This document shows, one piece after another, positions 1 through 64,000 of a stretch of 64,000 nt of DNA. Both the position numbers and the translations under genes were made by a program. The stretch's first letter is position 1, and every line of letters starts with the position of its first letter. The stretch comes from Myxococcus stipitatus DSM 14675 (lineage in GTDB: Bacteria > Myxococcota > Myxococcia > Myxococcales > Myxococcaceae): NCBI RefSeq assembly GCF_000331735.1, contig NC_020126.1, positions 3,658,001 to 3,722,000 on the forward strand, in the 5' to 3' direction. Under the pieces are notes generated by a model. It did no database searches. It was not told where the DNA came from and was given only the letters and a program-made list of their open reading frames with translations.

Positions 1-81
1 GAAGGCTGGTGCTTGCGTGCCTTCGCGGGCTGCGTCGTGGCGCGTTCCTCCTCTTTGCGTTGGGCCCGGGAGTTCACCTCG

Positions 82-1689
82 ATGATGCGAGGAAGGCGTG
101 GAGGGATGTTCGCGGCGAAGGTCCTGACGACGGTGATGCTCCTGGGCTTGCTGGGACACGGGCAGCGGGCTCCCGCTTCGGCGCCGCCTTCGCAGAGGCT
201 CCCACCTTCCTTCGACGGCACGGGCCAGGTCCGGGTCCGAGTGGTCTCCTCGAAGGACCAGCGCCCTCTGGCGGGGGCCATGGTGGCGTTGCTGCGGGAG
301 GCGCCTGTCGACATCACCGAACCGCTGGAGGCCGCGACGACGGACGCCCGGGGCATGGTGCTCTTCTCCGCGGCACCCGCCGGGGTGTTCAACATCTGCG
401 CGAGAGGCGCGGGGCACGCGGAGTCGTGCGAGGAGAATGTCGGACTCGTCGCAGGAGGCGCCCTCGAGTCCTCGCTGGTGCTTCCTCCTGGGGCCTCCAT
501 CCGAGGGCAGGTCCTCCACGTCGATGGGACGCCCGCCGCGGGAGTGCGAGTGATGGCTGTCGGCACTTCGTATCACCCGCTGCAGATGCCCACTCAGGCC
601 GTGACGGACGCCCTGGGGAACTACCACCTGGATGGAGTGTCTCCGACGGGTCCTCGCGTCCTGGCCTTCGATGGCGCGACGCCAAGAGACATCGACGTCT
701 ATCCCTTTCTCCCAGCCCTCGTGCCGTTTCGTTCGGAGGGGTGGGGGGCTCCTCGCAACATCTCGGTCGAGGAGGGAGAGCAGGCCCGACTGGACATCCA
801 GCTCCGGGGGCTTGCCCATGTGATGGTGTTTCCCCGCCGCAACCCCGAGCAGGACTGGAGCGGTGTCGGGTCCGAGTCCGACGACAGGATCCAGCGTGTC
901 TGGCTGTTCGAGAGGGGGCAGTTCACGCTGCCGCTGCGGCGCCAGGAGGGTGGCTTCTGGACGGGGCTCGTCGAAGTGGGACGCCGCGACCTGGTTGTCG
1001 TGGGTTCATCCGGGGAGCATTCCATTTCGGCCCCGGTGCCCCTGAGCCTGAGGCCGGGAGTCTCGTCGGTCATCGAGGCTCCCTACGGGCTGGACCCTTC
1101 CGGCACGGGCATGGCGGCATTGTTTCCCCGTCCACGCGAGTACGCTTCCTTCGAACTCGCGGGGCACGTCCTCCTGCCTGATGGCTCACCCGCGGTCGGT
1201 GCACGAGTCTCGGTGGAGAAGCCGTCGAGCAGCTTTGGAATGCGGATGCCAGAGGCGCCTGCGCATTGGCACTTCCGCTTCCAGGGCGCGGGCTTCGTGG
1301 TGAGACCTGGCGTGGGCTCACCGAGTGTCGTGCATGCCTGGCTCGAAGATGGTCGTGCCGGCAGCGTCACGGTGGAGGGCCAGGAAGGTGCGCGAGTCGT
1401 CGCTGATATCCGCCTCCAGGAGACGGGGGCCGTCGTGGGCCGCGTGAGACTGCTGAGCAGGTGGCCCTTCCTCCTGGCGCCGCAGTTGCTCGTTGATGAA
1501 AAGGACGAGCATCCGCTGACACACCTCGAGCTGGATGGACGCTTCATCATCGCGGGACTCCCCCCTGGGGGCCATTCGCTCAAGCTCAGCGGGAACTCCA
1601 CGACGTACCGCTTCGTCATCCAGGCGGGAAGGACCACGGACCTCGGGTACCTGGTGCCGGAGCAATCGAGTGATGCGACACCGAGATGA
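82..1689 (+). CDS. Carboxypeptidase-regulatory-like (Ig-fold) secreted protein, copy 1
   Basis: About 535 residues beginning with a hydrophobic export segment (TTVMLLGLLGHG) followed by a Pro/Ser linker and repeated beta-sandwich segments of carboxypeptidase-regulatory type. Recurrent signatures are GTGxVRVRVxSxKDQRPLAG, LPPGASIRGQxLHxDG, the phrase TDxLGNYHLDGV, and a C-terminal GRFIIAGLPPGGHSLKL followed by YRFVIQAGRTTDLGYL. It is a close paralogue of the next gene (1873-3432), colinear over its whole length, so the two arose by tandem duplication. In the paralogue the signal peptide ends in a lipobox cysteine (LLGC); here the aligned position is His (LLGH), so this copy is probably secreted or signal-anchored rather than lipidated. 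The ATG at 82 is chosen because GGAG lies about 8 bases upstream and it aligns with the paralogue's start; earlier in-frame starts add a non-homologous leader. Function unknown; likely an envelope or extracellular protein. Bases 1-81 hold nothing I can support. Confidence 0.8.
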   Translation: MMRGRRGGMFAAKVLTTVMLLGLLGHGQRAPASAPPSQRLPPSFDGTGQVRVRVVSSKDQRPLAGAMVALLREAPVDITEPLEAATTDARGMVLFSAAPAGVFNICARGAGHAESCEENVGLVAGGALESSLVLPPGASIRGQVLHVDGTPAAGVRVMAVGTSYHPLQMPTQAVTDALGNYHLDGVSPTGPRVLAFDGATPRDIDVYPFLPALVPFRSEGWGAPRNISVEEGEQARLDIQLRGLAHVMVFPRRNPEQDWSGVGSESDDRIQRVWLFERGQFTLPLRRQEGGFWTGLVEVGRRDLVVVGSSGEHSISAPVPLSLRPGVSSVIEAPYGLDPSGTGMAALFPRPREYASFELAGHVLLPDGSPAVGARVSVEKPSSSFGMRMPEAPAHWHFRFQGAGFVVRPGVGSPSVVHAWLEDGRAGSVTVEGQEGARVVADIRLQETGAVVGRVRLLSRWPFLLAPQLLVDEKDEHPLTHLELDGRFIIAGLPPGGHSLKLSGNSTTYRFVIQAGRTTDLGYLVPEQSSDATPR

Positions 1690-1754
1690 GCGCTTTGCTG
1701 TCGCGGGCCTTCCTCCCGTCATGAACATAAGACCCATGCTGGATGGTTCCGCGC

Positions 1755-1806
1755 CGTATCCCTTTCACATCCAGGCAGGTATCGCCACGGATGTGAGGGG
1801 GACCTG
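1755..1806 (+). pseudogene. 3'-end remnant of a third tandem paralogue
   Basis: Within the 183-base gap between the two paralogues is a stretch encoding YPFHIQAGIATDV. This matches the C-termini of both neighbours (YRFVIQAGRTTDLGYL and YQFDVQAGVATELGYL), including the underlying bases around CATCCAGGCAGG. No start, body or conserved stop accompanies it. I infer an array of at least three copies in which one was deleted down to its last codons. The rest of the gap shows nothing else. Confidence 0.6.
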
Positions 1807-1872
1807 TCAGCCTGGTGAGGGCTGGATGCCAACACGTGCCCATGACCGCCGCCTTCCCAGGAGAACCATCCG

Positions 1873-3432
1873 ATGAATGGAAGACGTGGATGGAGGGTGG
1901 TTGCCGGCGTTGTGATGTCGTTCGTCCTGGTGTGGCTGCTGGGATGTGAGCGACAGGTCCCGGCCTCGATGTCTGTGCTCGAGCTCGCGTCGCCTCCACC
2001 TACGCTCCCTCCCTCCCTGGACGGAACGGGGCGGGTGCGCGTACGAGTGCTCTCCGCGAAGGACCAGAGACCTCTCGCTGGAGTGACGGTGGCGTTGCTG
2101 CGGGATGAGTGGCGCGAAGACCCCCGGCTGCCCCTGGAGTCTGCGATGACAGATGGCGAGGGCATTGCGCGGTTCTCCGCGGCGCCCGCAGGGGTGTTCA
2201 CCCTCTGCGCGCGAGGCGCGCGACACGGAGAGTTCTGCGAGGTCGATGTCGGGCTCGTTGCGGGAGGCACTGTCTCCAGCACCTTGTTGTTGCCCCCCGG
2301 CGCCTCCATCCGTGGACAGTTCCTGCATTCAGATGGCTCGCCAGCCGTGGGGGTTCGGCTGATGGCTGTCAGTGGCGAGTCCGACCCGTGGCCCCGGATG
2401 CCCACGCAGGCTGTGACGGACTTCCTGGGCAACTACCACCTGGACGGTGTGACTCCCGGGTGGAGCAACATCTATCTCTTCGCCCCCGTCGTCTTTCCGT
2501 TCTCGACGGAGGGGCAGTACACGAACCGCGTGGTCGAAACCGTGGGGGAGATGGACGCCCAGCTCGACCTGCGGCTCGGGGACTTCGTCCATGTGTCGGT
2601 GAAGCCACAGCTCAGACACGTTCGAGGTGGAGCATTCAACCCAAGCGTCTCCAGCGTCTCGATGGAGTCTGTCTGGGGCTCCATTCCCCTGGAGCTTCGC
2701 GAGGACGGAAGCTGGACGGGGCGTGTCGAGGCGGGCGTCCATGTCGCGGAGGTGTTGGCCTCCTCCAAGGGAACCCATTTCGATGTCGAGCGGGCTGTGA
2801 GCCTGACGTCCGAGTGGTCGGTCGTCATCCCCGTCAAACATGTCTCCTTTGTGCCCGAGACGAAGGAGGACCCGGGTTGGTGGCCCGGCTCAGGCGGAGC
2901 GACCGAATACTTCGAGCTGGCGGGGCACGTCTTTCTACCCGATGGCCGCCCGGCGTCTGGAGTTCGAATCACGATAAGACAGTCCGGAGGCCCGACTCGA
3001 TGTGGAAACGGGCCCTTCGTGCATCGGCACGCGCGCTTTGAAGGCTCGGGCTTCGCGGTGAAGGTTCCGACGTATCAGCGGTTCGTCGAAGCCTGGCTCG
3101 ACAATGGCTACGCGGGCAGCCGCACGATTTCTGGCAGAGCCGGCGAACGCGTCGTCGCGGACATCCAACTGGAAGAGGCCGGCGCCGTCGCGGGTCGCGT
3201 GGGCTTCATTCCGTCTCCCACCTACCTCCAGGCACCGTACTTCTCCTTCGGAGATGGGGAATATCATCTCCTGAAGCACGTCGCTGAGGATGGACGCTTC
3301 GTCGTCGCGGGCATTCCCCCTGGCCGTTACTCGATGCGTGTCGAGCAGAGCTCCAAGACGTATCAGTTCGATGTCCAGGCAGGTGTGGCCACGGAGTTGG
3401 GGTACCTGCCACTCGATCAGCTCGAACGATGA
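1873..3432 (+). CDS. Carboxypeptidase-regulatory-like lipoprotein, copy 2
   Basis: 519 residues. The N-terminus MNGRRGWRVVAGVV leads into a hydrophobic core ending LVWLLGC, a plausible lipobox with Cys at about residue 25, so a lipoprotein is predicted. The body carries the same beta-sandwich regulatory-like modules as the upstream paralogue: LPPGASIRGQFLHSDGSPAV, TDFLGNYHLDGV, FELAGHVFLPDGRPASGV, and a closing module GRFVVAGIPPGRYSMRV. AGGAG sits about 9 bases before the ATG. Such domains in myxobacteria are typical of large surface or outer-membrane proteins; no catalytic residues are visible. The two copies differ most in the middle third, where copy 2 is shorter. Function unknown; surface lipoprotein by inference. 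Confidence 0.8.
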   Translation: MNGRRGWRVVAGVVMSFVLVWLLGCERQVPASMSVLELASPPPTLPPSLDGTGRVRVRVLSAKDQRPLAGVTVALLRDEWREDPRLPLESAMTDGEGIARFSAAPAGVFTLCARGARHGEFCEVDVGLVAGGTVSSTLLLPPGASIRGQFLHSDGSPAVGVRLMAVSGESDPWPRMPTQAVTDFLGNYHLDGVTPGWSNIYLFAPVVFPFSTEGQYTNRVVETVGEMDAQLDLRLGDFVHVSVKPQLRHVRGGAFNPSVSSVSMESVWGSIPLELREDGSWTGRVEAGVHVAEVLASSKGTHFDVERAVSLTSEWSVVIPVKHVSFVPETKEDPGWWPGSGGATEYFELAGHVFLPDGRPASGVRITIRQSGGPTRCGNGPFVHRHARFEGSGFAVKVPTYQRFVEAWLDNGYAGSRTISGRAGERVVADIQLEEAGAVAGRVGFIPSPTYLQAPYFSFGDGEYHLLKHVAEDGRFVVAGIPPGRYSMRVEQSSKTYQFDVQAGVATELGYLPLDQLER

Positions 3433-3458
3433 CGTTCCGGGGAGGCCGTCGTCAGCGA

Positions 3459-3485
3459 ATGGGCTCTCCACCGCGAAGAGCCCAT
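3459..3485. terminator. Hairpin between convergent genes
   Basis: ATGGGCTCT, a 9-base loop, then AGAGCCCAT: a perfect 9-bp stem located between the + strand gene ending at 3432 and the - strand gene ending at 3504. There is no T-tract, so it is terminator-like rather than a canonical intrinsic terminator. Confidence 0.5.
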
Positions 3486-3503
3486 CCGAGGGTCTGTCCG
3501 CTG

Positions 3504-5138
3504 CTATTCCTGCTCGTCCTGCCGCGTCAGCCCCCAGTCCTTCAGGCGCTTGAACAGGGTGGAGCGGGCCACGCCCAGCTCACGGGCCACGCGCTCGCGG
3601 TTGTTGTTGAACCGGCGCAGCGCGGCTTCGACAATCTGTCGCTCGAGCTTCTCCAACATCTGCTCCAGCGTCATCCCAGGCGGGAGCTCCGGCACCGCGA
3701 TGCCCGTCTCCTTGTTCATCTCCTGGTCGAACGTCAAATCGCTCGCGTCGATGACCGGGCCCTTGCGCATGAGCAGCGCGCGGTGCACCACGTTGCGCAG
3801 CTCGCGGATGTTGCCCGGCCACCCGTGGCCTTGGAGCCTGTCCAGCGCGGAGGCCGTGAAGCGCACCGTCTGCCCTCGCGGCGCGTACATCTTCACGAAG
3901 TGCTCGGCCAATGAGGCCAGGTCCGTCTTGCGGCTGCGCAGCGGCGGCAGGTGCAACGGAATCACGCAGAGGCGGTAGTACAGGTCCTCGCGGAACTTCC
4001 CCTCGCGCGCCGCCGCCAGCAGGTCCAGGTTCGTCGCCGCCACGACTCGCACGTCCACGTGCATGGGGCGGCTGGCTCCCACGCGCTTGATTTCACCGCT
4101 CTCCAGCGCGCGCAGCAGCTTGGCCTGCAAGTCCAACGGCAGCTCGCCAATCTCATCCAGGAACAGCGTGCCGCCGTCCGCCTCCTCGAAGGCACCCTTG
4201 CGCGCGTTCGCCGCGCCGGTGAACGAGCCCTTCTCGTGGCCGAACAGCTCGCTCTCGATGAGCTCCTTCGAGATGGCCGCGCAGTTGACCGGGATGAGCG
4301 GACGGTTCGCCCGCTGCGAGCACTGATGAATCGCCCGAGCCACCAACTCCTTGCCCGTGCCGGACTCACCCAGGATCGTCACCGCCGCGGTGGACGGCGC
4401 CACCCGCTCGATGACCTCCGCCAGGTTCCGCACCGCCATGTCGTTGCCGATGATGCCGTGGAAGGACGTGGTCTCCTTCTTCGTCCCGGACACCGCCTGC
4501 TCCAACACCAGCTCCGTCTCACCCACCCGCAGCGTCGTGGGCAGCGTGACCTCCGCCTCGAACACCCGCACCGGCCCCAGCCACGTGCCGTTCGTCGAGC
4601 GCAGGTCCACGACGTGGAACACCGCCTCCCGGCGCGTCACCTTCAGGTGCTTGCTGGAGGCGAACCGGTCCTGCAACACCAGGTCGCAGCCCGCGTCCTT
4701 GCCCGCCGTGAAGCTGTCGCCCGTGAGCCGGTGCACCGACTCATTCAAGCCCTGCTTCACGCGCACCTGCGCCGCCTGCCACCGCTGCGCATCCCGCGTC
4801 TGCACGGACGTGGTGTGTCCAATCTCCGTGGTGGACTCCGTGCCCTCGCCACCACCGCTCAGCCGGAACACCGCGCGCCACTGGCCCAACACCAGGTCCG
4901 CGCCATCCGGGAGCTCCGCGGTGGTGACCGTCTCCCCACTCACCACCGTGCCCTTGCCGGAGAGGTCCTCCACCCGGCATCGCGCTCCATCCCACAGCAG
5001 GGCCGCCTGCTGGCGGCTCACCTCGGGGTCTGGAATCGCGACGTCGCTCTGCTCGCCGCGCCCGAGCACCATCCGTGCCCGGTCCACGCCCACCCTCAAC
5101 ACCTCCTCGCCACGACGGAAAAACACCAGCTCCGGCAT
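3504..5138 (-). CDS. Sigma-54 dependent activator with two FHA domains
   Basis: 544 residues. Two N-terminal forkhead-associated domains are visible: about residues 15-95 ([15 protein letters not shown]) and about 130-215 ([21 protein letters not shown]). These are followed by an AAA+ sigma-54 interaction domain with Walker A GESGTGKE near residue 257, a GSFTGA loop near 303 (Ser replacing the usual second-position Ala), Walker [13 protein letters not shown], and R-finger regions. A C-terminal Fis-type helix-turn-helix ([20 protein letters not shown]) completes it. FHA domains read phosphothreonine, so activation by a Ser/Thr kinase, common in myxobacteria, is expected in place of a two-component receiver. 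It lies just downstream of gspN on the same strand with an 83-base gap containing inverted repeats. Start ATG has GGGAGG 8 bases upstream. Its target promoter is unknown; the T2SS promoter is a reasonable candidate. Confidence 0.93.
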
Positions 5139-5140
5139 CC

Positions 5141-5163
5141 CGCGGACCTCCCTTGTGTCCGCG
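5141..5163. promoter_or_regulatory. Inverted repeat over the ribosome-binding site of the FHA activator
   Basis: CGCGGAC and GTCCGCG, 9 bases apart, lie immediately upstream of the ATG at 5138. The left arm overlaps the Shine-Dalgarno region (GGGAGGTCCGCGGG on the minus strand). A third CGCGGAC occurs at 5181. It could be an operator or an RNA hairpin limiting translation; this is inference only. Confidence 0.3.
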
Positions 5164-5173
5164 CTTTACACGT

Positions 5174-5206
5174 CCCGGCACGCGGACTTCAACCCCACGT
5201 GCCGGG
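5174..5206 (-). terminator. Hairpin after gspN
   Basis: CCCGGCACG, a 15-base loop, CGTGCCGGG: a perfect 9-bp stem 16 bases past the gspN stop codon and before the FHA activator gene. It may end or attenuate the gsp operon. No T-tract follows on the minus strand. Confidence 0.4.
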
Positions 5207-5221
5207 GTGTGACGCCCCGTC

Positions 5222-6193
5222 CTACCGGCGAGGAAGGAACGTGGGCCGGTTGAGGAATCCGCCCAGCTTCGCTGCTCGGAAGCTCGGGTCCTTCTTGTCC
5301 GGGGGGAAGATGGTGATGCCCGCCGCGAGCAGGCCCAGCCGCTTCTGAGCCTCCGGGTCCAGCCGCAGGTTCACGTCCATGGCGGGCTCGCTGTACTCCA
5401 GTCGCTTGCCCAGCTTCAGCGTGCCAGTGGCCAGCGCCTCCACGTCCTCGCCCTTGAGCTTGAGCTCCTGCACGGTGCCCATGCCCTTCTCGAAGTTGAT
5501 GCGCCCCACCAGCGCGCCCAGGGCCACCTGCGGCAGGTCCATGGCCATCGAGTTGCCTCCCCCCATGGGGATGGAGGCCTTGCCGCCCTTGATGATGAGG
5601 CCCTGCGAGTCGAGCGACAGCTCGCCATTCGCCAGCGACAGGTCCGGCTCCGGGCTCTTGCCCTTGGGCATCGTCAGCCGCAGCGCGCCATTGAGCTCGC
5701 CGTCCACGTCCACGCCCAGGAAGGCAGGCAGGTTGCCGTTGCTGACCCGCAGCTTGTCGAACTCCGCGCGGACCTTCGTGTCGCCCAGCCACCCCACGTC
5801 CACCGCCGCCGTCCCTCCCAGCGCGCTGGCCCGCACCGCCAGGCCGGGGGGGAAGAGGGTGGGGCGCACGGCCACGCTGTCGATGGTCACCGCCTCGCCC
5901 AGCTCCGCCGCGCCGACAATGCCCTCGCCGCTGACCAGCTGCGCCAGCGTCTCCGCGGTCATCGGCTGCGGCGGCTTGCTGACCCGCACGTGGGTGGCGG
6001 TGATGCCGGACAGCCCCGGCCGCAACGAGCCGATGCGCACCGCGAGCCCCGCCTGACCCGCCTCCGAGATGATGCGCGTGCGCACCATGTCATACGGGAA
6101 GGTGAAGAGCAGGCAGAGGATGAAGGCCACGAGCGCGAACGCGCCGTAGCCCACGACAACCTTCCAACGAGCGGGCTTGGTCTCTGAGGACAT
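5222..6193 (-). CDS. gspN: Type II secretion system protein GspN
   Basis: 323 residues with one N-terminal transmembrane helix (about residues 9-30, VVVGYGAFALVAFILCLLFT) and a large periplasmic beta-rich domain (AsmA-like repeats such as GELNGALRLTMPKGKSPEPD and GTLKLGKRLEYSEPAMDVNL). The last gene of the gsp operon. Its start lies 3 bases after the gspM stop codon. GspN is an accessory inner-membrane protein found in only some T2SS lineages; its role in secretion is not settled. Identification rests on position, topology and overall resemblance to deltaproteobacterial GspN. Confidence 0.85.
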   Translation of the reverse strand: MSSETKPARWKVVVGYGAFALVAFILCLLFTFPYDMVRTRIISEAGQAGLAVRIGSLRPGLSGITATHVRVSKPPQPMTAETLAQLVSGEGIVGAAELGEAVTIDSVAVRPTLFPPGLAVRASALGGTAAVDVGWLGDTKVRAEFDKLRVSNGNLPAFLGVDVDGELNGALRLTMPKGKSPEPDLSLANGELSLDSQGLIIKGGKASIPMGGGNSMAMDLPQVALGALVGRINFEKGMGTVQELKLKGEDVEALATGTLKLGKRLEYSEPAMDVNLRLDPEAQKRLGLLAAGITIFPPDKKDPSFRAAKLGGFLNRPTFLPRR

Positions 6194-6196
6194 GGC

Positions 6197-6751
6197 TTAT
6201 TGCTTCATCCGGTAGGTGGCCACGGTGGTCCACGCCGTCAGCAAGTCCGACGGACGGGGTTCGATGCGCAGGTACTTCACCTTCACCACGCCCGGTCCGC
6301 TCTCCACCGTGCGCAGGAAGTCGGTCAGCTTCCTCAGGTCCACATCGGAGAACGTCAGCTCCACGGAGCTCTCCATGATCTTCCCGTCGCCGATGCCCAC
6401 GTCGCCCTTGGGCGTCATGTTGGGGACCTGGAGGCCCGCGGCCGTGGCCTTGTCCTCGATGTATGAAATCAGCTGCACGTTGCTCGACGTGAGCTGCGTC
6501 TCCACCGACTGACGGCTGGCCTGCGCATCGCGGAAGCTGGCCGCCAGCGCCTGCACCTCTTGCAGCTTCGCCAGCTTGTCCTGCGTGCGCTTGCGATAGC
6601 CGGACGCGCTGTTGGCGAACGTCATCAGCACCGCGAAGACGATGAACACCGCCACCGCCGCGCCGGCGATGGACACCATCCGCCGCTCACGGTCACTCAG
6701 CCGCTCGAACCACGTCTGCAGCGGCGCCAGTGCTTCCTGAAGTTTGGCCAT
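6197..6751 (-). CDS. gspM: Type II secretion system protein GspM
   Basis: 184 residues. A cytoplasmic amphipathic start (MAKLQEALAPLQTWFERLSD) leads to one TM helix at about residues 24-45, then a coiled-coil and ferredoxin-like periplasmic domain (VELTFSDVDLRKLTDFLRTV). GspM forms part of the inner-membrane assembly platform with GspL, GspF and GspC. I chose the ATG at 6751, two bases after the gspL stop, because a GGGGGAG ribosome-binding site lies inside the end of gspL and this start gives the canonical N-terminus. An upstream in-frame codon at 6784 would overlap gspL and add unrelated residues. Confidence 0.9.
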   Translation of the reverse strand: MAKLQEALAPLQTWFERLSDRERRMVSIAGAAVAVFIVFAVLMTFANSASGYRKRTQDKLAKLQEVQALAASFRDAQASRQSVETQLTSSNVQLISYIEDKATAAGLQVPNMTPKGDVGIGDGKIMESSVELTFSDVDLRKLTDFLRTVESGPGVVKVKYLRIEPRPSDLLTAWTTVATYRMKQ

Positions 6752-6753
6752 GA

Positions 6754-8358
6754 CTAGCTCTCCCCCCCTTCCGTCCCGGGGCACTGCACCTGGACATCCA
6801 AGCGGAACGTGACTTTCTGCCCGTCCCGGGTGCGCTCCACCTTGCCCTGCTTCACTTCCTTGAAGCAGGCATGGTTCTTCAGCGCGTTGGACAGCGTGTC
6901 CACCTGCTTGGAGGAGTCCGTCTCGCCCTGGAGGATGACGCGCTCCGTGTCGATCTGGATGCGGTCGAACTTCACCGGCAGGTCCTGCGGCACCTTCTGC
7001 GTCACCTCCGCCAGGAGGTTGACCGCGGACAGCTTGGGCAGCGCCGCCGCCGGGCTCTCCACGCCCTTGAGCATGTTGAGCGCGCGGTTGTAGTCCTTCT
7101 CACACCGCCCCAGGATTCGCTGCGTCGTCTCGCACAGCGCCGCGTCCACCTGCGCCTCGCGCCGCGACAGCACCGAGTTGCGCACCACGCCGAACGCGAT
7201 GAGCAGGAGCAGGAGCGTGGCCGCGAAGGAGGCCAGGAGCCCCAGCTTGTCCTTCACGTAGTCGAAGTCACCCTTGAAGGCGAGCTCGCCCCGCCGGTAG
7301 TTGAACCGAGGCGCTCGCGCCCCGGCCGCATTGCCCCGAAGCGCCAGCGCGTACGCCTGCGCCGCCGTCGGCTGCTCCGCGGTGGGAATCGACTCCGCCG
7401 TGTCCGAGGGAAGCGCGAGCACGCGCACCGGCAGGTTCAGGTCCTTGGAGAGCTGCTCCGCGAGGCCCGGCATCCGCGCCGTGCCACCGCAAATCACCAG
7501 CGCGCCCACCTGCTGCCGCGTGCGCGCCGTGTACGCCTTCAGGGTGGGGCGCAGCTCGCGCAGCAGCGGCTGGAGCCCGCGCGTGAACGCCGCCGCGGCG
7601 CGCTCCGCGTCCGGCCCGCGCGCCGCGCTGGCCATGGCCCCGTGCTGCTCCTTCCAGTGGTGCGCCTCCGCCAGGGACGTCTGGAACTCCGTGGCCAGGG
7701 CCTTGCTCAAGTCCCGTCCGCCGCCCGCGAACGTGCGCGCGAACTGCACGCCCGTGCCCGGCTTGCCGACGGCCACCGAGGTGCGCTCGTGACCGATGTC
7801 CACCACGGCCACCACGCCGCCCTCGCCCGAGCCCTCGAAGAGGCCGGCCGCCTGCTGGAGCAGGTTCTGATAGGCGAGTCCCGGGTGCGTGACGATGCGC
7901 GGGTCCACCTTCAGCTCGGACAGGAGGTCCACCAGCGACTTGAGCTCCTCCTTGCGCACCACGCCCACCAGGAGGTCGCTGGCCTTCTCCTTGCCGTCCG
8001 TCTCCTTCAGGCTGACCACCTGGTAGTCGTAGACCACGTCGGAGATGTCGAACGGCAGCAGGCTGCCCACCTCGAAGGGCAGCGTCGCCTCGATTCGCTT
8101 GCCGTCGGAGAACGGCAGGCTCAGCGCGTGGGTGATGAGCGCCGGGCCGGGCAGGGCGACGACGACCTGGTCGGCGTGCCCTGGCGGCAGCTTGCCGAGC
8201 AGCTCCGTCACCGCGGCGCGCAGCGTGTCGGCGCGCTCGCCCTCTTGAGCGCGGCGCACCTCCACGAAGCTCCGGGTGGCGTGTCCTTTCGTCCGAGCCT
8301 CCAGCACCACGCCCTTCACGGAGTGGCTGCCCAAGTCGAGGCCAAGAATGCGGGCCAT
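6754..8358 (-). CDS. gspL: Type II secretion system protein GspL (PilM-like actin fold)
   Basis: 534 residues. The N-terminal cytoplasmic actin-like/PilM-type domain begins MARILGLDLGSHSVKG, a phosphate-1-type motif, and contains VAVVDIGHERTSVAVG and LVICGGTARMPGL (nucleotide-fold motifs). A single TM helix near residue 375 (LLASFAATLLLLLIAFGVV) precedes a periplasmic domain. GspL bridges the GspE ATPase to the inner-membrane platform. It is longer than the enterobacterial protein (about 400 residues), mainly because the actin-like domain is complete. The start is one base after the gspK stop codon, indicating translational coupling. Confidence 0.92.
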   Translation of the reverse strand: MARILGLDLGSHSVKGVVLEARTKGHATRSFVEVRRAQEGERADTLRAAVTELLGKLPPGHADQVVVALPGPALITHALSLPFSDGKRIEATLPFEVGSLLPFDISDVVYDYQVVSLKETDGKEKASDLLVGVVRKEELKSLVDLLSELKVDPRIVTHPGLAYQNLLQQAAGLFEGSGEGGVVAVVDIGHERTSVAVGKPGTGVQFARTFAGGGRDLSKALATEFQTSLAEAHHWKEQHGAMASAARGPDAERAAAAFTRGLQPLLRELRPTLKAYTARTRQQVGALVICGGTARMPGLAEQLSKDLNLPVRVLALPSDTAESIPTAEQPTAAQAYALALRGNAAGARAPRFNYRRGELAFKGDFDYVKDKLGLLASFAATLLLLLIAFGVVRNSVLSRREAQVDAALCETTQRILGRCEKDYNRALNMLKGVESPAAALPKLSAVNLLAEVTQKVPQDLPVKFDRIQIDTERVILQGETDSSKQVDTLSNALKNHACFKEVKQGKVERTRDGQKVTFRLDVQVQCPGTEGGES

Positions 8359-8359
8359 G

Positions 8360-9760
8360 CTATTCCTCTCTCCAGTACAGGAGCTTGCCCAGCGTGTCGT
8401 CCAGCCGGACCACGGCGGTCAGCGTCTTCTGGACGTTGCCCGCCTCTCCCACCGATTTGATGGTGAACGTCTGACTCTTGTCGCCGATGAGGCGGTTGCC
8501 CGCCACGTTGGACCTGACGGCGGGATTGGCGGCGATGCCGGCGCTCTCCACCACGGCCACGAAGTCCTGCACGGACATGCCGAAGAAGCTGAACATGCGC
8601 GCCGAGCGGATGCGAGTGATGAGCTCGTTGAGGAACACCGGGTCCTTCAACCGAGGGTCCGGCCGCGCCGGGTCCGCCACCGACATGATGGCCAGCCCCA
8701 TCATCACCGGGTCGTCCGTGTTGATGTTGGGCCGTGAGTTGATGTCCGGATACACCGTGAGCCGGTCCTTGAACGCCGCCATGAACTGGTCGTTCACCCC
8801 GTGCACCCGGTACAGCTCGTCGATGCTGTCGAAGCGCGCGTTCTTCGGCTCGTAGCTCGGCTCATAGCGGCTGTAGGACCCTCCCTCGTCGGAGAAGCCC
8901 GAGGGCAGGGGATTGACGGGGTCCGTGCGGTTGATGGCGGAGCCCGTCTCATCGTCGTCCGCCCAGTCCTTGATGGCCAGCATCACGTTCTCGGGCGTGC
9001 TGCGCACCTTGTTCGCGTCGTCGCGCTGCCAGAGGAACTCGAAGCGCTTGTCCTCGAGCATGTCCATCAGCCGCAGCGCGGTGGGCAGCGCGTCGCCCGC
9101 GCCCGCCATCAGGCGGTGCACGTTGAGCTTCTCCTCCTCGTCGGAGATGGTCGACAGGAAGCAGCCCTCGAAGCCTCCGAAAGAGCGGCGCGTCATCTGC
9201 GCGGACATCTCCCGCGAGGCCGGGTCCTCTTCCCCGTCCATCTTGAAGCGCTCGTCGTCCTCGTCCTTCTCCTCGACGGGCGCGATGTCGCTGGAGGTCC
9301 CCTCCGCGCCTTCACTCTTCACCAGGCCCTTCAGGAGGTGGCAGTCCACCCGCGCCATCTTCCAGAGCTGGAGGTTGAGCGACGTGGGCTGCGGGGTGTT
9401 GCCCTGGTTGCCTTGTCCCTGGCCCCCCATGAGGCTGCCGAGCAGGGCCGCGGGGTTGGGGATGGGCGTCTGGTCCACCTGCCGCTGGAAGCGCAGGAGC
9501 AGCCGCGACATCGCCACGCCCGAGCGCGCCATGTAGTACGCGCGCACCTCGTCCCGCTGGTTGGCGGCGAGCTGCAGGTCGACGCGGCTGTTGTACGCGA
9601 ACTCGGTGGCGATGACGGTCAGCAGCGCGATGGACACCACCGCGATGATGAGCGCCACGCCCCGCGAGCGCCGCTCACCGCGCGGGTTGGGCCCCGCTCC
9701 GGGCGCCGCGGATTTCGGACGGCGCCGCCGGGGCGCCTGCTGGAAGAAGGGCAGGGGCAT
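8360..9760 (-). CDS. gspK: Minor pseudopilin GspK
   Basis: 466 residues. After a basic leader (RRSRG) comes a prepilin-type hydrophobic segment VALIIAVVSIALL. It lacks the Glu+5 found in the other pseudopilins, which is diagnostic of GspK, the tip subunit. A large globular domain follows (GRPNINTDDPVMMGL region typical of the GspK family). GspK caps the pseudopilus with GspI and GspJ. The start ATG at 9760 overlaps the gspJ stop by one base (TGATG); longer in-frame reading frames into gspJ are not used. An acidic low-complexity insert (EEKDEDDERFKMDGEEDP) is unusual. Confidence 0.92.
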   Translation of the reverse strand: MPLPFFQQAPRRRRPKSAAPGAGPNPRGERRSRGVALIIAVVSIALLTVIATEFAYNSRVDLQLAANQRDEVRAYYMARSGVAMSRLLLRFQRQVDQTPIPNPAALLGSLMGGQGQGNQGNTPQPTSLNLQLWKMARVDCHLLKGLVKSEGAEGTSSDIAPVEEKDEDDERFKMDGEEDPASREMSAQMTRRSFGGFEGCFLSTISDEEEKLNVHRLMAGAGDALPTALRLMDMLEDKRFEFLWQRDDANKVRSTPENVMLAIKDWADDDETGSAINRTDPVNPLPSGFSDEGGSYSRYEPSYEPKNARFDSIDELYRVHGVNDQFMAAFKDRLTVYPDINSRPNINTDDPVMMGLAIMSVADPARPDPRLKDPVFLNELITRIRSARMFSFFGMSVQDFVAVVESAGIAANPAVRSNVAGNRLIGDKSQTFTIKSVGEAGNVQKTLTAVVRLDDTLGKLLYWREE

Positions 9761-10431
9761 CAGTACCTCGGCAGCTCGGTGTTCAACATGATGCGCGCCT
9801 GGGTGACATAGCGCGCTTCCTTGCCCGTCTCGTCCACGGCCGTCACCGTCATCCGCACACGCGTGGGCAGGATGCTCTTCTGCTCGAGCCGCCGCGTGTC
9901 CCACTCGTCATCCCATTCCTTCTTGTCGGAGTTCCAGTACTCGAACTCCAGCTTCTTCACGCCCTCCAGCAGCACGTCCGTCGTGCCGCCCCGGTCCATG
10001 CGGTCGTCCACGTTGGGATTCGTCCGCCGCTTCAGGTCCAGCCGCCCCTTCGCCTTGCGGTCGTCGCTGGGCTCCACGAAGTACTCCACCACCGCCTGGT
10101 CGGACTCCTTCACGTCCGTGTACAGCCGCTGGTGGGCGAACGTGGTGAACAAGAGCCGGTCGCTCTCTCCCACGAAGTTGGTGGGCCGGTCCTGCTGGTC
10201 GCGGAAGCGCTTCAGGTCGAACCGGTCGCTGACGTACGCGGAGCCAATCTCGCGCGACATGCGGTTCATCGCCACGCGCAGCTGCCGGTAGTGGTCCGCG
10301 TCCGTCTCCACCGTCTCCTTCGCCGTCAGGCCCGTCTGGAAGGCCATGGCCACCACCGTGCCCATCAGGGCGGTGATGGCCACCGCCACCATGACCTCCA
10401 TCAGCGTGAAGCCACGCGCGTGTCGGGTCAT
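9760..10431 (-). CDS. gspJ: Minor pseudopilin GspJ
   Basis: 223 residues. The type III signal MTRHARGFTLMEVMVAVAI has Gly at -1, Phe at +1 and Glu at +5, so it is a substrate for a PilD/GspO prepilin peptidase. A globular domain follows, with FDLKRFRDQQDRPTNF and a basic stretch KAKGRLDLKRRTNP. GspJ forms the tip complex with GspI and GspK. The ATG at 10431 overlaps the gspI stop by four bases (ATGA). The start is well supported by the signal sequence. Confidence 0.92.
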   Translation of the reverse strand: MTRHARGFTLMEVMVAVAITALMGTVVAMAFQTGLTAKETVETDADHYRQLRVAMNRMSREIGSAYVSDRFDLKRFRDQQDRPTNFVGESDRLLFTTFAHQRLYTDVKESDQAVVEYFVEPSDDRKAKGRLDLKRRTNPNVDDRMDRGGTTDVLLEGVKKLEFEYWNSDKKEWDDEWDTRRLEQKSILPTRVRMTVTAVDETGKEARYVTQARIMLNTELPRY

Positions 10432-11354
10432 CGGTCGTTCCTCTGGCTGCCTGGGAAGTTCGGGAACGGCGACCGGGTGCCTCCGCCAAGAATCCCGCCT
10501 CGAGGAGGCGTCGGCGTGCCGCCCCCGCCCTGCGGCTGCTGTGGCTGGCCACCGTTCACCCGCTGCAGCCACTCCGAGCGGCGCATCAGCGGCTGGCGCG
10601 TCTGCGGATGCAGCATGGTGCCGTTGGGGCCAGGGATGGGGTTCGGCACAATCATCCCGGGGCTGTTGGGGTCCACCCACTGGTTGTCCGCGCCCGGCGT
10701 GGTGCCCTGGTTGGGCGTGAAGCCGCCGTTGCGGTCCGAGCCCGGGCCGAGCGACACCACGTGCGTCACCAGGTCGATGCTCTCCACCTGGGTGCCTTCC
10801 TGCCAGTACACGGTGAGGTGCACCTCGCGCACCGCCTGGGTGAGCTGCTGCACCATCTGCGCGAACATGGGCTGCGCCATGCCCATGGCCGCGCCGCCCA
10901 GTCCGCCTCCCGCGGGCTGCGGACCGCTGGGCGTCTTGCCTCCCTTGTCGCCGCCCGCGCCGCCACCGCCGAAGAGGCTGGCGATGCCGCTCATCGGGTC
11001 GCTGGAGTCGCCGCCGATGGGCAGGTTGAAGATGGCGCCGATGAGCTGGTCGGGCGTCACTCCGTCCAGCTTCGGGGCGATGATGCGCGCCTTCCACTTG
11101 AACTGGGTCCAGCCCTCGTCGGAGAAGTCGCCGGACTCCTCGTCGTCGTCGGGCGAGAAGCCGTCGTCGTAGAGCTTCTGCTCCACGTCCGTCATCTTCG
11201 AGCGCGCCAGCAGCGACGCCACCGTGAGCCGCTTGGTGTAGACGTGGTTGGCCACCGCGCCCGCGTTCAGGTCGAAGATGGCCATCAGCGCCATCCCCAG
11301 GATGGCGAGCGCGACGATGACCTCCAGCAGCGTGAAGCCATGGGCTCGCTTCAT
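10428..11354 (-). CDS. gspI: Minor pseudopilin GspI, greatly extended
   Basis: 308 residues, against about 120-130 for typical GspI. The N-terminus MKRAHGFTLLEVIVALAIL is a canonical prepilin signal with Glu+5. After the usual pilin helix there is an acidic patch (DDDEESGDFSDEG), then a glycine-rich segment (about residues 130-160, FGGGGAGGDKGGK), the core strand (REVHLTVYWQEG) and a long Gly/Pro/Gln/Asn-rich tail of about 110 residues ending QRNDR. The tail codes in normal local codon usage and overlaps gspJ by four bases, so it is not a misread. GspI nucleates the pseudopilus tip; the extension may modulate tip contacts with substrates or the secretin. Confidence 0.88.
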   Translation of the reverse strand: MKRAHGFTLLEVIVALAILGMALMAIFDLNAGAVANHVYTKRLTVASLLARSKMTDVEQKLYDDGFSPDDDEESGDFSDEGWTQFKWKARIIAPKLDGVTPDQLIGAIFNLPIGGDSSDPMSGIASLFGGGGAGGDKGGKTPSGPQPAGGGLGGAAMGMAQPMFAQMVQQLTQAVREVHLTVYWQEGTQVESIDLVTHVVSLGPGSDRNGGFTPNQGTTPGADNQWVDPNSPGMIVPNPIPGPNGTMLHPQTRQPLMRRSEWLQRVNGGQPQQPQGGGGTPTPPRGGILGGGTRSPFPNFPGSQRNDR

Positions 11355-12064
11355 CGCGGCACCTCCAGCGCTTCGTCGACGATGTTCACCTTGCCGGTGA
11401 GCGGCGACACATCCAGCGTCCAGACGTTGTCGCCCTGGCTCACGTAGACGTACGCCTTCTCCGTGTAGCCCTGCGGGAAGAAGTAGAGATACGCCACGCC
11501 ACTGTCGACCGCCTCTCGCTGCTGGCGGGTCCAGATGGAGATGCGCACGTCCTCGGGCAGCTCCCGCGCGGGCAGCTCCTCGGACGTGAAGGACGAGAAG
11601 CGCGACACGTTCTCCACGCGCACCTTCTCGCTGTCCATCAGGTCCTGCGTGGAAGGCGTGTCGCCCCCGGTGGTGAGGTAGCTGCGCCGCTCGTCGCGGT
11701 CGCCCCCGCGGCTGTCACGCCGGGACCGCTCGCGCTCGCGGTTCTCGTCGCGCAGCGCGTTGTCGCGGTCCCTCGCCGTCGTCACGCCGCTCTCCGCGCA
11801 CTCCGCATGGTAGCGTGTGGCCTTCTCCTCCTTGGGCTCGGGAATCTCGAACACCAGGCGGCACGTCTTGCCGCGCAGCGCCGCCGAGTCGTAGAGCGAG
11901 CGGATGGTGCCCGCGAGCTCGCCCGCCGCACCCTTCGCCTTGGCGCCGGTGAGCGAGCCGATGCCCATCACCGCCGCGGAGAACAGCATCGCGATGATGA
12001 TGATGGCGATGGAGATTTCGATGAGCGTCAGGCCGCGCTGCGCTCGGCGCTGGGTCTTCTTCAT
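11351..12064 (-). CDS. gspH: Minor pseudopilin GspH
   Basis: 237 residues. The N-terminus MKKTQRRAQRGLTLIEISI contains a prepilin cleavage motif (G|LTLIE) and the hydrophobic helix IAIIIIAMLFSAAVMGIGSL. The body has an unusual charged run (about residues 95-120, rich in Arg/Asp/Glu, such as DRDNALRDENRERERSRRD) ahead of the beta-strand core (VAYLYFFPQGYTEKAYVYV), which is typical of the GspH/FimT family. Start ATG overlaps the upstream gene's stop (ATGA). GspH is the minor pilin linking the tip to the GspG shaft. Confidence 0.88.
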   Translation of the reverse strand: MKKTQRRAQRGLTLIEISIAIIIIAMLFSAAVMGIGSLTGAKAKGAAGELAGTIRSLYDSAALRGKTCRLVFEIPEPKEEKATRYHAECAESGVTTARDRDNALRDENRERERSRRDSRGGDRDERRSYLTTGGDTPSTQDLMDSEKVRVENVSRFSSFTSEELPARELPEDVRISIWTRQQREAVDSGVAYLYFFPQGYTEKAYVYVSQGDNVWTLDVSPLTGKVNIVDEALEVPR

Positions 12065-12507
12065 GGAGCCCCCCCGTTGGCCAGCACGCCTCCACTGCTC
12101 AGGTCCGCGTCCAGACCCACGCCGCCCTTCTTGCCATCCGCGCCGTAGGACACGACCGCGCCGCTCTTGCCGTCCGTCCAGTACACGTAGGGATTCCCCC
12201 ACGGGTCCAGCGGCACGCCGTCCATCAGCTTCGCGTCGATGAGCGGCTGGAAGCCCTCTTCCCGCGAGGGGAAGCGACCCATCAGCCGCTGGTGTGCCTT
12301 GAACTTGCCCTCCATCCTGCGGATGGCGTCGCGCGCCCGGCGCTGGTCCGGCGCCAGCGTGCGGTCCTCCGTCGCGTACACGAGGACGAACGCCAGCACG
12401 CTGGCCACCAGGATGATGAGCCCCAGCACGAGGCGCCCCAGACGATGGGGGCGGGCGGCCCCCGCGGGCGAGGGCGTCTGGGATGGATGGGAGTCGTGCT
12501 CGTTCAT
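12061..12507 (-). CDS. GspG-like protein without a prepilin-peptidase site
   Basis: 148 residues from the ATG at 12507; a GTG at 12549 that overlaps the gspG stop (GTGA) would add 14 residues and cannot be excluded. There is a Pro/Ser leader, an uncleaved TM helix (GRLVLGLIILVASVLAFVLV) and then a GspG-type C-domain: PLDPWGNPYVYW and the calcium-loop signature SYGADGKKGGVGLDADLSS, parallel to the major pseudopilin's loop. There is no G|FTLIE-type cleavage motif and no Glu+5. It is a GspG paralogue anchored as an ordinary membrane protein, sitting between gspG and gspH with overlapping codons, so co-expressed with them. Possible roles are a pseudopilus seed, a chaperone or a periplasmic cap; none is established. 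Confidence 0.85.
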   Translation of the reverse strand: MNEHDSHPSQTPSPAGAARPHRLGRLVLGLIILVASVLAFVLVYATEDRTLAPDQRRARDAIRRMEGKFKAHQRLMGRFPSREEGFQPLIDAKLMDGVPLDPWGNPYVYWTDGKSGAVVSYGADGKKGGVGLDADLSSGGVLANGGAP

Positions 12508-12545
12508 GCCCAAAGCCTGGTCAACACGCGGGAGCTGCGCGTTCT

Positions 12546-12971
12546 TCACTTCTTGCCGGCGGCCGCGTCCGCGGAGGAGATGTCCGCGTCATTGCCCTCG
12601 CCGCCCGCGGTGCCATCCGCGGCGTACGAGATGATGACGGGCTTGCCGCCCTCGTTCAGGTACACGTACTCGTTGCCCCACGGGTCCTTGGGCAGCTGCT
12701 CGAGCGTCTGCGCCTCCACCAGCGCGTTGAGCCCCGAGGACGTGTCCGGGTACTTGCCCTTCTTCGTGTAGTAGAGCTTCAGGGCGCTCTGGATGTTCTT
12801 GATGTCCAGGCCGGCCGTGTCCCGGCGGGCCGCCTCGAGCTGGGGAATCACCGCCACGCCCACGGCGGCGGCGATGAGGCCGAGGATGGTGATGACCACC
12901 ATGATCTCAATCAGGGTCATGCCGCGGCGGTTGCGGCGGCGGCGCTGCTGGCTCTGGGTCGTCTGGCTCAT
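12546..12971 (-). CDS. gspG: Major pseudopilin GspG
   Basis: 141 residues. A basic leader MSQTTQSQQRRRRNRRG is followed by MTLIEIMVVITILGLIAAAV, a textbook prepilin signal with Glu+5. The C-domain carries KDPWGNEYVYLN and the calcium-binding loop SYAADGTAGGEGNDADISS. GspG polymerises into the pseudopilus shaft that pushes substrates through the secretin. ATG at 12971 has AGGTGAG upstream. The calcium loop is intact, in keeping with stability of other GspG filaments. Confidence 0.95.
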   Translation of the reverse strand: MSQTTQSQQRRRRNRRGMTLIEIMVVITILGLIAAAVGVAVIPQLEAARRDTAGLDIKNIQSALKLYYTKKGKYPDTSSGLNALVEAQTLEQLPKDPWGNEYVYLNEGGKPVIISYAADGTAGGEGNDADISSADAAAGKK

Positions 12972-13032
12972 GTCTGCTCTCACCTCGGGGTGACTTTCTG
13001 GCAAGCCACCGCATCGTGTTCAGGACTTCCTG

Positions 13033-13188
13033 TCAGGGGGCCCGGGGCCCGTCCACCACCCCGGAGGTGGGGGCCGTGGCCTGGGGCCCGTACAGCCGGG
13101 CCCCCACCGTCACCAGCGCCGCGGCGACGGCAATCATCGCCACCAGCGTCACGCGCTGAATCCAACGGTCGAGCGTGTCGTTCATCAT
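13033..13188 (-). CDS. Small single-TM protein between gspF and gspG
   Basis: A 51-codon reading frame occupies most of the gspF-gspG gap. It starts ATG ATG AAC (either ATG possible), with GAGGGG about 10 bases upstream and the gspF stop 14 bases before. The product reads MMNDTLDRWIQRVTL, then a hydrophobic helix VAMIAVAAALVTVGARLYG, then a short Pro/Ala/Gly tail ending GPRAP. Third codon positions are strongly G/C, as in the neighbours. N-in topology with a short periplasmic tail is predicted. It resembles no subunit I can name. It might be a GspC- or GspM-like fragment or a small T2SS accessory. Confidence is limited by its size. Confidence 0.5.
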   Translation of the reverse strand: MMNDTLDRWIQRVTLVAMIAVAAALVTVGARLYGPQATAPTSGVVDGPRAP

Positions 13189-13202
13189 GTCCGAGGCACC
13201 CC

Positions 13203-14459
13203 TCACCGGATGGCCGAGTTCACCTGGAGAATCGGCATCAGGATGGAGAGCGCGACGAATGCAATCACCGCGCCCATCACCACGATGAGCAGGGGCTCCA
13301 GGAGCGAGGTGAGGGCGCCGATGCGCACGTTCACCTGCGTCTCGTAGTTGTCCGCCACGTTGGTGAGCATCTCCTCGAGCTGGCCGGAGCGCTCGCCGAT
13401 GGCGACCATGTGGTAGACGAGCGGCGGGAACTCGCCGGACCGCTTGAGCGGATTGGCGATGCTCTCACCCTCGCGGATGGAGTCGCGGGCCTTCTCGATG
13501 ACCTCGGCCAGCACCGTGTTGGTCATGATGGCCTTGACGATGTCCATGGCGGCGAGCAGGGGCACGCCGCTCTTGAGCAGCGTGGACAGCGTGCGCGCGA
13601 AGCGGGAGATGGACAGCAGGCGCACCAGGCTGCCGACGATGGGCGCGTTGAGCGTGATGCGGTCCCACTTCGGCTTGCCCTTGGGGCTCTTCGTCCAGCG
13701 CACGAACAGCCAGCCGCAGAGCACCATGAAGGGGACGGCGACGAACCACCAGTTCTGGAAGAAGTTGCTCGTGGCGATGAGGACCCGCGTGCTCAGGGGC
13801 AGCGTGGCCTTCATGGTCTCGAAGATCTTGGTGACCTTCGGGACGACGAACACCATCAGCGCGACGAGGATGCCGCCGCCCACCACCATCATGATGGCGG
13901 GGTAGAGCATGGTGCTGAGGATCTTCTGCTGCAGCCGGGCCTGGTTCTCCGTGAAGTCGGCCAGGCGCGTGAGCACCGCGTCCAGGGCGCCGGAGGCTTC
14001 ACCCGCGCGCACCATGTTGACGTAGATGCTGGGGAAGATCTTCGGGTGCTGGCCGAGCGCGTCCGCCAGGGACGAGCCCTCGTTGACGCGCTGCTTGATG
14101 TCGGAGAGGGCGCGCTTGAAGCGCTCCTTCTCCACCTGGTCCACCAGCGCGGTGAGCGACTCCACCAAGGTGACGCCCGCGCCCAGCAGCGTGGACAGCT
14201 GGCGCGTGAAGATGGCGACGTCGTCGGTGTTGACGCGACCGCGACCCAGCTTGCGCAGGTCGATGTCGCGCGCCACCAGCGCCGCGTTGGAGCCCTTGGC
14301 CACCGCGCCCCGACTGCCTTCCGCCTGTGCCAGCACATCCGTGAGGAAGATGCCGTCGGCTTTCAGCTTGGTGCGCAGCGTCTTGGGGGAATCCGCCTCC
14401 AGCAGGCCCTTGATCTGCTTGCCCGCGGAGTTGAGACCTCTGTACTCGAAGACCGGCAT
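13203..14459 (-). CDS. gspF: Type II secretion platform protein GspF
   Basis: 418 residues, the normal length. MPVFEYRGLNSAGKQIKGLLEA opens the family-typical N-terminus. Two homologous cytoplasmic helical domains are separated by TM segments near residues 170-200 (MVVGGGILVALMVFVV), 220-245 and 375-405 (LLIVVMGAVIAFVALSILMPI). Conserved GESIANPLKRSGEFPPLV and AIGERSGQLEEML motifs are present. GspF is the polytopic core of the inner-membrane platform, working with the GspE ATPase to assemble the pseudopilus. It follows gspE with a 40-base gap. Confidence 0.95.
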   Translation of the reverse strand: MPVFEYRGLNSAGKQIKGLLEADSPKTLRTKLKADGIFLTDVLAQAEGSRGAVAKGSNAALVARDIDLRKLGRGRVNTDDVAIFTRQLSTLLGAGVTLVESLTALVDQVEKERFKRALSDIKQRVNEGSSLADALGQHPKIFPSIYVNMVRAGEASGALDAVLTRLADFTENQARLQQKILSTMLYPAIMMVVGGGILVALMVFVVPKVTKIFETMKATLPLSTRVLIATSNFFQNWWFVAVPFMVLCGWLFVRWTKSPKGKPKWDRITLNAPIVGSLVRLLSISRFARTLSTLLKSGVPLLAAMDIVKAIMTNTVLAEVIEKARDSIREGESIANPLKRSGEFPPLVYHMVAIGERSGQLEEMLTNVADNYETQVNVRIGALTSLLEPLLIVVMGAVIAFVALSILMPILQVNSAIR

Positions 14460-14499
14460 GGCTCGATGACCCCGGCCCCTCCCAGGGAGGAGCTGTCGG

Positions 14500-16311
14500 T
14501 TACATGTCCTCCTGGGTGATGCTCAGCACTTCGGCGATGGTCGTCTCTCCCAACGACACCTTGCGCGCGCCATCCTCCAAGAGCGTCGTCATGCCCTTGC
14601 CGGTGGCGGACTTCTTGATGGTGGAGGCGTCCACGTTCTTCAGCACCAGCTGGCGAACGTCATCGTCCACCGGGAGGAACTCGTAGATGCCCGTGCGGCC
14701 GCGGTAGCCGTTGCGGTTGCACGTGGGGCACCCGGTGGCCTTGTAGATGCGGTCCACGCCGTAGCGCTGCTTGAAGGAGGCGAGCGTGTGGCTCAGCTCC
14801 TTGAGCTCCGCGTCCGTGGGCTGGTAGGCCTCGCGGCAGTCGGGGCACACGCGGCGCACCAGACGCTGGGCGAGGATGCCCGTCAGCGAGGACGCCACGA
14901 GGAAGGGCTCCACGCCCATGTCCACCAGACGGGTGACGGCGCCGGCCGCGTCGTTGGTGTGGACGGTGGAGAGCACCAGGTGGCCCGTGAGCGAGGCCTG
15001 GATGGCGATCTCCGCCGTCTCCTTGTCGCGAATCTCGCCGACCATGATGACGTCCGGGTCCTGGCGCAGGAAGGAGCGCAGGCCCTGGGCGAACGTCAGA
15101 CCAATCTTGGGGTTGATGGCCATCTGGCCAATGCCCTTGAGCTGGTACTCCACCGGGTCCTCGACGGTGAGGATGTTGAGGTCCGGGGTGTTGATCTTCG
15201 ACAGGGCGCCGTAGAGCGTCGTCGTCTTGCCGGAGCCCGTGGGGCCGGTGACGAGGACGATGCCGTGCGAGCGCTTGACCACGGCCTCCATCGACTGGAG
15301 CGTGGCCTTGCTCATGCCAATCTCGGCCAGGTCCAGCAGCGTCGCCGTCTTGTCCAACAGACGCATGACGATGCGCTCCCCGTTGGTCGTGGGGATGGTG
15401 GACAGACGGATGTCGATGTCGCGGCCCGCCAGCTTGATGCGGATGCGGCCGTCCTGCGGCAGGCGCTTCTCGGCGATGTTGAGCTGCCCCATCACCTTCA
15501 CGCGACTGACGATGGCGTTCTGGTAGCGCTTGGGCGGCTTGATGACCTCTTGCAGCACACCGTCCACGCGGAAGCGCACCAACAGCTCGCGCTCCATGGG
15601 CTCGATGTGGATATCGCTCGCGCGCTCCTTGGCGGCGCGGAAGAGGACCGAGTTCACCAGCCGGATGACAGGCGCTTCGTCATCCACGTCCAGCAGGTCC
15701 TGGGGCTCGTCCAGTTCATGGGCGATGGCGTCCAGGTCCTGCGTCTCCATCTCGTCGACGAGCTGCTCGGCCTCGTTGATGGAGCGGTCATAGACGCTGT
15801 TGATGGCGTCGGTGATGGTGCTCTCGAGCGCGAGCCGGGGGCTGATGCTCTGCCCCAGCAGCAGCCGCGCGTGGTCCATCGCGGAGGTGTCCAGCGGGTC
15901 CGCCACCGCCAGCACCACGCTGTCACCCTCCAGGGCCAGCGGGAGGATGTGCGACTGCTTGGCGAAGTTGATGGGGATGCGCTTGACGAGCTCCGCGTCC
16001 ACTTCCTCCGTGAAGATGCGCGCCAGGTAGGGCAGGTCCAGCTGGTGGCCCAGCGCCTTGGCGACGTCCTCGGCGGAGACCGCCTTGAGCCCCACCAGCA
16101 CCTCTCCAATCCGCCCGCCCTTCTCCTCCTGGGCGGCGAGCGCCTCCTGGAGCTTCTCCTCGGTGAGCGAGGGGACGAGCGCGCGGAGAATCTCTCCCAG
16201 CGGCCTTCCGCAGAGGAAGGCCTGCCCGTGGGAGACGACCTGGGTGGAGTCGTTCCGGGCGGTGGCCGTGCCAGTCACGGCGGGAAGGGTGGGGTCGGCG
16301 GTCACGTTCAT
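14500..16311 (-). CDS. gspE: Type II secretion ATPase GspE
   Basis: 603 residues. An N-terminal MshEN-type domain (residues about 30-170, LGEILRALVPSLTEEKLQEA) precedes the secretion ATPase core: Walker A GPTGSGKTTTLYGAL near residue 357, an Asp box, Walker B DPDVIMVGEIRDKETAEIA and the His box LSTVHTNDAAGAVTRL. A tetracysteine zinc element is present (CPDC about 35 residues before CPTC). GspE hydrolyses ATP to drive pseudopilus growth. The ATG at 16311 lies 4 bases after the gspD stop; a longer in-frame extension would run antisense-like through gspD and lacks family similarity. Confidence 0.95.
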   Translation of the reverse strand: MNVTADPTLPAVTGTATARNDSTQVVSHGQAFLCGRPLGEILRALVPSLTEEKLQEALAAQEEKGGRIGEVLVGLKAVSAEDVAKALGHQLDLPYLARIFTEEVDAELVKRIPINFAKQSHILPLALEGDSVVLAVADPLDTSAMDHARLLLGQSISPRLALESTITDAINSVYDRSINEAEQLVDEMETQDLDAIAHELDEPQDLLDVDDEAPVIRLVNSVLFRAAKERASDIHIEPMERELLVRFRVDGVLQEVIKPPKRYQNAIVSRVKVMGQLNIAEKRLPQDGRIRIKLAGRDIDIRLSTIPTTNGERIVMRLLDKTATLLDLAEIGMSKATLQSMEAVVKRSHGIVLVTGPTGSGKTTTLYGALSKINTPDLNILTVEDPVEYQLKGIGQMAINPKIGLTFAQGLRSFLRQDPDVIMVGEIRDKETAEIAIQASLTGHLVLSTVHTNDAAGAVTRLVDMGVEPFLVASSLTGILAQRLVRRVCPDCREAYQPTDAELKELSHTLASFKQRYGVDRIYKATGCPTCNRNGYRGRTGIYEFLPVDDDVRQLVLKNVDASTIKKSATGKGMTTLLEDGARKVSLGETTIAEVLSITQEDM

Positions 16312-16315
16312 GGGC

Positions 16316-18898
16316 TCAGGTTCCCGTGTCCGGCTGGATGCGCAGGCGCTCTTGCGAGGCGTCGCCGGTGGAGTCCGACGCGGGCGCCTCGGGTGCCGGC
16401 TGGACCGGCACGACCGGGGTGGACTCCTCGGAACCCGTGGGAGGAGGCTGCGCTTCCCGCACCTCGGGGTCGCGAGCCTCGGAGGCCGGGGCAGGGGTGG
16501 GCGGCGGCGAGGCGGGCTGCGGGATGTTCTGCCGGTTGGAGGGCGAGCTGTTGGGCCCGATGACGCGGTCACCCGGCGCGCCGCTCTCCACGCGCTGACG
16601 CTCGCGGACGACGGCCTGGTTCATCTTCGCGAGCGGACCCGGCTTGCGGCTGAAGTCCACCGCCGCGTCGTAGCCCGGGAGCTGTCCGTAGAACTGCTCC
16701 ACGAACTGCTGCCGCTCCTTCATCTTGCGCTCCAGGATGATGCGGAAGTCCTCGGGGCCGCGGATGATGTACGGGGTCAGGAACAGGAGCAGGTTGGTCT
16801 TCGTCTTCTTGCGCGTGGTGTCGCGGAAGAGGTTGCCGATGAGCGGGATGTCGCCGAGCACGGGAATCTTGTTCACGGACTCGATGGTGCGGTCCTGCAT
16901 GATGCCGCCCAGCACGACGGTCTCCTGGTCCTTGGCGATGACCGTCGTCTTCGCGCTGCGCTTGCTGGTGGTGGGGCCGAGCACCGGGTTGTCGGAGGCA
17001 ATCTCCTCCGTCTGCTCGGTGATGGCCATGCGGATGTAGTCGCTGTCGTTGATCTGCGGCTTCACCGTCAGCTTCAGCTCCACGTTCTGCCGCTGGATGG
17101 GCGCGTACAGCGAGCCCAGGCCGCCCAGCGCGCCGAGAATCGACGGGTTGAGGCCGCCGTTGGCGCCCGCGCCACCGCCCACCTGGGAGCCCAGCGAGGA
17201 GGGCGTGAAGCCGGACTGGAAGGGCACGTTCTGGCCCACGGTGATTTCCGCCTCCTCGTTGTCGCTGGTGAGGATGTGCGGCGTGGAGAGCACGTTGACG
17301 TCCGCGCTCTGCTGCATCGCGTGGAGCACGATGCCGAAGGCGGGGATGTCCAGGCCCAGCTTCTCCAGCGCCGGAATCACCGGCCCCTGGAGGCCCGCGA
17401 GGAAGCCGCCGAACTGCGCCAGGTTGCCCAGGCTCAGCGAGGGAGGCAGGCCTTGGCCGCTGTTGTTCGTGCCAATCAGGCCCGGCGCCGCGCCCCGGTC
17501 GGTGTTGAGCGAGAAGCCGCTGTGCATGTTGATGCCGAACTCGGCATCCCGCGTCAGGTTCACTTCCATGATGACGGCCTCGACGAACACCTGGCGGCGG
17601 GGCGCGTCGAGCTGCTGGATGACCTGGACGATGTTCTTGTAGTCCGACTGGCTGGCGACGATGACCAGCGAGTTGGTGCCCTTGTCGGCTGAGATCTTCA
17701 CCTCGCCGCTGAACAGCTCCGCGGCCTGGGTGGAGGTGCCGCGGGGAGCGCCGGGCGGCATGTTGGGCGCGCCGGGCGTGCGCGGGCGGTTGGCGGTGCC
17801 CTGGGCCAGCGACTGGAGCGTGCTGGCCAACTCCTCCGCGTTGGCGTTCTCCAGGTAGTAGACGTTGATGCGGCCGCCGGTGCCGGACGGGATGTCGATC
17901 TGCGCGACGATGTCCTGGATGCGCGAGAACGCGGCGGGGCTGGCGACGATGATGAGCTTGTTGGTGCGCTCATCCGGGATGATCTGCGACAGCGTCACCG
18001 GGCCGCCGGAGCTCTCTCCGCCACCCGGCATGGGCTGGGCCATGACCTCGGGGGTGCCCCCCGCGGGCGGGACACCCTGCACGAACGCGCCAGGGCGCTG
18101 ACCGGGGCGGGCGCCCTTGGCCTCGAAGATGCGCTGCACCGTGTTGGCCACGTCCTGCGCGGAGGCGTACTGGACCTGGATGACGCGCAGCTCGTCGCTG
18201 GCGGCGCGCGTGTCCAGCTGGTCGATGAGGCGCTCCAGGCGGTGGATGTTGGAGCCCACGTCGTTGACGATGATGGTGTCGGGCGGGTACGGAATCGTGT
18301 CGCCGTCCTTCGACACCAGCTGCTGCAGCACGCCGCGCAGCGGCTCCACCTCCACGTTGCGGATGCGGAACAGCTTGGTCACCATCTGCTCGTTGGTGGT
18401 GTACGGCTCGCCGTCACCGACGATGGTGGGGATGGGGTTCTGCTTCGCCGACCGCTTGTCGACGATCTTCATGAAGCGGCCGTACTGGTAGGTGGCCAGG
18501 CCGTTGGCGTCGAGCGCGGCCAGGAAGGCGGAGTAGAACGCGTCCGCGTTCACCTCCACGCGGCCATTCTCCGGGCCGATGATGGAGATCTTCCCGCGCA
18601 CGTTCTCCGGGAGGATGAACGTGCGGCAGGTGGCGTCCGCCACCGTCTGGACCAGCTTCTCGATTTCGACCTTGTCGAAGTAGATGCCGTAGCGCGCGTT
18701 GCGCCGGGCTTCCTCGCACGTGGGGATGTTGCGCGCGCCCTGATTGGCCTCGTCGGCGGTGGGCGACTGGGGAGTGATGGTCCGCTCACCCGGCGCCGAA
18801 GGCGCGGAGTTGTCGGGCGGCGGTGGGCGACGCTGGGCCTGCGCGGGGACGGCGAGCGCGAGGCACAGGCAGAGCATCCAGGACGGGAGCGTCTTCAT
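16316..18898 (-). CDS. gspD: Type II secretion secretin GspD
   Basis: 860 residues. A signal peptide (MKTLPSWMLCLCLALAVPAQAQ) is followed by N0-N3 ring domains (N0 near 75-150; N1-N3 motifs such as VEPLRGVLQQLV, PDTIIVNDVGSNIHRLERLI and DERTNKLIIVASPAAFSRI) and the secretin core with VFVEAVIMEVNL and the gate region. The strands VGQNVPFQSGF and VVLGGIMQDRTIESVNKIPVLGDIP are the family signature. A C-terminal tail of about 90 residues is rich in Pro/Ser/Glu and ends QPDTGT; it may be the S-domain for a pilotin or a flexible extension. GspD forms the outer-membrane channel. It begins 24 bases after gspC. Confidence 0.95.
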   Translation of the reverse strand: MKTLPSWMLCLCLALAVPAQAQRRPPPPDNSAPSAPGERTITPQSPTADEANQGARNIPTCEEARRNARYGIYFDKVEIEKLVQTVADATCRTFILPENVRGKISIIGPENGRVEVNADAFYSAFLAALDANGLATYQYGRFMKIVDKRSAKQNPIPTIVGDGEPYTTNEQMVTKLFRIRNVEVEPLRGVLQQLVSKDGDTIPYPPDTIIVNDVGSNIHRLERLIDQLDTRAASDELRVIQVQYASAQDVANTVQRIFEAKGARPGQRPGAFVQGVPPAGGTPEVMAQPMPGGGESSGGPVTLSQIIPDERTNKLIIVASPAAFSRIQDIVAQIDIPSGTGGRINVYYLENANAEELASTLQSLAQGTANRPRTPGAPNMPPGAPRGTSTQAAELFSGEVKISADKGTNSLVIVASQSDYKNIVQVIQQLDAPRRQVFVEAVIMEVNLTRDAEFGINMHSGFSLNTDRGAAPGLIGTNNSGQGLPPSLSLGNLAQFGGFLAGLQGPVIPALEKLGLDIPAFGIVLHAMQQSADVNVLSTPHILTSDNEEAEITVGQNVPFQSGFTPSSLGSQVGGGAGANGGLNPSILGALGGLGSLYAPIQRQNVELKLTVKPQINDSDYIRMAITEQTEEIASDNPVLGPTTSKRSAKTTVIAKDQETVVLGGIMQDRTIESVNKIPVLGDIPLIGNLFRDTTRKKTKTNLLLFLTPYIIRGPEDFRIILERKMKERQQFVEQFYGQLPGYDAAVDFSRKPGPLAKMNQAVVRERQRVESGAPGDRVIGPNSSPSNRQNIPQPASPPPTPAPASEARDPEVREAQPPPTGSEESTPVVPVQPAPEAPASDSTGDASQERLRIQPDTGT

Positions 18899-18922
18899 GG
18901 AGGAGCGGGCGCGACGTGGGGT

Positions 18923-19825
18923 TTAACGAACGTTGTAGGACTTGCGGATCGGCGCTCCGTTGCGCTCGATCTCGATTTCAATGCGGGATGCGTCCTTCAT
19001 CTTGGAATAGACCTCCAGCGCCTTCTCCGGGCTGTTGAGGTCGAATCCGTTGATGCGGCGGATGACGTCACCATTCTGGACGCCAATCTTCGTGTAGATG
19101 GAGTCCGGGCGGATGGAGAAGAGCTTGAAGCCCACGGCCTGGCCGTCCTTGAAGGCGGGGACGATTCGCGCCTGCATGGCCACGGAGTTGAGGTCGTTGA
19201 GCGTCTTGTTGATCTCCTCGCGCGGCACTTCGTACTCGTTGTCGCTGACCGCGCGGATGCCGCTGCTGGGGTTGGGGTTGCCCACCGCCACCGGCGGCGT
19301 GGGAGGAGTGAACGTCCCGGCGCCGTCACCCGGGTTGCCGTCGATGAACTCCTTGCGCCCGTTGTTGATGACGATGACGCGCTCACGCTCGATTTCGTGA
19401 ACGGTGGCGCCTTGCAGCTCGTTGCCCTTCATGTACGTCTGCGCGCGCTGGGTCACCATGTCCTGGATGGAAGCGAAGGACCAATCCGGGTTGCTCGCGA
19501 CGAGCGTGCCCAACAGCTTCACGCGAAGGCCACTCTTCACCGGCTCCGCGTTGAGGTCCGCCAGCGGCGCCGACGGCTCGACCACCGGCTTCTCCGGCTC
19601 CGGAATCTTGATGCCCGTCACCCGCGACAGCCCCTCCATGTCAGGCAGGGCCAGCGCCGCCTGCTGACGTGTCTGGGTGGGCGCACGCGCGTTGGCCCCC
19701 GACGTCGGCACCGGGGAGATGGCGGACTCGACGAACAGGTTCACCGTCTTCGCCGCCAACAGGGCGACGAGCGCGATGAACAGCAGGGTCACTGTCCAGA
19801 AGTATTTGCGAAAGAAGAGTTCCAT
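18923..19825 (-). CDS. gspC: Type II secretion coupling protein GspC
   Basis: 300 residues. A short cytoplasmic start MELFFRKYFW precedes a TM helix at about residues 10-32, then a linker and an HR domain (LLGTLVASNPDWSFASIQD, EIERERVIVINNGRKEFI). A C-terminal PDZ domain spans about 230-300 (IRPDSIYTKIGVQNGDVIRRINGF split across its strands). GspC couples the platform to the secretin and selects substrates. First gene of the gsp operon. ATG at 19825 has GGAAG upstream. The sigma-54 type promoter lies 33-48 bases ahead of it. Confidence 0.93.
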   Translation of the reverse strand: MELFFRKYFWTVTLLFIALVALLAAKTVNLFVESAISPVPTSGANARAPTQTRQQAALALPDMEGLSRVTGIKIPEPEKPVVEPSAPLADLNAEPVKSGLRVKLLGTLVASNPDWSFASIQDMVTQRAQTYMKGNELQGATVHEIERERVIVINNGRKEFIDGNPGDGAGTFTPPTPPVAVGNPNPSSGIRAVSDNEYEVPREEINKTLNDLNSVAMQARIVPAFKDGQAVGFKLFSIRPDSIYTKIGVQNGDVIRRINGFDLNSPEKALEVYSKMKDASRIEIEIERNGAPIRKSYNVR

Positions 19826-19857
19826 CACGCTTCCGAGTGAAAGCCGAACCCGTGGAG

Positions 19858-19873
19858 AGCAAGTCAGGTGCCA
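19858..19873 (-). promoter_or_regulatory. Sigma-54 promoter of the gsp operon
   Basis: On the minus strand TGGCAC (19873-19868), five bases, then TTGCT (19862-19858). This matches the -24/-12 consensus TGGCAC-N5-TTGCW at every fixed position. The predicted transcription start is near 19847, leaving a leader of about 22 bases to the gspC ATG. Two sigma-54 activator genes flank the operon (3504-5138 and 20019-21410), which makes use of this element plausible. Not proven by sequence alone. Confidence 0.72.
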
Positions 19874-19940
19874 TCGTGGGCCAGGCGGGCCATCCAAGGG
19901 GGACGGCCAAGCGCTCGAAATTATTCCAGAAAGGGCGACC

Positions 19941-19987
19941 GTCCCGAGCGAGGGAGCAGGCCGTCCCGGGCCTCGGGACAAATTGTC
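19941..19987. promoter_or_regulatory. Cluster of inverted repeats upstream of gspC (candidate enhancer sites)
   Basis: Within 70-130 bases upstream of the -24/-12 element are GTCCCGAG (19941-19948), the palindrome GTCCCGGGCCTCGGGAC (19963-19979), and GACAAATTGTC (19977-19987). Distance and dyad symmetry fit binding sites for Fis-type helix-turn-helix activators of sigma-54 promoters. Which activator binds is unknown. The 193-base gap between gspC and the response regulator holds no gene. Confidence 0.4.
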
Positions 19988-20018
19988 AAAGCGGGGTGGG
20001 GGCCGGTGTGACGGCCTG

Positions 20019-21410
20019 TCAGTCGTCGGTGCCGGGGGTGGGTTCGCCGCCGGACGACTGCTCGCGCTCCAGCTTGCGATAGATGGTGCGGGCGGCGATG
20101 CCCAACAGTCGTGCGGCCAGCGTCTTGTCGCCCTTGGTGTGGCGCAGCGTCTCGTGGATCACCCGCCGCTCCACTTCTTCCATGGGGGTTCCGATGGGGA
20201 TGACGAGCTGGGACGCGGCGCCGAGCGGGCCCTTGCGCACCGACTCCGGCAGGTCGCTGGCTTCCAGCACCTCGCCTCGCGCCAGCACCACCGCGCGCTC
20301 GACGGCGTGCTCCAGCTCTCGCACGTTGCCGGGCCAGGCGTAGTTCTCCAGCGTCTGGAGCGCCTCCGGGGAGAAGCCGCGCAGGGCCTTGCCATTCTTG
20401 GCGGCGAAGCGGCGCAGGAACGCGTCCGCCAGCAGCGGGATGTCTTCCCTGCGCGAGGCCAGCGCGGGGACGCGAATCTCCACCACGTTGAGGCGGTAGT
20501 AGAGGTCCTCGCGGAAGCGGCCCTCGGCCACTTCCTTCTGCAGGTCCTTGTTGGTGGCGGCCACCAGGCGCACGTCCACCTTCACCGTCTGCGTGCCGCC
20601 CAGCCGCTCGATTTCGCCCTCGGCCAGCGCGCGCAGGAGCTTCACCTGAGCGGACAGGGGCATCTCGCCCACTTCATCCAGGAAGAGGGTGCCGCCGTGG
20701 GCGCGCTCGAAGCGGCCCTCTCGCCGGGCCACCGCGCCCGTGAAGGCGCCTCGCTCCACGCCGAACAGCTCCGCCTCCAGGATGTTCTCCGGCAGCGCGC
20801 CACAGTTGACGGCGACGAAGGTGCCCTTGGCCCGGCTGGAGTACTCGTGCACCGAGCGCGCCGCCAGCTCCTTGCCCGTGCCCGACTCTCCCAGCAGCAG
20901 CACGGTGGCGGTGGAGGGCGCGGCCTGGCGGATGGTGTCCAGCATGGCGCGGAAGGCGGGGGACTGGCCCACCATGCTCCGCCCGCCCGCGGCGCTCATC
21001 TCCGCCAGCTTCGCCTTGAGTGTCTGGTTCTCCGAGACGAGCGCCCGCTTCTCCAGCGCCTTCTGCACCGCCTTCACCAGCGCGTGGCGCTTGAGGGGCT
21101 TGGTGATGAAGTCGTAGGCGCCGTCCTTCATCGCGGCCACGGCGGTCTCCACCGTGCCGTAGGCCGTCATCAACACCACCTCCACGTCCGGGCGGATGGT
21201 GCGCGCCGCGCGGAGCAGCTCCTGCCCGTCCATGCCGGGCATCATCAGGTCCGTCACCATCACCATGACCTCGGGGCGGCGCAGCATCTCCAGCGCCTCC
21301 GTGCCGTTGGTGGCGGCCAGCGTGGCCATGCTCTCCCGTTGGAAGATGCGCGTCACGGAGTCGAGGTTGGCGCGGTCGTCATCGACGACGAGGACGGTCG
21401 AGGTGGTCAT
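20019..21410 (-). CDS. NtrC-type sigma-54 response regulator
   Basis: 463 residues: an N-terminal receiver (VLVVDDD at 7-11, phosphorylatable Asp54 in [10 protein letters not shown], conserved MTAYG Thr, ITKP Lys), an AAA+ domain with Walker A GESGTGKE near 172, the canonical GAFTGA loop near 219, Walker [14 protein letters not shown], and a C-terminal Fis-type HTH ([22 protein letters not shown]). All residues for phosphorylation, sigma-54 contact and ATP hydrolysis are present. No histidine kinase gene is adjacent, so it is an orphan here. It lies directly upstream of the gsp operon on the same strand. It could act on the gspC promoter as a locally encoded activator. It follows the ParB-like gene by 31 bases and may share its transcript. 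Confidence 0.93.
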
Positions 21411-21441
21411 GGTGGGGGCCGCTGCTTGCAATCCTTGTTCC

Positions 21442-22461
21442 CTACGCGTGCTCGTCGTCCGGCTCGAGCGGGCCGCCGCCCATCCTGCCAATGTCCTCGC
21501 GCTTGACGGAGTCGAGGTTGAACTGGAGGGCACTGGCCAACATCTTCGCCACGGTGCCGTCGAAGTCCGGCTTTCCGGCGCCTTTGCGGAAGCGCAGGAA
21601 GTTGATGCGGCCGACGACGAAGTTCTTGAGATAGGGGCTCTGCATCCCCTTCTCCTTGAGGGCGTTGACCACCGCCACCACCGCGTCGTCGAGCTCCAGC
21701 AGCTTCTGGGCCCGCGCCTCGCGCACGGCGAGTGCCTTCTCCAGTGGCAGGTCCAGGAAGTCCTCCACCACCTTGACGAAGGGATGGTAGGCGCCCGCGG
21801 AGAAGCGGGGACGCTGCTCGTAGGCGGCGCCCAGGGTGATGAAGGCGGGCTCCTCGAAGAGGTGCGCGAAGGACTTCTCCGCGCCCGCGCGGCCCGCGCC
21901 CACCAGGCCCCGGTACATGCGGACCACCTCCAGCGAGCGCTCCTTGAGGTTGTGGGCCTTCTCCGTGTTGAGGGCGAGGATTTGATAGGCCACGTCCTCG
22001 TCGGGCAGCAGCAGCGCGATGATGGACTTGGCACCCAAGAGCTTGCTCGCGTGCAGCCGGTGGTTGCCGTTGGGCGTCCAGTAGCGGCCGTCCTTGCGCA
22101 CGGCGATGACGGGGTCCAGGAAGCGGTCCAATCGCTCCATCGCGCTGGCCAGCCGCTTCACGTGGGGCTCGGACAAGTCCCGCTGGTACGGCGTGGGCTC
22201 CACCTTGTCGATGGGGAGCACCGCGAGCACCACGGGATGGCCGCCCAAGGGCTCGCGGTAGACGCCGAGGACCTCGCCTCCGTCCTCGCGCACGGCGTCG
22301 AGGATGTCCGTGGGGTACTCCACCGAGTCGCTCGCCACATCGGCCGGAGACAGGCCTCGTGACTGGGGGGCCGCCTTCTTGCGGCGCGGCTTGCGGGGCG
22401 TGGCCGCGGGCTTCGGCTTCGGCTTCGCGGCGGCCGTCTTTCGTGCGGACTTCGCTGCCAT
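21442..22461 (-). CDS. ParB/Srx-domain protein
   Basis: 339 residues. The N-terminus is a Lys/Ala/Pro-rich basic tail (KPKPKPAATPRKPRRKKAA) resembling histone-H1-like DNA-binding tails. It is followed by a ParB N-terminal-like fold: VLPIDKVEPTPYQRDLSEPH and the signature WTPNGNHRLHASKLLGAKS (a variant of the ParB GERRxxA box). The C-terminal half is helical (NLKERSLEVVRMYRGLVGAG, FVVGRINFLRFRKGAGKPDF). It is not the chromosomal ParB, which would have an adjacent parA and a central HTH. Such proteins may be DNA-binding or NTP-dependent; role unknown. AAGGAGG precedes the ATG. Confidence 0.75.
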   Translation of the reverse strand: MAAKSARKTAAAKPKPKPAATPRKPRRKKAAPQSRGLSPADVASDSVEYPTDILDAVREDGGEVLGVYREPLGGHPVVLAVLPIDKVEPTPYQRDLSEPHVKRLASAMERLDRFLDPVIAVRKDGRYWTPNGNHRLHASKLLGAKSIIALLLPDEDVAYQILALNTEKAHNLKERSLEVVRMYRGLVGAGRAGAEKSFAHLFEEPAFITLGAAYEQRPRFSAGAYHPFVKVVEDFLDLPLEKALAVREARAQKLLELDDAVVAVVNALKEKGMQSPYLKNFVVGRINFLRFRKGAGKPDFDGTVAKMLASALQFNLDSVKREDIGRMGGGPLEPDDEHA

Positions 22462-22546
22462 GGGGTGTGCCCTCCTTCGCTGCGGACGACGAAAGGTGTA
22501 GCCCGAGGCCCTGACATCCGGCGCCCTGAAAGGGTGGGGTGACACA

Positions 22547-22580
22547 CTCCCGCGCCGCCCACGCTAGGGGGACGCGGGAG
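22547..22580 (-). terminator. Hairpin after pmbA
   Basis: CTCCCGCG, an 18-base loop, CGCGGGAG: a perfect 8-bp stem just beyond the pmbA stop at 22587. There is no T-tract. Likely ends the tldD-pmbA transcript before the ParB-like gene. Confidence 0.4.
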
Positions 22581-22586
22581 GTAGGG

Positions 22587-23933
22587 CTACTCCCCGGAGA
22601 GCGTGAGACCTCGGAAGCGGACAGTCGGCGCCCCCGCCGCGCCTCCCCGGAACTGCAAGTCGTTGCCCACGCCGTCCAGGTCCTGGAGCATCTTCAGGAC
22701 GTTGCCCGCCACGGTGACTTCCTGCACCGCGTGCGTCAGCTCGCCATTCTCGATCCACAGGCCGTTGGCGCCCGCGGACAGCTCCCCCGTGACGGGGTTC
22801 GCGCCGTGGCCCAGCAGCGACGTGACGTAGAAGCCCCGGTCCACCTCGCGGATGAGCTCCTCGGGGGACTTCTGGCCGGGCTCCAGGTACAGGTTGCTGG
22901 TGCCGATGGAGGGCAGCGCGTTGTAGCCCCGCTTGGCGTTGCCGGTGGGGCGCGCCTTCGCCTTGCGCGCGGTGAACGCGTCGTAGAGGAAGTGGGAGAG
23001 CACCCCCCGGTCGATGATGGGCGTGCGTCGGGTGGGCACCCCCTCGCCATCGAACGGCGCGGTGGCGAGTCCTCGGGGCAACAGCCCGTTGTCCACCAGC
23101 GTGACGTGCTCTCCCGCGAGCCGCTGCCCCTGGCGCGCGGCGAACATGCTGGCCTGCTGGTGCACGGCGTTGCCGTTGGCCGCCCTGGCGACGCCCGACA
23201 CGAAGGACGCGGCGACGAGCGGGTCGAACAACACCGGCACCTGCTGCGTCTTCACCCGCCGGGCTCCCAACATGCGCACCGCGCGGCGCGTGGCCTCGCG
23301 GCCGATGGACTCCGGCGACTCCAGGTCGTCGAGGAAGCGCTTGTAGTCCAGCCAGTAGCCCTTCTGGAGCTGGCCGTCCGCGGAGGCCACCGGCAGCGCG
23401 TACAGGTACACGTACGTGCCCGAGTAGCCTCCGGACATCCCCTCGGAGGACGCGACGTACACCTCGGAGACGAAGTCCCCGGCGCCCACCGCGTTGAAGG
23501 TGGCCACGCGTGAGTCCTCCGCGCGGGCCGCCTTCTCCACCTCCAGCGCGACCTTCACCTTCCAGTCGCCGGGGAGGTTCGCCACCGCCGGGTCATACAG
23601 CGCGCCGGTGTCGCCCAGGCGGCCCAGCTCCTTCGCGCCGGGCAGGCCGTTGAGCTTGCTGGGCGCGGCGGCCTCGGCCAGCTTCAGTGCCTGGTCGACG
23701 AGGCGCTCCAGGCCCGAGGGCTCGAAGTCCGACGTGAAGGCGAAGCCCAGTCGGCCCTTCACGATGACGCGCAGGCCCACGCCCTTGGACGTGGACTGGG
23801 TGAGGTCCTCAATCTGCCCTTCGCGTACGCGCACCGTGCTCTGGCGGCCCACTTCCAGGAAGGCCTCCGCCTGGAGGGCGCCCTTCTTCGTGGCGCGCTG
23901 GACGATTCGCTTCGCGAGCTTTTGATAGTCCAT
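22587..23933 (-). CDS. pmbA: TldE/PmbA-type modulator of the TldD protease
   Basis: 448 residues beginning MDYQKLAKRIVQRATKKG. It has the TldD/TldE fold with GLRVIVKGRLGFAFTSDF, PVLFDPLVAASFVSGVARAA and the C-terminal ENGELTHAVQEVTVAGNVL. It lacks a HExxxH zinc motif, as expected for the non-catalytic TldE partner. It forms a heterodimer with TldD that degrades unfolded peptides and matures some RiPP substrates. It begins 20 bases after the tldD stop, so the two are one operon. No precursor peptide or gyrase-toxin cluster is visible nearby, so the housekeeping role is likeliest. Confidence 0.92.
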   Translation of the reverse strand: MDYQKLAKRIVQRATKKGALQAEAFLEVGRQSTVRVREGQIEDLTQSTSKGVGLRVIVKGRLGFAFTSDFEPSGLERLVDQALKLAEAAAPSKLNGLPGAKELGRLGDTGALYDPAVANLPGDWKVKVALEVEKAARAEDSRVATFNAVGAGDFVSEVYVASSEGMSGGYSGTYVYLYALPVASADGQLQKGYWLDYKRFLDDLESPESIGREATRRAVRMLGARRVKTQQVPVLFDPLVAASFVSGVARAANGNAVHQQASMFAARQGQRLAGEHVTLVDNGLLPRGLATAPFDGEGVPTRRTPIIDRGVLSHFLYDAFTARKAKARPTGNAKRGYNALPSIGTSNLYLEPGQKSPEELIREVDRGFYVTSLLGHGANPVTGELSAGANGLWIENGELTHAVQEVTVAGNVLKMLQDLDGVGNDLQFRGGAAGAPTVRFRGLTLSGE

Positions 23934-23953
23934 GGTCTTGGGTGCTCTTTCCT

Positions 23954-25435
23954 TCAGCCGACCTGGGTTCCGCCGACGGTGACGTTGTCGATGCGGACCG
24001 TGGGAAGCCCCACGCCCACCGGCATCGACTGCCCGCTCTTCCCACAGACGCCCATGCCCGGGTCCGGCCGAGGGTCGCACCCCACGCGGGACACGTTCTT
24101 GAGGGCCTCCGGCCCCACGCCGATGAGCGTGGCGTTCTTCACCGGTCGGCCCAGCTTGCCGTCTTCAATCTGGTACGCCTCGCTCACCTCGAAGACGAAG
24201 TTGCCGTTGCTGATGTCCACCTGCCCGCCGCCGAACGTGGCGCAGTACAGCCCGGACTTCACCTCCTTGAGGATGTCCTCCGGATGGTGGTTGCCCGGCG
24301 CGAGGAAGGTGTTCGTCATGCGCGGAATGGGCAGGTGGCGGAAGGACTCCCGCCGGCCGCTGCCCGTGGAGCGCTGGCCCATCAGCTTCGCGTTGAGGCT
24401 GTCGTAGAGATAGCCCTTGAGCACGCCGTTCTCGATGAGCACCTTGCGCTCGCCCGGCGTGCCCTCGTCGTCGATGTTGATGGAGCCTCGGCCGCTGGAC
24501 ACCGTGCCGTCGTCGATGACGGTGACGAGCTCGGAGGCGACCTTCTCCCCCAGCTTGCCGGCGAACAGCGACGTCCCCTTGCGGATGAAGTCCGCTTCGA
24601 GCCCGTGGCCCACCGCCTCGTGCAGCAGGATGCCGCTCCAGCCCGGCGCCAGCACCACCGTCTGGGGGCCCGCCGCGCAGTCCACCGCGCCCAGCGTGGC
24701 CACCGCCTGCCGGGCCGCCTCGCTCGCCACCTCCTCGGGCGGGAAGGTCTCCCAGTGGGTGAAGGGCACCCGGCCACCGCCGCCGTACATGCCCGTGCGC
24801 CGCTCGTTCTTCTTGCCCTGGGCCACCACGTGCACCGACAGGCGGCACAGGTCCTGGGTGTCCTCGGTGTAGCGCCCCTCCGTGTTGGCCACGGCGATGC
24901 GGCGCGTCTGGTCGACATACGCGGCGTTGACCTGCGTCACCCGCGCGTCGAAGGCCCGGGCGGCCTTGTCCGCGCGGGTCAGCAAGGACGCCTTCAGCGC
25001 CACCTCCACGTCCGAGAGCGGGGTGGGGACGTGGTAGTGGCTGGGCACCGCGACGCGGGAGACGGGGAAGGCCCGCTCCGCGCCCGTGGACTGGGCAATC
25101 ATGGCCGCCGTGGAGGCCGCCCGCAGGAGCGCGGGCTCGTCCCAGTCGTCGGAGAAGGCGTAGCCCACCTTGCTTCCGGAGATGACCCGCACGCCCACGC
25201 CCTGCACCAGGCCCGTCTGGGCGCTCTTGATGCGAGACTCCTCGAGCACCACGCTGGTGCTCTGGGTGCGCTCCACGTAGACCTCCGCGAAGTCACCCCC
25301 TCGCTCCATGGCCACGGCGAGCAGCCGCTCCAGGAGCCCCTGGGGCAGGAGGGGCGCGGGCACGGGCCGCCGGGCCGCCAGGGGGGCCAGTTGGGACGGG
25401 GGGGCGCGCCGGGGCGGCGCGGACGCTCGGGGCAT
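23954..25435 (-). CDS. tldD: Metalloprotease TldD
   Basis: 493 residues. The catalytic zinc motif HEAVGHGLEADF lies near residue 275 (HExxxH), followed by the conserved IDDGTVSSGRGSINIDDEGTP block and GKSGQSMPVGVGLPTVRI. The N-terminal extension (MPRASAPPRRAPPSQ) is Pro/Arg-rich and absent in the E. coli protein. ATG at 25435 is preceded by GAGGGAG about 9 bases upstream. A far longer open frame continues antisense across the FHA gene and is not used. Upstream gene of the pmbA pair. Confidence 0.95.
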   Translation of the reverse strand: MPRASAPPRRAPPSQLAPLAARRPVPAPLLPQGLLERLLAVAMERGGDFAEVYVERTQSTSVVLEESRIKSAQTGLVQGVGVRVISGSKVGYAFSDDWDEPALLRAASTAAMIAQSTGAERAFPVSRVAVPSHYHVPTPLSDVEVALKASLLTRADKAARAFDARVTQVNAAYVDQTRRIAVANTEGRYTEDTQDLCRLSVHVVAQGKKNERRTGMYGGGGRVPFTHWETFPPEEVASEAARQAVATLGAVDCAAGPQTVVLAPGWSGILLHEAVGHGLEADFIRKGTSLFAGKLGEKVASELVTVIDDGTVSSGRGSINIDDEGTPGERKVLIENGVLKGYLYDSLNAKLMGQRSTGSGRRESFRHLPIPRMTNTFLAPGNHHPEDILKEVKSGLYCATFGGGQVDISNGNFVFEVSEAYQIEDGKLGRPVKNATLIGVGPEALKNVSRVGCDPRPDPGMGVCGKSGQSMPVGVGLPTVRIDNVTVGGTQVG

Positions 25436-25476
25436 GTCGATAACTCCCTCGGTGAAGCGCTGGGGGTGTGGAAACC

Positions 25477-25505
25477 TACATAGAAAGGGGAATCTCCCAG
25501 AGCAA
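25477..25505 (-). promoter_or_regulatory. Weak sigma-70-like promoter for tldD
   Basis: TTGCTC, 17 bases, TATGTA on the minus strand, with the -10 about 42 bases before the tldD ATG. The match is partial. The 141-base divergent region (25436-25576) also contains GGGAGATTCCC, a short palindrome between the two elements. Confidence 0.3.
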
Positions 25506-25576
25506 CGGACAAAGGTCGCCCTTCTTTCCCCACTGGTCGGCTTGTCGCATTCCCACCGTGGTGGCGGCGCTTTAAG

Positions 25577-27727
25577 ATGCGCGACGTTTCGGAACCTGGA
25601 CCCCACCTCATGCCTGCTCGTCCTCCATCCTCCTCCCGTTCTGGTGCCGGCCGTTCTGGCGGCAATGGGGGGGCGGACTCTCCATCGGCGAAGCCGTCGG
25701 CCCGGGGCCGCCCGCCGCGCGAGGCCTCCTCGTCCGACGAGGACTTCGCCGCGCCTGCCTCCGGGGATGACGCCTCCGACGGTCCCGCGAACCCCGAGCT
25801 CTACGGGGACGCCCTGCCACCCCGCTCGCGCGCGGACGAGACGCGCGTGGGCGCCATCCCGGAATCCCGCGAGGACGAGCCCCGCCGGGAGGACGACGAC
25901 GACAACTCCGAGGCGACGCGGGCCGGGCCGCCGGTGCAGATGCTGGTGCTGGCGGGGCCGGACCGGGGGCGCAAGAAGCGCTTCCAGGGCGTGCGGATGG
26001 TGGTGGGGCGCGGCAAGGACTGCGACTTCGTGCTGGACGACCAGTCCGTGTCGCGCCGGCACCTGGAGCTCGTCTACAGCCAGAACGGCGTGGCGATGCG
26101 GGACCTGGGGAGCATCTCCGGCACCCAGGTGAATGACCAGCGCGTGGACGAGTGCATCCTGAAGCACGGGGATGAAATCGCCATGGGCAAGACGCGGCTG
26201 CGCTTCGTGGACGAGGCGGAGCAGATCAAGGAGCTGCGCGTCCAGGCGGAGGCCCGCGAGGCCGAGGAGAAGCGCGAGCGCGAGGAGGCTTCCAAGGAGC
26301 GCGACGAGGCCCGCAAGGCGGCGAGCTCCGCGCGGGGCACCGACGTGGACCCCAATGACCCGCGCCTCAACGAGGCCACCAACGCCAACTACCGGGTCCC
26401 CGAGCAGCTCCAGGCGAAGAACCGCGAGGGCAACAACAAGGGCAAGGGCGCCATCGCCATTCCCCGCACCCGCCCGCCTCCGAGGGCCGCCGCGGCGGAG
26501 GGCAACTCGAAGGTGAAGCTGCTCATCGGCGTGGGCGGCGCCGTGGTGGTGCTGCTCATGCTGGGGCTCCTGCTCGTCCCCTCGAAGCCGCCCCCGCCGC
26601 CTCCTCCGGACCCGAGCATCGAGCGGGCGAAGCTGCTGATGCAGAAGGCGCGCGAGTCGATGCGCGCGGACGACTACCCGGGGGCGCTGGCCTTCCTCGA
26701 GGAGGCGGAGAAGCTCCGGCCCGGCGTGGACGAGGAGGGCCTGGGCAAGGCGGTGGCGAAGGAGGTGGAGGTCCGCAAGGTCTTCCAGGCCGCGCGCGAG
26801 CTGATGGACGCGCAGAACTTCGACGAGGCCCGGAAGGTTCTCGACGCCGCGCCGCAGGGCACGGCCAAGTCGGACGACGTGCGGCGCAAGCTCGAGGCGG
26901 AGCTGGAGGAGAAGGCCACGGCGTTCCACGTCGGGAAGATGGAGGAGGCCTTCACCGCGAGAGACCCGGACGCGGTGCGCGCGCTGCTGGACCGGATGCC
27001 GGACGTCAGCAAGCCCGCCTATTCGCAGCGGCTCCAGGACTTGATCGCCGAGCTGGCGAAGGAGTCCGCGGACGACGCGCGCCGGGCCCGGGCGGGACGT
27101 GCGCGCGCCGACGAGCTCGCCAAGGAGGAGCGCAAGCGCTTCATCGAGGAGGCCTTCACGGACGTGGAGCGGCGATTCAACGGCGGGGACTACCAGCGCG
27201 CGGTGCTGGAGTGCGACCGCGTGGTGGAGAAGTACAAGGCGGACAAGGACGTGAAGGACCGCTCGCGTCAGCTCAAGACGCTCATCCCCCAGTTCCAGCG
27301 CACGCTGGATGACGCGCAGAAGAAGCTCGCGTCCAACGCGCTGGAGTCCGCGTCGAAGCCCCTGCGCCGCGCCGCGGAGCTGTACCGGCAGATTGGCTTC
27401 CAGGGCTCGCTGGGGCGCACCATCGACGAGCAGCTCGCGTCGGCGGCGCTGGCGGCGGGGCAGGGGGCCTTGAAGAAGGGCGACCTGGTCGTCGCGGGCT
27501 CCAACTTCCGCGAGGCCCTGCGCCTCAACCCCGGAGACCGCCGCGCGCGCGACGGCCTGGATGAGCTGCAGAAGAAGGTGGAGGAGCTCTACATGCGCGC
27601 CTATATCGAGCGCGACAGGGACCCGTCGGCCGCCGCGATGAAGTTCAAGATTGTCATCGAGACAGCGCCCGAGGGCTCGGATACGAAGCGCAAGGCGGAG
27701 ATGTTCCTGAGCGAGCTGCAGCCATGA
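25577..27727 (+). CDS. FHA-domain membrane protein with C-terminal TPR-like repeats
   Basis: 716 residues. A disordered acidic N-terminus (about 1-115) precedes a forkhead-associated domain (about 118-215, VGRGKDCDFVLDDQSVSRRH) with the phosphothreonine-binding Gly-Arg and Ser-Arg-His residues. A charged coiled coil follows (about 215-255, EAREAEEKREREEASKERDE), then one TM helix near 315-335 (LLIGVGGAVVVLLMLGLLLV) and a proline run. The periplasmic half is helical TPR-like repeats (AKLLMQKARESMRADDYPGAL). It is therefore a transmembrane protein with a cytoplasmic phospho-reader. The next gene is 40 bases away, so it heads a probable three-gene operon. An alternative start is ATG at 25610; neither has a strong ribosome-binding site. 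Confidence 0.87.
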   Translation: MRDVSEPGPHLMPARPPSSSRSGAGRSGGNGGADSPSAKPSARGRPPREASSSDEDFAAPASGDDASDGPANPELYGDALPPRSRADETRVGAIPESREDEPRREDDDDNSEATRAGPPVQMLVLAGPDRGRKKRFQGVRMVVGRGKDCDFVLDDQSVSRRHLELVYSQNGVAMRDLGSISGTQVNDQRVDECILKHGDEIAMGKTRLRFVDEAEQIKELRVQAEAREAEEKREREEASKERDEARKAASSARGTDVDPNDPRLNEATNANYRVPEQLQAKNREGNNKGKGAIAIPRTRPPPRAAAAEGNSKVKLLIGVGGAVVVLLMLGLLLVPSKPPPPPPPDPSIERAKLLMQKARESMRADDYPGALAFLEEAEKLRPGVDEEGLGKAVAKEVEVRKVFQAARELMDAQNFDEARKVLDAAPQGTAKSDDVRRKLEAELEEKATAFHVGKMEEAFTARDPDAVRALLDRMPDVSKPAYSQRLQDLIAELAKESADDARRARAGRARADELAKEERKRFIEEAFTDVERRFNGGDYQRAVLECDRVVEKYKADKDVKDRSRQLKTLIPQFQRTLDDAQKKLASNALESASKPLRRAAELYRQIGFQGSLGRTIDEQLASAALAAGQGALKKGDLVVAGSNFREALRLNPGDRRARDGLDELQKKVEELYMRAYIERDRDPSAAAMKFKIVIETAPEGSDTKRKAEMFLSELQP

Positions 27728-27767
27728 GCGGGCGCTCGCCAACAACGAAGGCGCGTGGAGATCTGGG

Positions 27768-29099
27768 ATGAGCGAGTCGTCGCTGCGTGAACTCGGGATG
27801 GACCTCCTCGAGGAGCGTCAGTTCGAGCGGGCCCTTGCCGTGTTCGCGGAGGCGGTGCGCCGGGTCCCGGCGGACCACCGCTCGCGGATGCTGGCCGCCC
27901 GGTGTCTGGCGGAGCTGGGCGAGCGCGAGCGCGCCGTCACGTCGTACCACGCGTGCGCCGAGGGGCTCCTGCGCCGCGACTACCTCCTGTCCGCCATGGC
28001 CGCGTGCAAGCTGGCCCTGGACCTGTCGCCCAACGAGCGGCGCCTGCGCGACACGCTCATCCGCGTGCACTCGCGCGCGGTGCGCAGCGCTCCGGGCCGC
28101 GCCGTCGTGCCCCCGCCGCTGCCGCCGGAGACGCTCTACGACGGCAAGGTGGACACGGACTTGATGGGGCTCGTCGGCGAGGAGCTGTCCAACCGCGCCA
28201 TCGAGGTGCTGGCCGCGCCGGACCCGGGCGGCTCCGCGGACCCCAACAGCCGGCCTCCGCTGCCGCTGTTCGCGGACCTGGACCGCGACGCGTTCATCGA
28301 CCTGGTGGGCCGGATGAACTGGCGCCGGGTGCGGCCCGAGGAGGTGGTGAGCCGCGAGGGCGAGCCCGCCGACCACCTCTGCGTGCTCGTCGCGGGCAAG
28401 GCGGAGGTGACGCGGCAGATGGACGGCGAGGCCAAGACGCTGGGCTTCCTGGGCGGCGGCTCCATCTTCGGTGAGATTGCCCTGCTGACGGGCGCGCCGC
28501 CGACGGCCACGGTGGCCGCGGTGTCCGACACGGAGGTCTTCGAGATCCGCCGCGAGCACCTCAACGCGATGGCGAAGCTCTACCCCGCGGTGCCGCAGGT
28601 GCTGGCGGACTTCGCGCAGCAGCGCATGGCGCGCAACCTGATGGCCACCTCGCCCATGTTCCAGGCGCTGCCGGAGTCGGAGCGGGGCGCGCTGCTCCAG
28701 CGCTTCACCTTCCGCGCGCTGCAGGGCCACGAGAAGGTGCTGGTGGAGGGCGAGCACTCGCCGGGCCTGTTCATCGTGCTGGCCGGAGAGCTGGTGGTGC
28801 AGAAGGAGGACCCGGCGGGCGGCACCGTGACGCTGGGCGTGCTGCGCGAGGGCGAGGTCGCTGGCGAAATCTCCCTGCTGACGGGCCTGCGCGCCACGGC
28901 CACCGTCGTCGTCACGCGCAAGACGGCGGCGGCCTTCCTGGAGCGCAACGCGTTCCACGAGCTGGTCCGCTCCTTCCCGCACATCCGCACGTACCTGGAG
29001 CAGCTGTCGGACCGGCGGCTGAAGCAGATTGGCGAGGCCCTCCGGCCCGCCGAAATCATCGACGCGGACGAGCTGGTGCTCGAGCCCGAGGCGGCGTGA
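27768..29099 (+). CDS. Protein with TPR-like N-terminus and two cyclic-nucleotide-binding domains
   Basis: 443 residues. The first about 110 residues are TPR-like (ERALAVFAEAVRRVPADHRS). Two cNMP-binding (CAP-type) beta-roll domains follow: about 155-265 with GGGSIFGEIALLTGAPPTATV, and about 285-405 with REGEVAGEISLLTGLRATATV. Both keep the phosphate-binding cassette core (FGEIALL and AGEISLL) but lack the canonical Arg-Ala/Ser after it (PPTATV, RATATV), so nucleotide affinity or identity may differ. No DNA-binding HTH follows, so it is not a CRP-type regulator. It sits between an FHA membrane protein and a small membrane protein in a likely operon. Function unknown; perhaps a cytoplasmic scaffold. 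Confidence 0.88.
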   Translation: MSESSLRELGMDLLEERQFERALAVFAEAVRRVPADHRSRMLAARCLAELGERERAVTSYHACAEGLLRRDYLLSAMAACKLALDLSPNERRLRDTLIRVHSRAVRSAPGRAVVPPPLPPETLYDGKVDTDLMGLVGEELSNRAIEVLAAPDPGGSADPNSRPPLPLFADLDRDAFIDLVGRMNWRRVRPEEVVSREGEPADHLCVLVAGKAEVTRQMDGEAKTLGFLGGGSIFGEIALLTGAPPTATVAAVSDTEVFEIRREHLNAMAKLYPAVPQVLADFAQQRMARNLMATSPMFQALPESERGALLQRFTFRALQGHEKVLVEGEHSPGLFIVLAGELVVQKEDPAGGTVTLGVLREGEVAGEISLLTGLRATATVVVTRKTAAAFLERNAFHELVRSFPHIRTYLEQLSDRRLKQIGEALRPAEIIDADELVLEPEAA

Positions 29100-29106
29100 G
29101 GCGTGC

Positions 29107-29601
29107 ATGGTGATGTTGTCGCGTTCGCGGGTGGTGGGGCTCGGGTTGGCGTTGGCGGCGGCGGGGGCGGTGCTCTACTTCTGGCCTCGCCAGGAGCCGG
29201 GTGTCTCCGAGGCCATCACCCGTCAGGTCATCTCGATGGCCCGCGCCGCGGAGACGAAGGACGTCTCCGGGGTGATGGAGGGCGTGTCCGAGCGCTTCCG
29301 CACCGACAGCAACTGGGACCAGCGGCAGGTGCGCGGCGTGCTGACGGGCCAGGTGCTGCGCGGCCAGTGGGTCCGCGTCTTCGTGACGAACCTGGAGGTG
29401 CATGAGGTCTCCCCCACGCAGGGCGACTTCCAGGCGCGCTTCATCTTCGGCCGCTCACAGGCGGAGAGCGTGAAGGACCTGGCGGCGGAGAGCGTGCTGA
29501 ACGCCTACCTCATCGAGGGAACCTTCGAGAAGGAGGACGACGGCGTCTGGCGCGTGGTCCGCGCGAGGCACCGCTCGCTGAGTCCCGCCGAGCTGCTGTA
29601 G
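29107..29601 (+). CDS. Small membrane-anchored protein, NTF2-like
   Basis: 164 residues. One N-terminal TM helix (VVGLGLALAAAGAVLYFW), then a domain of about 125 residues resembling the SnoaL/NTF2 fold (ITRQVISMARAAETKDVSGV, GVWRVVRARHRSLSPAELL). The pattern, a helix followed by a DxxGVM-type turn and curved strands, is typical of proteins that bind small ligands or act as adaptors. ATG at 29107 overlaps no gene; GAGG is 5 bases upstream. Third gene of the FHA-CNB set. No function can be assigned. Confidence 0.7.
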   Translation: MVMLSRSRVVGLGLALAAAGAVLYFWPRQEPGVSEAITRQVISMARAAETKDVSGVMEGVSERFRTDSNWDQRQVRGVLTGQVLRGQWVRVFVTNLEVHEVSPTQGDFQARFIFGRSQAESVKDLAAESVLNAYLIEGTFEKEDDGVWRVVRARHRSLSPAELL

Positions 29602-29619
29602 TCCCTTCACTGCAGCAGC
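29592..29619. terminator. Hairpin spanning two convergent stop codons
   Basis: GCTGCTGTAGT, loop CCCTTC, ACTGCAGCAGC: an 11-bp stem with one G-T wobble. It contains the stop codons of both the small membrane protein (29601) and the TPR protein (29607), whose ends are five bases apart. It probably ends transcription in both directions. Confidence 0.5.
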
Positions 29620-31187
29620 GTGTTCGTCTCGGTGACCCAGGCCTTGGCCATCGCGCCCTGGCCCGCGGACTCCAGGCCCTTCTTCACGGTGTCGATGCGC
29701 GCCGCCAGCTCCTCGCGCGGCGTGCCCTGGGCCCGGGCGCGCACCAGCCCGAAGTAGTAGTGCTGGCAGCCGGCCGCGTACGCGCTCTGCGCGAAGAGCA
29801 GGTCGCCCATGGCCGAGTAGGCCTCTGGCAGCGTCCCCGCGCCGGTGTCCGGGGCCACCGTGGCCAGCAGCACCTTCGCGTTCTCGTAGTCCTTGCGCAT
29901 CACCAGCAGCGCGCCCTTGGCGTACTGCGCCCGCGCAAGCCCCACGCCCTTGGCGGCGATGGCCTTGTCGTAGGCGCCCAGCGCGTCGTCCTGTCGCCCC
30001 GCGGCCTCGAGCAGCCCGCCCCGCGCCAGCCAGTAGCGCCCGTCCTGCTCCAGGAGGCGGACCTTCTTCCCGTCCGTGGTCGCCACCTGGATGTTGCCGA
30101 AGGTCCCTTCGTAGGCATCCAGCAGCGCCAGCGCGCTCGCGTTGTCGCCCGACGCCTGGAGGCTGCGCGCGCCGTCCAGGTAGAGAAGGGGCGCGGTGCG
30201 TCGCCGGGCCAGCGCGGCCTCGAACGCGGCACGGGCCTGGGTGTCCTTCCGGAGGGCCAGGGCACGCGCCCGGGTGAAGAGCGCGTAGACGTCATCCGGC
30301 ACGGCCTTCAGCGCGGAGTCCGCGTCCTGGAGCGCCTGGTCCGCGGCGCCTCGTGTCAGGGCCAGCTCCGCCTTCAGCGTGCCCATGCGCGAGCGCAGCA
30401 CGGGCGTCAGCTCCGCCTGCTTCTGGCTCGCGGCGTCGAGGGCGCGCTGGGCCTCCTCCAGCTTCTTGCCCTGGTACACCTGGGCAAGCCCCATGCTGAG
30501 CTTCGCGAGCAGGTGGTCCGGGTTGGCCTGGAGGGCCTTCTCGAAGGCCTCCACCGCCTGGCCAGGCTGTCCCTCGTCGAGGAGGGCCAGGCCGTACGCG
30601 CTGGAGAAGCGAGGGTCCCGGTAGGCGTTCTCCGCGGCGCGGGCGAAGGCCTGGCGCGCGGCGGGGAGGTCCCCCTTCGCCTGGAGCGTCAGGGCCATGG
30701 CCAGGGTGAGCCGGGGGCTGCTGGCGCCCTGGGCCTGGAGCTCCCCGAGGAACTTCTCCGCCTCGGCCGTCTGTCCTTGCGCGAGCAGGTGGAGCGCGCG
30801 CGTGGCGAAGCGCTCGCCGGAGCGGGAGTCGAGCTGTTCGGCGCGAGACAGGTGCTCGCGGGCCTTGGCGTCCGCGCCGGGCTGGTGGTGGTCCAGCCAC
30901 AGCACCGTCTGGAGGTCCGCGGCCAGGGCCTGGGCGTCGCGGGCCCCGTCATCCACCTGGAACAAGGTGTCCAGCTCCGCCAGGGCACGGGCCAGGTCCG
31001 CGGGATTGCCCCGAGAGGCCGCGGCGCGGGCGGCGCGCAGGTGCTCTTCTGTCTGCTTTCGCACCGTGCCGCGGTGGACGAACCAGGTGACGGCTCCGGC
31101 GAGCAGCACGGCCACCGCCAGCACCTGTGCGAGCGCGCTCTTCCAACCCTCGCGGCGCTTCCAGTCGGTTTGACCTTCCGTGTTCAT
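29607..31187 (-). CDS. Membrane-anchored TPR protein
   Basis: 526 residues. A short cytoplasmic N-terminus, one TM helix near residues 20-37 (LAQVLAVAVLLAGAVTWFVH), then about a dozen tetratricopeptide-type helix pairs in the periplasm (PADLARALAELDTLFQVDDG, FEKALQANPDHLLAKLSMGL, AFEAALARRRTAPLLYLDGA). TPR arrays scaffold protein complexes. No enzymatic residues were seen. Its own sigma-70-like promoter is visible upstream. It is monocistronic, convergent with the FHA operon and divergent from thrB. Confidence 0.85.
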   Translation of the reverse strand: MNTEGQTDWKRREGWKSALAQVLAVAVLLAGAVTWFVHRGTVRKQTEEHLRAARAAASRGNPADLARALAELDTLFQVDDGARDAQALAADLQTVLWLDHHQPGADAKAREHLSRAEQLDSRSGERFATRALHLLAQGQTAEAEKFLGELQAQGASSPRLTLAMALTLQAKGDLPAARQAFARAAENAYRDPRFSSAYGLALLDEGQPGQAVEAFEKALQANPDHLLAKLSMGLAQVYQGKKLEEAQRALDAASQKQAELTPVLRSRMGTLKAELALTRGAADQALQDADSALKAVPDDVYALFTRARALALRKDTQARAAFEAALARRRTAPLLYLDGARSLQASGDNASALALLDAYEGTFGNIQVATTDGKKVRLLEQDGRYWLARGGLLEAAGRQDDALGAYDKAIAAKGVGLARAQYAKGALLVMRKDYENAKVLLATVAPDTGAGTLPEAYSAMGDLLFAQSAYAAGCQHYYFGLVRARAQGTPREELAARIDTVKKGLESAGQGAMAKAWVTETNTLLQ

Positions 31188-31217
31188 GGACCTGTCTCCC
31201 CGCGCTGGCGTTGGATG

Positions 31218-31246
31218 CTATTAGGTACGCCCCTCCCGGGTGTCAA
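31218..31246 (-). promoter_or_regulatory. Sigma-70 promoter for the TPR gene
   Basis: Minus strand TTGACA (31246-31241), 17-base spacer, TAATAG (31223-31218): a perfect -35 and a near-consensus -10 at optimal spacing. The start site would be near 31211, about 24 bases before the ATG at 31187. The same 91-base region is the divergent leader of thrB. Confidence 0.65.
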
Positions 31247-31278
31247 TCCATGCGGCCGGGAGCATGGAGGAGTGAGCA

Positions 31279-32250
31279 ATGGCAGTTCACACGGCGCTGT
31301 CCCCCGAGGTCTTCACCCGCATCGCCGACACCTTCGGGTTGGGGAGTGTGCGCGGGGTGACGCCCATCCCCCAGGGCTCCATCAACACCAACCACCGGGT
31401 GGAGACGGACAGCGGCCGCTACTTCGTTCGCCACACGACGGTGCGCTCCTCGGACGACCTGCGCTTCGAGTCCGCGCTGCTCCACCACCTGGCCGCGCAC
31501 CACTTCCCCTCGCCGGTGTTGCTGACCACGCGCGATGGGGCGACCTTCGTGGAGATGGAGGGGGGCCGCGTCAGCGTCTTCCGCTGGCTGGCGGGCGAGG
31601 AGAAGCGCCACCCGGGCCTCACCGCGGAGCACTTGGAGCGACTGGGCACGGAGCTGGGCAAGCTGCATCGCGACACGCAGTCCTTCACGGGCTCGCGCGG
31701 CAACCCCTACTCACCGGACGTCGTGCGCGGCTGGCTGGTGGAGCTCGCGCGTCACCCCGACGCGACGCTGTCCGGGCTCGCCGGAGAGCTGGAGCACGCG
31801 CTCGCCACGGCGGAGTCCCGGCGCCAGGGGCTGGAGCCACTGGGCGTCATCCACGCGGACCTCTTCACCGACAACGTGAAGTGGCTGGGCGACAGCGTGG
31901 GCGCGTTCTTCGACTTCGAGATGGCCTGCCGCGAGGCCTATGGCCTGGACCTGGTCATCACCTTGAACGCGTGGTGCTTCGACCAGGGGCAGTACCTGCC
32001 GGAGCTGTGCCGGGCGCTGGTGCGCGGCTATCAGGACATCCGGCCCCTGGCCCCGGTGGAGCGGGCCAACCTCTTCGGCCACGCGCTCTTCGGCGCCGTG
32101 CGCTTCACGTCCAGCCGCATTCGCGACTACCACCTGTCGCCGCTGCCGGCCGACAAGCTGGTGCGCAAGGACTACCGCACGTACCTGGCCCGGACGCGCG
32201 CGCTGACGGCGATGGGGCCGGAGGGCTACGCGGCGCTGCTCGGGCTGTGA
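31279..32250 (+). CDS. thrB: Homoserine kinase, type II (APH fold)
   Basis: 323 residues of the aminoglycoside-phosphotransferase-like homoserine kinase family. Visible landmarks are the nucleotide loop QGSINTNHRVETDSGRYFVR, the catalytic loop VIHADLFTDNVKW (His-x-Asp-x4-Asn) and the metal-binding FDFEMACREAYGLDL. It phosphorylates L-homoserine to O-phosphohomoserine in threonine synthesis. It lies alone, away from thrA/thrC. GGAGGAG lies 6 bases upstream of the ATG. The type II enzyme is unrelated to the GHMP-fold ThrB but is common in Deltaproteobacteria. Confidence 0.88.
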   Translation: MAVHTALSPEVFTRIADTFGLGSVRGVTPIPQGSINTNHRVETDSGRYFVRHTTVRSSDDLRFESALLHHLAAHHFPSPVLLTTRDGATFVEMEGGRVSVFRWLAGEEKRHPGLTAEHLERLGTELGKLHRDTQSFTGSRGNPYSPDVVRGWLVELARHPDATLSGLAGELEHALATAESRRQGLEPLGVIHADLFTDNVKWLGDSVGAFFDFEMACREAYGLDLVITLNAWCFDQGQYLPELCRALVRGYQDIRPLAPVERANLFGHALFGAVRFTSSRIRDYHLSPLPADKLVRKDYRTYLARTRALTAMGPEGYAALLGL

Positions 32251-32263
32251 GTCGGGTGAGGCG

Positions 32264-32288
32264 CCCGGGGCGGGTCCAACGCCCCGGG
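32264..32288. terminator. Hairpin between thrB and the NTF2-like lipoprotein gene
   Basis: CCCGGGGCG, 7-base loop, CGCCCCGGG: a perfect 9-bp stem in the 51-base gap between convergent genes. No T-tract. Confidence 0.45.
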
Positions 32289-32301
32289 GCCGCCGGCCCG
32301 G

Positions 32302-32769
32302 CTAGATTCCGGTGAGGATCTTCCAGGTGTCGCCTTCGCGGCGGAACACCATCTGCTCCAGCTCCGCCTCGCGCTGGGGGCGGGGGGTGAGGCTGGGCAT
32401 GCGCCAGTTCACCTTCCAGTAGTAGACGGCCGTGGCCACCTCCTTGCCGACCTGGATGCGGCGCACGTCCAGCTCCACCTTGGGCGACTGGAGCTGCTGG
32501 AAGAGCGTGGCCAGGTACGGGGCCAGGTTCGCCGCCGTGAGGTCGTCCTCGGGCTCGTTGGGCGTGCCCGCGTCCTCGTGGAAGTCGTTGGACACCAGGG
32601 ACTGGATGGCCTGCGCGTCGCGTGCCTCAACGGCAGACCGATACTTCTCCATCACTGCCAAAATGGCGCGCGTGTCGGAGTTGTCGTCGATGTCGGTACC
32701 GGGGATGCGCTTCGAAGCGCAGGCGGCCAACAGGGACAGGGCGCAAACAGCGAGGAAGCGGATGAGCAT
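32302..32769 (-). CDS. NTF2-like lipoprotein
   Basis: 155 residues. The signal peptide MLIRFLAVCALSLLAAC ends in a lipobox (LAAC, Cys17). The mature part has an NTF2/SnoaL-like pattern: AILAVMEKYRSAVEARDAQA, AVYYWKVNWRMPSLTPRPQR and a C-terminal TWKILTGI. It is probably an outer-membrane lipoprotein; Lys at +3 of the mature protein argues against inner-membrane retention by an Asp+2-type rule. Role unknown. It is downstream of the DUF2505 gene with a 72-base gap. Confidence 0.75.
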   Translation of the reverse strand: MLIRFLAVCALSLLAACASKRIPGTDIDDNSDTRAILAVMEKYRSAVEARDAQAIQSLVSNDFHEDAGTPNEPEDDLTAANLAPYLATLFQQLQSPKVELDVRRIQVGKEVATAVYYWKVNWRMPSLTPRPQREAELEQMVFRREGDTWKILTGI

Positions 32770-32841
32770 GGCGGGGCCTTACGTAGACAAGGGCGGGGAA
32801 GTCAACCCATTCCCCAGGCCCCACCTTGCACTCCGCGTGCC

Positions 32842-33369
32842 TCAGCCCTTGCGGATGACCTCGGAGATGAACCGGTTGAGGACGGGAATCTCGTTGTCGA
32901 GAATCTTCAAGCCCTCGCCCTGGATGATCTTCTCGCCGATGAGTGCCAGGGGCTTCATGAGCAGGGGGAGCTTGAGGGTGATCTCCCCGTCCATGGTGCG
33001 CTCCGTCTGGCCCGCGCCCAGGTCCCGGAAGCGCATCTTGCCGGTGTTCACCAGCATCTTGGAGATGGTGCCGGACGTGGGCACGTTGGTGAAGGTGAGC
33101 TCCTTGCGGCGCTTGTCGTAGGTGGACGACTCGATGAAGGCGAACCACTCCGGGGGCACGCGCTTGGGGCCAATGGACTCGATGACGGGCCGGGGGCGGT
33201 AGCGCACGCGGCGGCGGACCAGGTCCCCCTCCGTCTTGATCTCCAGCGGCTGGAGCTCCAGCAGGACGCCGTGATGTTGAAGCAGGAAGGCGAAATACCG
33301 CTCGTCGAGGAGTGCTCGCTCGACCTCATCCACCGTCCCCTGGATTCGCTGCTTCGCCTCGAACCGCAT
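32842..33369 (-). CDS. DUF2505 family protein (Bet v 1/START-like)
   Basis: 175 residues with no signal or TM segment. The pattern is that of DUF2505: MRFEAKQRIQGTVDEVERAL, EGDLVRRRVRYRPRPVIES and LKLPLLMKPLALIGEKIIQG. The fold suggests a hydrophobic pocket for a lipid or polyketide; no ligand is known. It lies 65 bases downstream of the membrane protease gene on the same strand. Confidence 0.75.
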   Translation of the reverse strand: MRFEAKQRIQGTVDEVERALLDERYFAFLLQHHGVLLELQPLEIKTEGDLVRRRVRYRPRPVIESIGPKRVPPEWFAFIESSTYDKRRKELTFTNVPTSGTISKMLVNTGKMRFRDLGAGQTERTMDGEITLKLPLLMKPLALIGEKIIQGEGLKILDNEIPVLNRFISEVIRKG

Positions 33370-33418
33370 CGTTACCCTCCGGATGAGCTGGCCCGTCGCC
33401 GCTGTGTGGGCTGCCTGC

Positions 33419-33446
33419 CTAGCGGAAAGCGGGGCTAGCGGAAAGC
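33419..33446. repeat. Short duplication of a stop-codon context
   Basis: CTAGCGGAAAGC occurs twice, 16 bases apart (33419-33430 and 33435-33446), at the 3' end of the membrane protease gene. The second copy contains its terminal Ala-Phe-Arg-stop codons; the first repeats those bases just outside the gene. Confidence 0.6.
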
Positions 33447-35795
33447 CTGTCGTGGCACGAGAGGCCCCCGGAAGGTCTTCTCCTCGAAATCACACCGCTC
33501 CATCCACTCCAGGGCCGTGGCCTTGAAGGCGGTTCCGAAGTCCGGAAGGACACCGACTTCGTGGCGCACCGCGCCGCAGTCGCCGGAGAGATAGGCCGCC
33601 TCCACCTTCACGCGCAGGGCCTCGCGGCGCAGGGGGAGGGGGAGTGTCTCATCCGCCAGGGCGCTCTGGAGGTACTCCCCCGCGAGGAAGGGCGAGCCCA
33701 CCTGTTGGAGCCGGCGGCCCAGCAGGTAGTTCAGGTAGGGATCCGCGGGAACGGCCTGGAGCGCGCGAGAGAGCATCAGCAGGCGCAGCTCCTCGCGGGG
33801 CGCGAGGAAGTACGCGTCGATGGCCTCGCGCCGCGCGGTGGACTCCAGAGCGGCGAGCTTCACCTGGGCGGTGCGCGTGAGCTCCGGTGTGGCGTCCAGG
33901 GACAGCACGGTGTCCAGGTACACGCGGGCCTGGGCGGGCTGCTCGCGGCGGGACTCGACGTCCGCGCGGGCCATGGCCACCTCCGCCTCCGTGACTTTTT
34001 GTCCCTTCACCTGCTGGGCGAGGGTGGAGAGCACGGTGGTGGCCTCGTCGTAGCGCTCCAGCGAGGACAGCGCGGCGGCCTCCCCCAGCCGGAACGAGGG
34101 CTCCTCGGGCTGGAGCGCCGCGGCGCGGGTGTAGCTCTCCAGCGCCTCCGCGGGGGCCGTCGCCAGGGTGGAGCGGGCGGACTCGGTGAGCCGGGCCACC
34201 TCGCGGGCGCAGGCGCGGCTGAAGAGGCTGCCGGCGCGGAAGCGCGCGAAGGCGCGGGCGACGGCGGCCTCGTCCAGCGGGAGGGAGTCGACGTGGCCTT
34301 CCCACTCGGAGACCAGCTCCCCCAGCGGGCGCCCATAGGCCTCCTGGAAGTCCGCGTGGGCGTAGAGCGCTCGGAGCCGGTCGGCGCCGTAGGTGTCCGC
34401 CAGGTACAGCAGGAAGGAGCCCGCCACGGTGTACGCGCGCGCGGGCGCGGATTGGTAGAAGCCCTCCGGACCCATCAGCTTGCGCATGTCGGGCGCCAGC
34501 TTCTGACGGCGCATGCCCGCGGCCCACTGGTGCAGCGTGAGGTCGCCCTGGGCGGGGCCGTCCGCCGCGACGGCGAACCCTTCGATGACGCCCATGAGCG
34601 GCCACACGCCCAGCCGGGTGGTGACGCGGAAGGGACCGCTGCCCGCGGGGGCGGCCATGACGTGCGCCAGCTCATGGTGCAGCGTGGAGTGGGGGAAGGG
34701 CTTGTCCTGGATGTGCAGCTCGTAACGCCAGGGCTTGGCGTACTGCGTGCGGCCCGCGCCGACGAGGCGCTGCTTCTCTTCCTCGTTGCGATAGAGCCAC
34801 ACCCGGATGCGCTCGGTGGGGGCGACCCCCAGGAAGTGGTGGACCTGAATCCAGCGGAACTCCAGGTCCCGGGCGAACCGGTCCACGTCCTCGCTCGACT
34901 TGCCCCGAGGGTAGTGCAGCCGGAAGTGCTCCGTGTCGCGCACTCCGCCCAGCGTCTCGGCCAGGTACGCGTCCGTCATCCGGGTGCGCAGCTGAGGGCC
35001 CTTGGCCTCCAGCACGACGATGCCCCCCAGCGGAAGGAGGAGCCACGGGAGGGCCCAGGGGCGCAGGCCCTCGCGGCCCAGGGTGCCGGAGGTGACGCTC
35101 AGCGTCGCGGTGGTGGCCGCGGCGAACAGCCACACCCACAGCAGCGTCTCCAGCCGGAACCAGGCCAGGGCGGGCGTCAGGACCAGGGCCTCGTCGTAGA
35201 GCGGGCCGGGCAGGTGCCCCAGGAAGTGGTTGAAGGCGTAGACCTGCGGGCCCGCGACGATGGGCCACACGGTGGGGATGAGCGACAGCAGGACGAGCAG
35301 GGCGTACAGGCCCACGCCCCGCAGGGGGCTCCGGGCGCGGAAGCCGCAGAAGACTCCCGCCGCCGATGCCAGGGCGGCGGAGGGGAGGGTGAGCATGGGG
35401 TAGAAACCGACCAGCTCGAACGGATTGCACTCGGTGCGCAGCCACGCGAAGACGGTGGAGGCGAGGAGGGGAGGGACGAGCGCGGCCCCGTTGAGGAGCA
35501 GGGCGGTGCCCAGGGAGCGCCCCACGGCGGTGCCGGGGCGCTCCGGGCGGGTGGCCTGGGCGGGCCGAGGCTCCTGGGAGCGCAGGATGCGGCGCTCCTG
35601 GAGGGCCGAGGCGACGCCCGTGCCCCCCCCGAGCAGCCCCACGGCGATGGCCAGGGCCAGGCCCAGCTCGAAGCCCGGGATTCCGAAGAGAGGTAGGAAG
35701 ATGAGCGCCGAGCCCCCGCCCGCCAGCAGGAGCAGGAGGGCCAGAACGGCCGGGCGGCGCAAGAGAGCGCGGGCACGGGTGAGGACTTGCTCCAT
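33435..35795 (-). CDS. Polytopic membrane gluzincin-type metalloprotease with TPR tail
   Basis: 786 residues from ATG 35795 (GGGGAGG just upstream). Several N-terminal TM helices (about residues 15-270; for example LALLLLLAGGGSALIFLPLF and GFYPMLTLPSAALASAAGVF) precede a soluble domain with HELAH at 374-378 and a downstream glutamate in MGVIEGFAVAAD about 35 residues later. HExxH plus a later Glu is the gluzincin zinc arrangement. The last about 250 residues are TPR-like (AGSLFSRACAREVARLTESA, AVARAFARF). No exact family is assigned. A membrane-tethered protease with a TPR docking region is inferred. It is divergent from the PilZ gene with start codons only 25 bases apart. Confidence 0.8.
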   Translation of the reverse strand: MEQVLTRARALLRRPAVLALLLLLAGGGSALIFLPLFGIPGFELGLALAIAVGLLGGGTGVASALQERRILRSQEPRPAQATRPERPGTAVGRSLGTALLLNGAALVPPLLASTVFAWLRTECNPFELVGFYPMLTLPSAALASAAGVFCGFRARSPLRGVGLYALLVLLSLIPTVWPIVAGPQVYAFNHFLGHLPGPLYDEALVLTPALAWFRLETLLWVWLFAAATTATLSVTSGTLGREGLRPWALPWLLLPLGGIVVLEAKGPQLRTRMTDAYLAETLGGVRDTEHFRLHYPRGKSSEDVDRFARDLEFRWIQVHHFLGVAPTERIRVWLYRNEEEKQRLVGAGRTQYAKPWRYELHIQDKPFPHSTLHHELAHVMAAPAGSGPFRVTTRLGVWPLMGVIEGFAVAADGPAQGDLTLHQWAAGMRRQKLAPDMRKLMGPEGFYQSAPARAYTVAGSFLLYLADTYGADRLRALYAHADFQEAYGRPLGELVSEWEGHVDSLPLDEAAVARAFARFRAGSLFSRACAREVARLTESARSTLATAPAEALESYTRAAALQPEEPSFRLGEAAALSSLERYDEATTVLSTLAQQVKGQKVTEAEVAMARADVESRREQPAQARVYLDTVLSLDATPELTRTAQVKLAALESTARREAIDAYFLAPREELRLLMLSRALQAVPADPYLNYLLGRRLQQVGSPFLAGEYLQSALADETLPLPLRREALRVKVEAAYLSGDCGAVRHEVGVLPDFGTAFKATALEWMERCDFEEKTFRGPLVPRQAFR

Positions 35796-35820
35796 GGCCT
35801 CCCCTATACTCCCGGCCAGC

Positions 35821-36218
35821 ATGTCCGAACAGAAGCCAGGTCCCGAGCACCGCCAGCACGGGCGCGCGCCCATCGAGCTGAAGGTCGACTACAAGAAGCT
35901 CAACTCGTTCTTCGCCGACTACACGAAGAACATCAGCAAGGGGGGCACCTTCATCAAGACGAAGAAGCCGCTGCCCATCGGCACGCGCTTCCTCTTCAAG
36001 CTGACCGTGCCGCACCGGGAGGCGCCCTTCGAGCTGTTGGGCGAGGTGGTCTGGTCCAAGGCGGACGGCGACGAGCCCGGCATGGGCATCCGCTTCATCT
36101 ACAGCAGCGATGCGCAGCGGGTGGAGTTCGAGACGGTGGTGGAGCGGCTGATGTCCGACAGCCTGGGGCCCGAGCTCACCGAGAAGCTGCTCAACAAGCC
36201 GCTGCACCCCCAGCATCC

Positions 36219-36222
<4 letters not shown>
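35821..36222 (+). CDS. PilZ-domain protein (TIGR02266 type)
   Basis: 133 residues, essentially one PilZ domain. Both c-di-GMP-binding signatures are intact: the RQHGR arginine motif near residue 11 and NISKGGTFIKT (N/DxSxxG). It continues into the beta-barrel (FLFKLTVPHREAPFELLGEV) and a short C-terminal helix. PilZ proteins of this family are abundant in Myxococcus and act as c-di-GMP effectors in motility and exopolysaccharide control. The gene overlaps the next gene by four bases (ATGA). It has no strong Shine-Dalgarno sequence; only 25 bases separate it from the divergent gene. Confidence 0.9.
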
Positions 36223-36770
<548 letters not shown>

Positions 36771-36803
36771 CGTGTTGCCCGCCTGTGACGCGGTGAAGCG
36801 TGC

Positions 36804-36822
36804 CGTGATGAAGAAGTGACGC
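36804..36822 (+). promoter_or_regulatory. Possible Pho-box-like repeats upstream of the phoX-type gene
   Basis: GTGATG at 36805 and GTGACG at 36816 are 11 bases apart, the spacing of PhoB direct repeats. A further GTGACG (36785) and GTGAAG (36793) precede them. The match to the enterobacterial core is weak. The 146-base region (36771-36916) also has a small hairpin, CCCCGC-TGT-GGCGGGG, just before the ribosome-binding site. Confidence 0.2.
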
Positions 36823-36916
36823 ACTGAACAAGTCGTCGCCACACGGCCTCCTCAGGATGTGTCCGGGTCCCTACCCCGCTGTGGCGGGGGCCCTTGACCC
36901 CTGGAGGAAGTGCTTC

Positions 36917-39256
36917 ATGTCTTCTCGACTGCTGCGGCTCGCGACCGGCGCGATGCTTCTGGGTAGCTCCCTGTCCCTCACCGCGTGCGACGGTGACGCG
37001 GGCCCCTCCGGCCCTCGAGGAGCCGACGGTGACGACGGCGCGCCAGGCCAGCCGGGAACGCCGGGCCGGGACGGAGAGCCGGGGCCCACGGGGCCGGGCT
37101 CGCAGGGCCAGCCGGGGCCTGGCGCCGTGGCGCGTGCTCCGGGCGTGGAGGCGAGCACGCCCCTTCCGGCTGTCATCGCGCTGACGTTCCGGGGGGACCT
37201 GGGCACGGGCGCGACGAACCTGGCCGAGTACGTGAAGGCGCGCGTGAATCAGGTCGTGGCCGGCACGCTGCCCACGCCCTTCGTCTTCCCGCTGTCGCCC
37301 GCGTCGACGGACTCGGTGCGCACCGTGCCGGGCCTGTACTCCACCACCGTCATCAAGTGGATGGACCCCATCACCTTCAACAAGTCGGGTGCTCGCTTCG
37401 GCGCGAACGTGGACTACATCGCGTTCTTCGGCGACGGCTGGAGCGCCCAGGGCAACGCGCCGCAGTACCAGGGCAGCGGGGCGGCCGGGTGGATGTGGAT
37501 CAACCACGAGTACATCTCCGGCTCGAAGCCGCGCGTCGGCACCGCGCCCACGGGCCAGCACCTGGACTTCGCCCGCTTCCTGCGCAACAGCGGCACGTTG
37601 TCCAACGCGGTGACAGATGGAACGACGTGGCAGGATGACGCTGTCGCCACCTACAACAAGGAATGGAAGAAGCAGGTCGGAGGGAGCTGGATTCGCGTGG
37701 TGCAGGACCCGGCCACGGGCGAGTGGGCCGTGGACCGCAACGCGGGCAACGTGCGCTACGACGCGACCAGCGCCACGCAGGCGAAGGTCGTGGGCATGAC
37801 GCTGTCGGGGGTGGACCACGATGACTCGGGGGCGGCGCTGCCTCCGGGGGTGGTGGCCGGAACGCACAACAACTGCTCGGGCGGGCAGACGCCGTGGGGC
37901 ACCATCTTCACGGGGGAGGAGAACGCGCAGGGCGTCTACGGCGACCCGGAAGGCGGCCTGTGGACGGGGAAGAATGACTGGGTGGCCAACGCGCCCGGGA
38001 TGATGCCCGGGGCTCCGCTCGCGCCGGACTTCTCGCCGCCGGTGTCGGGCGACATGGTCAGCAAGGACGCGAGCTCCTCGCACCTGAAGGACGGCTATGG
38101 CTTCCTCACGGAGGTGGACCCGGGCCAGCCCGCGGACCTCTGGTACGGCAAGGACGCGTCGAAGCCGGGCGTGGGTCATCGCAAGCTGGGCGTCATGGGC
38201 CGCGCGCGGTGGGAGAACGCGGCCATTGTCGTGGACGCGAACTGGAAGCTGCTCGCCGACCAGCCCATCGTCGTCTACGGCGGGGATGACCGCCGAGGGG
38301 GCCGCATCTTCAAGTTCGTCTCCAGCCGTCCCTACAAGGCGGGCATGGCGAAGGCGGACATCCGCGCGCTGCTCGACGAGGGCAAGCTCTACGCCGCGCA
38401 CCTCGCGGGCCTGGACAACAACACGGGGGACTCGCTGGTGGGCGGTGTCGTCCCCACCGACGAGAAGCCGGGGCAGGGCCGCTGGGTGGAGCTGAGCCTG
38501 GGCAGCACGGACCTGGCGCCCAATGGCGAGGCGTGGGGCCAGCCGACGATGACGGTGGGCACCGCGCTGCGCGACGTCAGCTACAACGCGATCGGTGGTT
38601 TCACGGACGATGACCAGGTCCGCAAGCTGCTGTGGACGGCGGCGAACAAGGTGGGCGTGATGGAGCTCAACCGCCCCGAGGACCTCGAGTGGAACCCGAA
38701 GGACCCGAGCGGCTCGCCGCTCTTGTACGTGGCCTTCACCGAGCACGGTGACCCGACGGCGCTGGACCAGCAGGGGCGCGTCGCCACGGCCTCGCGAGGG
38801 CAGGATGGGACGTGGGCGGTGAAGACGCGCGCCGCCACGGAGAACCGCTCGACGGACCGCGTGGGCTCCATCTTCGCCCTCCGGGAGGCCAACGCCGCGG
38901 CGCCGGCGAGCTCGCGCACGTTCTCCTTCTTCCGCGTGTGGAAGGGCGAGTCCGCGGCGACCAGCGCGGCGCCCGAGTACTCCGCCGCCAAGCCGGACAA
39001 CCTCCTCATCGACCGCGATGGGGGTGTGTGGTTCGGGACGGACGGAAACTTCGGCGTCAACAAGGTGGCGGACGGCGTCTACTACCTGAACCAGAACCCG
39101 GCGCACCGAGGCAACGCGCACTTCCGCCGAGCCTTCCGAGTGCTGTCCATGCCGAGCGACGCGGAGGCCACGGGCCCGGCGTTCAGCGCGGACATGAAGA
39201 CGCTCTTCGTCAGCGTCCAGCACCCCGGCGAGGACCAGTTCAGCGTCTGGCCGTAG
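36917..39256 (+). CDS. PhoX-family phosphatase lipoprotein with a collagen-like segment
   Basis: 779 residues. Signal peptide with lipobox (LTAC, Cys24). Residues 26-58 are eleven consecutive Gly-X-Y triplets, followed after a two-residue break by three more (61-69). The remainder is a PhoX/DUF839-type beta-propeller: NNCSGGQTPWGTIFTGEENA, VYGGDDRRGGRIFKFVSS, NLLIDRDGGVWFGTDGNFGV. PhoX enzymes are Ca/Fe-dependent alkaline phosphatases that cleave phosphate monoesters at the cell surface. Here the collagen-like stalk would hold the enzyme away from the outer membrane. GGAGGAAG precedes the ATG. The next gene starts 30 bases on. Confidence 0.88.
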   Translation: MSSRLLRLATGAMLLGSSLSLTACDGDAGPSGPRGADGDDGAPGQPGTPGRDGEPGPTGPGSQGQPGPGAVARAPGVEASTPLPAVIALTFRGDLGTGATNLAEYVKARVNQVVAGTLPTPFVFPLSPASTDSVRTVPGLYSTTVIKWMDPITFNKSGARFGANVDYIAFFGDGWSAQGNAPQYQGSGAAGWMWINHEYISGSKPRVGTAPTGQHLDFARFLRNSGTLSNAVTDGTTWQDDAVATYNKEWKKQVGGSWIRVVQDPATGEWAVDRNAGNVRYDATSATQAKVVGMTLSGVDHDDSGAALPPGVVAGTHNNCSGGQTPWGTIFTGEENAQGVYGDPEGGLWTGKNDWVANAPGMMPGAPLAPDFSPPVSGDMVSKDASSSHLKDGYGFLTEVDPGQPADLWYGKDASKPGVGHRKLGVMGRARWENAAIVVDANWKLLADQPIVVYGGDDRRGGRIFKFVSSRPYKAGMAKADIRALLDEGKLYAAHLAGLDNNTGDSLVGGVVPTDEKPGQGRWVELSLGSTDLAPNGEAWGQPTMTVGTALRDVSYNAIGGFTDDDQVRKLLWTAANKVGVMELNRPEDLEWNPKDPSGSPLLYVAFTEHGDPTALDQQGRVATASRGQDGTWAVKTRAATENRSTDRVGSIFALREANAAAPASSRTFSFFRVWKGESAATSAAPEYSAAKPDNLLIDRDGGVWFGTDGNFGVNKVADGVYYLNQNPAHRGNAHFRRAFRVLSMPSDAEATGPAFSADMKTLFVSVQHPGEDQFSVWP

Positions 39257-39286
39257 CCACGCGCGAAGCTTGGGAGGGCGCCCCGC

Positions 39287-40951
39287 ATGTCATTCATCTC
39301 GAAGGGAGTCGCGCGAGGCGCCCTCCTGCTGTGTCTGGCCTTGGGAAGTCTGTTTGCCTCCGCGGCGGTCTGGCGACGAAGTGAGTCTCCGCCCGCGGTG
39401 GAGCCGCTGTTCGACCCGCTCGCGCAGGCCTTGGCGAGCGGAAGTGTGGTGGCCAACCGCGAGGCCCCCATTCCGTCCATGTGTTACACGAAGACGGAGG
39501 GTGTCTCGAACCCGTGTTGGACGTGTCACACGGGCGGCGTCGGCTTCAACGTGATGGACGACGAGTCGCTCCAGGCGGAGTACGCCTTCAGCGACGTGGG
39601 CCTGTTGAACCAGTGGAGCAACCTCTTCGTGGACCGCTCCGCCGCGATGGCGGACATCTCCGACGCGGAGGTGTTGAAGTACATCCGCGAGGACAACTAC
39701 GCGCCGCTGCGCGAGTCGTTGCTGCGGCGTCCGGGGGGCTTCAAGGGTTGGGTGCCGGACCTGGACCTCTCCCGTGGATTCGACGAAGAGGGCTTCGCGA
39801 GGGACGGCAGCGGCTGGAGGGCCGTGCGCTACAAGCCCTTCCTCGGAACGTTCTGGCCGACGAATGGCAGCACGGATGATGTCTTCATCCGGCTCCCTGC
39901 GGTGTTTCGTCAGGACAAGGACGGCAAGCCCTCGCGCGAGGTGTATCGGCTCAACCTGGCCATCCTCGAAGCCGCGATGACGATGGACCCGAAGGTGTTG
40001 GATGTGCGCGCGGCGCGGCGCAGGGTGGAGCCGGTGAGCGAGCGCGCGGGCGGCATGGATGTGGACGGCGACGGTGTGTTGTCCAAGGTCGTCGACGAGG
40101 TCCGGGGCTTGCCGGTGTACTACGCGGGAGGTGCCGCGAAGGTGGCCGTGCGGCGCGACTTCTATCCGCGCGGCGTCGAGTTCCTCCACACCGTGCGCTA
40201 CGTGGACCCGGATGTGCCGACGTTGTTGTCGGCGCGCATGAAGGAGGTTCGCTACTCGCGCAAGGATGAGGAGTACGCGGGGGACCAGGTGATGGCCTTC
40301 TACGCGGAGGAGCAGGAGAAGAAGATGCGCAACCGGTTGCCTGCGTTCCCGGGCACGCCGGAGTTGGGCCTCATCAACGAGTTCGGCTGGCGCCTGCAAG
40401 GCTTCATCGAGGACTCGAAGGGGCGCTTGCGTGTGCAGACGATGGAGGAGCACGCGTTCTGTATGGGCTGTCACACGAACCTCGGTGTGACGGTGGACCA
40501 GACCTTCGGTTTTCCGCGCAAGGTGCCGGGAAGGGAAGGGTGGCGGCATCAGGACCTGCGAGGACTGCCTGATGTGCCGCAGGCCGGCCATGCGAAGCCC
40601 GAGGCGTTGACGTATTTCGAGCGAGTGAAGGGGGGCGACGAGTTCCGAGCGAATGACGAGCTGCTCGCGCGCTTCTTCCCGAATGGGAAGTTGGATGAAG
40701 CCTCCGTGCGACGGGCCGCGCTGGGAGGAGACAAGGACCTCGCGTGGCTGCTGACGCCGTCGCGTGAGCGGGCGCTCGCGCTGGGTCGTGCATACATGGT
40801 GTTGGTGCGGGAGCAGGGCTTCGCGAAGGGGCGGGACACGCTGCTGGCGCCACCGAAGAACGTGCTGCCGCACGTGGAGAACGGCTCCACCGGGCTGGAG
40901 GACGCGGGCCTCATCTTCGAGGACGGACGCCTGCATCTGACGTGGCAATAG
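39287..40951 (+). CDS. Exported di-haem c-type cytochrome-like protein
   Basis: 554 residues. The N-terminus is a signal peptide or anchor (GALLLCLALGSLFASAAVW). Two CxxCH haem-attachment motifs are present: CWTCH at 77-81 and CMGCH at 392-396; a further Cys66 lies nearby. Between them is a large soluble region with the strong motif EEHAFCMGCHTNLGVTVDQT, then GWRHQDLRGLPDVPQAGHAK. A dihaem role, peroxidase-like or electron-transfer, is inferred. It follows the PhoX gene by 30 bases and probably shares its transcript. Its last about 18 codons are repeated in the following DNA. Confidence 0.82.
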   Translation: MSFISKGVARGALLLCLALGSLFASAAVWRRSESPPAVEPLFDPLAQALASGSVVANREAPIPSMCYTKTEGVSNPCWTCHTGGVGFNVMDDESLQAEYAFSDVGLLNQWSNLFVDRSAAMADISDAEVLKYIREDNYAPLRESLLRRPGGFKGWVPDLDLSRGFDEEGFARDGSGWRAVRYKPFLGTFWPTNGSTDDVFIRLPAVFRQDKDGKPSREVYRLNLAILEAAMTMDPKVLDVRAARRRVEPVSERAGGMDVDGDGVLSKVVDEVRGLPVYYAGGAAKVAVRRDFYPRGVEFLHTVRYVDPDVPTLLSARMKEVRYSRKDEEYAGDQVMAFYAEEQEKKMRNRLPAFPGTPELGLINEFGWRLQGFIEDSKGRLRVQTMEEHAFCMGCHTNLGVTVDQTFGFPRKVPGREGWRHQDLRGLPDVPQAGHAKPEALTYFERVKGGDEFRANDELLARFFPNGKLDEASVRRAALGGDKDLAWLLTPSRERALALGRAYMVLVREQGFAKGRDTLLAPPKNVLPHVENGSTGLEDAGLIFEDGRLHLTWQ

Positions 40952-41218
40952 GGTGGAGCGGCCCGCGTGCTTCGTCGGACGCGGGCCTCATCTTCGAGGA
41001 CGGCTGCCTGCACCGGACGTGGCAATGAGGCGGAGTGGCCTGCGCGCTTCGTCGGACACGGGCCTCATCTTCGACAGCGGCCGCCTGCACTTGAGCGTGG
41101 CAATAGGGTGGAGCGCCCCGCGTGCTTCATCGGACGCGGGCCTCAACTTCGACAGCGGCCGCCTGCACTTGAGCGTGGCAACAGGGCGGAGCGGCCCGCG
41201 CGCTTCGTTGGAAGCGGG
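40901..41218. repeat. Four decaying tandem repeats of the cytochrome gene's 3' end
   Basis: Units of 77, 77, 78 and 78 bases (starting 40901, 40978, 41055 and 41133) plus a partial fifth unit from 41211. Each encodes DAGLIFEDGRLHLTWQ or a derivative, then a common tail containing GGAGCGGCCCGCG. Unit 1 is the real gene end; unit 2 keeps a stop in frame. From unit 3 on, one inserted base disrupts the frame. The array fills the gap between convergent genes and has no independent gene. Confidence 0.85.
40960..40987 (+). terminator. Hairpin at the first repeat junction
   Basis: GGCCCGCGT, 10-base loop, ACGCGGGCC: a perfect 9-bp stem 9 bases after the cytochrome stop codon. Equivalent junctions of later repeat units carry imperfect versions. 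There is no T-tract. Confidence 0.5.
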
Positions 41219-42421
41219 CTACTTCGACCCGTGGCGCACCGCGAGCTCGCTCGCGCGCAGCAGCACCTGCTTCATCGTCACCGTGCCCAGGAACACGCCT
41301 TGCGCGTCGGTGACGACCACCGGGTCATAGACGGCCTCGGTGGCGCGCGACATGGCCAGCTCCACGAGCGCCGTGACGGCCATCTGGTCCTCGACGATGA
41401 GCGGCAACTCCAGAGGCGCACTGCCTTGTGCCCACGCGGCGAGACCCCGGCGCGTCACCAGCGACTTCGGGCGCGCTCCATCCATCATCACCACATGGTC
41501 CACCTGGGGCGCGTCGTGGAAGTGCTTCTTCACCTCGTCGAGCGAGGTAGACGCCTCCACGGTGGTCCGCCGGATGACGAGCCCACCCACGGTGGTGTCG
41601 TCCGCGTGCTCGCGCAGGAGCAGGGCCCGCATGGCCTCGCGACGACGGGCCTCGAATGATTCGGAGGGCCGCTTGGGCAGGGGGCTCGGCCGCGCCAGCA
41701 GGTAGCCCTGCGCGTGACGGATGCCCAGCCGCAGCAGCACCGTCATCTCCTCCCACGTCTCCACGCCCTCGGCGATGAGGATGGCGTCGACACTGGATGC
41801 GAACGCGACCAGCGACTTCACCAGGTGCTGCCGGTAGTCGTGCAGGTGGATGTCGCGGACCAGCGCCTGGTCCAACTTGATGAAGCGCGGCAGGCAATGC
41901 ACCAGCGTCACCAACCCGGAGTGCCCCGCGCCGAAGTCATCCAGCGCCAGCCCGAAGCCCTGCGCCGAGCACTCGCGCGTCAACCGCTGGAGCAGGGCGC
42001 CATCCTCGATGACCGCCTTCTCCGTGATCTCGAGCACCAGGTGCCGCGGCCCCAAGCCGTGCAGCTCCAGCAGCTCCAGCGTCGATCCATCTCCAAATCG
42101 CGGGTCGCTCAAGACATCCGGACTCACGTTGAAGAAGAACGGCGCATGTCTCAGCTCTTCCGGAAACCGCGAGATGCTGCGCAGCGCGGAGGTCCAGCAC
42201 GCGCGCTCCAGCTCCCACGTGTAGCCGGAGGTCCTCGCATGCGTGAACAGCTCATGCGGTGACTCGAGTGAGCCTTGCCCGCGCGACAACACCTCGTAGC
42301 CGATGATTTCGCCGTCGCGCAGATCGACGATGGGCTGGAACCACGACGTCACCCCGGGCTCAGTGCCGTTCCACAACCAGAGGGGAATCACACCGGGCTG
42401 TCGGACGAGGGGGTGGGTCAT
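41219..42421 (-). CDS. EAL phosphodiesterase domain fused to a CBS pair
   Basis: 400 residues. The EAL domain (about 25-265) has EVLSR (EAL-type, with the general ExLxR), NVSPDVL, LEITEK, LDDFGAGHSG, IKLDQALV and AEGVET, and ends HAQGYLLARP. The catalytic metal and general-base residues are present, so c-di-GMP hydrolysis is plausible. Residues about 280-395 form a CBS-pair (VVMMDGARPKSLVTRRGLAA, PVVVTDAQGVFLGTVTMKQV), which usually binds adenosyl ligands and could gate the enzyme. No TM segment; cytoplasmic. It converges on the cytochrome gene. It may counterbalance the PilZ effector. Confidence 0.9.
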   Translation of the reverse strand: MTHPLVRQPGVIPLWLWNGTEPGVTSWFQPIVDLRDGEIIGYEVLSRGQGSLESPHELFTHARTSGYTWELERACWTSALRSISRFPEELRHAPFFFNVSPDVLSDPRFGDGSTLELLELHGLGPRHLVLEITEKAVIEDGALLQRLTRECSAQGFGLALDDFGAGHSGLVTLVHCLPRFIKLDQALVRDIHLHDYRQHLVKSLVAFASSVDAILIAEGVETWEEMTVLLRLGIRHAQGYLLARPSPLPKRPSESFEARRREAMRALLLREHADDTTVGGLVIRRTTVEASTSLDEVKKHFHDAPQVDHVVMMDGARPKSLVTRRGLAAWAQGSAPLELPLIVEDQMAVTALVELAMSRATEAVYDPVVVTDAQGVFLGTVTMKQVLLRASELAVRHGSK

Positions 42422-42498
42422 GACGGGGCAGATGTTACCTGACGGTACCCACGTCTACAGTTCATGCCCAGACACCACCGTAACAACTGTGACTCAGC

Positions 42499-42534
42499 GT
42501 GCGGGCGGACGCCTTTTTGGCCGTCTGCCCGCAC
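42499..42534 (-). terminator. Strong hairpin after the membrane coiled-coil gene
   Basis: GTGCGGGCGGACG, loop CCTTTTTGGC, CGTCTGCCCGCAC: a 13-bp stem with a single wobble pair. It lies 22 bases beyond the stop of the gene ending at 42556. There is no T-run on the minus strand beyond it, so an intrinsic terminator is likely but not certain. The remaining 134-base gap to the EAL gene's start holds no gene. Confidence 0.6.
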
Positions 42535-42555
42535 TCGACATCCTGGGAATCCGGC

Positions 42556-43755
42556 TCAAGAGAGGCGAATTCGAGAAGGGTCGACGGGTTCCGCGGGCCC
42601 CTCCTCCACGGGTTGGATGGGGGAGGAGGCGAGGGTGGCCTGCGTGGCGACGGCGTCCAGACTCTGTCCTTCTTCCCACTGAACGGAGGACAACGCGCGG
42701 AAGCGCCGAGCCAGCGCGGACAACTCCGCGGCCTTGAGCTGCGCCTGTCCGCTGCGCAGCGACAAGAGCGCCACGCGAGCACGCTCCAGCAGCGCCACTT
42801 CCGCGCGGAGCCTCGCGAGGATGCGCTCGCGCCGCACCTTCAACTCCCCCAACCGCTCCACCTCCTCCGCGAGCGAGGCCGCCGCCGCTTCCAGTTGTCG
42901 CCGCGCCACCACGTCGGTGCTGGCCTTCGCGCTGCGCTCCAGCTCATCCCGCTCGGCCAGGAGCTCCGCCTGCGCGCGCTCCTCCAGCTGCGCTTCCACT
43001 CCAGCCCACTCGGAGGCCAGCTCCACCGCGTCGCGAGTGATGCGCGCCAGCGTGCGCGCCAGTTCCTCACGCGCGGGCTCGCGAGGCAGCAGCGCGAGCG
43101 ACTGGCCACACTGGCGATACAACGCGAGGGCCCGCTCGCACTGGGTCCGGAAGTCCCCCTCGAGTCGGGGAATCAGTTCCTCCGCGCGGGCCTCTACCGG
43201 ATCCGCGGTGAGGGCCAGGTGCGCGGCCACGGAGCTGAGCCCCACGAAGAGCCCCAGGATGGCGCCCGTCGCTCCCGCCGCGAGCAGCGCGGGCGTGGCC
43301 AGGTCCACCAGCCGCGCGGAGAACACGCGCGCAATCTCCACCCCGGCCAGCGTGAGCCCCGCGCCCAGCAGCGCCCCCAGGCCCAGGTGCACGAGGGTGG
43401 GGCGCGCCTCCGCCACTTGTCCCTCCACGCCCTTCTCGTTCAGCCGCGCGCGCACCAGCAGCGAGCCCGCCGCCGCCGCGCTGCACGCCACCGTCCAGGC
43501 CGGGGCCATGCCCATGAAATAGGGCACCGCCGTGAGCGCCAGCCCCAGACCCCCGAGCAGGACGCGGTCCCACTTGTCGCCCTGGGCGCAGGCCAGCACC
43601 ACCGCCGCGGGCACCAGCCACGCCAGGGGCAGCGGCAGGCCGATCCTCGCCGTGACGAGCTGCAGCAATCCCGCGCCGGCCCCCGCGGCGAGGGCGCGTG
43701 TCACGGTCCGCTCGAAGGCTTCTCGGTGGTGCAACTGCAAAATGGTGGCGTTCAT
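42556..43755 (-). CDS. Membrane protein with long C-terminal coiled coil
   Basis: 399 residues from ATG 43755 (GGAG 6 bases upstream; a GTG two codons earlier is also possible). Several hydrophobic segments in the first about 185 residues (LPLPLAWLVPAAVVLACAQG, VLLGGLGLALTAVPYFMGMA, LGLGALLGAGLTLAGVEIAR, LLAAGATGAILGLFVGLSSV) lead to a heptad-rich helix of about 160 residues (AQLEERAQAELLAERDELER, LAEEVERLGELKVRRERILA). No domain was recognised. Inner-membrane location with a cytoplasmic coiled coil is inferred. It is divergent from the oxidoreductase gene. Confidence 0.75.
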   Translation of the reverse strand: MNATILQLHHREAFERTVTRALAAGAGAGLLQLVTARIGLPLPLAWLVPAAVVLACAQGDKWDRVLLGGLGLALTAVPYFMGMAPAWTVACSAAAAGSLLVRARLNEKGVEGQVAEARPTLVHLGLGALLGAGLTLAGVEIARVFSARLVDLATPALLAAGATGAILGLFVGLSSVAAHLALTADPVEARAEELIPRLEGDFRTQCERALALYRQCGQSLALLPREPAREELARTLARITRDAVELASEWAGVEAQLEERAQAELLAERDELERSAKASTDVVARRQLEAAAASLAEEVERLGELKVRRERILARLRAEVALLERARVALLSLRSGQAQLKAAELSALARRFRALSSVQWEEGQSLDAVATQATLASSPIQPVEEGPAEPVDPSRIRLS

Positions 43756-43828
43756 CGACACTCCAGCACCGGGAGGTAGGCGAGGGGGCTCCCCCTTTCA
43801 CGTCTGAGCGAATTAAAAGGTCTGTCGG

Positions 43829-44857
43829 ATGAAAGCCCCCCCTGTCCCCCTTGCGATGCGCGCGCTGGTCCTCAATGCCTATGACGGGCGTCCCGAATCG
43901 CTCCAGGTGCAGCGCCGCGCGGTGCCGCGTCCCACGGCCGGACAGGTGCTGGTGCGCATGGCCGCGTCTCCCATCAACCCGGCGGATCTCCAGTTCGTGA
44001 GGGGGCAGTACGGCATCCGCAACTCGCTGCCCGCCGTGCCGGGCTTCGAGGGCAGCGGCACGGTGGTGGCCTCCGGTGGGCTCGCGGGGCAGTTGCTCGT
44101 GGGCCGCCGGGTGGCCTGTGTCGCGCCGGTGGGCGGGGATGGGCTGTGGGCGGAGTACGCGGTGGTGCCGCTGCAGCAGTGCATCCCGCTGCGCTCGCAC
44201 ATCACCAACGAGCAGGGCGCCAGCCTCTTCGTCAATCCCTTCACCGCGTGGGTGCTGATGGAGCGTGCCCGCGCGGGAGAGCACGTCGCGCTCGCGCAGA
44301 CGGCGGCGGCGAGCAGCGTGGGGCGCATGCTGGGCGCGCTGGCCCGGCGCCGAGGCCTCCCCATGGTGCACGTGGTGCGGCGCGCCGAGCAGGTGGAGTT
44401 GCTGCGTGGGCTGGGCGCGGAGCACGTGCTCAGCAGCGACGAGCCTGAGTTCCAGGAGCGGCTGCGGCTGATGTGTCACCAGCTCAAGGTGACGCTGGCC
44501 TTCGACGCGGTGGCGGGCCGGCTGACGGGGCAGTTGCTCAGCGCGTTGCCGGAGGGCGGGCGGGTGACGGTGTACGGCGCGCTGTCGGAGCAGGAGTGCC
44601 GCATCGACCCGGGTGACGTCATCTTCGGGCGCAAGACGGTGGACGGGTTCGCGCTGTCGGAGTGGGCTCGGAGGGGCTTCGGCCGCGAGCAGCTCAAGGC
44701 GCTGATGGGCGTGCCGTCACTCGTGGGGCGTGAGCTGGAGACCCCCGTGCGCGCGAGGCTCCCGCTGGAGTCCGCGGGCGAAGCGGTGCGAATCGCCTCC
44801 GCGGACATGACGTCCGGCAAGGTGCTCTTCGTGCCGGAGCAGGGCGCGTCGACCTGA
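43829..44857 (+). CDS. Quinone oxidoreductase/zinc-type alcohol dehydrogenase-like protein
   Basis: 342 residues of the MDR superfamily. An N-terminal GroES-like part (VRMAASPINPADLQFVRGQY, VPGFEGSGTVVASGG) precedes a Rossmann domain (QTAAASSVGRMLGALARRRG, with a degenerate glycine motif), then FDAVAGRLTGQLLSALPEGG. It lacks the structural-zinc cysteine cluster, fitting the quinone reductase/enoyl-reductase branch. Cofactor NADPH is expected but not shown. An alternative start is ATG 43856; 43829 has AAAAGG upstream. Substrate unknown. Confidence 0.85.
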   Translation: MKAPPVPLAMRALVLNAYDGRPESLQVQRRAVPRPTAGQVLVRMAASPINPADLQFVRGQYGIRNSLPAVPGFEGSGTVVASGGLAGQLLVGRRVACVAPVGGDGLWAEYAVVPLQQCIPLRSHITNEQGASLFVNPFTAWVLMERARAGEHVALAQTAAASSVGRMLGALARRRGLPMVHVVRRAEQVELLRGLGAEHVLSSDEPEFQERLRLMCHQLKVTLAFDAVAGRLTGQLLSALPEGGRVTVYGALSEQECRIDPGDVIFGRKTVDGFALSEWARRGFGREQLKALMGVPSLVGRELETPVRARLPLESAGEAVRIASADMTSGKVLFVPEQGAST

Positions 44858-44889
44858 GTCCCGCCGAGCGAGCCGAGGCCGCTCAGGTC
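44851..44889. terminator. Inverted repeat over convergent gene ends
   Basis: GACCTGAG (44851-44858) and CTCAGGTC (44882-44889). Each arm contains the stop codon of one of the convergent genes. A 23-base loop makes it a weak terminator candidate. Confidence 0.3.
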
Positions 44890-45359
44890 TTGTCGCGGGA
44901 GATGGGGCCCACCTTGGCCTTCGTCACCCGCAGGTAGTCGGCGGGGGCGAGCACCAGCTGGGTGCCTCGGATGCCCGCGGAGACGGCCACCTCGTCGAAC
45001 AGCTCCAGCGTCTCGTCGACGTAGACGGGATAGTCCTTCTTGCCGCCGATGGCCGTGCAGCCCCCGCGCACGTAGCCGGTGAGGGGCTGGAGCTCCTTCA
45101 GTGGCACGGTGTCCACCTTGCGGTCTCCGCTGAGCCGCGCGAGCGCCTTGAGGTCCAGCTCCGCGTTGCCGGGCACCACCGCCATGAGCACGCCCGTGCG
45201 GTCTCCCCGGGCGACCAGCGTCTTGAACACCTGCTCGGCCGGCATGCCGACCTTGGCGGCGACGGACTCCGCGGACTGGTCCTCGAGGTCGACCTCGTAG
45301 TCGCGCAGCGAGTACTTCACGCCCAAGGAGTCGAGCAGCCGCGCGGCGTTGGTCTTCAT
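44883..45359 (-). CDS. ybaK: Cys-tRNA(Pro) deacylase YbaK/EbsC
   Basis: 158 residues covering the YbaK/ProX editing domain: MKTNAARLLDSLGVKYSLRD, QVFKTLVARGDRTGVLMAVV, ALARLSGDRKVDTV and the signature GYVRGGCTAIGGKKDYPVYV. It hydrolyses mischarged Cys-tRNA(Pro) in trans, with Lys46-type chemistry in the FKTL motif. Its stop lies 26 bases from the oxidoreductase's stop, so the two genes converge. It starts 7 bases after the purK stop and may be co-transcribed with purEK. Confidence 0.92.
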   Translation of the reverse strand: MKTNAARLLDSLGVKYSLRDYEVDLEDQSAESVAAKVGMPAEQVFKTLVARGDRTGVLMAVVPGNAELDLKALARLSGDRKVDTVPLKELQPLTGYVRGGCTAIGGKKDYPVYVDETLELFDEVAVSAGIRGTQLVLAPADYLRVTKAKVGPISRDKT

Positions 45360-45366
45360 GATGTCG

Positions 45367-46509
45367 TCAGACTCCCAGCACGGCGGCCGCGGCCTTCACT
45401 CGCGCGAGGGCATCTTCCGGCGTGGTGCCGACGGCGGACAAGTGGCCCATCTTCCGGCCCTTGCGTGCGTCGCGCTTGCCATACAGGTGCAGCCGCACGC
45501 CGGGGAGCGCCAGGGCGTCCTCGAAGCGAGGGCCTCCCTCGCGCAGCCACAAGTCGCCCAGCAGGTTGACGATGGCCGCGGGACGCACCACCTCCACCGA
45601 GCCCAGCGGAAGGTTGCACGCGGCGCGCACGGCCTGCTCGAACTGGGACGTGAGGCAGGCGACCTCCGTCGAGTGGAAGCTGTTGTGCGGACGGGGCGCC
45701 AGCTCGTTGACCAGCACGGTGCCATCGCGCAGCAGGAACAACTCGAGCACGAGGAGGCCCTCGACCTGGAGTGCCTCGGTGATGCCGCGCGCCAGCTCCG
45801 TCGCGCGCTCGGCCACCTGTGTGGGCAGGGGACCTGGAAGCAGCGACCACGCGAGGATGCGCTCCTCGTGGTGGTTGAAGGCGGGCGGATACACCGCCAT
45901 CTCGCCCTTGGGGCTGCGCGCCACGAGCACGGACAGCTCCGACTGGAGGTCCAGCGCGGCCTCCACCACGACGGAGCGCTCACCCAGCTCGCGCCAGGCG
46001 GCGGGGGCCTCGGCGGCGGACTTCACCTCCACCTGGCCGCGTCCGTCGTAGCCGCCCTCGCTGGACTTCACGAAGCAGCGGCCTCCGAGTGCGCCGATGG
46101 CCTGGGCCAGCTCATCGGCGGAGTGTGCCTCTCGCCATGGGCCCACGGGGAAGTGGTTCCGTGCGAGCCAGCCCTTCTGTCGGCCCCGGTGCTGGATGAC
46201 GTGCAGCACGGAGGCGCCCGGCCGCATGGGCGTGTGACGCGCCACGGCCTCGAGCGTGGGCAGGGGCACCTTCTCGATTTCGAGCGTCACCGTGTCGCAG
46301 CCCTTCGCCAGCTCCTCGGCGGCGGCGATGTCCGCGAACGACGCGGTGATGCAGCGGTCCACCACGGAGCGCGAGGGGCACGAGGCATCCGGGTCCAACG
46401 TCTGCACCTGGAAGCCGAGGGTGCGCGCGGAGAGGGCCATCATGCGCCCCAGCTGTCCGCCGCCCAGGATGCCAATGGTTCCACCCGGCAACACCACGCG
46501 AGGACTCAT
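45367..46509 (-). CDS. purK: N5-carboxyaminoimidazole ribonucleotide synthase PurK
   Basis: 380 residues, ATP-grasp fold: [40 protein letters not shown] (EKVP region), [17 protein letters not shown] and [20 protein letters not shown]. It carboxylates AIR with bicarbonate and ATP to N5-CAIR in purine synthesis. ATG at 46509 overlaps the purE stop by four bases (ATGA), so the pair is coupled. Confidence 0.94.
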
Positions 46510-47003
46510 GACAGCTCCCGATGCGCGAGCACCTCGTCGGTGCGCGCCTTGCGCCAGGCGGCCAGTCGCTCGCGCAGCTCCGGATACTTGAGCGCGAGGA
46601 TGGACGCGGCATGAAGGGCGGCATTGGCCGCGCCCGGCTTGCCGATGGCCTGCGTCCCCACGGGCACGCCCTTGGGCATCTGCACGATGGACAGCAGTGC
46701 GTCGATGCCGTTGAGCAGCGTGGTGGGCATGGGCACACCGATGACGGGCAGCAGCGTCTTGCTGGACACCATGCCCGGCAGGTGGGCCGCGCCTCCCGCC
46801 GCCGCGATGATGAGCGACAGGCCGCGAGACTCGGCGGTGGACGCGTACTCCATCATCCAGTCCGGCGTGCGGTGCGCGGACACCACGCGCACCTCGTGAG
46901 GGATGCCCAGCTCCTTCAGCACGTCGATGCCAGGCTGCAGGTACTCCAGGTCGCTCTTGCCACCCATGATGACCCCGACCCAAGGGGTATTGCCGCTCGC
47001 CAT
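46506..47003 (-). CDS. purE: N5-carboxyaminoimidazole ribonucleotide mutase PurE
   Basis: 165 residues: [60 protein letters not shown] and [20 protein letters not shown], all in order for class I PurE. It converts N5-CAIR to CAIR, working with PurK. GGAGG sits 9 bases before the ATG. The longer in-frame extension upstream (to 47111) is not conserved in type and is not used. Confidence 0.94.
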
Positions 47004-47050
47004 TCGGTCCAGCCTCCGTGCGTTCTCCAGCCGAAGCCAGGAGGAACGCG

Positions 47051-47080
47051 GAGATAGGGCCGGGCGATTCCGACGGTCAA
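47051..47080 (-). promoter_or_regulatory. Possible purEK promoter
   Basis: TTGACC, 18-base spacer, TATCTC on the minus strand, ending 48 bases before the purE start. A partial consensus match, with good position. No purine-riboswitch or PurR box is recognisable. Confidence 0.35.
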
Positions 47081-47408
47081 CCTGGAAGTCGCCTGCCGCT
47101 CGTGAGCACACACACCCGGCTAATGCTCGCTCCGACTCCAGCCAATCCTGGCGGACTGCGTCGTGCGGCTGACCGTCCGCCTGCCGTGAATCCAGGCAGG
47201 CCAGACTATTCCGAGGCCCCCCGTCATGGGGTGCACCGGCACACCTCGACTGTTCTCCTCATGACGCCCAGTGCTCCGCTCCGACCTGCCGGGAAGTGCA
47301 CCACGTTGTCGTCAGAGGGGCTTCGGTGAGTGTCCCCGGCGCGTTCGTGCAGGGCGCGTGCGACACGTCGGGAGATGCGGCCCCGAAGGCTCCGCGCTGG
47401 TCAGGTGC

Positions 47409-47805
47409 GTGAGGTCATGGTGGGGGCTCGCAGGACGCGGTGCCTGTGGTCAGCGGGCGTCACGAAGCCGTGACATGGCGCTTCCGCAGCCGATGGAGGC
47501 GACGCGGTGGCCCCTGTCAGCGTGCATCAGGCATCCGCGACATGGTGCTTCGCAGCCGATGGAGGCGACGCGGTGGCCTCCGTCAGCGTGCATCAGGCAT
47601 CCGTGACATGGCGCTTCCGCAGCCGATGGGGCGACGTGGTGGCCTCCGTCAGCGTGCATCAGGCATCCGTGACATGGCGCTTCCGCAGCCGATGGAGGCG
47701 ACGCGGTGGCCTCTGTCAGCGTGCGTCAGGCATCCGTGGGATGACGCTTCCTCAGTCGCGGTGGCGCGCTCTCAGGACGATGTGCCAGCGATCATCGGGC
47801 GTCAC
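47409..47805. repeat. 66-67 bp tandem repeat array
   Basis: Four well-conserved units start at 47470, 47537, 47603 and 47669 (67, 66, 66 and 67 bases). The unit contains GACATGGCGCTTCCGCAGCC and a second half with GTCAGCGTGCATCAGGCATC. Diverged copies flank the array on both sides, from about 47409 and from 47736. Copies 2 and 3 each lack one base, at different places, relative to 1 and 4. Uniform identity across the unit argues against a CRISPR array. Confidence 0.85.
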
Positions 47806-47947
47806 GCCGCCAGGACTTTGCGCTCGCACCATCGCGCCGATGAACAGGAGGGCGCAGCCAGGCCCTTCGTCGCACCATGCACACGCGCCTCCGGACGTCC
47901 GATGAGGGACGCGCGGAGGCGCGAGTTCACAGCGGCGCGGTGGCGCT

Positions 47948-49366
47948 TCAGTACGTGGAGCCCACGCGCCCGAAGTCGCGCAGCGCCTTCGCCTTGGAGC
48001 GCTTCACCGCCGAGCGCATCTGCTCGTCGCTGGTGGCGCTCTCGTACTCATCCAGCGTGGCCTGCTGCGCGGCCTTCTCCGGAGCCACGGCCGCGGGCCC
48101 CGCCACAGCGCTCGCCTGGTCGAACATGTCCTGGTTCTGGCGGATGTAGAGCGCGGCCTCCTCACGGCGTCCCTCGCTCAGGGCCTCGGCGGCCTTCTTG
48201 AGGTTGGCCGCGCTGCGAGCCCGCACCGAGTACAGCGTCGCGTCCTTGTCCTGCCGCGCGAGCACCTCCTCGGCGCGGTCCGTCACCACGGCGGACAGCG
48301 CGGCGGTGTTCTCCGTTCCCACGTTGCGGATGAGGTCGGTGTACGCGAGCTTCAGGTCCAGCACCCGCACCGTCTGGCCCACGCGCTCGCCCGTCGTCAC
48401 CAGCCGCACCACGACGCGCTCGAGCTGTCCCGCGGAGAAGTCCGGCAGCGCCACCGTGACTTGATTGCCGGACTGGCGTGCGTTGTAGCCCAGCACCTCG
48501 CCCAGCGACGTGCCCGGGGGCAGCGTGAAGGTGAGCGACACGCCGCGCGCCACGCTGGTGGAGGCCTGCTGCAGGTCCTTCTGGAAGAGGGCGGCGAGCT
48601 GCCCCGCGTCCTCGAGGAAGCCGTACGCGCCGCCGCCGTACTCGGCGAAGCCCTGCATCAGGTCCTCGTTGAAGTCGGTGCCCACGCCAATGGAGCTCAC
48701 CGTCACGCCCGAGGCCCGCAGCTCCTGCACCAGCCGGGAGAGGCCGTCGTTGTCGGTGATTCCCTCGGTGGGCTGGCCGTCGCTCATGAGGATGAGGCGG
48801 TTGACCTTGAACTCGCTCTGCGCGGTGGAGAGCTGGAAGCGGCCCGCGGACAGCCCCGCGCCGATGTTGGTGCCGCCGTCATCCCAGATGCCATCCACGT
48901 ACTGGAGCATCCGCTCACGCTGCGCGGGCGTGACGCTCGCGGCGGGCAGGCTCTTCACGTCCGAGCCGTAGTGGACGATGGCCAGCCGGTCCTCCTCGCG
49001 CAGCAATCCCACGAGGTGCCGCGCGGCCTGCTTCGCCTGCGCCAGCTTGTAGCCGGACATGGAGCCGGAGCGGTCGATGACCAGCGCCAGGTTCACGGGG
49101 CTGCGCTTGGCCCCGGGGACCTCCGCGCCCGTCAGGTCCACCGTCGCGAACACCTCCGAGCTGCCGGAGGGCACATACGGATGGGACAGCCGGCTCGTCA
49201 TCGTCAGCGAGCCCGGCGTGTTCTGGAGGGGAGGTGGCGGGGGAGTCGGAACCGCGACCTCGGGGGGCGGCTCCTTCCTCGGCTGGGTCACCTGGGGAAG
49301 CCCCAACACCAGGGCGGCGAGAGCGAGACTTCCCGCCAGGGAAAGGAAGAGGACCGTTCGGTTCAT
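47948..49366 (-). CDS. Von Willebrand factor A domain protein
   Basis: 472 residues. N-terminal signal or anchor (TVLFLSLAGSLALAALVLG) and a Pro-rich linker. The vWA domain has an intact MIDAS (LVIDRSGSMSGYKLAQAKQA, Asp-x-Ser-x-Ser) and a later DGGTNIGAGL and SDGQPTEGI. Its C-terminal third is helical (VRARSAANLKKAAEALSEGR). MIDAS proteins bind ligands through a metal ion and often act as adhesins or complex assembly factors. It is exported, periplasmic or surface. It lies 86 bases downstream of gltK/cglC on the same strand. Confidence 0.85.
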   Translation of the reverse strand: MNRTVLFLSLAGSLALAALVLGLPQVTQPRKEPPPEVAVPTPPPPPLQNTPGSLTMTSRLSHPYVPSGSSEVFATVDLTGAEVPGAKRSPVNLALVIDRSGSMSGYKLAQAKQAARHLVGLLREEDRLAIVHYGSDVKSLPAASVTPAQRERMLQYVDGIWDDGGTNIGAGLSAGRFQLSTAQSEFKVNRLILMSDGQPTEGITDNDGLSRLVQELRASGVTVSSIGVGTDFNEDLMQGFAEYGGGAYGFLEDAGQLAALFQKDLQQASTSVARGVSLTFTLPPGTSLGEVLGYNARQSGNQVTVALPDFSAGQLERVVVRLVTTGERVGQTVRVLDLKLAYTDLIRNVGTENTAALSAVVTDRAEEVLARQDKDATLYSVRARSAANLKKAAEALSEGRREEAALYIRQNQDMFDQASAVAGPAAVAPEKAAQQATLDEYESATSDEQMRSAVKRSKAKALRDFGRVGSTY

Positions 49367-49452
49367 GAGGCAGGGCTCCTTGCGCTTGCGACGCGGGCCC
49401 TGCCTTTACGAACCACGCGCGGGAAAAGGTCTACGCCCCGCGCGCGAAAGTG

Positions 49453-49980
49453 TCAGCCACCCGTCCCGGAGTTGAGCGCGCCCGCGCAGAAGAAGGGCGA
49501 GTTGTTCTCTCCGAAGGTGTTCCGGTAGAAGCCCTCGTCCGAGGCGCGCAGCTGGTTGAGCGTCTCCTGGTCCAGCAGCAGCGACCGGCACGACATGCGG
49601 CCCGGCAGGTTCGGCTCCACGTCCGACGTGTCCGTCACCTCGCAGGCATTGGCGGCGCCGTCCACGCAGGGCTTGCTGCAGTAGCCCTCCGCGGCGGCGG
49701 ACTCGTTCAGGGAGCCGTCCGGGTTGCGCGCGCGAGGGAAGTCCTGATCCCTCACGCAGATGAGGTCCTCGCAGAGAGGGGCGCCGAAGGAGATGAAGTC
49801 CTGCCGGTCCGCGATCTCTCCCTCCAGCAGATCGACGGTCTTGTCGGAACCCGCGGCGAGCTCCTCGGGAGTGGCCTTTCGGACCAGGTTGCACTTCTTG
49901 CCAATCTCGCTGCTCACGCTGCACCCACCCAACAGCAATGCGGTGGATACGAGGAGGGCGGCTCGCATGGACATCTTCAT
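49453..49980 (-). CDS. gltK: Gliding motility lipoprotein GltK/CglC
   Basis: 175 residues. ATG at 49980 (GAGG upstream) gives a signal peptide MKMSMRAALLVSTALLLGGC with lipobox Cys20. The mature part is cysteine-rich (CNLVRK, PLCEDLICV, GYCSKPCVDGAANACEV, RMSCRSLLL, FFCAGAL), about nine cysteines, suggesting disulfides. Its position divergent from gltB-gltA-gltC matches what I recall of the Myxococcus xanthus gltK/cglC locus, where this outer-membrane lipoprotein is needed for adventurous gliding and can be exchanged between cells by contact. Assignment is from context plus features, not from a search. Confidence 0.75.
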   Translation of the reverse strand: MKMSMRAALLVSTALLLGGCSVSSEIGKKCNLVRKATPEELAAGSDKTVDLLEGEIADRQDFISFGAPLCEDLICVRDQDFPRARNPDGSLNESAAAEGYCSKPCVDGAANACEVTDTSDVEPNLPGRMSCRSLLLDQETLNQLRASDEGFYRNTFGENNSPFFCAGALNSGTGG

Positions 49981-50032
49981 GAGACCTCGACAATGGGGGG
50001 AGGGGGCCCGGGGACCCACGACTGACCTGGGC

Positions 50033-50060
50033 AGGGTAGCACAGCACCTTGTGACGCCAA
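50033..50060 (-). promoter_or_regulatory. Possible gltK promoter
   Basis: Minus strand TTGGCG, 16-base spacer, then TGCTACCCT resembling an extended -10. The start site would lie near 50026, about 46 bases before the gltK ATG. Moderate consensus only. Confidence 0.3.
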
Positions 50061-50141
50061 CGCCCGTGCTTCGCGGTGTCCCGCCTGGAATTGTTCAGGA
50101 ATACCGAAGAGATACGGAGAGGACGAGCCCATTCAGGGCGG

Positions 50142-50170
50142 TTGCTGCTCGGGAATGTGGCCGATAGGAT
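50142..50170 (+). promoter_or_regulatory. Possible gltB-gltA-gltC promoter
   Basis: TTGCTG, 17-base spacer, TAGGAT, 68 bases before the gltB start. The 258-base divergent region (49981-50238) contains no gene and no other evident signal. Confidence 0.4.
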
Positions 50171-50238
50171 GGAGAAGCAGAAGAGTCGCGCTGAACCCCC
50201 GGTGGAGTCTTTCCCCCCCTCCCCACGGAGCCCCCGGT

Positions 50239-51063
50239 TTGAATCGCCACACGTTGCTGCTCGTGCTGTGCCTGGTGCCCGGTCTGGCACCTGCGCAGAG
50301 CCAGGAGGGCATGGGACTCGACCTCACGGAAGAGACCACGCCCAAATCGGAAGAATCCCCCACGCCGCCGCCGGCGGAGGAAGCCGCGCCCGCAGCGACG
50401 GCCTCCAAACCCGCTGAGGAAGAGGCTCCACCCCCTGAGGCTTTTCTGCCGCTGACGGACATCACCCAGGAAGACCGGGTGAAGAGCGTCCAGCGCAAGG
50501 TGTATCGGAAGAAGGGTCGGTTCGAGCTGACGCCCCTCATCAGCATCTCCGTCAACGACCCGTTCTACTCCAAGGTGGGCGCGTCCTTGCGGGGCGCCTA
50601 CTACCTGGCGGACACGCTGGCCATCTCCGCGCGAGGCACGCTCTTCCAGGTCGTCCCGTCGGATGACGTGCGTCTGGCCAAGGACGCCTACTTCGCGAAG
50701 ATCTACAACTCGGTGCCCGAGTGGTCCGCGATGGGCGACGTCGAGTGGAGCCCCTTGTACGGCAAGGTGGCCTTCCTCAACTCCATCCTGCACTTCGACG
50801 GCTACCTGCTGGCGGGCGCGGGCGTGGTGAAGACGGAGACCTCGTCGCTGCCGGGACGCGGGCTCAACCCCGCGGCGGACCTGGGCCTGGGCATGCGCTT
50901 CGTGGCCAAGGACTTCGTGGCCGTGAACGTGGCGCTCATCAACACCACCTATGTGGATCAGCCCCTGGGCAGCGCGAACGGGGCCATCCAGAACATGATG
51001 ACCCTCAACGCCGGCATCTCGCTCTTCCTGCCCTTCCGCTCGACGGGGAGGGACTCGGAATGA
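50239..51063 (+). CDS. gltB: Gliding motility outer-membrane barrel protein GltB
   Basis: 274 residues. I favour a TTG start at 50239: GGAG lies 7 bases before it and it gives a proper signal peptide (LNRHTLLLVLCLVPGLAPAQ). An acidic Pro-rich linker (TPKSEESPTPPPAEEAAPAA) precedes a beta-barrel-like domain with alternating strands: RFELTPLISISVNDPFYSKV, GASLRGAYYLADTLAISARG, VEWSPLYGKVAF, and a C-terminal aromatic strand SLFLPFRS. It is homologous to the next gene. In M. xanthus GltA and GltB are outer-membrane barrel components of the gliding machinery. It overlaps gltA by four bases. Confidence 0.78.
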   Translation: MNRHTLLLVLCLVPGLAPAQSQEGMGLDLTEETTPKSEESPTPPPAEEAAPAATASKPAEEEAPPPEAFLPLTDITQEDRVKSVQRKVYRKKGRFELTPLISISVNDPFYSKVGASLRGAYYLADTLAISARGTLFQVVPSDDVRLAKDAYFAKIYNSVPEWSAMGDVEWSPLYGKVAFLNSILHFDGYLLAGAGVVKTETSSLPGRGLNPAADLGLGMRFVAKDFVAVNVALINTTYVDQPLGSANGAIQNMMTLNAGISLFLPFRSTGRDSE

Positions 51064-51833
51064 AGTCGCTCTATCGTTGGATGGTCGCGCTGTGTCTCAT
51101 GGCGCCCGTGCTCTCTCGCGCGCAGTCCACCTCCGAAGAGGAGGAGGCCGGCGACGTGTCCGAGGTGGACAAGGACCGGATGGGTCCCTTGCGCGACCGC
51201 GTGCGCCCCGTGTCGGGCCACGTGTTCCTCAAGAAGGGCCGCTTCGAGTTCAGCCCCTCGGCGACGCTGTCGCTGCGCGACGCGTTCTTCACCAAGTACA
51301 TCTTCGGTGGCACGCTCACCTACCACCCCGTCGAGACCATCGGCGTGAGCCTGCGGGCGGGCTACGCGCTCAACGCGGTGTCCGGCGCGGCGCAGATCTG
51401 CGAGTTCGGGGATGGCGACACGCGCGGGTGTGTCTCGCCCAAGCTGGAGGACCTGGACGGGGATGCTCCCGGGCAGATCAAGATGCTGGGGGGCGTGGAC
51501 GTCCAGTGGGCGCCCATCTACGGCAAGCTGTCGCTCCTGGCGGAGAAGTTCGTCCACTTCGACTTGTACGGAGTCGTTGGCGCGTCCGCGGTCCAGTACC
51601 GAGGGCCGGACCTGAATGACCAGACCGACACGCTCGCGAAGAACTACCTCACGCCGGGCGGCAACGTGGGCGTGGGCATGCGCTTCTTCTTCAACCGCTG
51701 GGTGACGCTGCGCACGGAGGTGCGGGACCTCATCTACGTGGAGAAGGGCCGCAACGAAAACTTCCTGCGCAACCAGCTGCTGTTCGAGCTGGGCGTGTCC
51801 TTCTTCTTCCCCTCGTCCAACCCCGAGTCATGA
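51060..51833 (+). CDS. gltA: Gliding motility outer-membrane barrel protein GltA
   Basis: 257 residues. Signal peptide MKSLYRWMVALCLMAPVLSRAQ, then a barrel with the same opening motif as gltB (KKGRFEFSPSATLSLRDAFF) and strands YGKLSLLAEKFVHFDLYGVV and LFELGVSFFFPSS near the C-terminus. A paralogue of gltB, and part of the outer-membrane module of the gliding complex with GltC and GltK. Its ATG overlaps the gltB stop (ATGA) and its own stop overlaps the gltC start (ATGA), so the three genes are tightly coupled. Confidence 0.78.
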   Translation: MKSLYRWMVALCLMAPVLSRAQSTSEEEEAGDVSEVDKDRMGPLRDRVRPVSGHVFLKKGRFEFSPSATLSLRDAFFTKYIFGGTLTYHPVETIGVSLRAGYALNAVSGAAQICEFGDGDTRGCVSPKLEDLDGDAPGQIKMLGGVDVQWAPIYGKLSLLAEKFVHFDLYGVVGASAVQYRGPDLNDQTDTLAKNYLTPGGNVGVGMRFFFNRWVTLRTEVRDLIYVEKGRNENFLRNQLLFELGVSFFFPSSNPES

Positions 51834-53869
51834 TGCGCTCCTACAGGCTCATCCGTCTCGCCGTCCTCGGGCTCGCGCTCGCATGGTCGGCTCCTTCCTT
51901 CGCCCAGAACTTCGAAGGACTGGACCTGGGTGGTCAGTCCAAGTCCAAGAAGAAGAAGAAGGGCGCCTCGTCGGCCAAGTCCTCCAAGTCGAAGAAGAAG
52001 TCGGCGCGCAACGCCAAGGGCAAGGCGCCCGCGGCGGAGCCGGAGGCCACCGCCGAGGAGTCGTCCGCTCCCTCTCCCGTGGCACCGGCCGCGGCGGCGA
52101 CCCCGTCGTCCGCTTCCGAGGCCCCATCCACTCCGCCCGCTCCCACGCCCGCGCAGCCGCCTGCTCCCGCTCCGGGTGGCGGCTTCGGGCTGGACCTGAC
52201 GCAGGAGGCCCCCAAGGCCCCCGCGCCCACCATGTCCTTCGACGCGGTGGACGTGTCCGGCAAGACGGCGGACCGTCAGCGGCTGGAAATCGCCATCAGC
52301 CTCTTCAAGAACGACGAGTACGAGAAGGCGGCCATGGCGGCGCACGAGCTCCTGGCGGACGCGAAGCTCGCGGGCCTGCACACGGAGGCGCGCTACGTCC
52401 TGGCCAAGTCGCTCTACCGCATGGGCATGTACCACTCGTCGCTGGGTGAGTTCTCCAAGCTGCTCGCGCTGGGGCCCTCCACCAAGTTCTTCAAGACGAG
52501 CCTGGAGTGGCTGTTCTTCATCAGCCGCAAGACGAAGAACGAGACCGTCATCCTCGACGAGATTGCCCGGCACGCGAACCAGGAGTTCCCGGAGAAGTAC
52601 CGCAACGAGTTCCGCTACCTGCTGGCGCGCTACCACTTCGTGCGTGGCCGGGCGCTGGACCAGGTCGGGCAGACGGCGGACGCGGACAAGAGCTTCAACG
52701 AAGTGAAGCGCCTGACGCTGATGATTCCCAAGACGGACCTGTTCTATCCGCGCGCGCGGTACCTGGACGGTCTGGCGTCGTTCCGCAACGGCAGCCACCA
52801 GAAGGACGCGGCGGCCAAGCGCGGCAACGGGGAGATGCTGGCGGCGGTGGACGCCATGAAGGATGTGGTGAAGCTCACCCGTCCGATGGCGGGCAAGTCC
52901 GCGGACCAGGCCAAGGCCGACAAGGCCCTGCGCGAGCTGGCGTTCATGCAGCTGGCCCGCACGCACTACGGCATGCAGCAGAACCGCTACGCGCTCTTCT
53001 ACTTGAGCAAGGTGGAGCGCGGGAACACGCAGTGGCTGGAGTCGCTCTTCGAGGCGAGCTGGGCCAACTACCGCGTGGGTCAGTACGAGCAGGCGCTGGG
53101 CAACCTCATCACGCTCTCGTCGCCGTTCTTCCGCGAGGAGTACTTCCCGGAGGCGCTCATCCTGAAGGCGGTCATCTATTACGAAAACTGCCGCTACCGC
53201 GAGAGCAACATCATCCTCCAGGACTTCGAGCGCACGTACCTGCCCGTGCACGACCAGCTGGAGTCGCTGGTGAAGAAGGGCATGGAGGCCAACGAGTACT
53301 ACTCGGTGCTCTCCGACGTGCAGAAGAAGAACAAGGAAGGTCTGGAGAAGAACGAGACGGACCTCATCCTGGAGCGCATCCTGCGCCTGGCCCTGACGGA
53401 CCAGGACCTGCGCAAGACGAACGACTCCATCCTCGAGCTCGAAGGGGAGATGGACGCCTTCGCCAGCCGCGGCGACACCTTCAAGTACTCGGAGCTGTCC
53501 AAGCAGCTGCTGGAGGAGCTGAAGGTCCACCGCACCGGCCTCATCTCCAAGGCGGGCATCATGGCCAAGGGCAAGCTGGAGACGGAGCTCGTCGCGCTCA
53601 AGCAGCTGCTCGCCAACGGCCTGCGCATCAAGTTCGAGACCACCACGAAGGAGAAGGAGTTCCTGGAGGAGCAGCTCAAGGCGGGCGGCCGCACGGCCAT
53701 CGTCAAGCGTTACAAGTTCTCCGTGGCGGTGGCGGACGACCAGCTCTACTGGCCGTACGAGGGTGAGTACTGGCGTGACGAGCTGGGCACGTACCAGTAC
53801 ACGCTGACCAAGGGCTGCATCGAGCGCGACACGGCCAACCGCAACGTGCAGTCGGCGGAAGCCCTGTAG
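51830..53869 (+). CDS. gltC: Periplasmic TPR protein GltC (gliding motility)
   Basis: 679 residues. Signal peptide (LAVLGLALAWSAPSFAQ), a Lys-rich stretch (SKSKKKKKGASSAKSSKSKK) and Ala/Pro linkers, then from about residue 140 many helix-turn-helix TPR-like units (ALFYLSKVERGNTQWLESLF, YEQALGNLITLSSPFFREEY). It ends with a charged coiled coil and a terminal domain (AVADDQLYWPYEGEYWRDEL). GltC is reported as a periplasmic scaffold of the gliding complex. Last gene of the operon, followed by an intrinsic terminator. Identity rests on synteny, TPR content and export. Confidence 0.75.
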   Translation: MMRSYRLIRLAVLGLALAWSAPSFAQNFEGLDLGGQSKSKKKKKGASSAKSSKSKKKSARNAKGKAPAAEPEATAEESSAPSPVAPAAAATPSSASEAPSTPPAPTPAQPPAPAPGGGFGLDLTQEAPKAPAPTMSFDAVDVSGKTADRQRLEIAISLFKNDEYEKAAMAAHELLADAKLAGLHTEARYVLAKSLYRMGMYHSSLGEFSKLLALGPSTKFFKTSLEWLFFISRKTKNETVILDEIARHANQEFPEKYRNEFRYLLARYHFVRGRALDQVGQTADADKSFNEVKRLTLMIPKTDLFYPRARYLDGLASFRNGSHQKDAAAKRGNGEMLAAVDAMKDVVKLTRPMAGKSADQAKADKALRELAFMQLARTHYGMQQNRYALFYLSKVERGNTQWLESLFEASWANYRVGQYEQALGNLITLSSPFFREEYFPEALILKAVIYYENCRYRESNIILQDFERTYLPVHDQLESLVKKGMEANEYYSVLSDVQKKNKEGLEKNETDLILERILRLALTDQDLRKTNDSILELEGEMDAFASRGDTFKYSELSKQLLEELKVHRTGLISKAGIMAKGKLETELVALKQLLANGLRIKFETTTKEKEFLEEQLKAGGRTAIVKRYKFSVAVADDQLYWPYEGEYWRDELGTYQYTLTKGCIERDTANRNVQSAEAL

Positions 53870-53916
53870 TCCCGCGTCAAATCGTCGCGGGGCGCGGACT
53901 TGCCGCGCCATTCCCA

Positions 53917-53954
53917 CCGCCGGAGCGCTATCTTCCGCGCTCCGGCGGTTTTTT
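53917..53954 (+). terminator. Intrinsic terminator of the glt operon
   Basis: CCGCCGGAGCGC (53917-53928), 8-base loop, GCGCTCCGGCGG (53937-53948), followed by TTTTTT: a perfect 12-bp stem and U-run, 48 bases after the gltC stop codon. The clearest canonical terminator in the window. Confidence 0.93.
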
Positions 53955-53978
53955 CATGGCCGGTCAAGGGAGACACGG

Positions 53979-55259
53979 GTGAGCCGGACGGCGTCACTGC
54001 GCGTCGTCTTCGGAATCGTGTCGCTGGACCTCATCGGGTTCGGCATCTTGATTCCGCAGTTGGGCGTGTACGGAGTGAAGTTTGGTGCCTCGCCCTTCAC
54101 GGTGGGGCTGCTCATCTCCGTCTATTCGTTGATGCAGCTGGTGGCGGCGCCGGTGCTGGGGCGGTTGTCCGACAGGTTCGGCCGCAGGCCCGTGCTGCTC
54201 GTCAGTCAGGTGGGCTCGCTGCTGGGCTACCTGCTGTTCGCCGGGGCGCACTCGCTGCCGCTCCTGTTCCTCTCGCGGGTCATCGACGGAATCTCCGGCG
54301 GCAACATCGCCACCGCGCAGGCCGTCGTCGCGGACATCACCCGTCCGGAGGAGCGGGCCCGGGGCATGGGCGTCATCGGCGCGGCCTTCGGGGTCGGCTT
54401 CGTGCTGGGGCCCGCGCTGGGCGGCTTCCTGGGGGCGTGGGGCGGCAACCTCGCCATCGGCCTCTTCGCGGCGGGCCTGGTGGCCGTCAACCTGGTCTGC
54501 ACGTACCTGTTCCTGCCGGAGTCGCGCGTGCCCGGTGGCCCGGATGGCCATGCGCGCACCCTGAAGAGCGCCGCCCAGGCGCTGCGCCTGCCCTTCGTCG
54601 CGAAGTGCCTGGTGCTGATGCTCCTGTTCACCACCGCCTTCGCGCAGATGGAGGGGACGTTCTCCGTCTACCTGCTCACGCGCTTCCTGTCCGCCGGGCC
54701 GGTGCCGCTCGAGGGCGGCTTGTTCCTGCACCCGGTGATGGCGGACGCGCAGGTGCTGCGCGAGGCGAGCCTGCGGGCCGGCTGGCTCTTCGCCCTGGTG
54801 GGCGTGCTCAGCGCGCTGGTGCAGGGCGGGGTGGTGCGCCGGCTGGTGGGCGGGGAGGGAGGCGGCGGAACGGGGCGCGAGGCGCACGTGGCCATGGCGG
54901 GATTCGGCGTGACGGCGGTGGGCCTGGCACTTCTTCCGGTGGCGCCGACCTACGGATGGTTGTTTCCTGTCATGGGGTTGTTGGCGGTGGGCTCGGCCCT
55001 GACGAATCCGTGCCTGTCCGCGCTGGTCTCCCTGCATGCTCCCCCGGAGCGGCTGGGGGCGGCGCTGGGGGGCTTCCAGGCCGCGGGCTCCCTGGGCCGG
55101 ATTGTGGGCCCGGCGTTGGGCGGGTGGCTCTTCACCCGCTTGGGCCCGGCGGCGCCCTATGGGACGGCGGCGGGAATGTTGATTCTGGGGACGGTGGTGG
55201 CGGCAACCCTCGCGACTCAGGCGAGAATGGCAGGCGCGAGGGTCGGACAAAGGTCGTAA
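53979..55259 (+). CDS. MFS transporter, drug/H+ antiporter type
   Basis: 426 residues with twelve predicted TM helices. Motif A appears after TM2 (GRLSDRFGRRPVLL); TM4-TM5 contains GVIGAAFGVGFVLGPALGGF. The central loop is glycine-rich (GGEGGGGTGRE). It resembles TetA-like multidrug exporters; the substrate is unknown. A GTG start at 53979 is supported by AAGGGAG about 8 bases upstream. The gene ends two bases before plsX, so the two are probably co-transcribed, though they have no obvious functional link. Confidence 0.9.
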   Translation: MSRTASLRVVFGIVSLDLIGFGILIPQLGVYGVKFGASPFTVGLLISVYSLMQLVAAPVLGRLSDRFGRRPVLLVSQVGSLLGYLLFAGAHSLPLLFLSRVIDGISGGNIATAQAVVADITRPEERARGMGVIGAAFGVGFVLGPALGGFLGAWGGNLAIGLFAAGLVAVNLVCTYLFLPESRVPGGPDGHARTLKSAAQALRLPFVAKCLVLMLLFTTAFAQMEGTFSVYLLTRFLSAGPVPLEGGLFLHPVMADAQVLREASLRAGWLFALVGVLSALVQGGVVRRLVGGEGGGGTGREAHVAMAGFGVTAVGLALLPVAPTYGWLFPVMGLLAVGSALTNPCLSALVSLHAPPERLGAALGGFQAAGSLGRIVGPALGGWLFTRLGPAAPYGTAAGMLILGTVVAATLATQARMAGARVGQRS

Positions 55260-55260
55260 G

Positions 55261-56307
55261 ATGGAGGCCATGGTGGTCAAGCAGCCGCAGCCCGTGACGA
55301 TTGCCTTCGACGTGATGGGGACGGACCATGGGCCGGCGGAGGTGGTGCGCGGCGCCGCGCAGCTCTCCCTGGACTCGCCGCACATCCATGCGTTGCTCGT
55401 CGGAGACCGGACGCTCATCGACAACGCGCTCGCGGAGGTGAAGCACAACGGCGAGCGCATCTCCGTGCAGCACGCGGCGGACTTCGTGGGCATGGACGAG
55501 AAGCCCGGCGAGGCGCTGGCCCGCAAGCCTCACGCGTCGGTGGCCGTGGCCGCCCGGCTGGTGGCGGAGGGCGAGGCGCAGGCGCTGGTCTCCGCGGGCA
55601 ACACGGGCGCGGGTGTGCTGGCGTGCGCGCGGCACTTCCAGCTCATCCCCGGGGTGCGGCGCGCGGCGCTGGCCACGGTGTACCCGACGCGCTCGGTGCG
55701 CGGCGCGAAGGAGGACCCCTTCTCCCTCATCCTCGACGTGGGGGCGACGGTGGAGGCCACCGCGGACGACCTGGTCACGTTCGCGGTGATGGGCTCCCAG
55801 TACGCGCGCATCATCTCCCGCAACGAGCGGCCCAAGGTGGCGCTCCTGTCCAACGGCGTGGAGCCCCAGAAGGGCCCGCCCCGCGTGGTGGAGGCGCACG
55901 CGCGCCTGTCGGAGATGACGGACATCAACTTCATCGGGAACGTGGAGGGCATCGACATCCCGAAGGGCACCGCGGACGTCATCGTCACGGACGGCTTCGT
56001 GGGCAACGTGTGCCTGAAGATGCTGGAGGGCGTCCACGAGACGGTGGTGGAGCTGGCCCAGTACGCCTACAAGGAGAGCCTGCGGTGGCGCGCGGGCCTG
56101 GCCATGCTGTCCAGCGGGATTCAGCGCATCAAGGACATCACCGACTGGAACCAGTACGGCGGCGCGCCCATCCTCGGGTTCGACCGCATCTTCATCAAGG
56201 CGCACGGGCGCTCGAAGGCGCGCGCCATCGCCAACGCGGGCAAGGTGGCCGCCAAGGTGGTGGCGAACAACCTGGGGAACTCCATCCGGGAAGGCCTGCT
56301 GAAGTGA
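55261..56307 (+). CDS. plsX: Phosphate acyltransferase PlsX
   Basis: 348 residues: IAFDVMGTDHGPAEVVRGAA, VSAGNTGAGVLACARHFQLI, RAALATVYPT, DVIVTDGFVGNVCLKMLEGV, then a C-terminal GGAPILGFDR block. PlsX converts acyl-ACP to acyl-phosphate for PlsY in phospholipid synthesis. ATG at 55261 is two bases after the MFS stop; a second ATG at 55270 has GGAGG too close. It overlaps the next gene by four bases (GTGA). The usual neighbours, rpmF and fabH, are absent. Confidence 0.93.
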   Translation: MEAMVVKQPQPVTIAFDVMGTDHGPAEVVRGAAQLSLDSPHIHALLVGDRTLIDNALAEVKHNGERISVQHAADFVGMDEKPGEALARKPHASVAVAARLVAEGEAQALVSAGNTGAGVLACARHFQLIPGVRRAALATVYPTRSVRGAKEDPFSLILDVGATVEATADDLVTFAVMGSQYARIISRNERPKVALLSNGVEPQKGPPRVVEAHARLSEMTDINFIGNVEGIDIPKGTADVIVTDGFVGNVCLKMLEGVHETVVELAQYAYKESLRWRAGLAMLSSGIQRIKDITDWNQYGGAPILGFDRIFIKAHGRSKARAIANAGKVAAKVVANNLGNSIREGLLK

Positions 56308-57347
56308 GCCTGCCGGACCGTATCGACCCGCGGCCTCCGCGGCGCATCTACCGCTGGGACCTGGACAAGACGTACCTCCAGACGGACTTCGACTCGCTCC
56401 GCGACCTGCTGCGCACCGCGTTCCAGAAGGCGCACGAGAAGGTGGCCGTGCCGGGCGCCAGCGCGCTCATCCGCGAGCTGTCGGAGAACGGCGACTCGCG
56501 GCTGTGCATCGTCTCCGGCAGCCCCAAGCAGATGCGCGCGGTGCTGGAGGAGAAGCTCAAGCTGGACGGCGTGCGGTGGGACGAGTTCGTCCTCAAGGAC
56601 AACGTGGGCAACCTCCTGCGCGGACGCTTCCGGGCGCTGCGCGGGCAGGTGGGCTACAAGCTGCCCGCCATCCTCGAGAGCCGGGTGAAGGCCCCCGCCG
56701 AGGCGGAGGAGGTCCTCTTCGGCGACGACGCGGAGGCCGACGCGTTCATCTACTCGCTCTTCGCGGACCTGATTGCCGGCCGCGTCGACGAGCGCGTGCT
56801 GTCACAGGTGCTGGAGGCGGGCGGTGTCTATCCGGACGACGCGGAGCGCGTGCGCGCGGCGTGGAAGCAGATTCCCGTCTCGGACCCGGTCCGCCGCATC
56901 TTCATCCACCTGGACAAGCTGACGCCGCCCGCGCACTTCACGCCGTATGGGCCCCGGGTGGTGCCCATCTTCAACTACTTCCAGGCGGCGCTGGTGCTGC
57001 TGGCGGACGGGCACCTCTCCGCGCCGCAGGTGCTGAAGATCGCCGTGGAGATGGTGCAGACGGCGGGGCACAACATCATCACCCTCTCCAACTCCTTCCA
57101 GGACCTGCTGCGCCGGGGACTGCCGCTCCAGCAGGCGGCCGTGGCGCTGTCGCAGGCATTGGAAGGGCCCAACAAGTTGCTCGCGGCGATGCGTCCGATG
57201 CCGGACATCCTCTCCGCGTTCAGCAAGCGACTCGCCGCGCTGGGCACGCCTCCGCCCCCTCCGCCCGTGCAGGCGGTGGACTACGTGTCGCTCATCCACC
57301 ATGCCCTGCCGCGCAACCACAAGGGGCGGGGCAAGCCGCCTACCTAG
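56304..57347 (+). CDS. App1/HAD-like phosphatase family protein
   Basis: 347 residues with a GTG start (56304) overlapping the plsX stop. The N-terminus RRIYRWDLDKTYLQTDFDSL holds a HAD-type D-L-D-K-T motif, CIVSGSPKQMRAVLEEKLKL a motif-II serine, and EEVLFGDDAEADAFIYSLFA a late acidic GDD pair. The pattern fits the App1/DUF2183 phosphatidate phosphatase-like family. The C-terminal half is helical and ends in a basic NHKGRGKPPT tail. The coupling to plsX suggests a role in phosphatidic-acid or lysophospholipid balance; this is inferred. Confidence 0.7.
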   Translation: MSLPDRIDPRPPRRIYRWDLDKTYLQTDFDSLRDLLRTAFQKAHEKVAVPGASALIRELSENGDSRLCIVSGSPKQMRAVLEEKLKLDGVRWDEFVLKDNVGNLLRGRFRALRGQVGYKLPAILESRVKAPAEAEEVLFGDDAEADAFIYSLFADLIAGRVDERVLSQVLEAGGVYPDDAERVRAAWKQIPVSDPVRRIFIHLDKLTPPAHFTPYGPRVVPIFNYFQAALVLLADGHLSAPQVLKIAVEMVQTAGHNIITLSNSFQDLLRRGLPLQQAAVALSQALEGPNKLLAAMRPMPDILSAFSKRLAALGTPPPPPPVQAVDYVSLIHHALPRNHKGRGKPPT

Positions 57348-57720
57348 CGGGGAGGGTGGGGGGGGCCTGCCGGGCCGCCGTCCAAGGGGCCTCCGGCACA
57401 CCGCTTGGGACGTCTCCAGAACGTTTCGCGAGCCTTGAGTGTTGATACGGAACAGAGTCCGGGGGAGGGCGGAAGCCGCTGCTCCGGCCTCGGTCCATGG
57501 GGTTGATACTCGTGGCGGACTCTTTTTCACTGCCCTGGAGCGAGCTGGAACAGGATGCCTTTCGACGCTTCCTTGAACGCACGGACAAGCTCTTTCGGGT
57601 GGGGCCAGGGCCAGGTGGGGTGGAAGCGCTCCACCTGTCCGGTGGACCCCCAGAAAGTGCGCTACTCCCCGCCAGGGCGGATGCGCTATAGACGGCTGCC
57701 CCTGAAGCACCCCGTTTGGG
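57348..57720. other. 373-base gap between the App1-like gene and pcnB
   Basis: No gene is convincing. A frame of 64 codons at 57497 has weak third-position GC bias and no ribosome-binding site. CACCCC-GTTT-GGGGTG (57708-57723) is a 6-bp hairpin. TATAGA at 57687 could be a -10 but has no partner -35. Probably the pcnB leader. Confidence 0.5.
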
Positions 57721-57864
57721 GTGTCCACGGTGATGACGCGAGTTTTGACTGAACCGCCGCCTGCCGGCGGTCCGCTGCCACCTGCGCCCGAAATTGACGC
57801 GCGCGAGGTTGCCTCCTTCGAGGCGGCAGTGGGCTCCGAGCGCGGTGACCAAGAGGTTTCTTCC

Positions 57865-59580
57865 ATGTCTTCCAATCTGGAGCTGACGGCCGCCCCCTCG
57901 GAACAGGCGAGTGCCCCCGAGTCCGTGGCGACCGAATCAGCCCCTTCAGAAGTGATTCCCCCGTCCCCTGTCTCACCGGACTCCCCGTCCTCCGCTGGCG
58001 TGCGCGCCAGCCCGGCCGAGGATGAAGCGGACGACGACGGCGACGATGATGACGAAGTGGACGCGCTCGACGGCGGTTTCGACGAGGCGGGCCTGGGCGC
58101 GGCGGAGGTGCTGGCCGCCGCCGAGGCGCAGGACGCGGCGGACGCGGCCGAGCACGAGGTGGAGCAGGTGCCCACCGTCCTCGAGCCCGAGCCCGAGCCG
58201 ACCCCCTACGAGCGCGAGCTGCACGCGCCGCACGTCCGCTCCACGGGCGAGCCGGCGGAGATCGACCCGGACGAGCTGGACCCGGACGCGCTGAAGGTCG
58301 TGCTGCGGCTGCACCAGCACGGGCACCAGGCGTACCTGGTGGGGGGGTGCGTGCGCGACCTGCTCCTGGGTCGCAAGCCCAAGGACTTCGACGTGGCCAC
58401 CAGCGCCCATCCGGGCGAGGTGCGCGCCATCTTCCGCAACTGCCGGCTGATTGGCCGTCGGTTCCGGTTGGCGCACGTCTACTTCAAGGGTGGGAAGATC
58501 ATCGAGGTCTCCACCTTCCGCGCGAATCCGACGGAGCTGGAGGCGGCCTCGCCCCAGACGCACGAGGACGAGGCGGAGGCCGGGGGAGATGACCTGCTCA
58601 TCACCCACGACAACGTGTTCGGCACCGACCAGCAGGACGCGCGCCGCCGGGACTTCACCATCAACGGGCTGTTCTATGACGTGAGCGAAGGCCGCGTCAT
58701 CGACTACGTCCGAGGGCGGCGCGACCTGGACGAGCGCTTCATCCGCACCATCGGCGACCCCGAGGTGCGCATGCGCGAGGACCCCGTGCGCATCCTGCGC
58801 GCGGTGCGCTTCGCGGCGAAGCTGGACCTGGACATCGAGTCGCGGACGTACGCGGCCATGGAGGGCGCGGTGGAGGACCTGCCGCGCTGCGCTCCGGCGC
58901 GGCTGCTGGAGGAGACCTTCCGGCTCATCCGCGGCGGTGTGTCCGCGCCGGCGCTCAAGCTGCTGGACGCGCTGGATGCGCTCAAGCTGCTGCTGCCGCC
59001 GGTGAACGCGTACCTCAAGCAGCACGGCAAGGAGGGCGAGAAGACCTTCTACGCCTTCGCGCAGGCGCTGGACCGGCGTGTGGCGGCGGGAGAGCCGCTC
59101 GACGACGCCATCCTGCTCGCGGCGCTGCTGGTGCCCATCAGCCACTCGGCCCCTCCGGCCGAGCCGCAGGAGGGAGGCCGTCCCTCCGTGTCGCAGGTGG
59201 TGGAGGAACTGCTCGCGGGCTTCGTGCAGACGGCCCGCCTGCCGCGCCGCATCGCCGAGCGCTGCCGCATGTTGCTCCTGGCCCAGCGCACGCTGTCGGG
59301 TGAGCGCCGGCGCAAGAGCGCGGCGTTCCGCCGGCATCCGCTGTTCGGCGAGGCCCTCACCGTCTTCGAGATGATGGTGGAGGCCACGGGTGAGCACCGC
59401 GAGCAGTTGGAGGCGTGGAAGGCGGGCGAGGTGCCGCCGCCGCGTGCCGACGCCGCCGAGGGCGAAGGCTCCGAGCCGGGCGGACAGCGCAAGCGCCGCC
59501 GCCGTCGTCGTCGCCGTCGTTCCTCCGGAGAGGGTGCCGCTTCGGCGGGTTCCTCCGGCCCGGGTGCCGGCGAGGCGTGA
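57865..59580 (+). CDS. pcnB: Poly(A) polymerase I (PcnB), extended at both ends
   Basis: 571 residues from ATG 57865 (AGAGG 8 bases upstream); GTG 57721 or ATG 57733 would add 44-48 Pro/Glu-rich residues and remain possible. The core is class II nucleotidyltransferase: LVGGCVRDLLLG, KDFDVATSAHP (the D-x-D metal pair), NCRLIGRRFRLAHVYF, RRDFTINGLFYD and DPVRILRAVRFAAKLD. PcnB adds 3' poly(A) to RNA, promoting decay. The N-terminus is acidic over about 130 residues (EDEADDDGDDDDEVDALDGG), and the C-terminus carries a run of ten Arg (KRRRRRRRRRRSS) likely for RNA binding. The C-terminus overlaps the EamA gene's start. Confidence 0.9.
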   Translation: MSSNLELTAAPSEQASAPESVATESAPSEVIPPSPVSPDSPSSAGVRASPAEDEADDDGDDDDEVDALDGGFDEAGLGAAEVLAAAEAQDAADAAEHEVEQVPTVLEPEPEPTPYERELHAPHVRSTGEPAEIDPDELDPDALKVVLRLHQHGHQAYLVGGCVRDLLLGRKPKDFDVATSAHPGEVRAIFRNCRLIGRRFRLAHVYFKGGKIIEVSTFRANPTELEAASPQTHEDEAEAGGDDLLITHDNVFGTDQQDARRRDFTINGLFYDVSEGRVIDYVRGRRDLDERFIRTIGDPEVRMREDPVRILRAVRFAAKLDLDIESRTYAAMEGAVEDLPRCAPARLLEETFRLIRGGVSAPALKLLDALDALKLLLPPVNAYLKQHGKEGEKTFYAFAQALDRRVAAGEPLDDAILLAALLVPISHSAPPAEPQEGGRPSVSQVVEELLAGFVQTARLPRRIAERCRMLLLAQRTLSGERRRKSAAFRRHPLFGEALTVFEMMVEATGEHREQLEAWKAGEVPPPRADAAEGEGSEPGGQRKRRRRRRRRRSSGEGAASAGSSGPGAGEA

Positions 59581-60506
59581 GCCTCTCTCCGGACGCGGAT
59601 GTCTCCAGGACCCGCGTCTACGGAGGTCTGGTGTTGGGCGTCGTGGCCGTGTCCTGGGCCGCGCCGCTCATCCGCTTCGCGGAGGCGCCGTCCCTGGCCA
59701 TCTCCGCGTGGCGCCTGACGCTGGCCGCGGTGCCACTGCTCGCGGTGGCGCTCGTGCGAGGCCGCGCGGAGCTCGCGTCCTTCTCTCCGCGCATGTGGGG
59801 CTGGCTCGTGTTGTCGGGCCTCGCGCTCGCGCTGCACTTCGCGACGTGGATTGCGTCGCTCCAGTACACCACCGTCGCGAGCTCCGTGGCGCTCGTCACC
59901 ACGCAGCCCGTCTGGGTGACGCTGTTCGCCTGGGTGGCCCTGTCCGAGCGCGTGGGCCCGCGGGGCTTGATGGCGCTGGGCCTGTGCCTCTCGGGCAGTG
60001 TCCTCATCGGCGCTCGCGACTTCGCGGCGGGAGGCACGGCGCTGTGGGGGGATGCGCTCGCCGTCGTCGGCGCCATCATGGCCGGCGTGTACTTCGTCAT
60101 CGGCCGGCGGGTGCGCGAGAGCATGTCGCTGGGCACCTACGTCGGCGTCGTCTACGGCGTCGCGGCCGCGGCGCTGATGGCGGCGCACCTCTTCGTCGAC
60201 TCGCCGCTGACGGGCTTCACGCCCATCACGTGGTGGGTGCTGGTGGGGCTGGCCCTCGTGCCTCAGCTCCTGGGCCACTCCCTGCTCAACGCCTCCGTGC
60301 GCCACCTCTCCGCGCCCTTCGTCGCGGTGGCGTCGCTGGGGGATCCCGTGCTGTCCACGCTGTGGGCCGTGCCGCTCCTGGGCGAGAAGCCGGACTGGGT
60401 GCAGGTCCTCGGGGGAGGGCTCGCGCTCGTGGGTGTGCTGCTGATGTCGCGCGACGAGGCCGCGAGACAGCCGCCCCCGCCGGACGCCGTGCCCGCGGCG
60501 GACTGA
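59577..60506 (+). CDS. EamA-family transporter (DMT superfamily)
   Basis: 309 residues with ten TM helices arranged as two EamA repeats: WAAPLIRFAEAPSLAISAWR, LHFATWIASLQYTTVASSVA, VGAIMAGVYFVIGRR, SAPFVAVASLGDPVLSTLWA. The pattern is that of RhaT/YdcZ-type metabolite exporters; the substrate is unknown. A GTG start overlapping the pcnB stop (GTGA) is inferred from the frame and spacing. The gene converges on dinB with a 12-base gap. Confidence 0.85.
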   Translation: MSLSPDADVSRTRVYGGLVLGVVAVSWAAPLIRFAEAPSLAISAWRLTLAAVPLLAVALVRGRAELASFSPRMWGWLVLSGLALALHFATWIASLQYTTVASSVALVTTQPVWVTLFAWVALSERVGPRGLMALGLCLSGSVLIGARDFAAGGTALWGDALAVVGAIMAGVYFVIGRRVRESMSLGTYVGVVYGVAAAALMAAHLFVDSPLTGFTPITWWVLVGLALVPQLLGHSLLNASVRHLSAPFVAVASLGDPVLSTLWAVPLLGEKPDWVQVLGGGLALVGVLLMSRDEAARQPPPPDAVPAAD

Positions 60507-60518
60507 GCCGCGCCGCGC

Positions 60519-61727
60519 TCACTGTCCGTCGCGGCGCTTGTCGACGGGGCGCTCGGAGCGATGCCCGTCGTCGGAGGGCGCGTCGCTGCCGGCGATGTCC
60601 GCGGTGGTGATGGCCTTGCTCCCAAACCGGTCCGCGATCCGGTCCAGCGCGGCGTTGAGCTTGGCCGTTCGCGGAGACGCCGCGGGAAAGAGCCCCAGCT
60701 GCGGCGGGACTTCATCGAGCTGCACGCTCACGCCCGTGAGGCGGATGGGCTTGCCTTCATGCGCCCGCTCCAGGAGCTCCAGCGCGGCGCGGTAGAGCGC
60801 CTGTCCGTCATCCGTCACCTCGCGCAGCGTGGTGCGGCGGGTGAGCAGCGTGAAGTCCGCGAGCTTGAGCTTGAGCTGCACCACGCGGCCCTTCACTCCC
60901 GCGCGACGCAGCCGCCGCGCCACTCGCAGCGCTTGCGCGTGGATGTGAGGCTTCAGGACCTCCACGCCCGTGAGGTCCTCCTCGAACGTGTCCTCGGCGC
61001 CCACGCTCTTGGCCGCGCGGTCGGGGACCACCTCGCGGACGTCGATGCCCTGGGCGAGCTCCCACAGGTGCCGGCCGCTGGTGCCCAGCCGCGCCTCCAG
61101 CCACTCGACGTCCTTGGTCGACACGTCGCCGATGGTCTTCAGCCCGGAGCGCTGGAGCACCTCCTCCGTCTTGGGCCCCACGCCCCACAGGCGAGATACG
61201 GGGAGGCCCGCGAGGAAGGCCACGGTCTCCTCGGCGCGGACCTCGCGCTGGCCGTTGGGCTTGGCCAGGTCCGAGGCAATCTTCGCCACGAACTTCACCG
61301 TGGCGATGCCCGCGGAGCACGGCAGCTTCAGCTCGTCCGCGATGTCCTTGCGGATGCGCCGGGCGATGTCCGCGGGCGCGCCGAACAGGCCCACCGAGGC
61401 CGTCACGTCCAGGAAGGCCTCATCCAGCGACAGCGGCTCGATGAGCGGCGTGTAGCGCTCGAAGATGCCGAAGACGTGCTCGCTGGCCTCCGCGTACGCG
61501 GGGAACCGAGGCTTCACGACGATGGCATGGGGCGCGGCCTTCATCGCGCGAGCCATGGCCATGGCACTGCGCACGCCGAAGGGGCGGACTTCGTAGGAGG
61601 CGGCGACAACGACACCCCGCTGAGCATGTCCGCCCACGATGAGCGGTTTGCCCTTGAGGGATGGATTGTCCCGCTGCTCCACGGACGCATAGAACGCGTC
61701 CATGTCGACATGGATGATGGCTCGCAT
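60519..61727 (-). CDS. dinB: DNA polymerase IV (DinB)
   Basis: 402 residues: MRAIIHVDMDAFYASVEQRD with the catalytic Asp8, steric-gate region and SLDEAFLDV with the Asp-Glu pair, GIATVKFVAKIASDLAKPNG, a helix-hairpin-helix (VSRLWGVGPKTEEVLQRSGL) and the little-finger domain. The C-terminus is a charged, Arg/Asp-rich tail ending KRRDGQ instead of the usual beta-clamp QLxLF box; QLGLFPAAS occurs about 50 residues earlier and may serve. A translesion polymerase. The ATG at 61727 is preceded by no recognised LexA box. Confidence 0.93.
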   Translation of the reverse strand: MRAIIHVDMDAFYASVEQRDNPSLKGKPLIVGGHAQRGVVVAASYEVRPFGVRSAMAMARAMKAAPHAIVVKPRFPAYAEASEHVFGIFERYTPLIEPLSLDEAFLDVTASVGLFGAPADIARRIRKDIADELKLPCSAGIATVKFVAKIASDLAKPNGQREVRAEETVAFLAGLPVSRLWGVGPKTEEVLQRSGLKTIGDVSTKDVEWLEARLGTSGRHLWELAQGIDVREVVPDRAAKSVGAEDTFEEDLTGVEVLKPHIHAQALRVARRLRRAGVKGRVVQLKLKLADFTLLTRRTTLREVTDDGQALYRAALELLERAHEGKPIRLTGVSVQLDEVPPQLGLFPAASPRTAKLNAALDRIADRFGSKAITTADIAGSDAPSDDGHRSERPVDKRRDGQ

Positions 61728-61913
61728 CGCAAGAGTCACTCTAGCGGCTCTGTCTGACGTTGAAGGAGTTCCTGGACGCGTTGCGGCGAGGGCCCTGGGT
61801 TGACCCGCAAGCCCTGCTGTTCGCACCCATGTCCCCGAGGGAGCGGGGCACGCGGCGCGTGTCGTGCGGGGTTTCTGGTATGACTCGCCGCCGCTTCCCT
61901 CAGGGCCGCCCCC

Positions 61914-62543
61914 ATGCCTCCCTACCGCCTGGTCATCTTCGATTTCGACGGCACGCTGGCCGACTCCTTTCCGTGGTTCCAGTCGGTGTTCAACGACGTG
62001 GCGGACCGCTTCGGCTTCGCCCGGCTGTCGCCCGAGGAGTTCCAGGAGCTGCGAGGTCTCTCCGGTCGCGAAATCATGGCGCGCACGAAGGTTCCCCTGT
62101 GGCGGCTTCCCGCCATCGTCAATCACATGCGCAAGGAGAAGCTGGCGGCGGCGGGCTCGACGCCCCTGTTCGCTGGCGTGCCGGAGTTGCTCGCGTCGCT
62201 GAAGGCCGCGGGGGTGACGGTGGCCATCATCAGCTCGGACACGGAGGCGTCGGTGCGCGCGGTGATGGGGCCGGTGGTGGAGTCGGTGACGCACTTCGAT
62301 TGCGGCGCGGCGCTCTTCGGCAAGGCGGCGAAGTTCCGTCGCATGCTCAAGCGGACCCACGTGGCCCCAAGTGAGGCCCTGTCCATCGGCGACGAGATTC
62401 GAGACATCGAAGCGGCCCGGGAGGCGGGCATCGCGGCGGCGGCGGTGGGATGGGGTTACACCCTGCCGGAGGCGCTGACCCGGCACGCTCCCGCGCTCAT
62501 GTTCCACTCCGTGGCGGCGATGCGCGCCGCGCTGCTGCCATGA
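61914..62543 (+). CDS. HAD-family phosphatase (Gph-like)
   Basis: 209 residues: motif I IFDFDGTLADSF (Asp nucleophile and Asp+2), motif II VAIISSD, a Lys in GKAAKFRRML, and motif IV SIGDEIRDIEAA. Small alpha-helical cap between motifs I and II (ELRGLSGREIMARTKVPLWR). It belongs to the phosphoglycolate phosphatase/beta-phosphoglucomutase-like group; substrate unknown. The 186-base region upstream (61728-61913) has a possible extended -10 (TGGTATGAC) near 61876 and no gene. Confidence 0.88.
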   Translation: MPPYRLVIFDFDGTLADSFPWFQSVFNDVADRFGFARLSPEEFQELRGLSGREIMARTKVPLWRLPAIVNHMRKEKLAAAGSTPLFAGVPELLASLKAAGVTVAIISSDTEASVRAVMGPVVESVTHFDCGAALFGKAAKFRRMLKRTHVAPSEALSIGDEIRDIEAAREAGIAAAAVGWGYTLPEALTRHAPALMFHSVAAMRAALLP

Positions 62544-62621
62544 GGGACACGTGAGCCTCCGCGCGGTTTCTCGCTCAAGCCCAGGACAAGGCCAGACATC
62601 GCTCCAGGCCTTCGAGGACTC

Positions 62622-63356
62622 ATGGACGTCGTGAATGCCGTCTATTCGAGGACCGCCGTGCCGTCCGGCTTCCGTCCCTCGGTCGAGGGCTACTGCCCGG
62701 CGCGCTATGTCGCGGATTGGGTGGAGTTGACGTTGCCGGACTCCGCCGAGGGCGAGGCGACCGCGCGCGCGTTGTCGAAGCAGGTCCCTGGGGTGGTCAT
62801 CTGGATTCGGGCGCGGACCGCGGCCAGCCAGGTGTCGGTCGTGCACTGCGAAGGTGGCCAGGTGCTGCGTCGCATCGAGTTCGACAATGGCGCCTGCCGG
62901 AAGGTGGCGGGGCAGCCGCGGCTCTGGGAAGGCTGGCTGCTCGGGGACGCGGAGGTCGAGGCCGCGAACGAGGTCTCCGACGTGGAAGGGGCCTCGGTGC
63001 TCAAGGCCGTGTTCGAGAGCAAGACGCTGGCGGTGGGCGACGAGCTGCCCTGGCCACGAGAGTGGGAGGTGGTGCCCTACGTCCTCGGCCTCTGGCAGGA
63101 GGACTGGCTGTCCGCGCGCAAGAAGCTGCCCTTCGCGAGCTTCGAGGGCAGCAGGAAGTGGAAGGCCTCGTGGACGCCGACCCTGCTGATGTGGGGGACG
63201 TGGCTCTGTGTGCTGGTGGTGGGCCTGTCCCTCGGTGGTCCTCGGGGTGTCTTGAAGGCCCTCTTCATCTTCTCGTTGCTGACCCTCGTGGCGGGAGGAC
63301 TGTTCTATCTCCTGAGAGGCGTCCGCTCGCTCTTCAGGCGCTTGTCGCTCAAGTGA
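62622..63356 (+). CDS. Hypothetical protein with two C-terminal TM helices
   Basis: 244 residues. The N-terminal about 180 residues are soluble with no recognised domain (VEGYCPARYVADWVELTLPD, WPREWEVVPYVLGLWQEDWL). Two TM helices follow (LLMWGTWLCVLVVGLSLGG and VLKALFIFSLLTLVAGGLFY). CGAGGACTC precedes the ATG. A tail-anchored topology with a cytoplasmic domain is inferred. Function unknown. Confidence 0.7.
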   Translation: MDVVNAVYSRTAVPSGFRPSVEGYCPARYVADWVELTLPDSAEGEATARALSKQVPGVVIWIRARTAASQVSVVHCEGGQVLRRIEFDNGACRKVAGQPRLWEGWLLGDAEVEAANEVSDVEGASVLKAVFESKTLAVGDELPWPREWEVVPYVLGLWQEDWLSARKKLPFASFEGSRKWKASWTPTLLMWGTWLCVLVVGLSLGGPRGVLKALFIFSLLTLVAGGLFYLLRGVRSLFRRLSLK

Positions 63357-63367
63357 CTCGGGCCCGA

Positions 63368-63393
63368 GCCCTCACGCGGGTGTCCGTGAGGGC
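63368..63393. terminator. Hairpin between convergent genes near the right edge
   Basis: GCCCTCACG, 8-base loop, CGTGAGGGC: a perfect 9-bp stem in the 51-base gap between 63356 and 63408, flanked by CCCG/CCGGG that partly extend it. No T-tract. Confidence 0.5.
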
Positions 63394-63407
63394 CCGGGAG
63401 GTTGGCG

Positions 63408-64000
63408 CTACAGCCGCGGGCGCAAGTCCCGGAGCGGGGAGGGCGCGCGTGCGGCCTTGTCCGTCTGCGTCTCGAGTCGGGCGGGAGGGATGGACACGTT
63501 CATCCACGAGGAGAGCCGCTCCACCGCCAGGGTGCGCTCCGCTTCGGGGAGCGTGATGATTTCGGCCGTGCTGTGGTTGGCGCCGGGCGCGGAGAAGCGG
63601 AAGGAGTCGTTGCGACGGCGGACCTCGAACGCTCCCGCGGACCAGGGGTCGGTCTCTCCATAGATGAACATCATCTGGCTCCCCTTGAGAAAGACCCAGA
63701 GCCCCACGCGGAACATGAGGTCCTCGTCGAACGCCTGGGTGATGGGGAAGGACACGTAGGAGGCGGGGGTGTTCTGGCCCGGGTAGCGAAGCAGCCCTCG
63801 CAGGTGCGCTTCGGGGAGCCGATACGAGCCCAGCTCCGTGGCGGCCTGGTAGTAATAGGCCTCGTAGAACTCGAAGGCGCGGTCGCCGTAACCGCTGGCG
63901 AACGGGACCACCTCGTTGAGGAAGTCGAAGACGGCCTGCGCGGGCGCGCCGGGGAGGGGAATCTCCGCGCAGAGCTCCGGGCCGAAGTATTGCCAGAACG
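63408..64000 (-). CDS. S37-type tripeptidyl aminopeptidase (5' end beyond window)
   Basis: At least 197 residues, running off the right edge; the start codon is not in the window. The visible C-terminal part of the protein includes FWQYFGPELCAEIPLPGAPA, FYEAYYYQAATELGSYRLPE, FIYGETDPWSAGAFEV (catalytic Asp of an alpha/beta-hydrolase in a YGExDPW context) and PGANHSTAEIITLPEAERTL (catalytic His). These patterns match the PS-10/S37 peptidase family, which is secreted and removes N-terminal tripeptides. The reading frame stays open with normal codon bias to the edge, so the first in-frame GTG at 63911 is not the true start. Confidence 0.75.
   Translation of the reverse strand, partial: FWQYFGPELCAEIPLPGAPAQAVFDFLNEVVPFASGYGDRAFEFYEAYYYQAATELGSYRLPEAHLRGLLRYPGQNTPASYVSFPITQAFDEDLMFRVGLWVFLKGSQMMFIYGETDPWSAGAFEVRRRNDSFRFSAPGANHSTAEIITLPEAERTLAVERLSSWMNVSIPPARLETQTDKAARAPSPLRDLRPRL

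Follow-up and report, generated by a model that had tools for sequence, protein, structure and literature searches.

A predicted sigma-54 promoter with paired enhancer repeats upstream of the type II secretion operon of Myxococcus stipitatus and its conservation in Myxococcota

The type II secretion locus of M. stipitatus

The window, by which we mean the whole stretch of 64,000 nucleotides that was analysed (M. stipitatus DSM 14675, contig NC_020126.1, positions 3,658,001 to 3,722,000), contains a type II secretion system (T2SS) operon. The genes for GspC, D, E, F and G, a minor pseudopilin, GspL and GspM lie in one cluster, and the scores of G, H, I, J, K and L are under some of the NCBIfam cut-offs. 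The operon is followed by a gene for a further activator, and gspF contains a copy of an internal promoter site that has been published for Myxococcus xanthus. The genes and the internal site are as follows:

18923 to 19825, minus strand: gspC (NF041515, 296 bits)
16316 to 18898, minus strand: gspD, the secretin (Secretin, GspD N0 domain)
14500 to 16314, minus strand: gspE (T2SSE, MshEN)
13203 to 14459, minus strand: gspF (T2SSF)
13260 to 13275, minus strand: GGGCGCG-N4-TTGCA, identical to the internal Nla28-type site published for M. xanthus, within gspF
12546 to 13004, minus strand: gspG, predicted start (T2SSG, N_methyl)
12061 to 12549, minus strand: second GspG-like gene, predicted start, directly after gspG (T2SSG)
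11351 to 12202, minus strand: gspH-like open frame (TIGR01708, below cut-off)
10428 to 11354, minus strand: gspI-like gene (TIGR01707, below cut-off)
9760 to 11097, minus strand: gspJ open frame, in which the gene probably starts near residue 225 (T2SSJ, N_methyl)
8360 to 9904, minus strand: gspK open frame (T2SSK; NF037980 below cut-off)
6754 to 8358, minus strand: gspL-like gene (PilM_2, PilN; TIGR01709 below cut-off)
6197 to 6784, minus strand: gspM (T2SSM)
5222 to 6193, minus strand: gspN (TIGR04411, 306 bits)
3504 to 5138, minus strand: FHA-AAA+-HTH sigma-54 activator, directly after gspN

Upstream of gspC, a gene for an NtrC-type activator ends 193 bp from the first gene of the operon. 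The region between the two genes and its borders comprise the following features:

19858 to 19873, minus strand: sigma-54 (-24/-12) element TGGCACCTGACTTGCT, starting 48 nt 5' of the gspC ATG
19914 to 19928, minus strand: TGGAATAATTTCGAG / GGAATAATTNC, a third conserved block from 30 aligned Myxococcaceae regions, located between the predicted enhancer and the promoter
19976 to 19988, minus strand: UAS2, predicted enhancer inverted repeat TGACAATTTGTCC, starting 115 bp upstream of the -24 element
20009 to 20021, minus strand: UAS1, predicted enhancer inverted repeat TGACAGGCCGTCA, starting 148 bp upstream of the -24 element
20019 to 21410, minus strand: NtrC-type activator, taken as the Nla4 orthologue and proposed as the activator (receiver, AAA+ with GAFTGA, Fis-type HTH)

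UAS1 overlaps the end of the upstream gene, nla4, so that the TGA stop codon forms part of the repeat.

The promoter element upstream of gspC

A preliminary description of the sequence had placed a full match to the -24/-12 consensus 33 to 48 bases before the gspC start codon. This match was recovered: from position 19873 to 19858, the minus strand reads TGGCAC-CTGAC-TTGCT, which agrees with TGGCAC-N5-TTGCW at 11 of 11 positions and has the GG at -24 and the GC at -12 at the correct spacing (the gspC ATG is at position 19825). TGGCACCTGACTTGCT is the only perfect match in the 64-kb window, for which 0.06 are expected from dinucleotide shuffles. In the entire genome, which consists of a single contig of 10,350,586 bases, five perfect matches including TGGCACCTGACTTGCT were found, and the reversed pattern yielded three. 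With five matches against three for the reversed control, the bare -24/-12 match is weakly informative, and the evidence for a promoter is rather carried by the place 5' of gspC and by conservation. A simple scan of positions 19780 to 20100 did not reveal any sigma-70-like promoter and, between nla4 and gspC, any terminator-like site.

Conservation of the promoter in Myxococcota

The preliminary description had proposed to look for the element in relatives. The gspC gene was found in all 61 genomes of a first set and in 173 of 179 genomes in a phylum-wide search. Upstream regions were available for 122 gspC loci, including 12 paralogous copies; one locus that is cut by a contig end was dropped. 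In the remaining 121 loci, the promoter was scored within the last 130 nt 5' of gspC, and the expectations were obtained from dinucleotide shuffles. An element matching at least 9 of 11 positions is kept in 112 of the 121 loci (1.9 expected), one matching at least 10 of 11 positions in 101 loci (0.3 expected) and the perfect element in 77 loci (0.0 expected). The nine loci without an element of at least 9/11 (L035, L036, L041, L061, L062, L065, L066, L067 and L092) include five paralogous copies, and three of these have the module of enhancer and promoter 5' of a further gspC-like gene located upstream.

For counting by genus, the 12 paralogous copies were left out. At least 9/11 positions are matched in 63 of 66 genera, and the element is perfect in 41 of 66. 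Among the three genera that lack it, two have a 9/11 candidate farther upstream (L036 and L092) and one has a second gspC-like gene ahead (L035). Since the 66 genera represent the better-scoring gspC places among the matches listed and are therefore biased to less divergent genera, 20 loci from 15 more divergent genera were added. Of these 20 loci, one of which has just 182 nt of upstream sequence, 10 have the element, as do 8 of the 15 genera; the genera g58, g66, g67, g69, g72, g74 and g75 lack it. In the combined set, 71 of 81 Myxococcota genera have an element of at least 9/11 in the last 130 nt, and 10 do not (3 of 66 and 7 of 15). The predicted promoter-enhancer design is widespread in Myxococcota and not universal, being weak or absent in some divergent families. 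In two genomes of the family f19 (loci L367 and L368), perfect TGACA-N3-TGTCA repeats lie 5' of gspC and no -24/-12 element is found in 400 nt.

Place and conservation leave almost no doubt that the gspC promoter is real and functions as such. The opposite view, that the -24/-12 match is a functionless chance resemblance, can point to the reversed control, which has three perfect matches in the genome where the -24/-12 pattern itself has five. However, the conservation across loci and genera rules it out for practical purposes, and the paired repeats, their helical phasing and the target specificity described below contradict it as well, which leaves it extremely improbable.

It has also been reported that the regulator Nla28 binds at an internal promoter before MXAN2511 in the same T2SS operon of M. 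xanthus; the Nla28 DNA-binding domain shifts a MXAN2511 fragment, and loss of nla28 leads to less developmental mRNA (PMC9765219). Together with the copy of this site at positions 13260 to 13275 and the nla4-gspC gap without a terminator-like site, these data would fit an operon that is mainly driven by the Nla28-dependent internal promoter or by read-through from nla4, with the gspC site mattering little. However, the internal site is a poor match to the consensus, would be unable to transcribe gspC to gspF and lies within conserved coding sequence, so that its conservation is not creditable to promoter function. By contrast, the gspC site is perfect in M. stipitatus and conserved in most of the genera. 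A main role of the internal promoter or of read-through is thus very unlikely.

Putative enhancer repeats and helical phasing

The palindromes that had been noticed 70 to 130 bases farther upstream are both real, but only the first one (115 bp) falls in this range, whereas the second one (148 bp) lies beyond it. The consensus of both repeats is TGACA-N3-TGTCA. In the alignment of 30 Myxococcaceae upstream regions, the conserved islands correspond to UAS1, UAS2, the block GGAATAATTNC and the promoter. The block at positions 19914 to 19928 is a possible site for another factor. Repeats matching at least 8 of 10 positions occur once or more in 116 of the 121 gspC loci (9.2 expected) and twice or more in 91 (0.5 expected). 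By genus, the numbers are 65 of 66 and 53 of 66, and in the 15 divergent genera at least one repeat occurs in 12 and at least two in 7. The spacing between paired repeats is mostly 31 to 33 or 40 to 41 bp. In the own genome, the UAS pair occurs a single time, at the 5' side of gspC.

When periods between 6 and 16 bp were scanned with one locus per genus, the distances between the promoter and the nearest repeat were best described by a period of 10.47 bp, about one turn of the DNA helix. Phasing of this strength at 10.5 bp did not occur in any of 20,000 random sets, a figure that overstates independence because the genera are related; on the 30 distinct distances alone, the p-value is about 0.007. 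The elements, their conservation and their phasing can be read directly from the genomes, with predicted activator sites lying upstream of the promoter and helically phased with it. The TGACA-N3-TGTCA repeats very probably constitute a functional enhancer, and the earlier proposal that the gsp operon is under sigma-54 control gains strong support from the fact that promoter and enhancer are conserved in a large part of the phylum.

Occurrence of the module in other places

An enhancer-plus-promoter pattern was derived from the gspC locus of the window; matches at the main gspC genes are therefore partly built in, whereas matches elsewhere are not. The 27 genomes of the genus contain 41 matches, comprising the 27 main gspC genes, 13 gspC-like paralogues and a single place elsewhere, and the reversed control pattern did not match in the same 27 genomes. 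The strict pattern does not match at the majority of the 44 gspC-like paralogous places listed for the genus. A second gspC-like place in the own genome (L126, near position 9790000; locus positions 1994 to 2137) has a promoter of 10/11, TGGCATCGTGATTGCT, and two repeats, one of 10/10 at 128 bp and one of 9/10 at 115 bp. This place was missed owing to the limits of the strict pattern, and the same applies to L127. A module with a shorter gap has one match in the genus (G021).

Of 174 genomes in the phylum, 80 and 21 are matched by the strict patterns. The wider-gap pattern has 62 matches outside the genus, of which 46 are located before listed gspC genes; 14 of the other 16 comprise seven gspC-like genes, four genes for proteins with a MYXO-CTERM-like tail and three genes that are not gspC-like. 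The shorter-gap pattern has 25 matches in the phylum, of which nine precede listed gspC genes, and 11 of the other 16 comprise four gspC-like, six MXAN_2561-type genes and one MXAN_2562-type gene (L319, L320, L331 and L332 were classed by resemblance alone). This target specificity is, like the phasing, directly observed.

Across named bacterial genomes, the strict module is present at no fewer than 115 loci, and 30 of those listed precede gspC-like genes, including that of M. xanthus AM003. The other clusters among the matches listed are located 5' of Hsp70, Hsp20, Cpn10 and ClpB genes, mostly outside Myxococcota. Thus, the idea that the repeat is specific to the T2SS in all bacteria had to be rejected, and other activators may read such repeats.

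The chaperone clusters (L135, L145, L150 and L223), in which TGACA-N3-TGTC is combined with a -24/-12 element, include 11 Hsp70, eight Hsp20 and three Cpn10 genes and a ClpB pair among the matches listed. One member of each cluster was confirmed by Pfam, and the records are mostly labelled Verrucomicrobia, Lentisphaeria or Bacteroidales. The arrangement hints at a sigma-54-controlled heat shock response in these bacteria. Moreover, the module precedes gspC-like genes at L139, L149, L240 and L245, in records that are labelled Deltaproteobacteria, proteobacterium or Bacteriovorax. Going by these labels, the arrangement may reach beyond Myxococcota. A further record, BNCN01000003.1, is titled Comamonas sp. 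KCTC 72670 and contains a Myxococcus-type nla4-gspC region with an Nla4 protein that is 91% identical (L144); the title is probably wrong.

A surface protein family as a probable second target

Of the loci matched by the module patterns, L330 and L334 are assigned by NCBIfam, with scores above the cut-off, to the MXAN_2561 family, whose members carry a MYXO-CTERM anchor; L333 likewise exceeds the cut-off for the MXAN_2562 barrel. L318 is below the MXAN_2561 cut-off and above that of TIGR03382, and L316 matches TIGR03901 below its cut-off. Members of the MXAN_2561 family were matched in 61 of 61 relatives, 34 of them over the cut-off. For counting promoters, 30 loci were returned, three of which were dropped as their start could not be located. 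In all of the 27 scored loci, which belong to close relatives, a -24/-12 element of 9/11 or 10/11 is present, and the repeat TGACA-N3-TGGCA is located 97 to 99 bp upstream of it. The promoter and the repeat form conserved islands in the alignment. The own genome also contains a MXAN_2561-family gene with the same arrangement of promoter and repeat (L356; G000:C1:3741060-3741953, outside the window). MYXO-CTERM proteins have been reported to get to the cell surface via the T2SS (PMC11980579). Reuse of the design at the operon of this surface protein would thus link the T2SS with at least one protein that it probably exports.

Candidate activators

The preliminary description had noted activator genes at both ends of an operon that appears to be under sigma-54 control. 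Both genes are where they had been located, and the upstream one encodes a protein with a receiver, a Sigma54_activat AAA+ domain containing the GAFTGA motif and a Fis-type HTH, as is typical of NtrC-type enhancer-binding proteins. The protein is 91 to 92% identical to the activator whose gene precedes gspC in M. xanthus AM003 (L148). In M. xanthus, nla4 is Mxan_2516 (PMC2875238) and MXAN2514 encodes GspD (PMC3222651). Because of the 91% identity to the neighbour of gspC in AM003 and the location of nla4 close to the gspD gene, the activator of the window is taken as the Nla4 orthologue.

The Nla4 orthologue adjoins gspC in several families and is located elsewhere in most of the other genomes tested. 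In a search of 30 genomes, most of which have no nla4 gene in the gspC region initially retrieved, a match of at least 54% identity was found in 29, three of these being incomplete; activators other than Nla4 do not exceed 52% among the matches listed. The recognition helix RTIYRKL of Nla4 is nearly invariant; neither the FHA activator nor the eight highest-scoring other activators listed for the own genome have it. From adjacency, co-occurrence and helix conservation, we infer that the Nla4 orthologue is the best candidate for binding the repeats.

It is conceivable that promoter and enhancer are functional and that the repeats are bound by the FHA protein or by another activator, with Nla4 being a mere neighbour. 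Of 25 genomes from the genus, 23 encode the FHA activator on the gspC contig, and TGACA-N3-TGTC sites exist elsewhere in bacteria 5' of unrelated genes. Moreover, clear covariation between the repeats and the Nla4 helix was not found, as the repeat variants TGCCA-N3-TGGCA of the family f5 are not accompanied by a matching change of the helix, and one genome of 85% completeness (G155) has the promoter and the repeats and a best Nla4 match of 45%, i.e. no clear orthologue. However, among 16 other genomes of the order that were searched, only three have the FHA gene beside the operon, and the promoter and the repeats persist without it. In addition, the recognition helix of the FHA protein differs from that of Nla4, and an Nla4 match is found in nearly all genomes tested, whether adjacent to gspC or not. 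Taken together, binding by an activator other than Nla4 appears unlikely, albeit less so than the readings weighed above. Of the two activators noted earlier, the upstream one, the Nla4 orthologue, is a good candidate, while the downstream one is not specifically supported. As a main regulator of the operon, the FHA activator was discarded since neither its adjacency nor its recognition helix tracks the repeats.

Proposed mechanism

The model that we favour, and that we regard as likely as a whole on the basis of the genome comparisons, is sigma-54-dependent transcription of the gsp operon with an Nla4-type activator acting at the repeats. RNA polymerase with sigma-54 would wait as a closed complex at positions 19858 to 19873 and transcribe the gsp operon from there. 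An NtrC-type activator, for which the Nla4 orthologue is the most likely candidate, would bind as dimers to both TGACA-N3-TGTCA repeats from the same side of the helix, form a DNA loop and open the promoter at the expense of ATP. DNA looping is the standard mechanism of enhancer-binding proteins. The use of sigma-54 in vivo, the binding by Nla4 and the looping step are what we infer from the arrangement. The design is probably old in Myxococcota and appears to be reused at paralogous gspC operons as well as at the operon encoding a MYXO-CTERM surface protein of the MXAN_2561 family and an outer-membrane barrel.

Relation to known systems

The control of pilA by PilR is a related case, in which a type IV filament system is governed by sigma-54 and an NtrC-type activator that acts at TGTC-containing sites. 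It differs from gspC in that a pilus rather than a T2SS is made and in the activator and the arrangement of the sites.

The preliminary description had held that sigma-54 dependence is not a usual part of accounts of T2SS operons, which is partly outdated in view of three studies (PMC12316311; PMC9765219; PMC9743648). Sigma-54 control of the myxobacterial T2SS has already been predicted in a 2025 survey, in which T2SS COGs are enriched for predicted sigma-54 control in Myxococcia (aRpoN-DB; PMC12316311). In the accessible part of this survey, the prediction is made at the level of COGs, without an enhancer, an activator or a shared regulon, and Polyangia are named for COG2165 only; entries of aRpoN-DB may list this very gspC promoter. 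The internal Nla28 promoter of M. xanthus, published in 2022, likewise combines a sigma-54 site with an NtrC-type activator in a T2SS operon. Unlike the gspC promoter, it is located inside the operon and has a weak -24/-12 element, a different activator and CT(C/G)CG(C/G)AG half sites. The sections of that study consulted here mention neither the gspC promoter nor the TGACA-N3-TGTCA repeats nor a control of the T2SS by Nla4 (PMC9765219). In Plesiomonas shigelloides, the T2SS-2 cluster was found to be positively regulated by RpoN using RNA-seq and qRT-PCR (PMC9743648). This system is likewise a sigma-54-regulated T2SS, but it belongs to a gammaproteobacterium, and in the text available neither direct control nor an activator is demonstrated (PMC9743648).

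Mutants of nla4 grow slowly in rich medium (PMC7910581) and do not sporulate normally (PMC7910581; PMC2875238; PMC4048283). The accessible parts of these studies deal with growth, ppGpp, lipid bodies and development and draw no link to secretion. A search of the openly licensed literature did not uncover a paper on the gspC enhancer or on a control of the T2SS by Nla4. The enhancer, the assignment of Nla4 and the shared regulon thus appear to be new.

Biological implications

To our knowledge, the control of T2SSs is usually described species by species. The present analysis points to a single enhancer-promoter design that is common to most of the Myxococcota genera examined and that links the secretion system with a surface protein. 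Moreover, Nla4, a known regulator of growth and development, gains a concrete candidate target and a candidate binding site. It may be speculated, although we consider it rather doubtful, that Nla4 is a dedicated activator of type II secretion and surface display, that the growth, ppGpp and development defects of nla4 mutants arise from lost export and that this regulon is part of the reason why sigma-54 is vital in M. xanthus.

In M. xanthus, sigma-54 has been described as vital for a reason that was left unexplained (PMC2725144), and pilD, encoding the prepilin peptidase, could not be deleted (PMC12075869). A MXAN2510 insertion mutant is viable and has motility and spore defects (PMC9765219). 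This viability weakens the view that loss of the T2SS is the sole reason for the essentiality of sigma-54, and T2SS loss alone may not be the whole answer. The predicted sigma-54 dependence of the gsp operon would be a possible contribution to explaining this essentiality.
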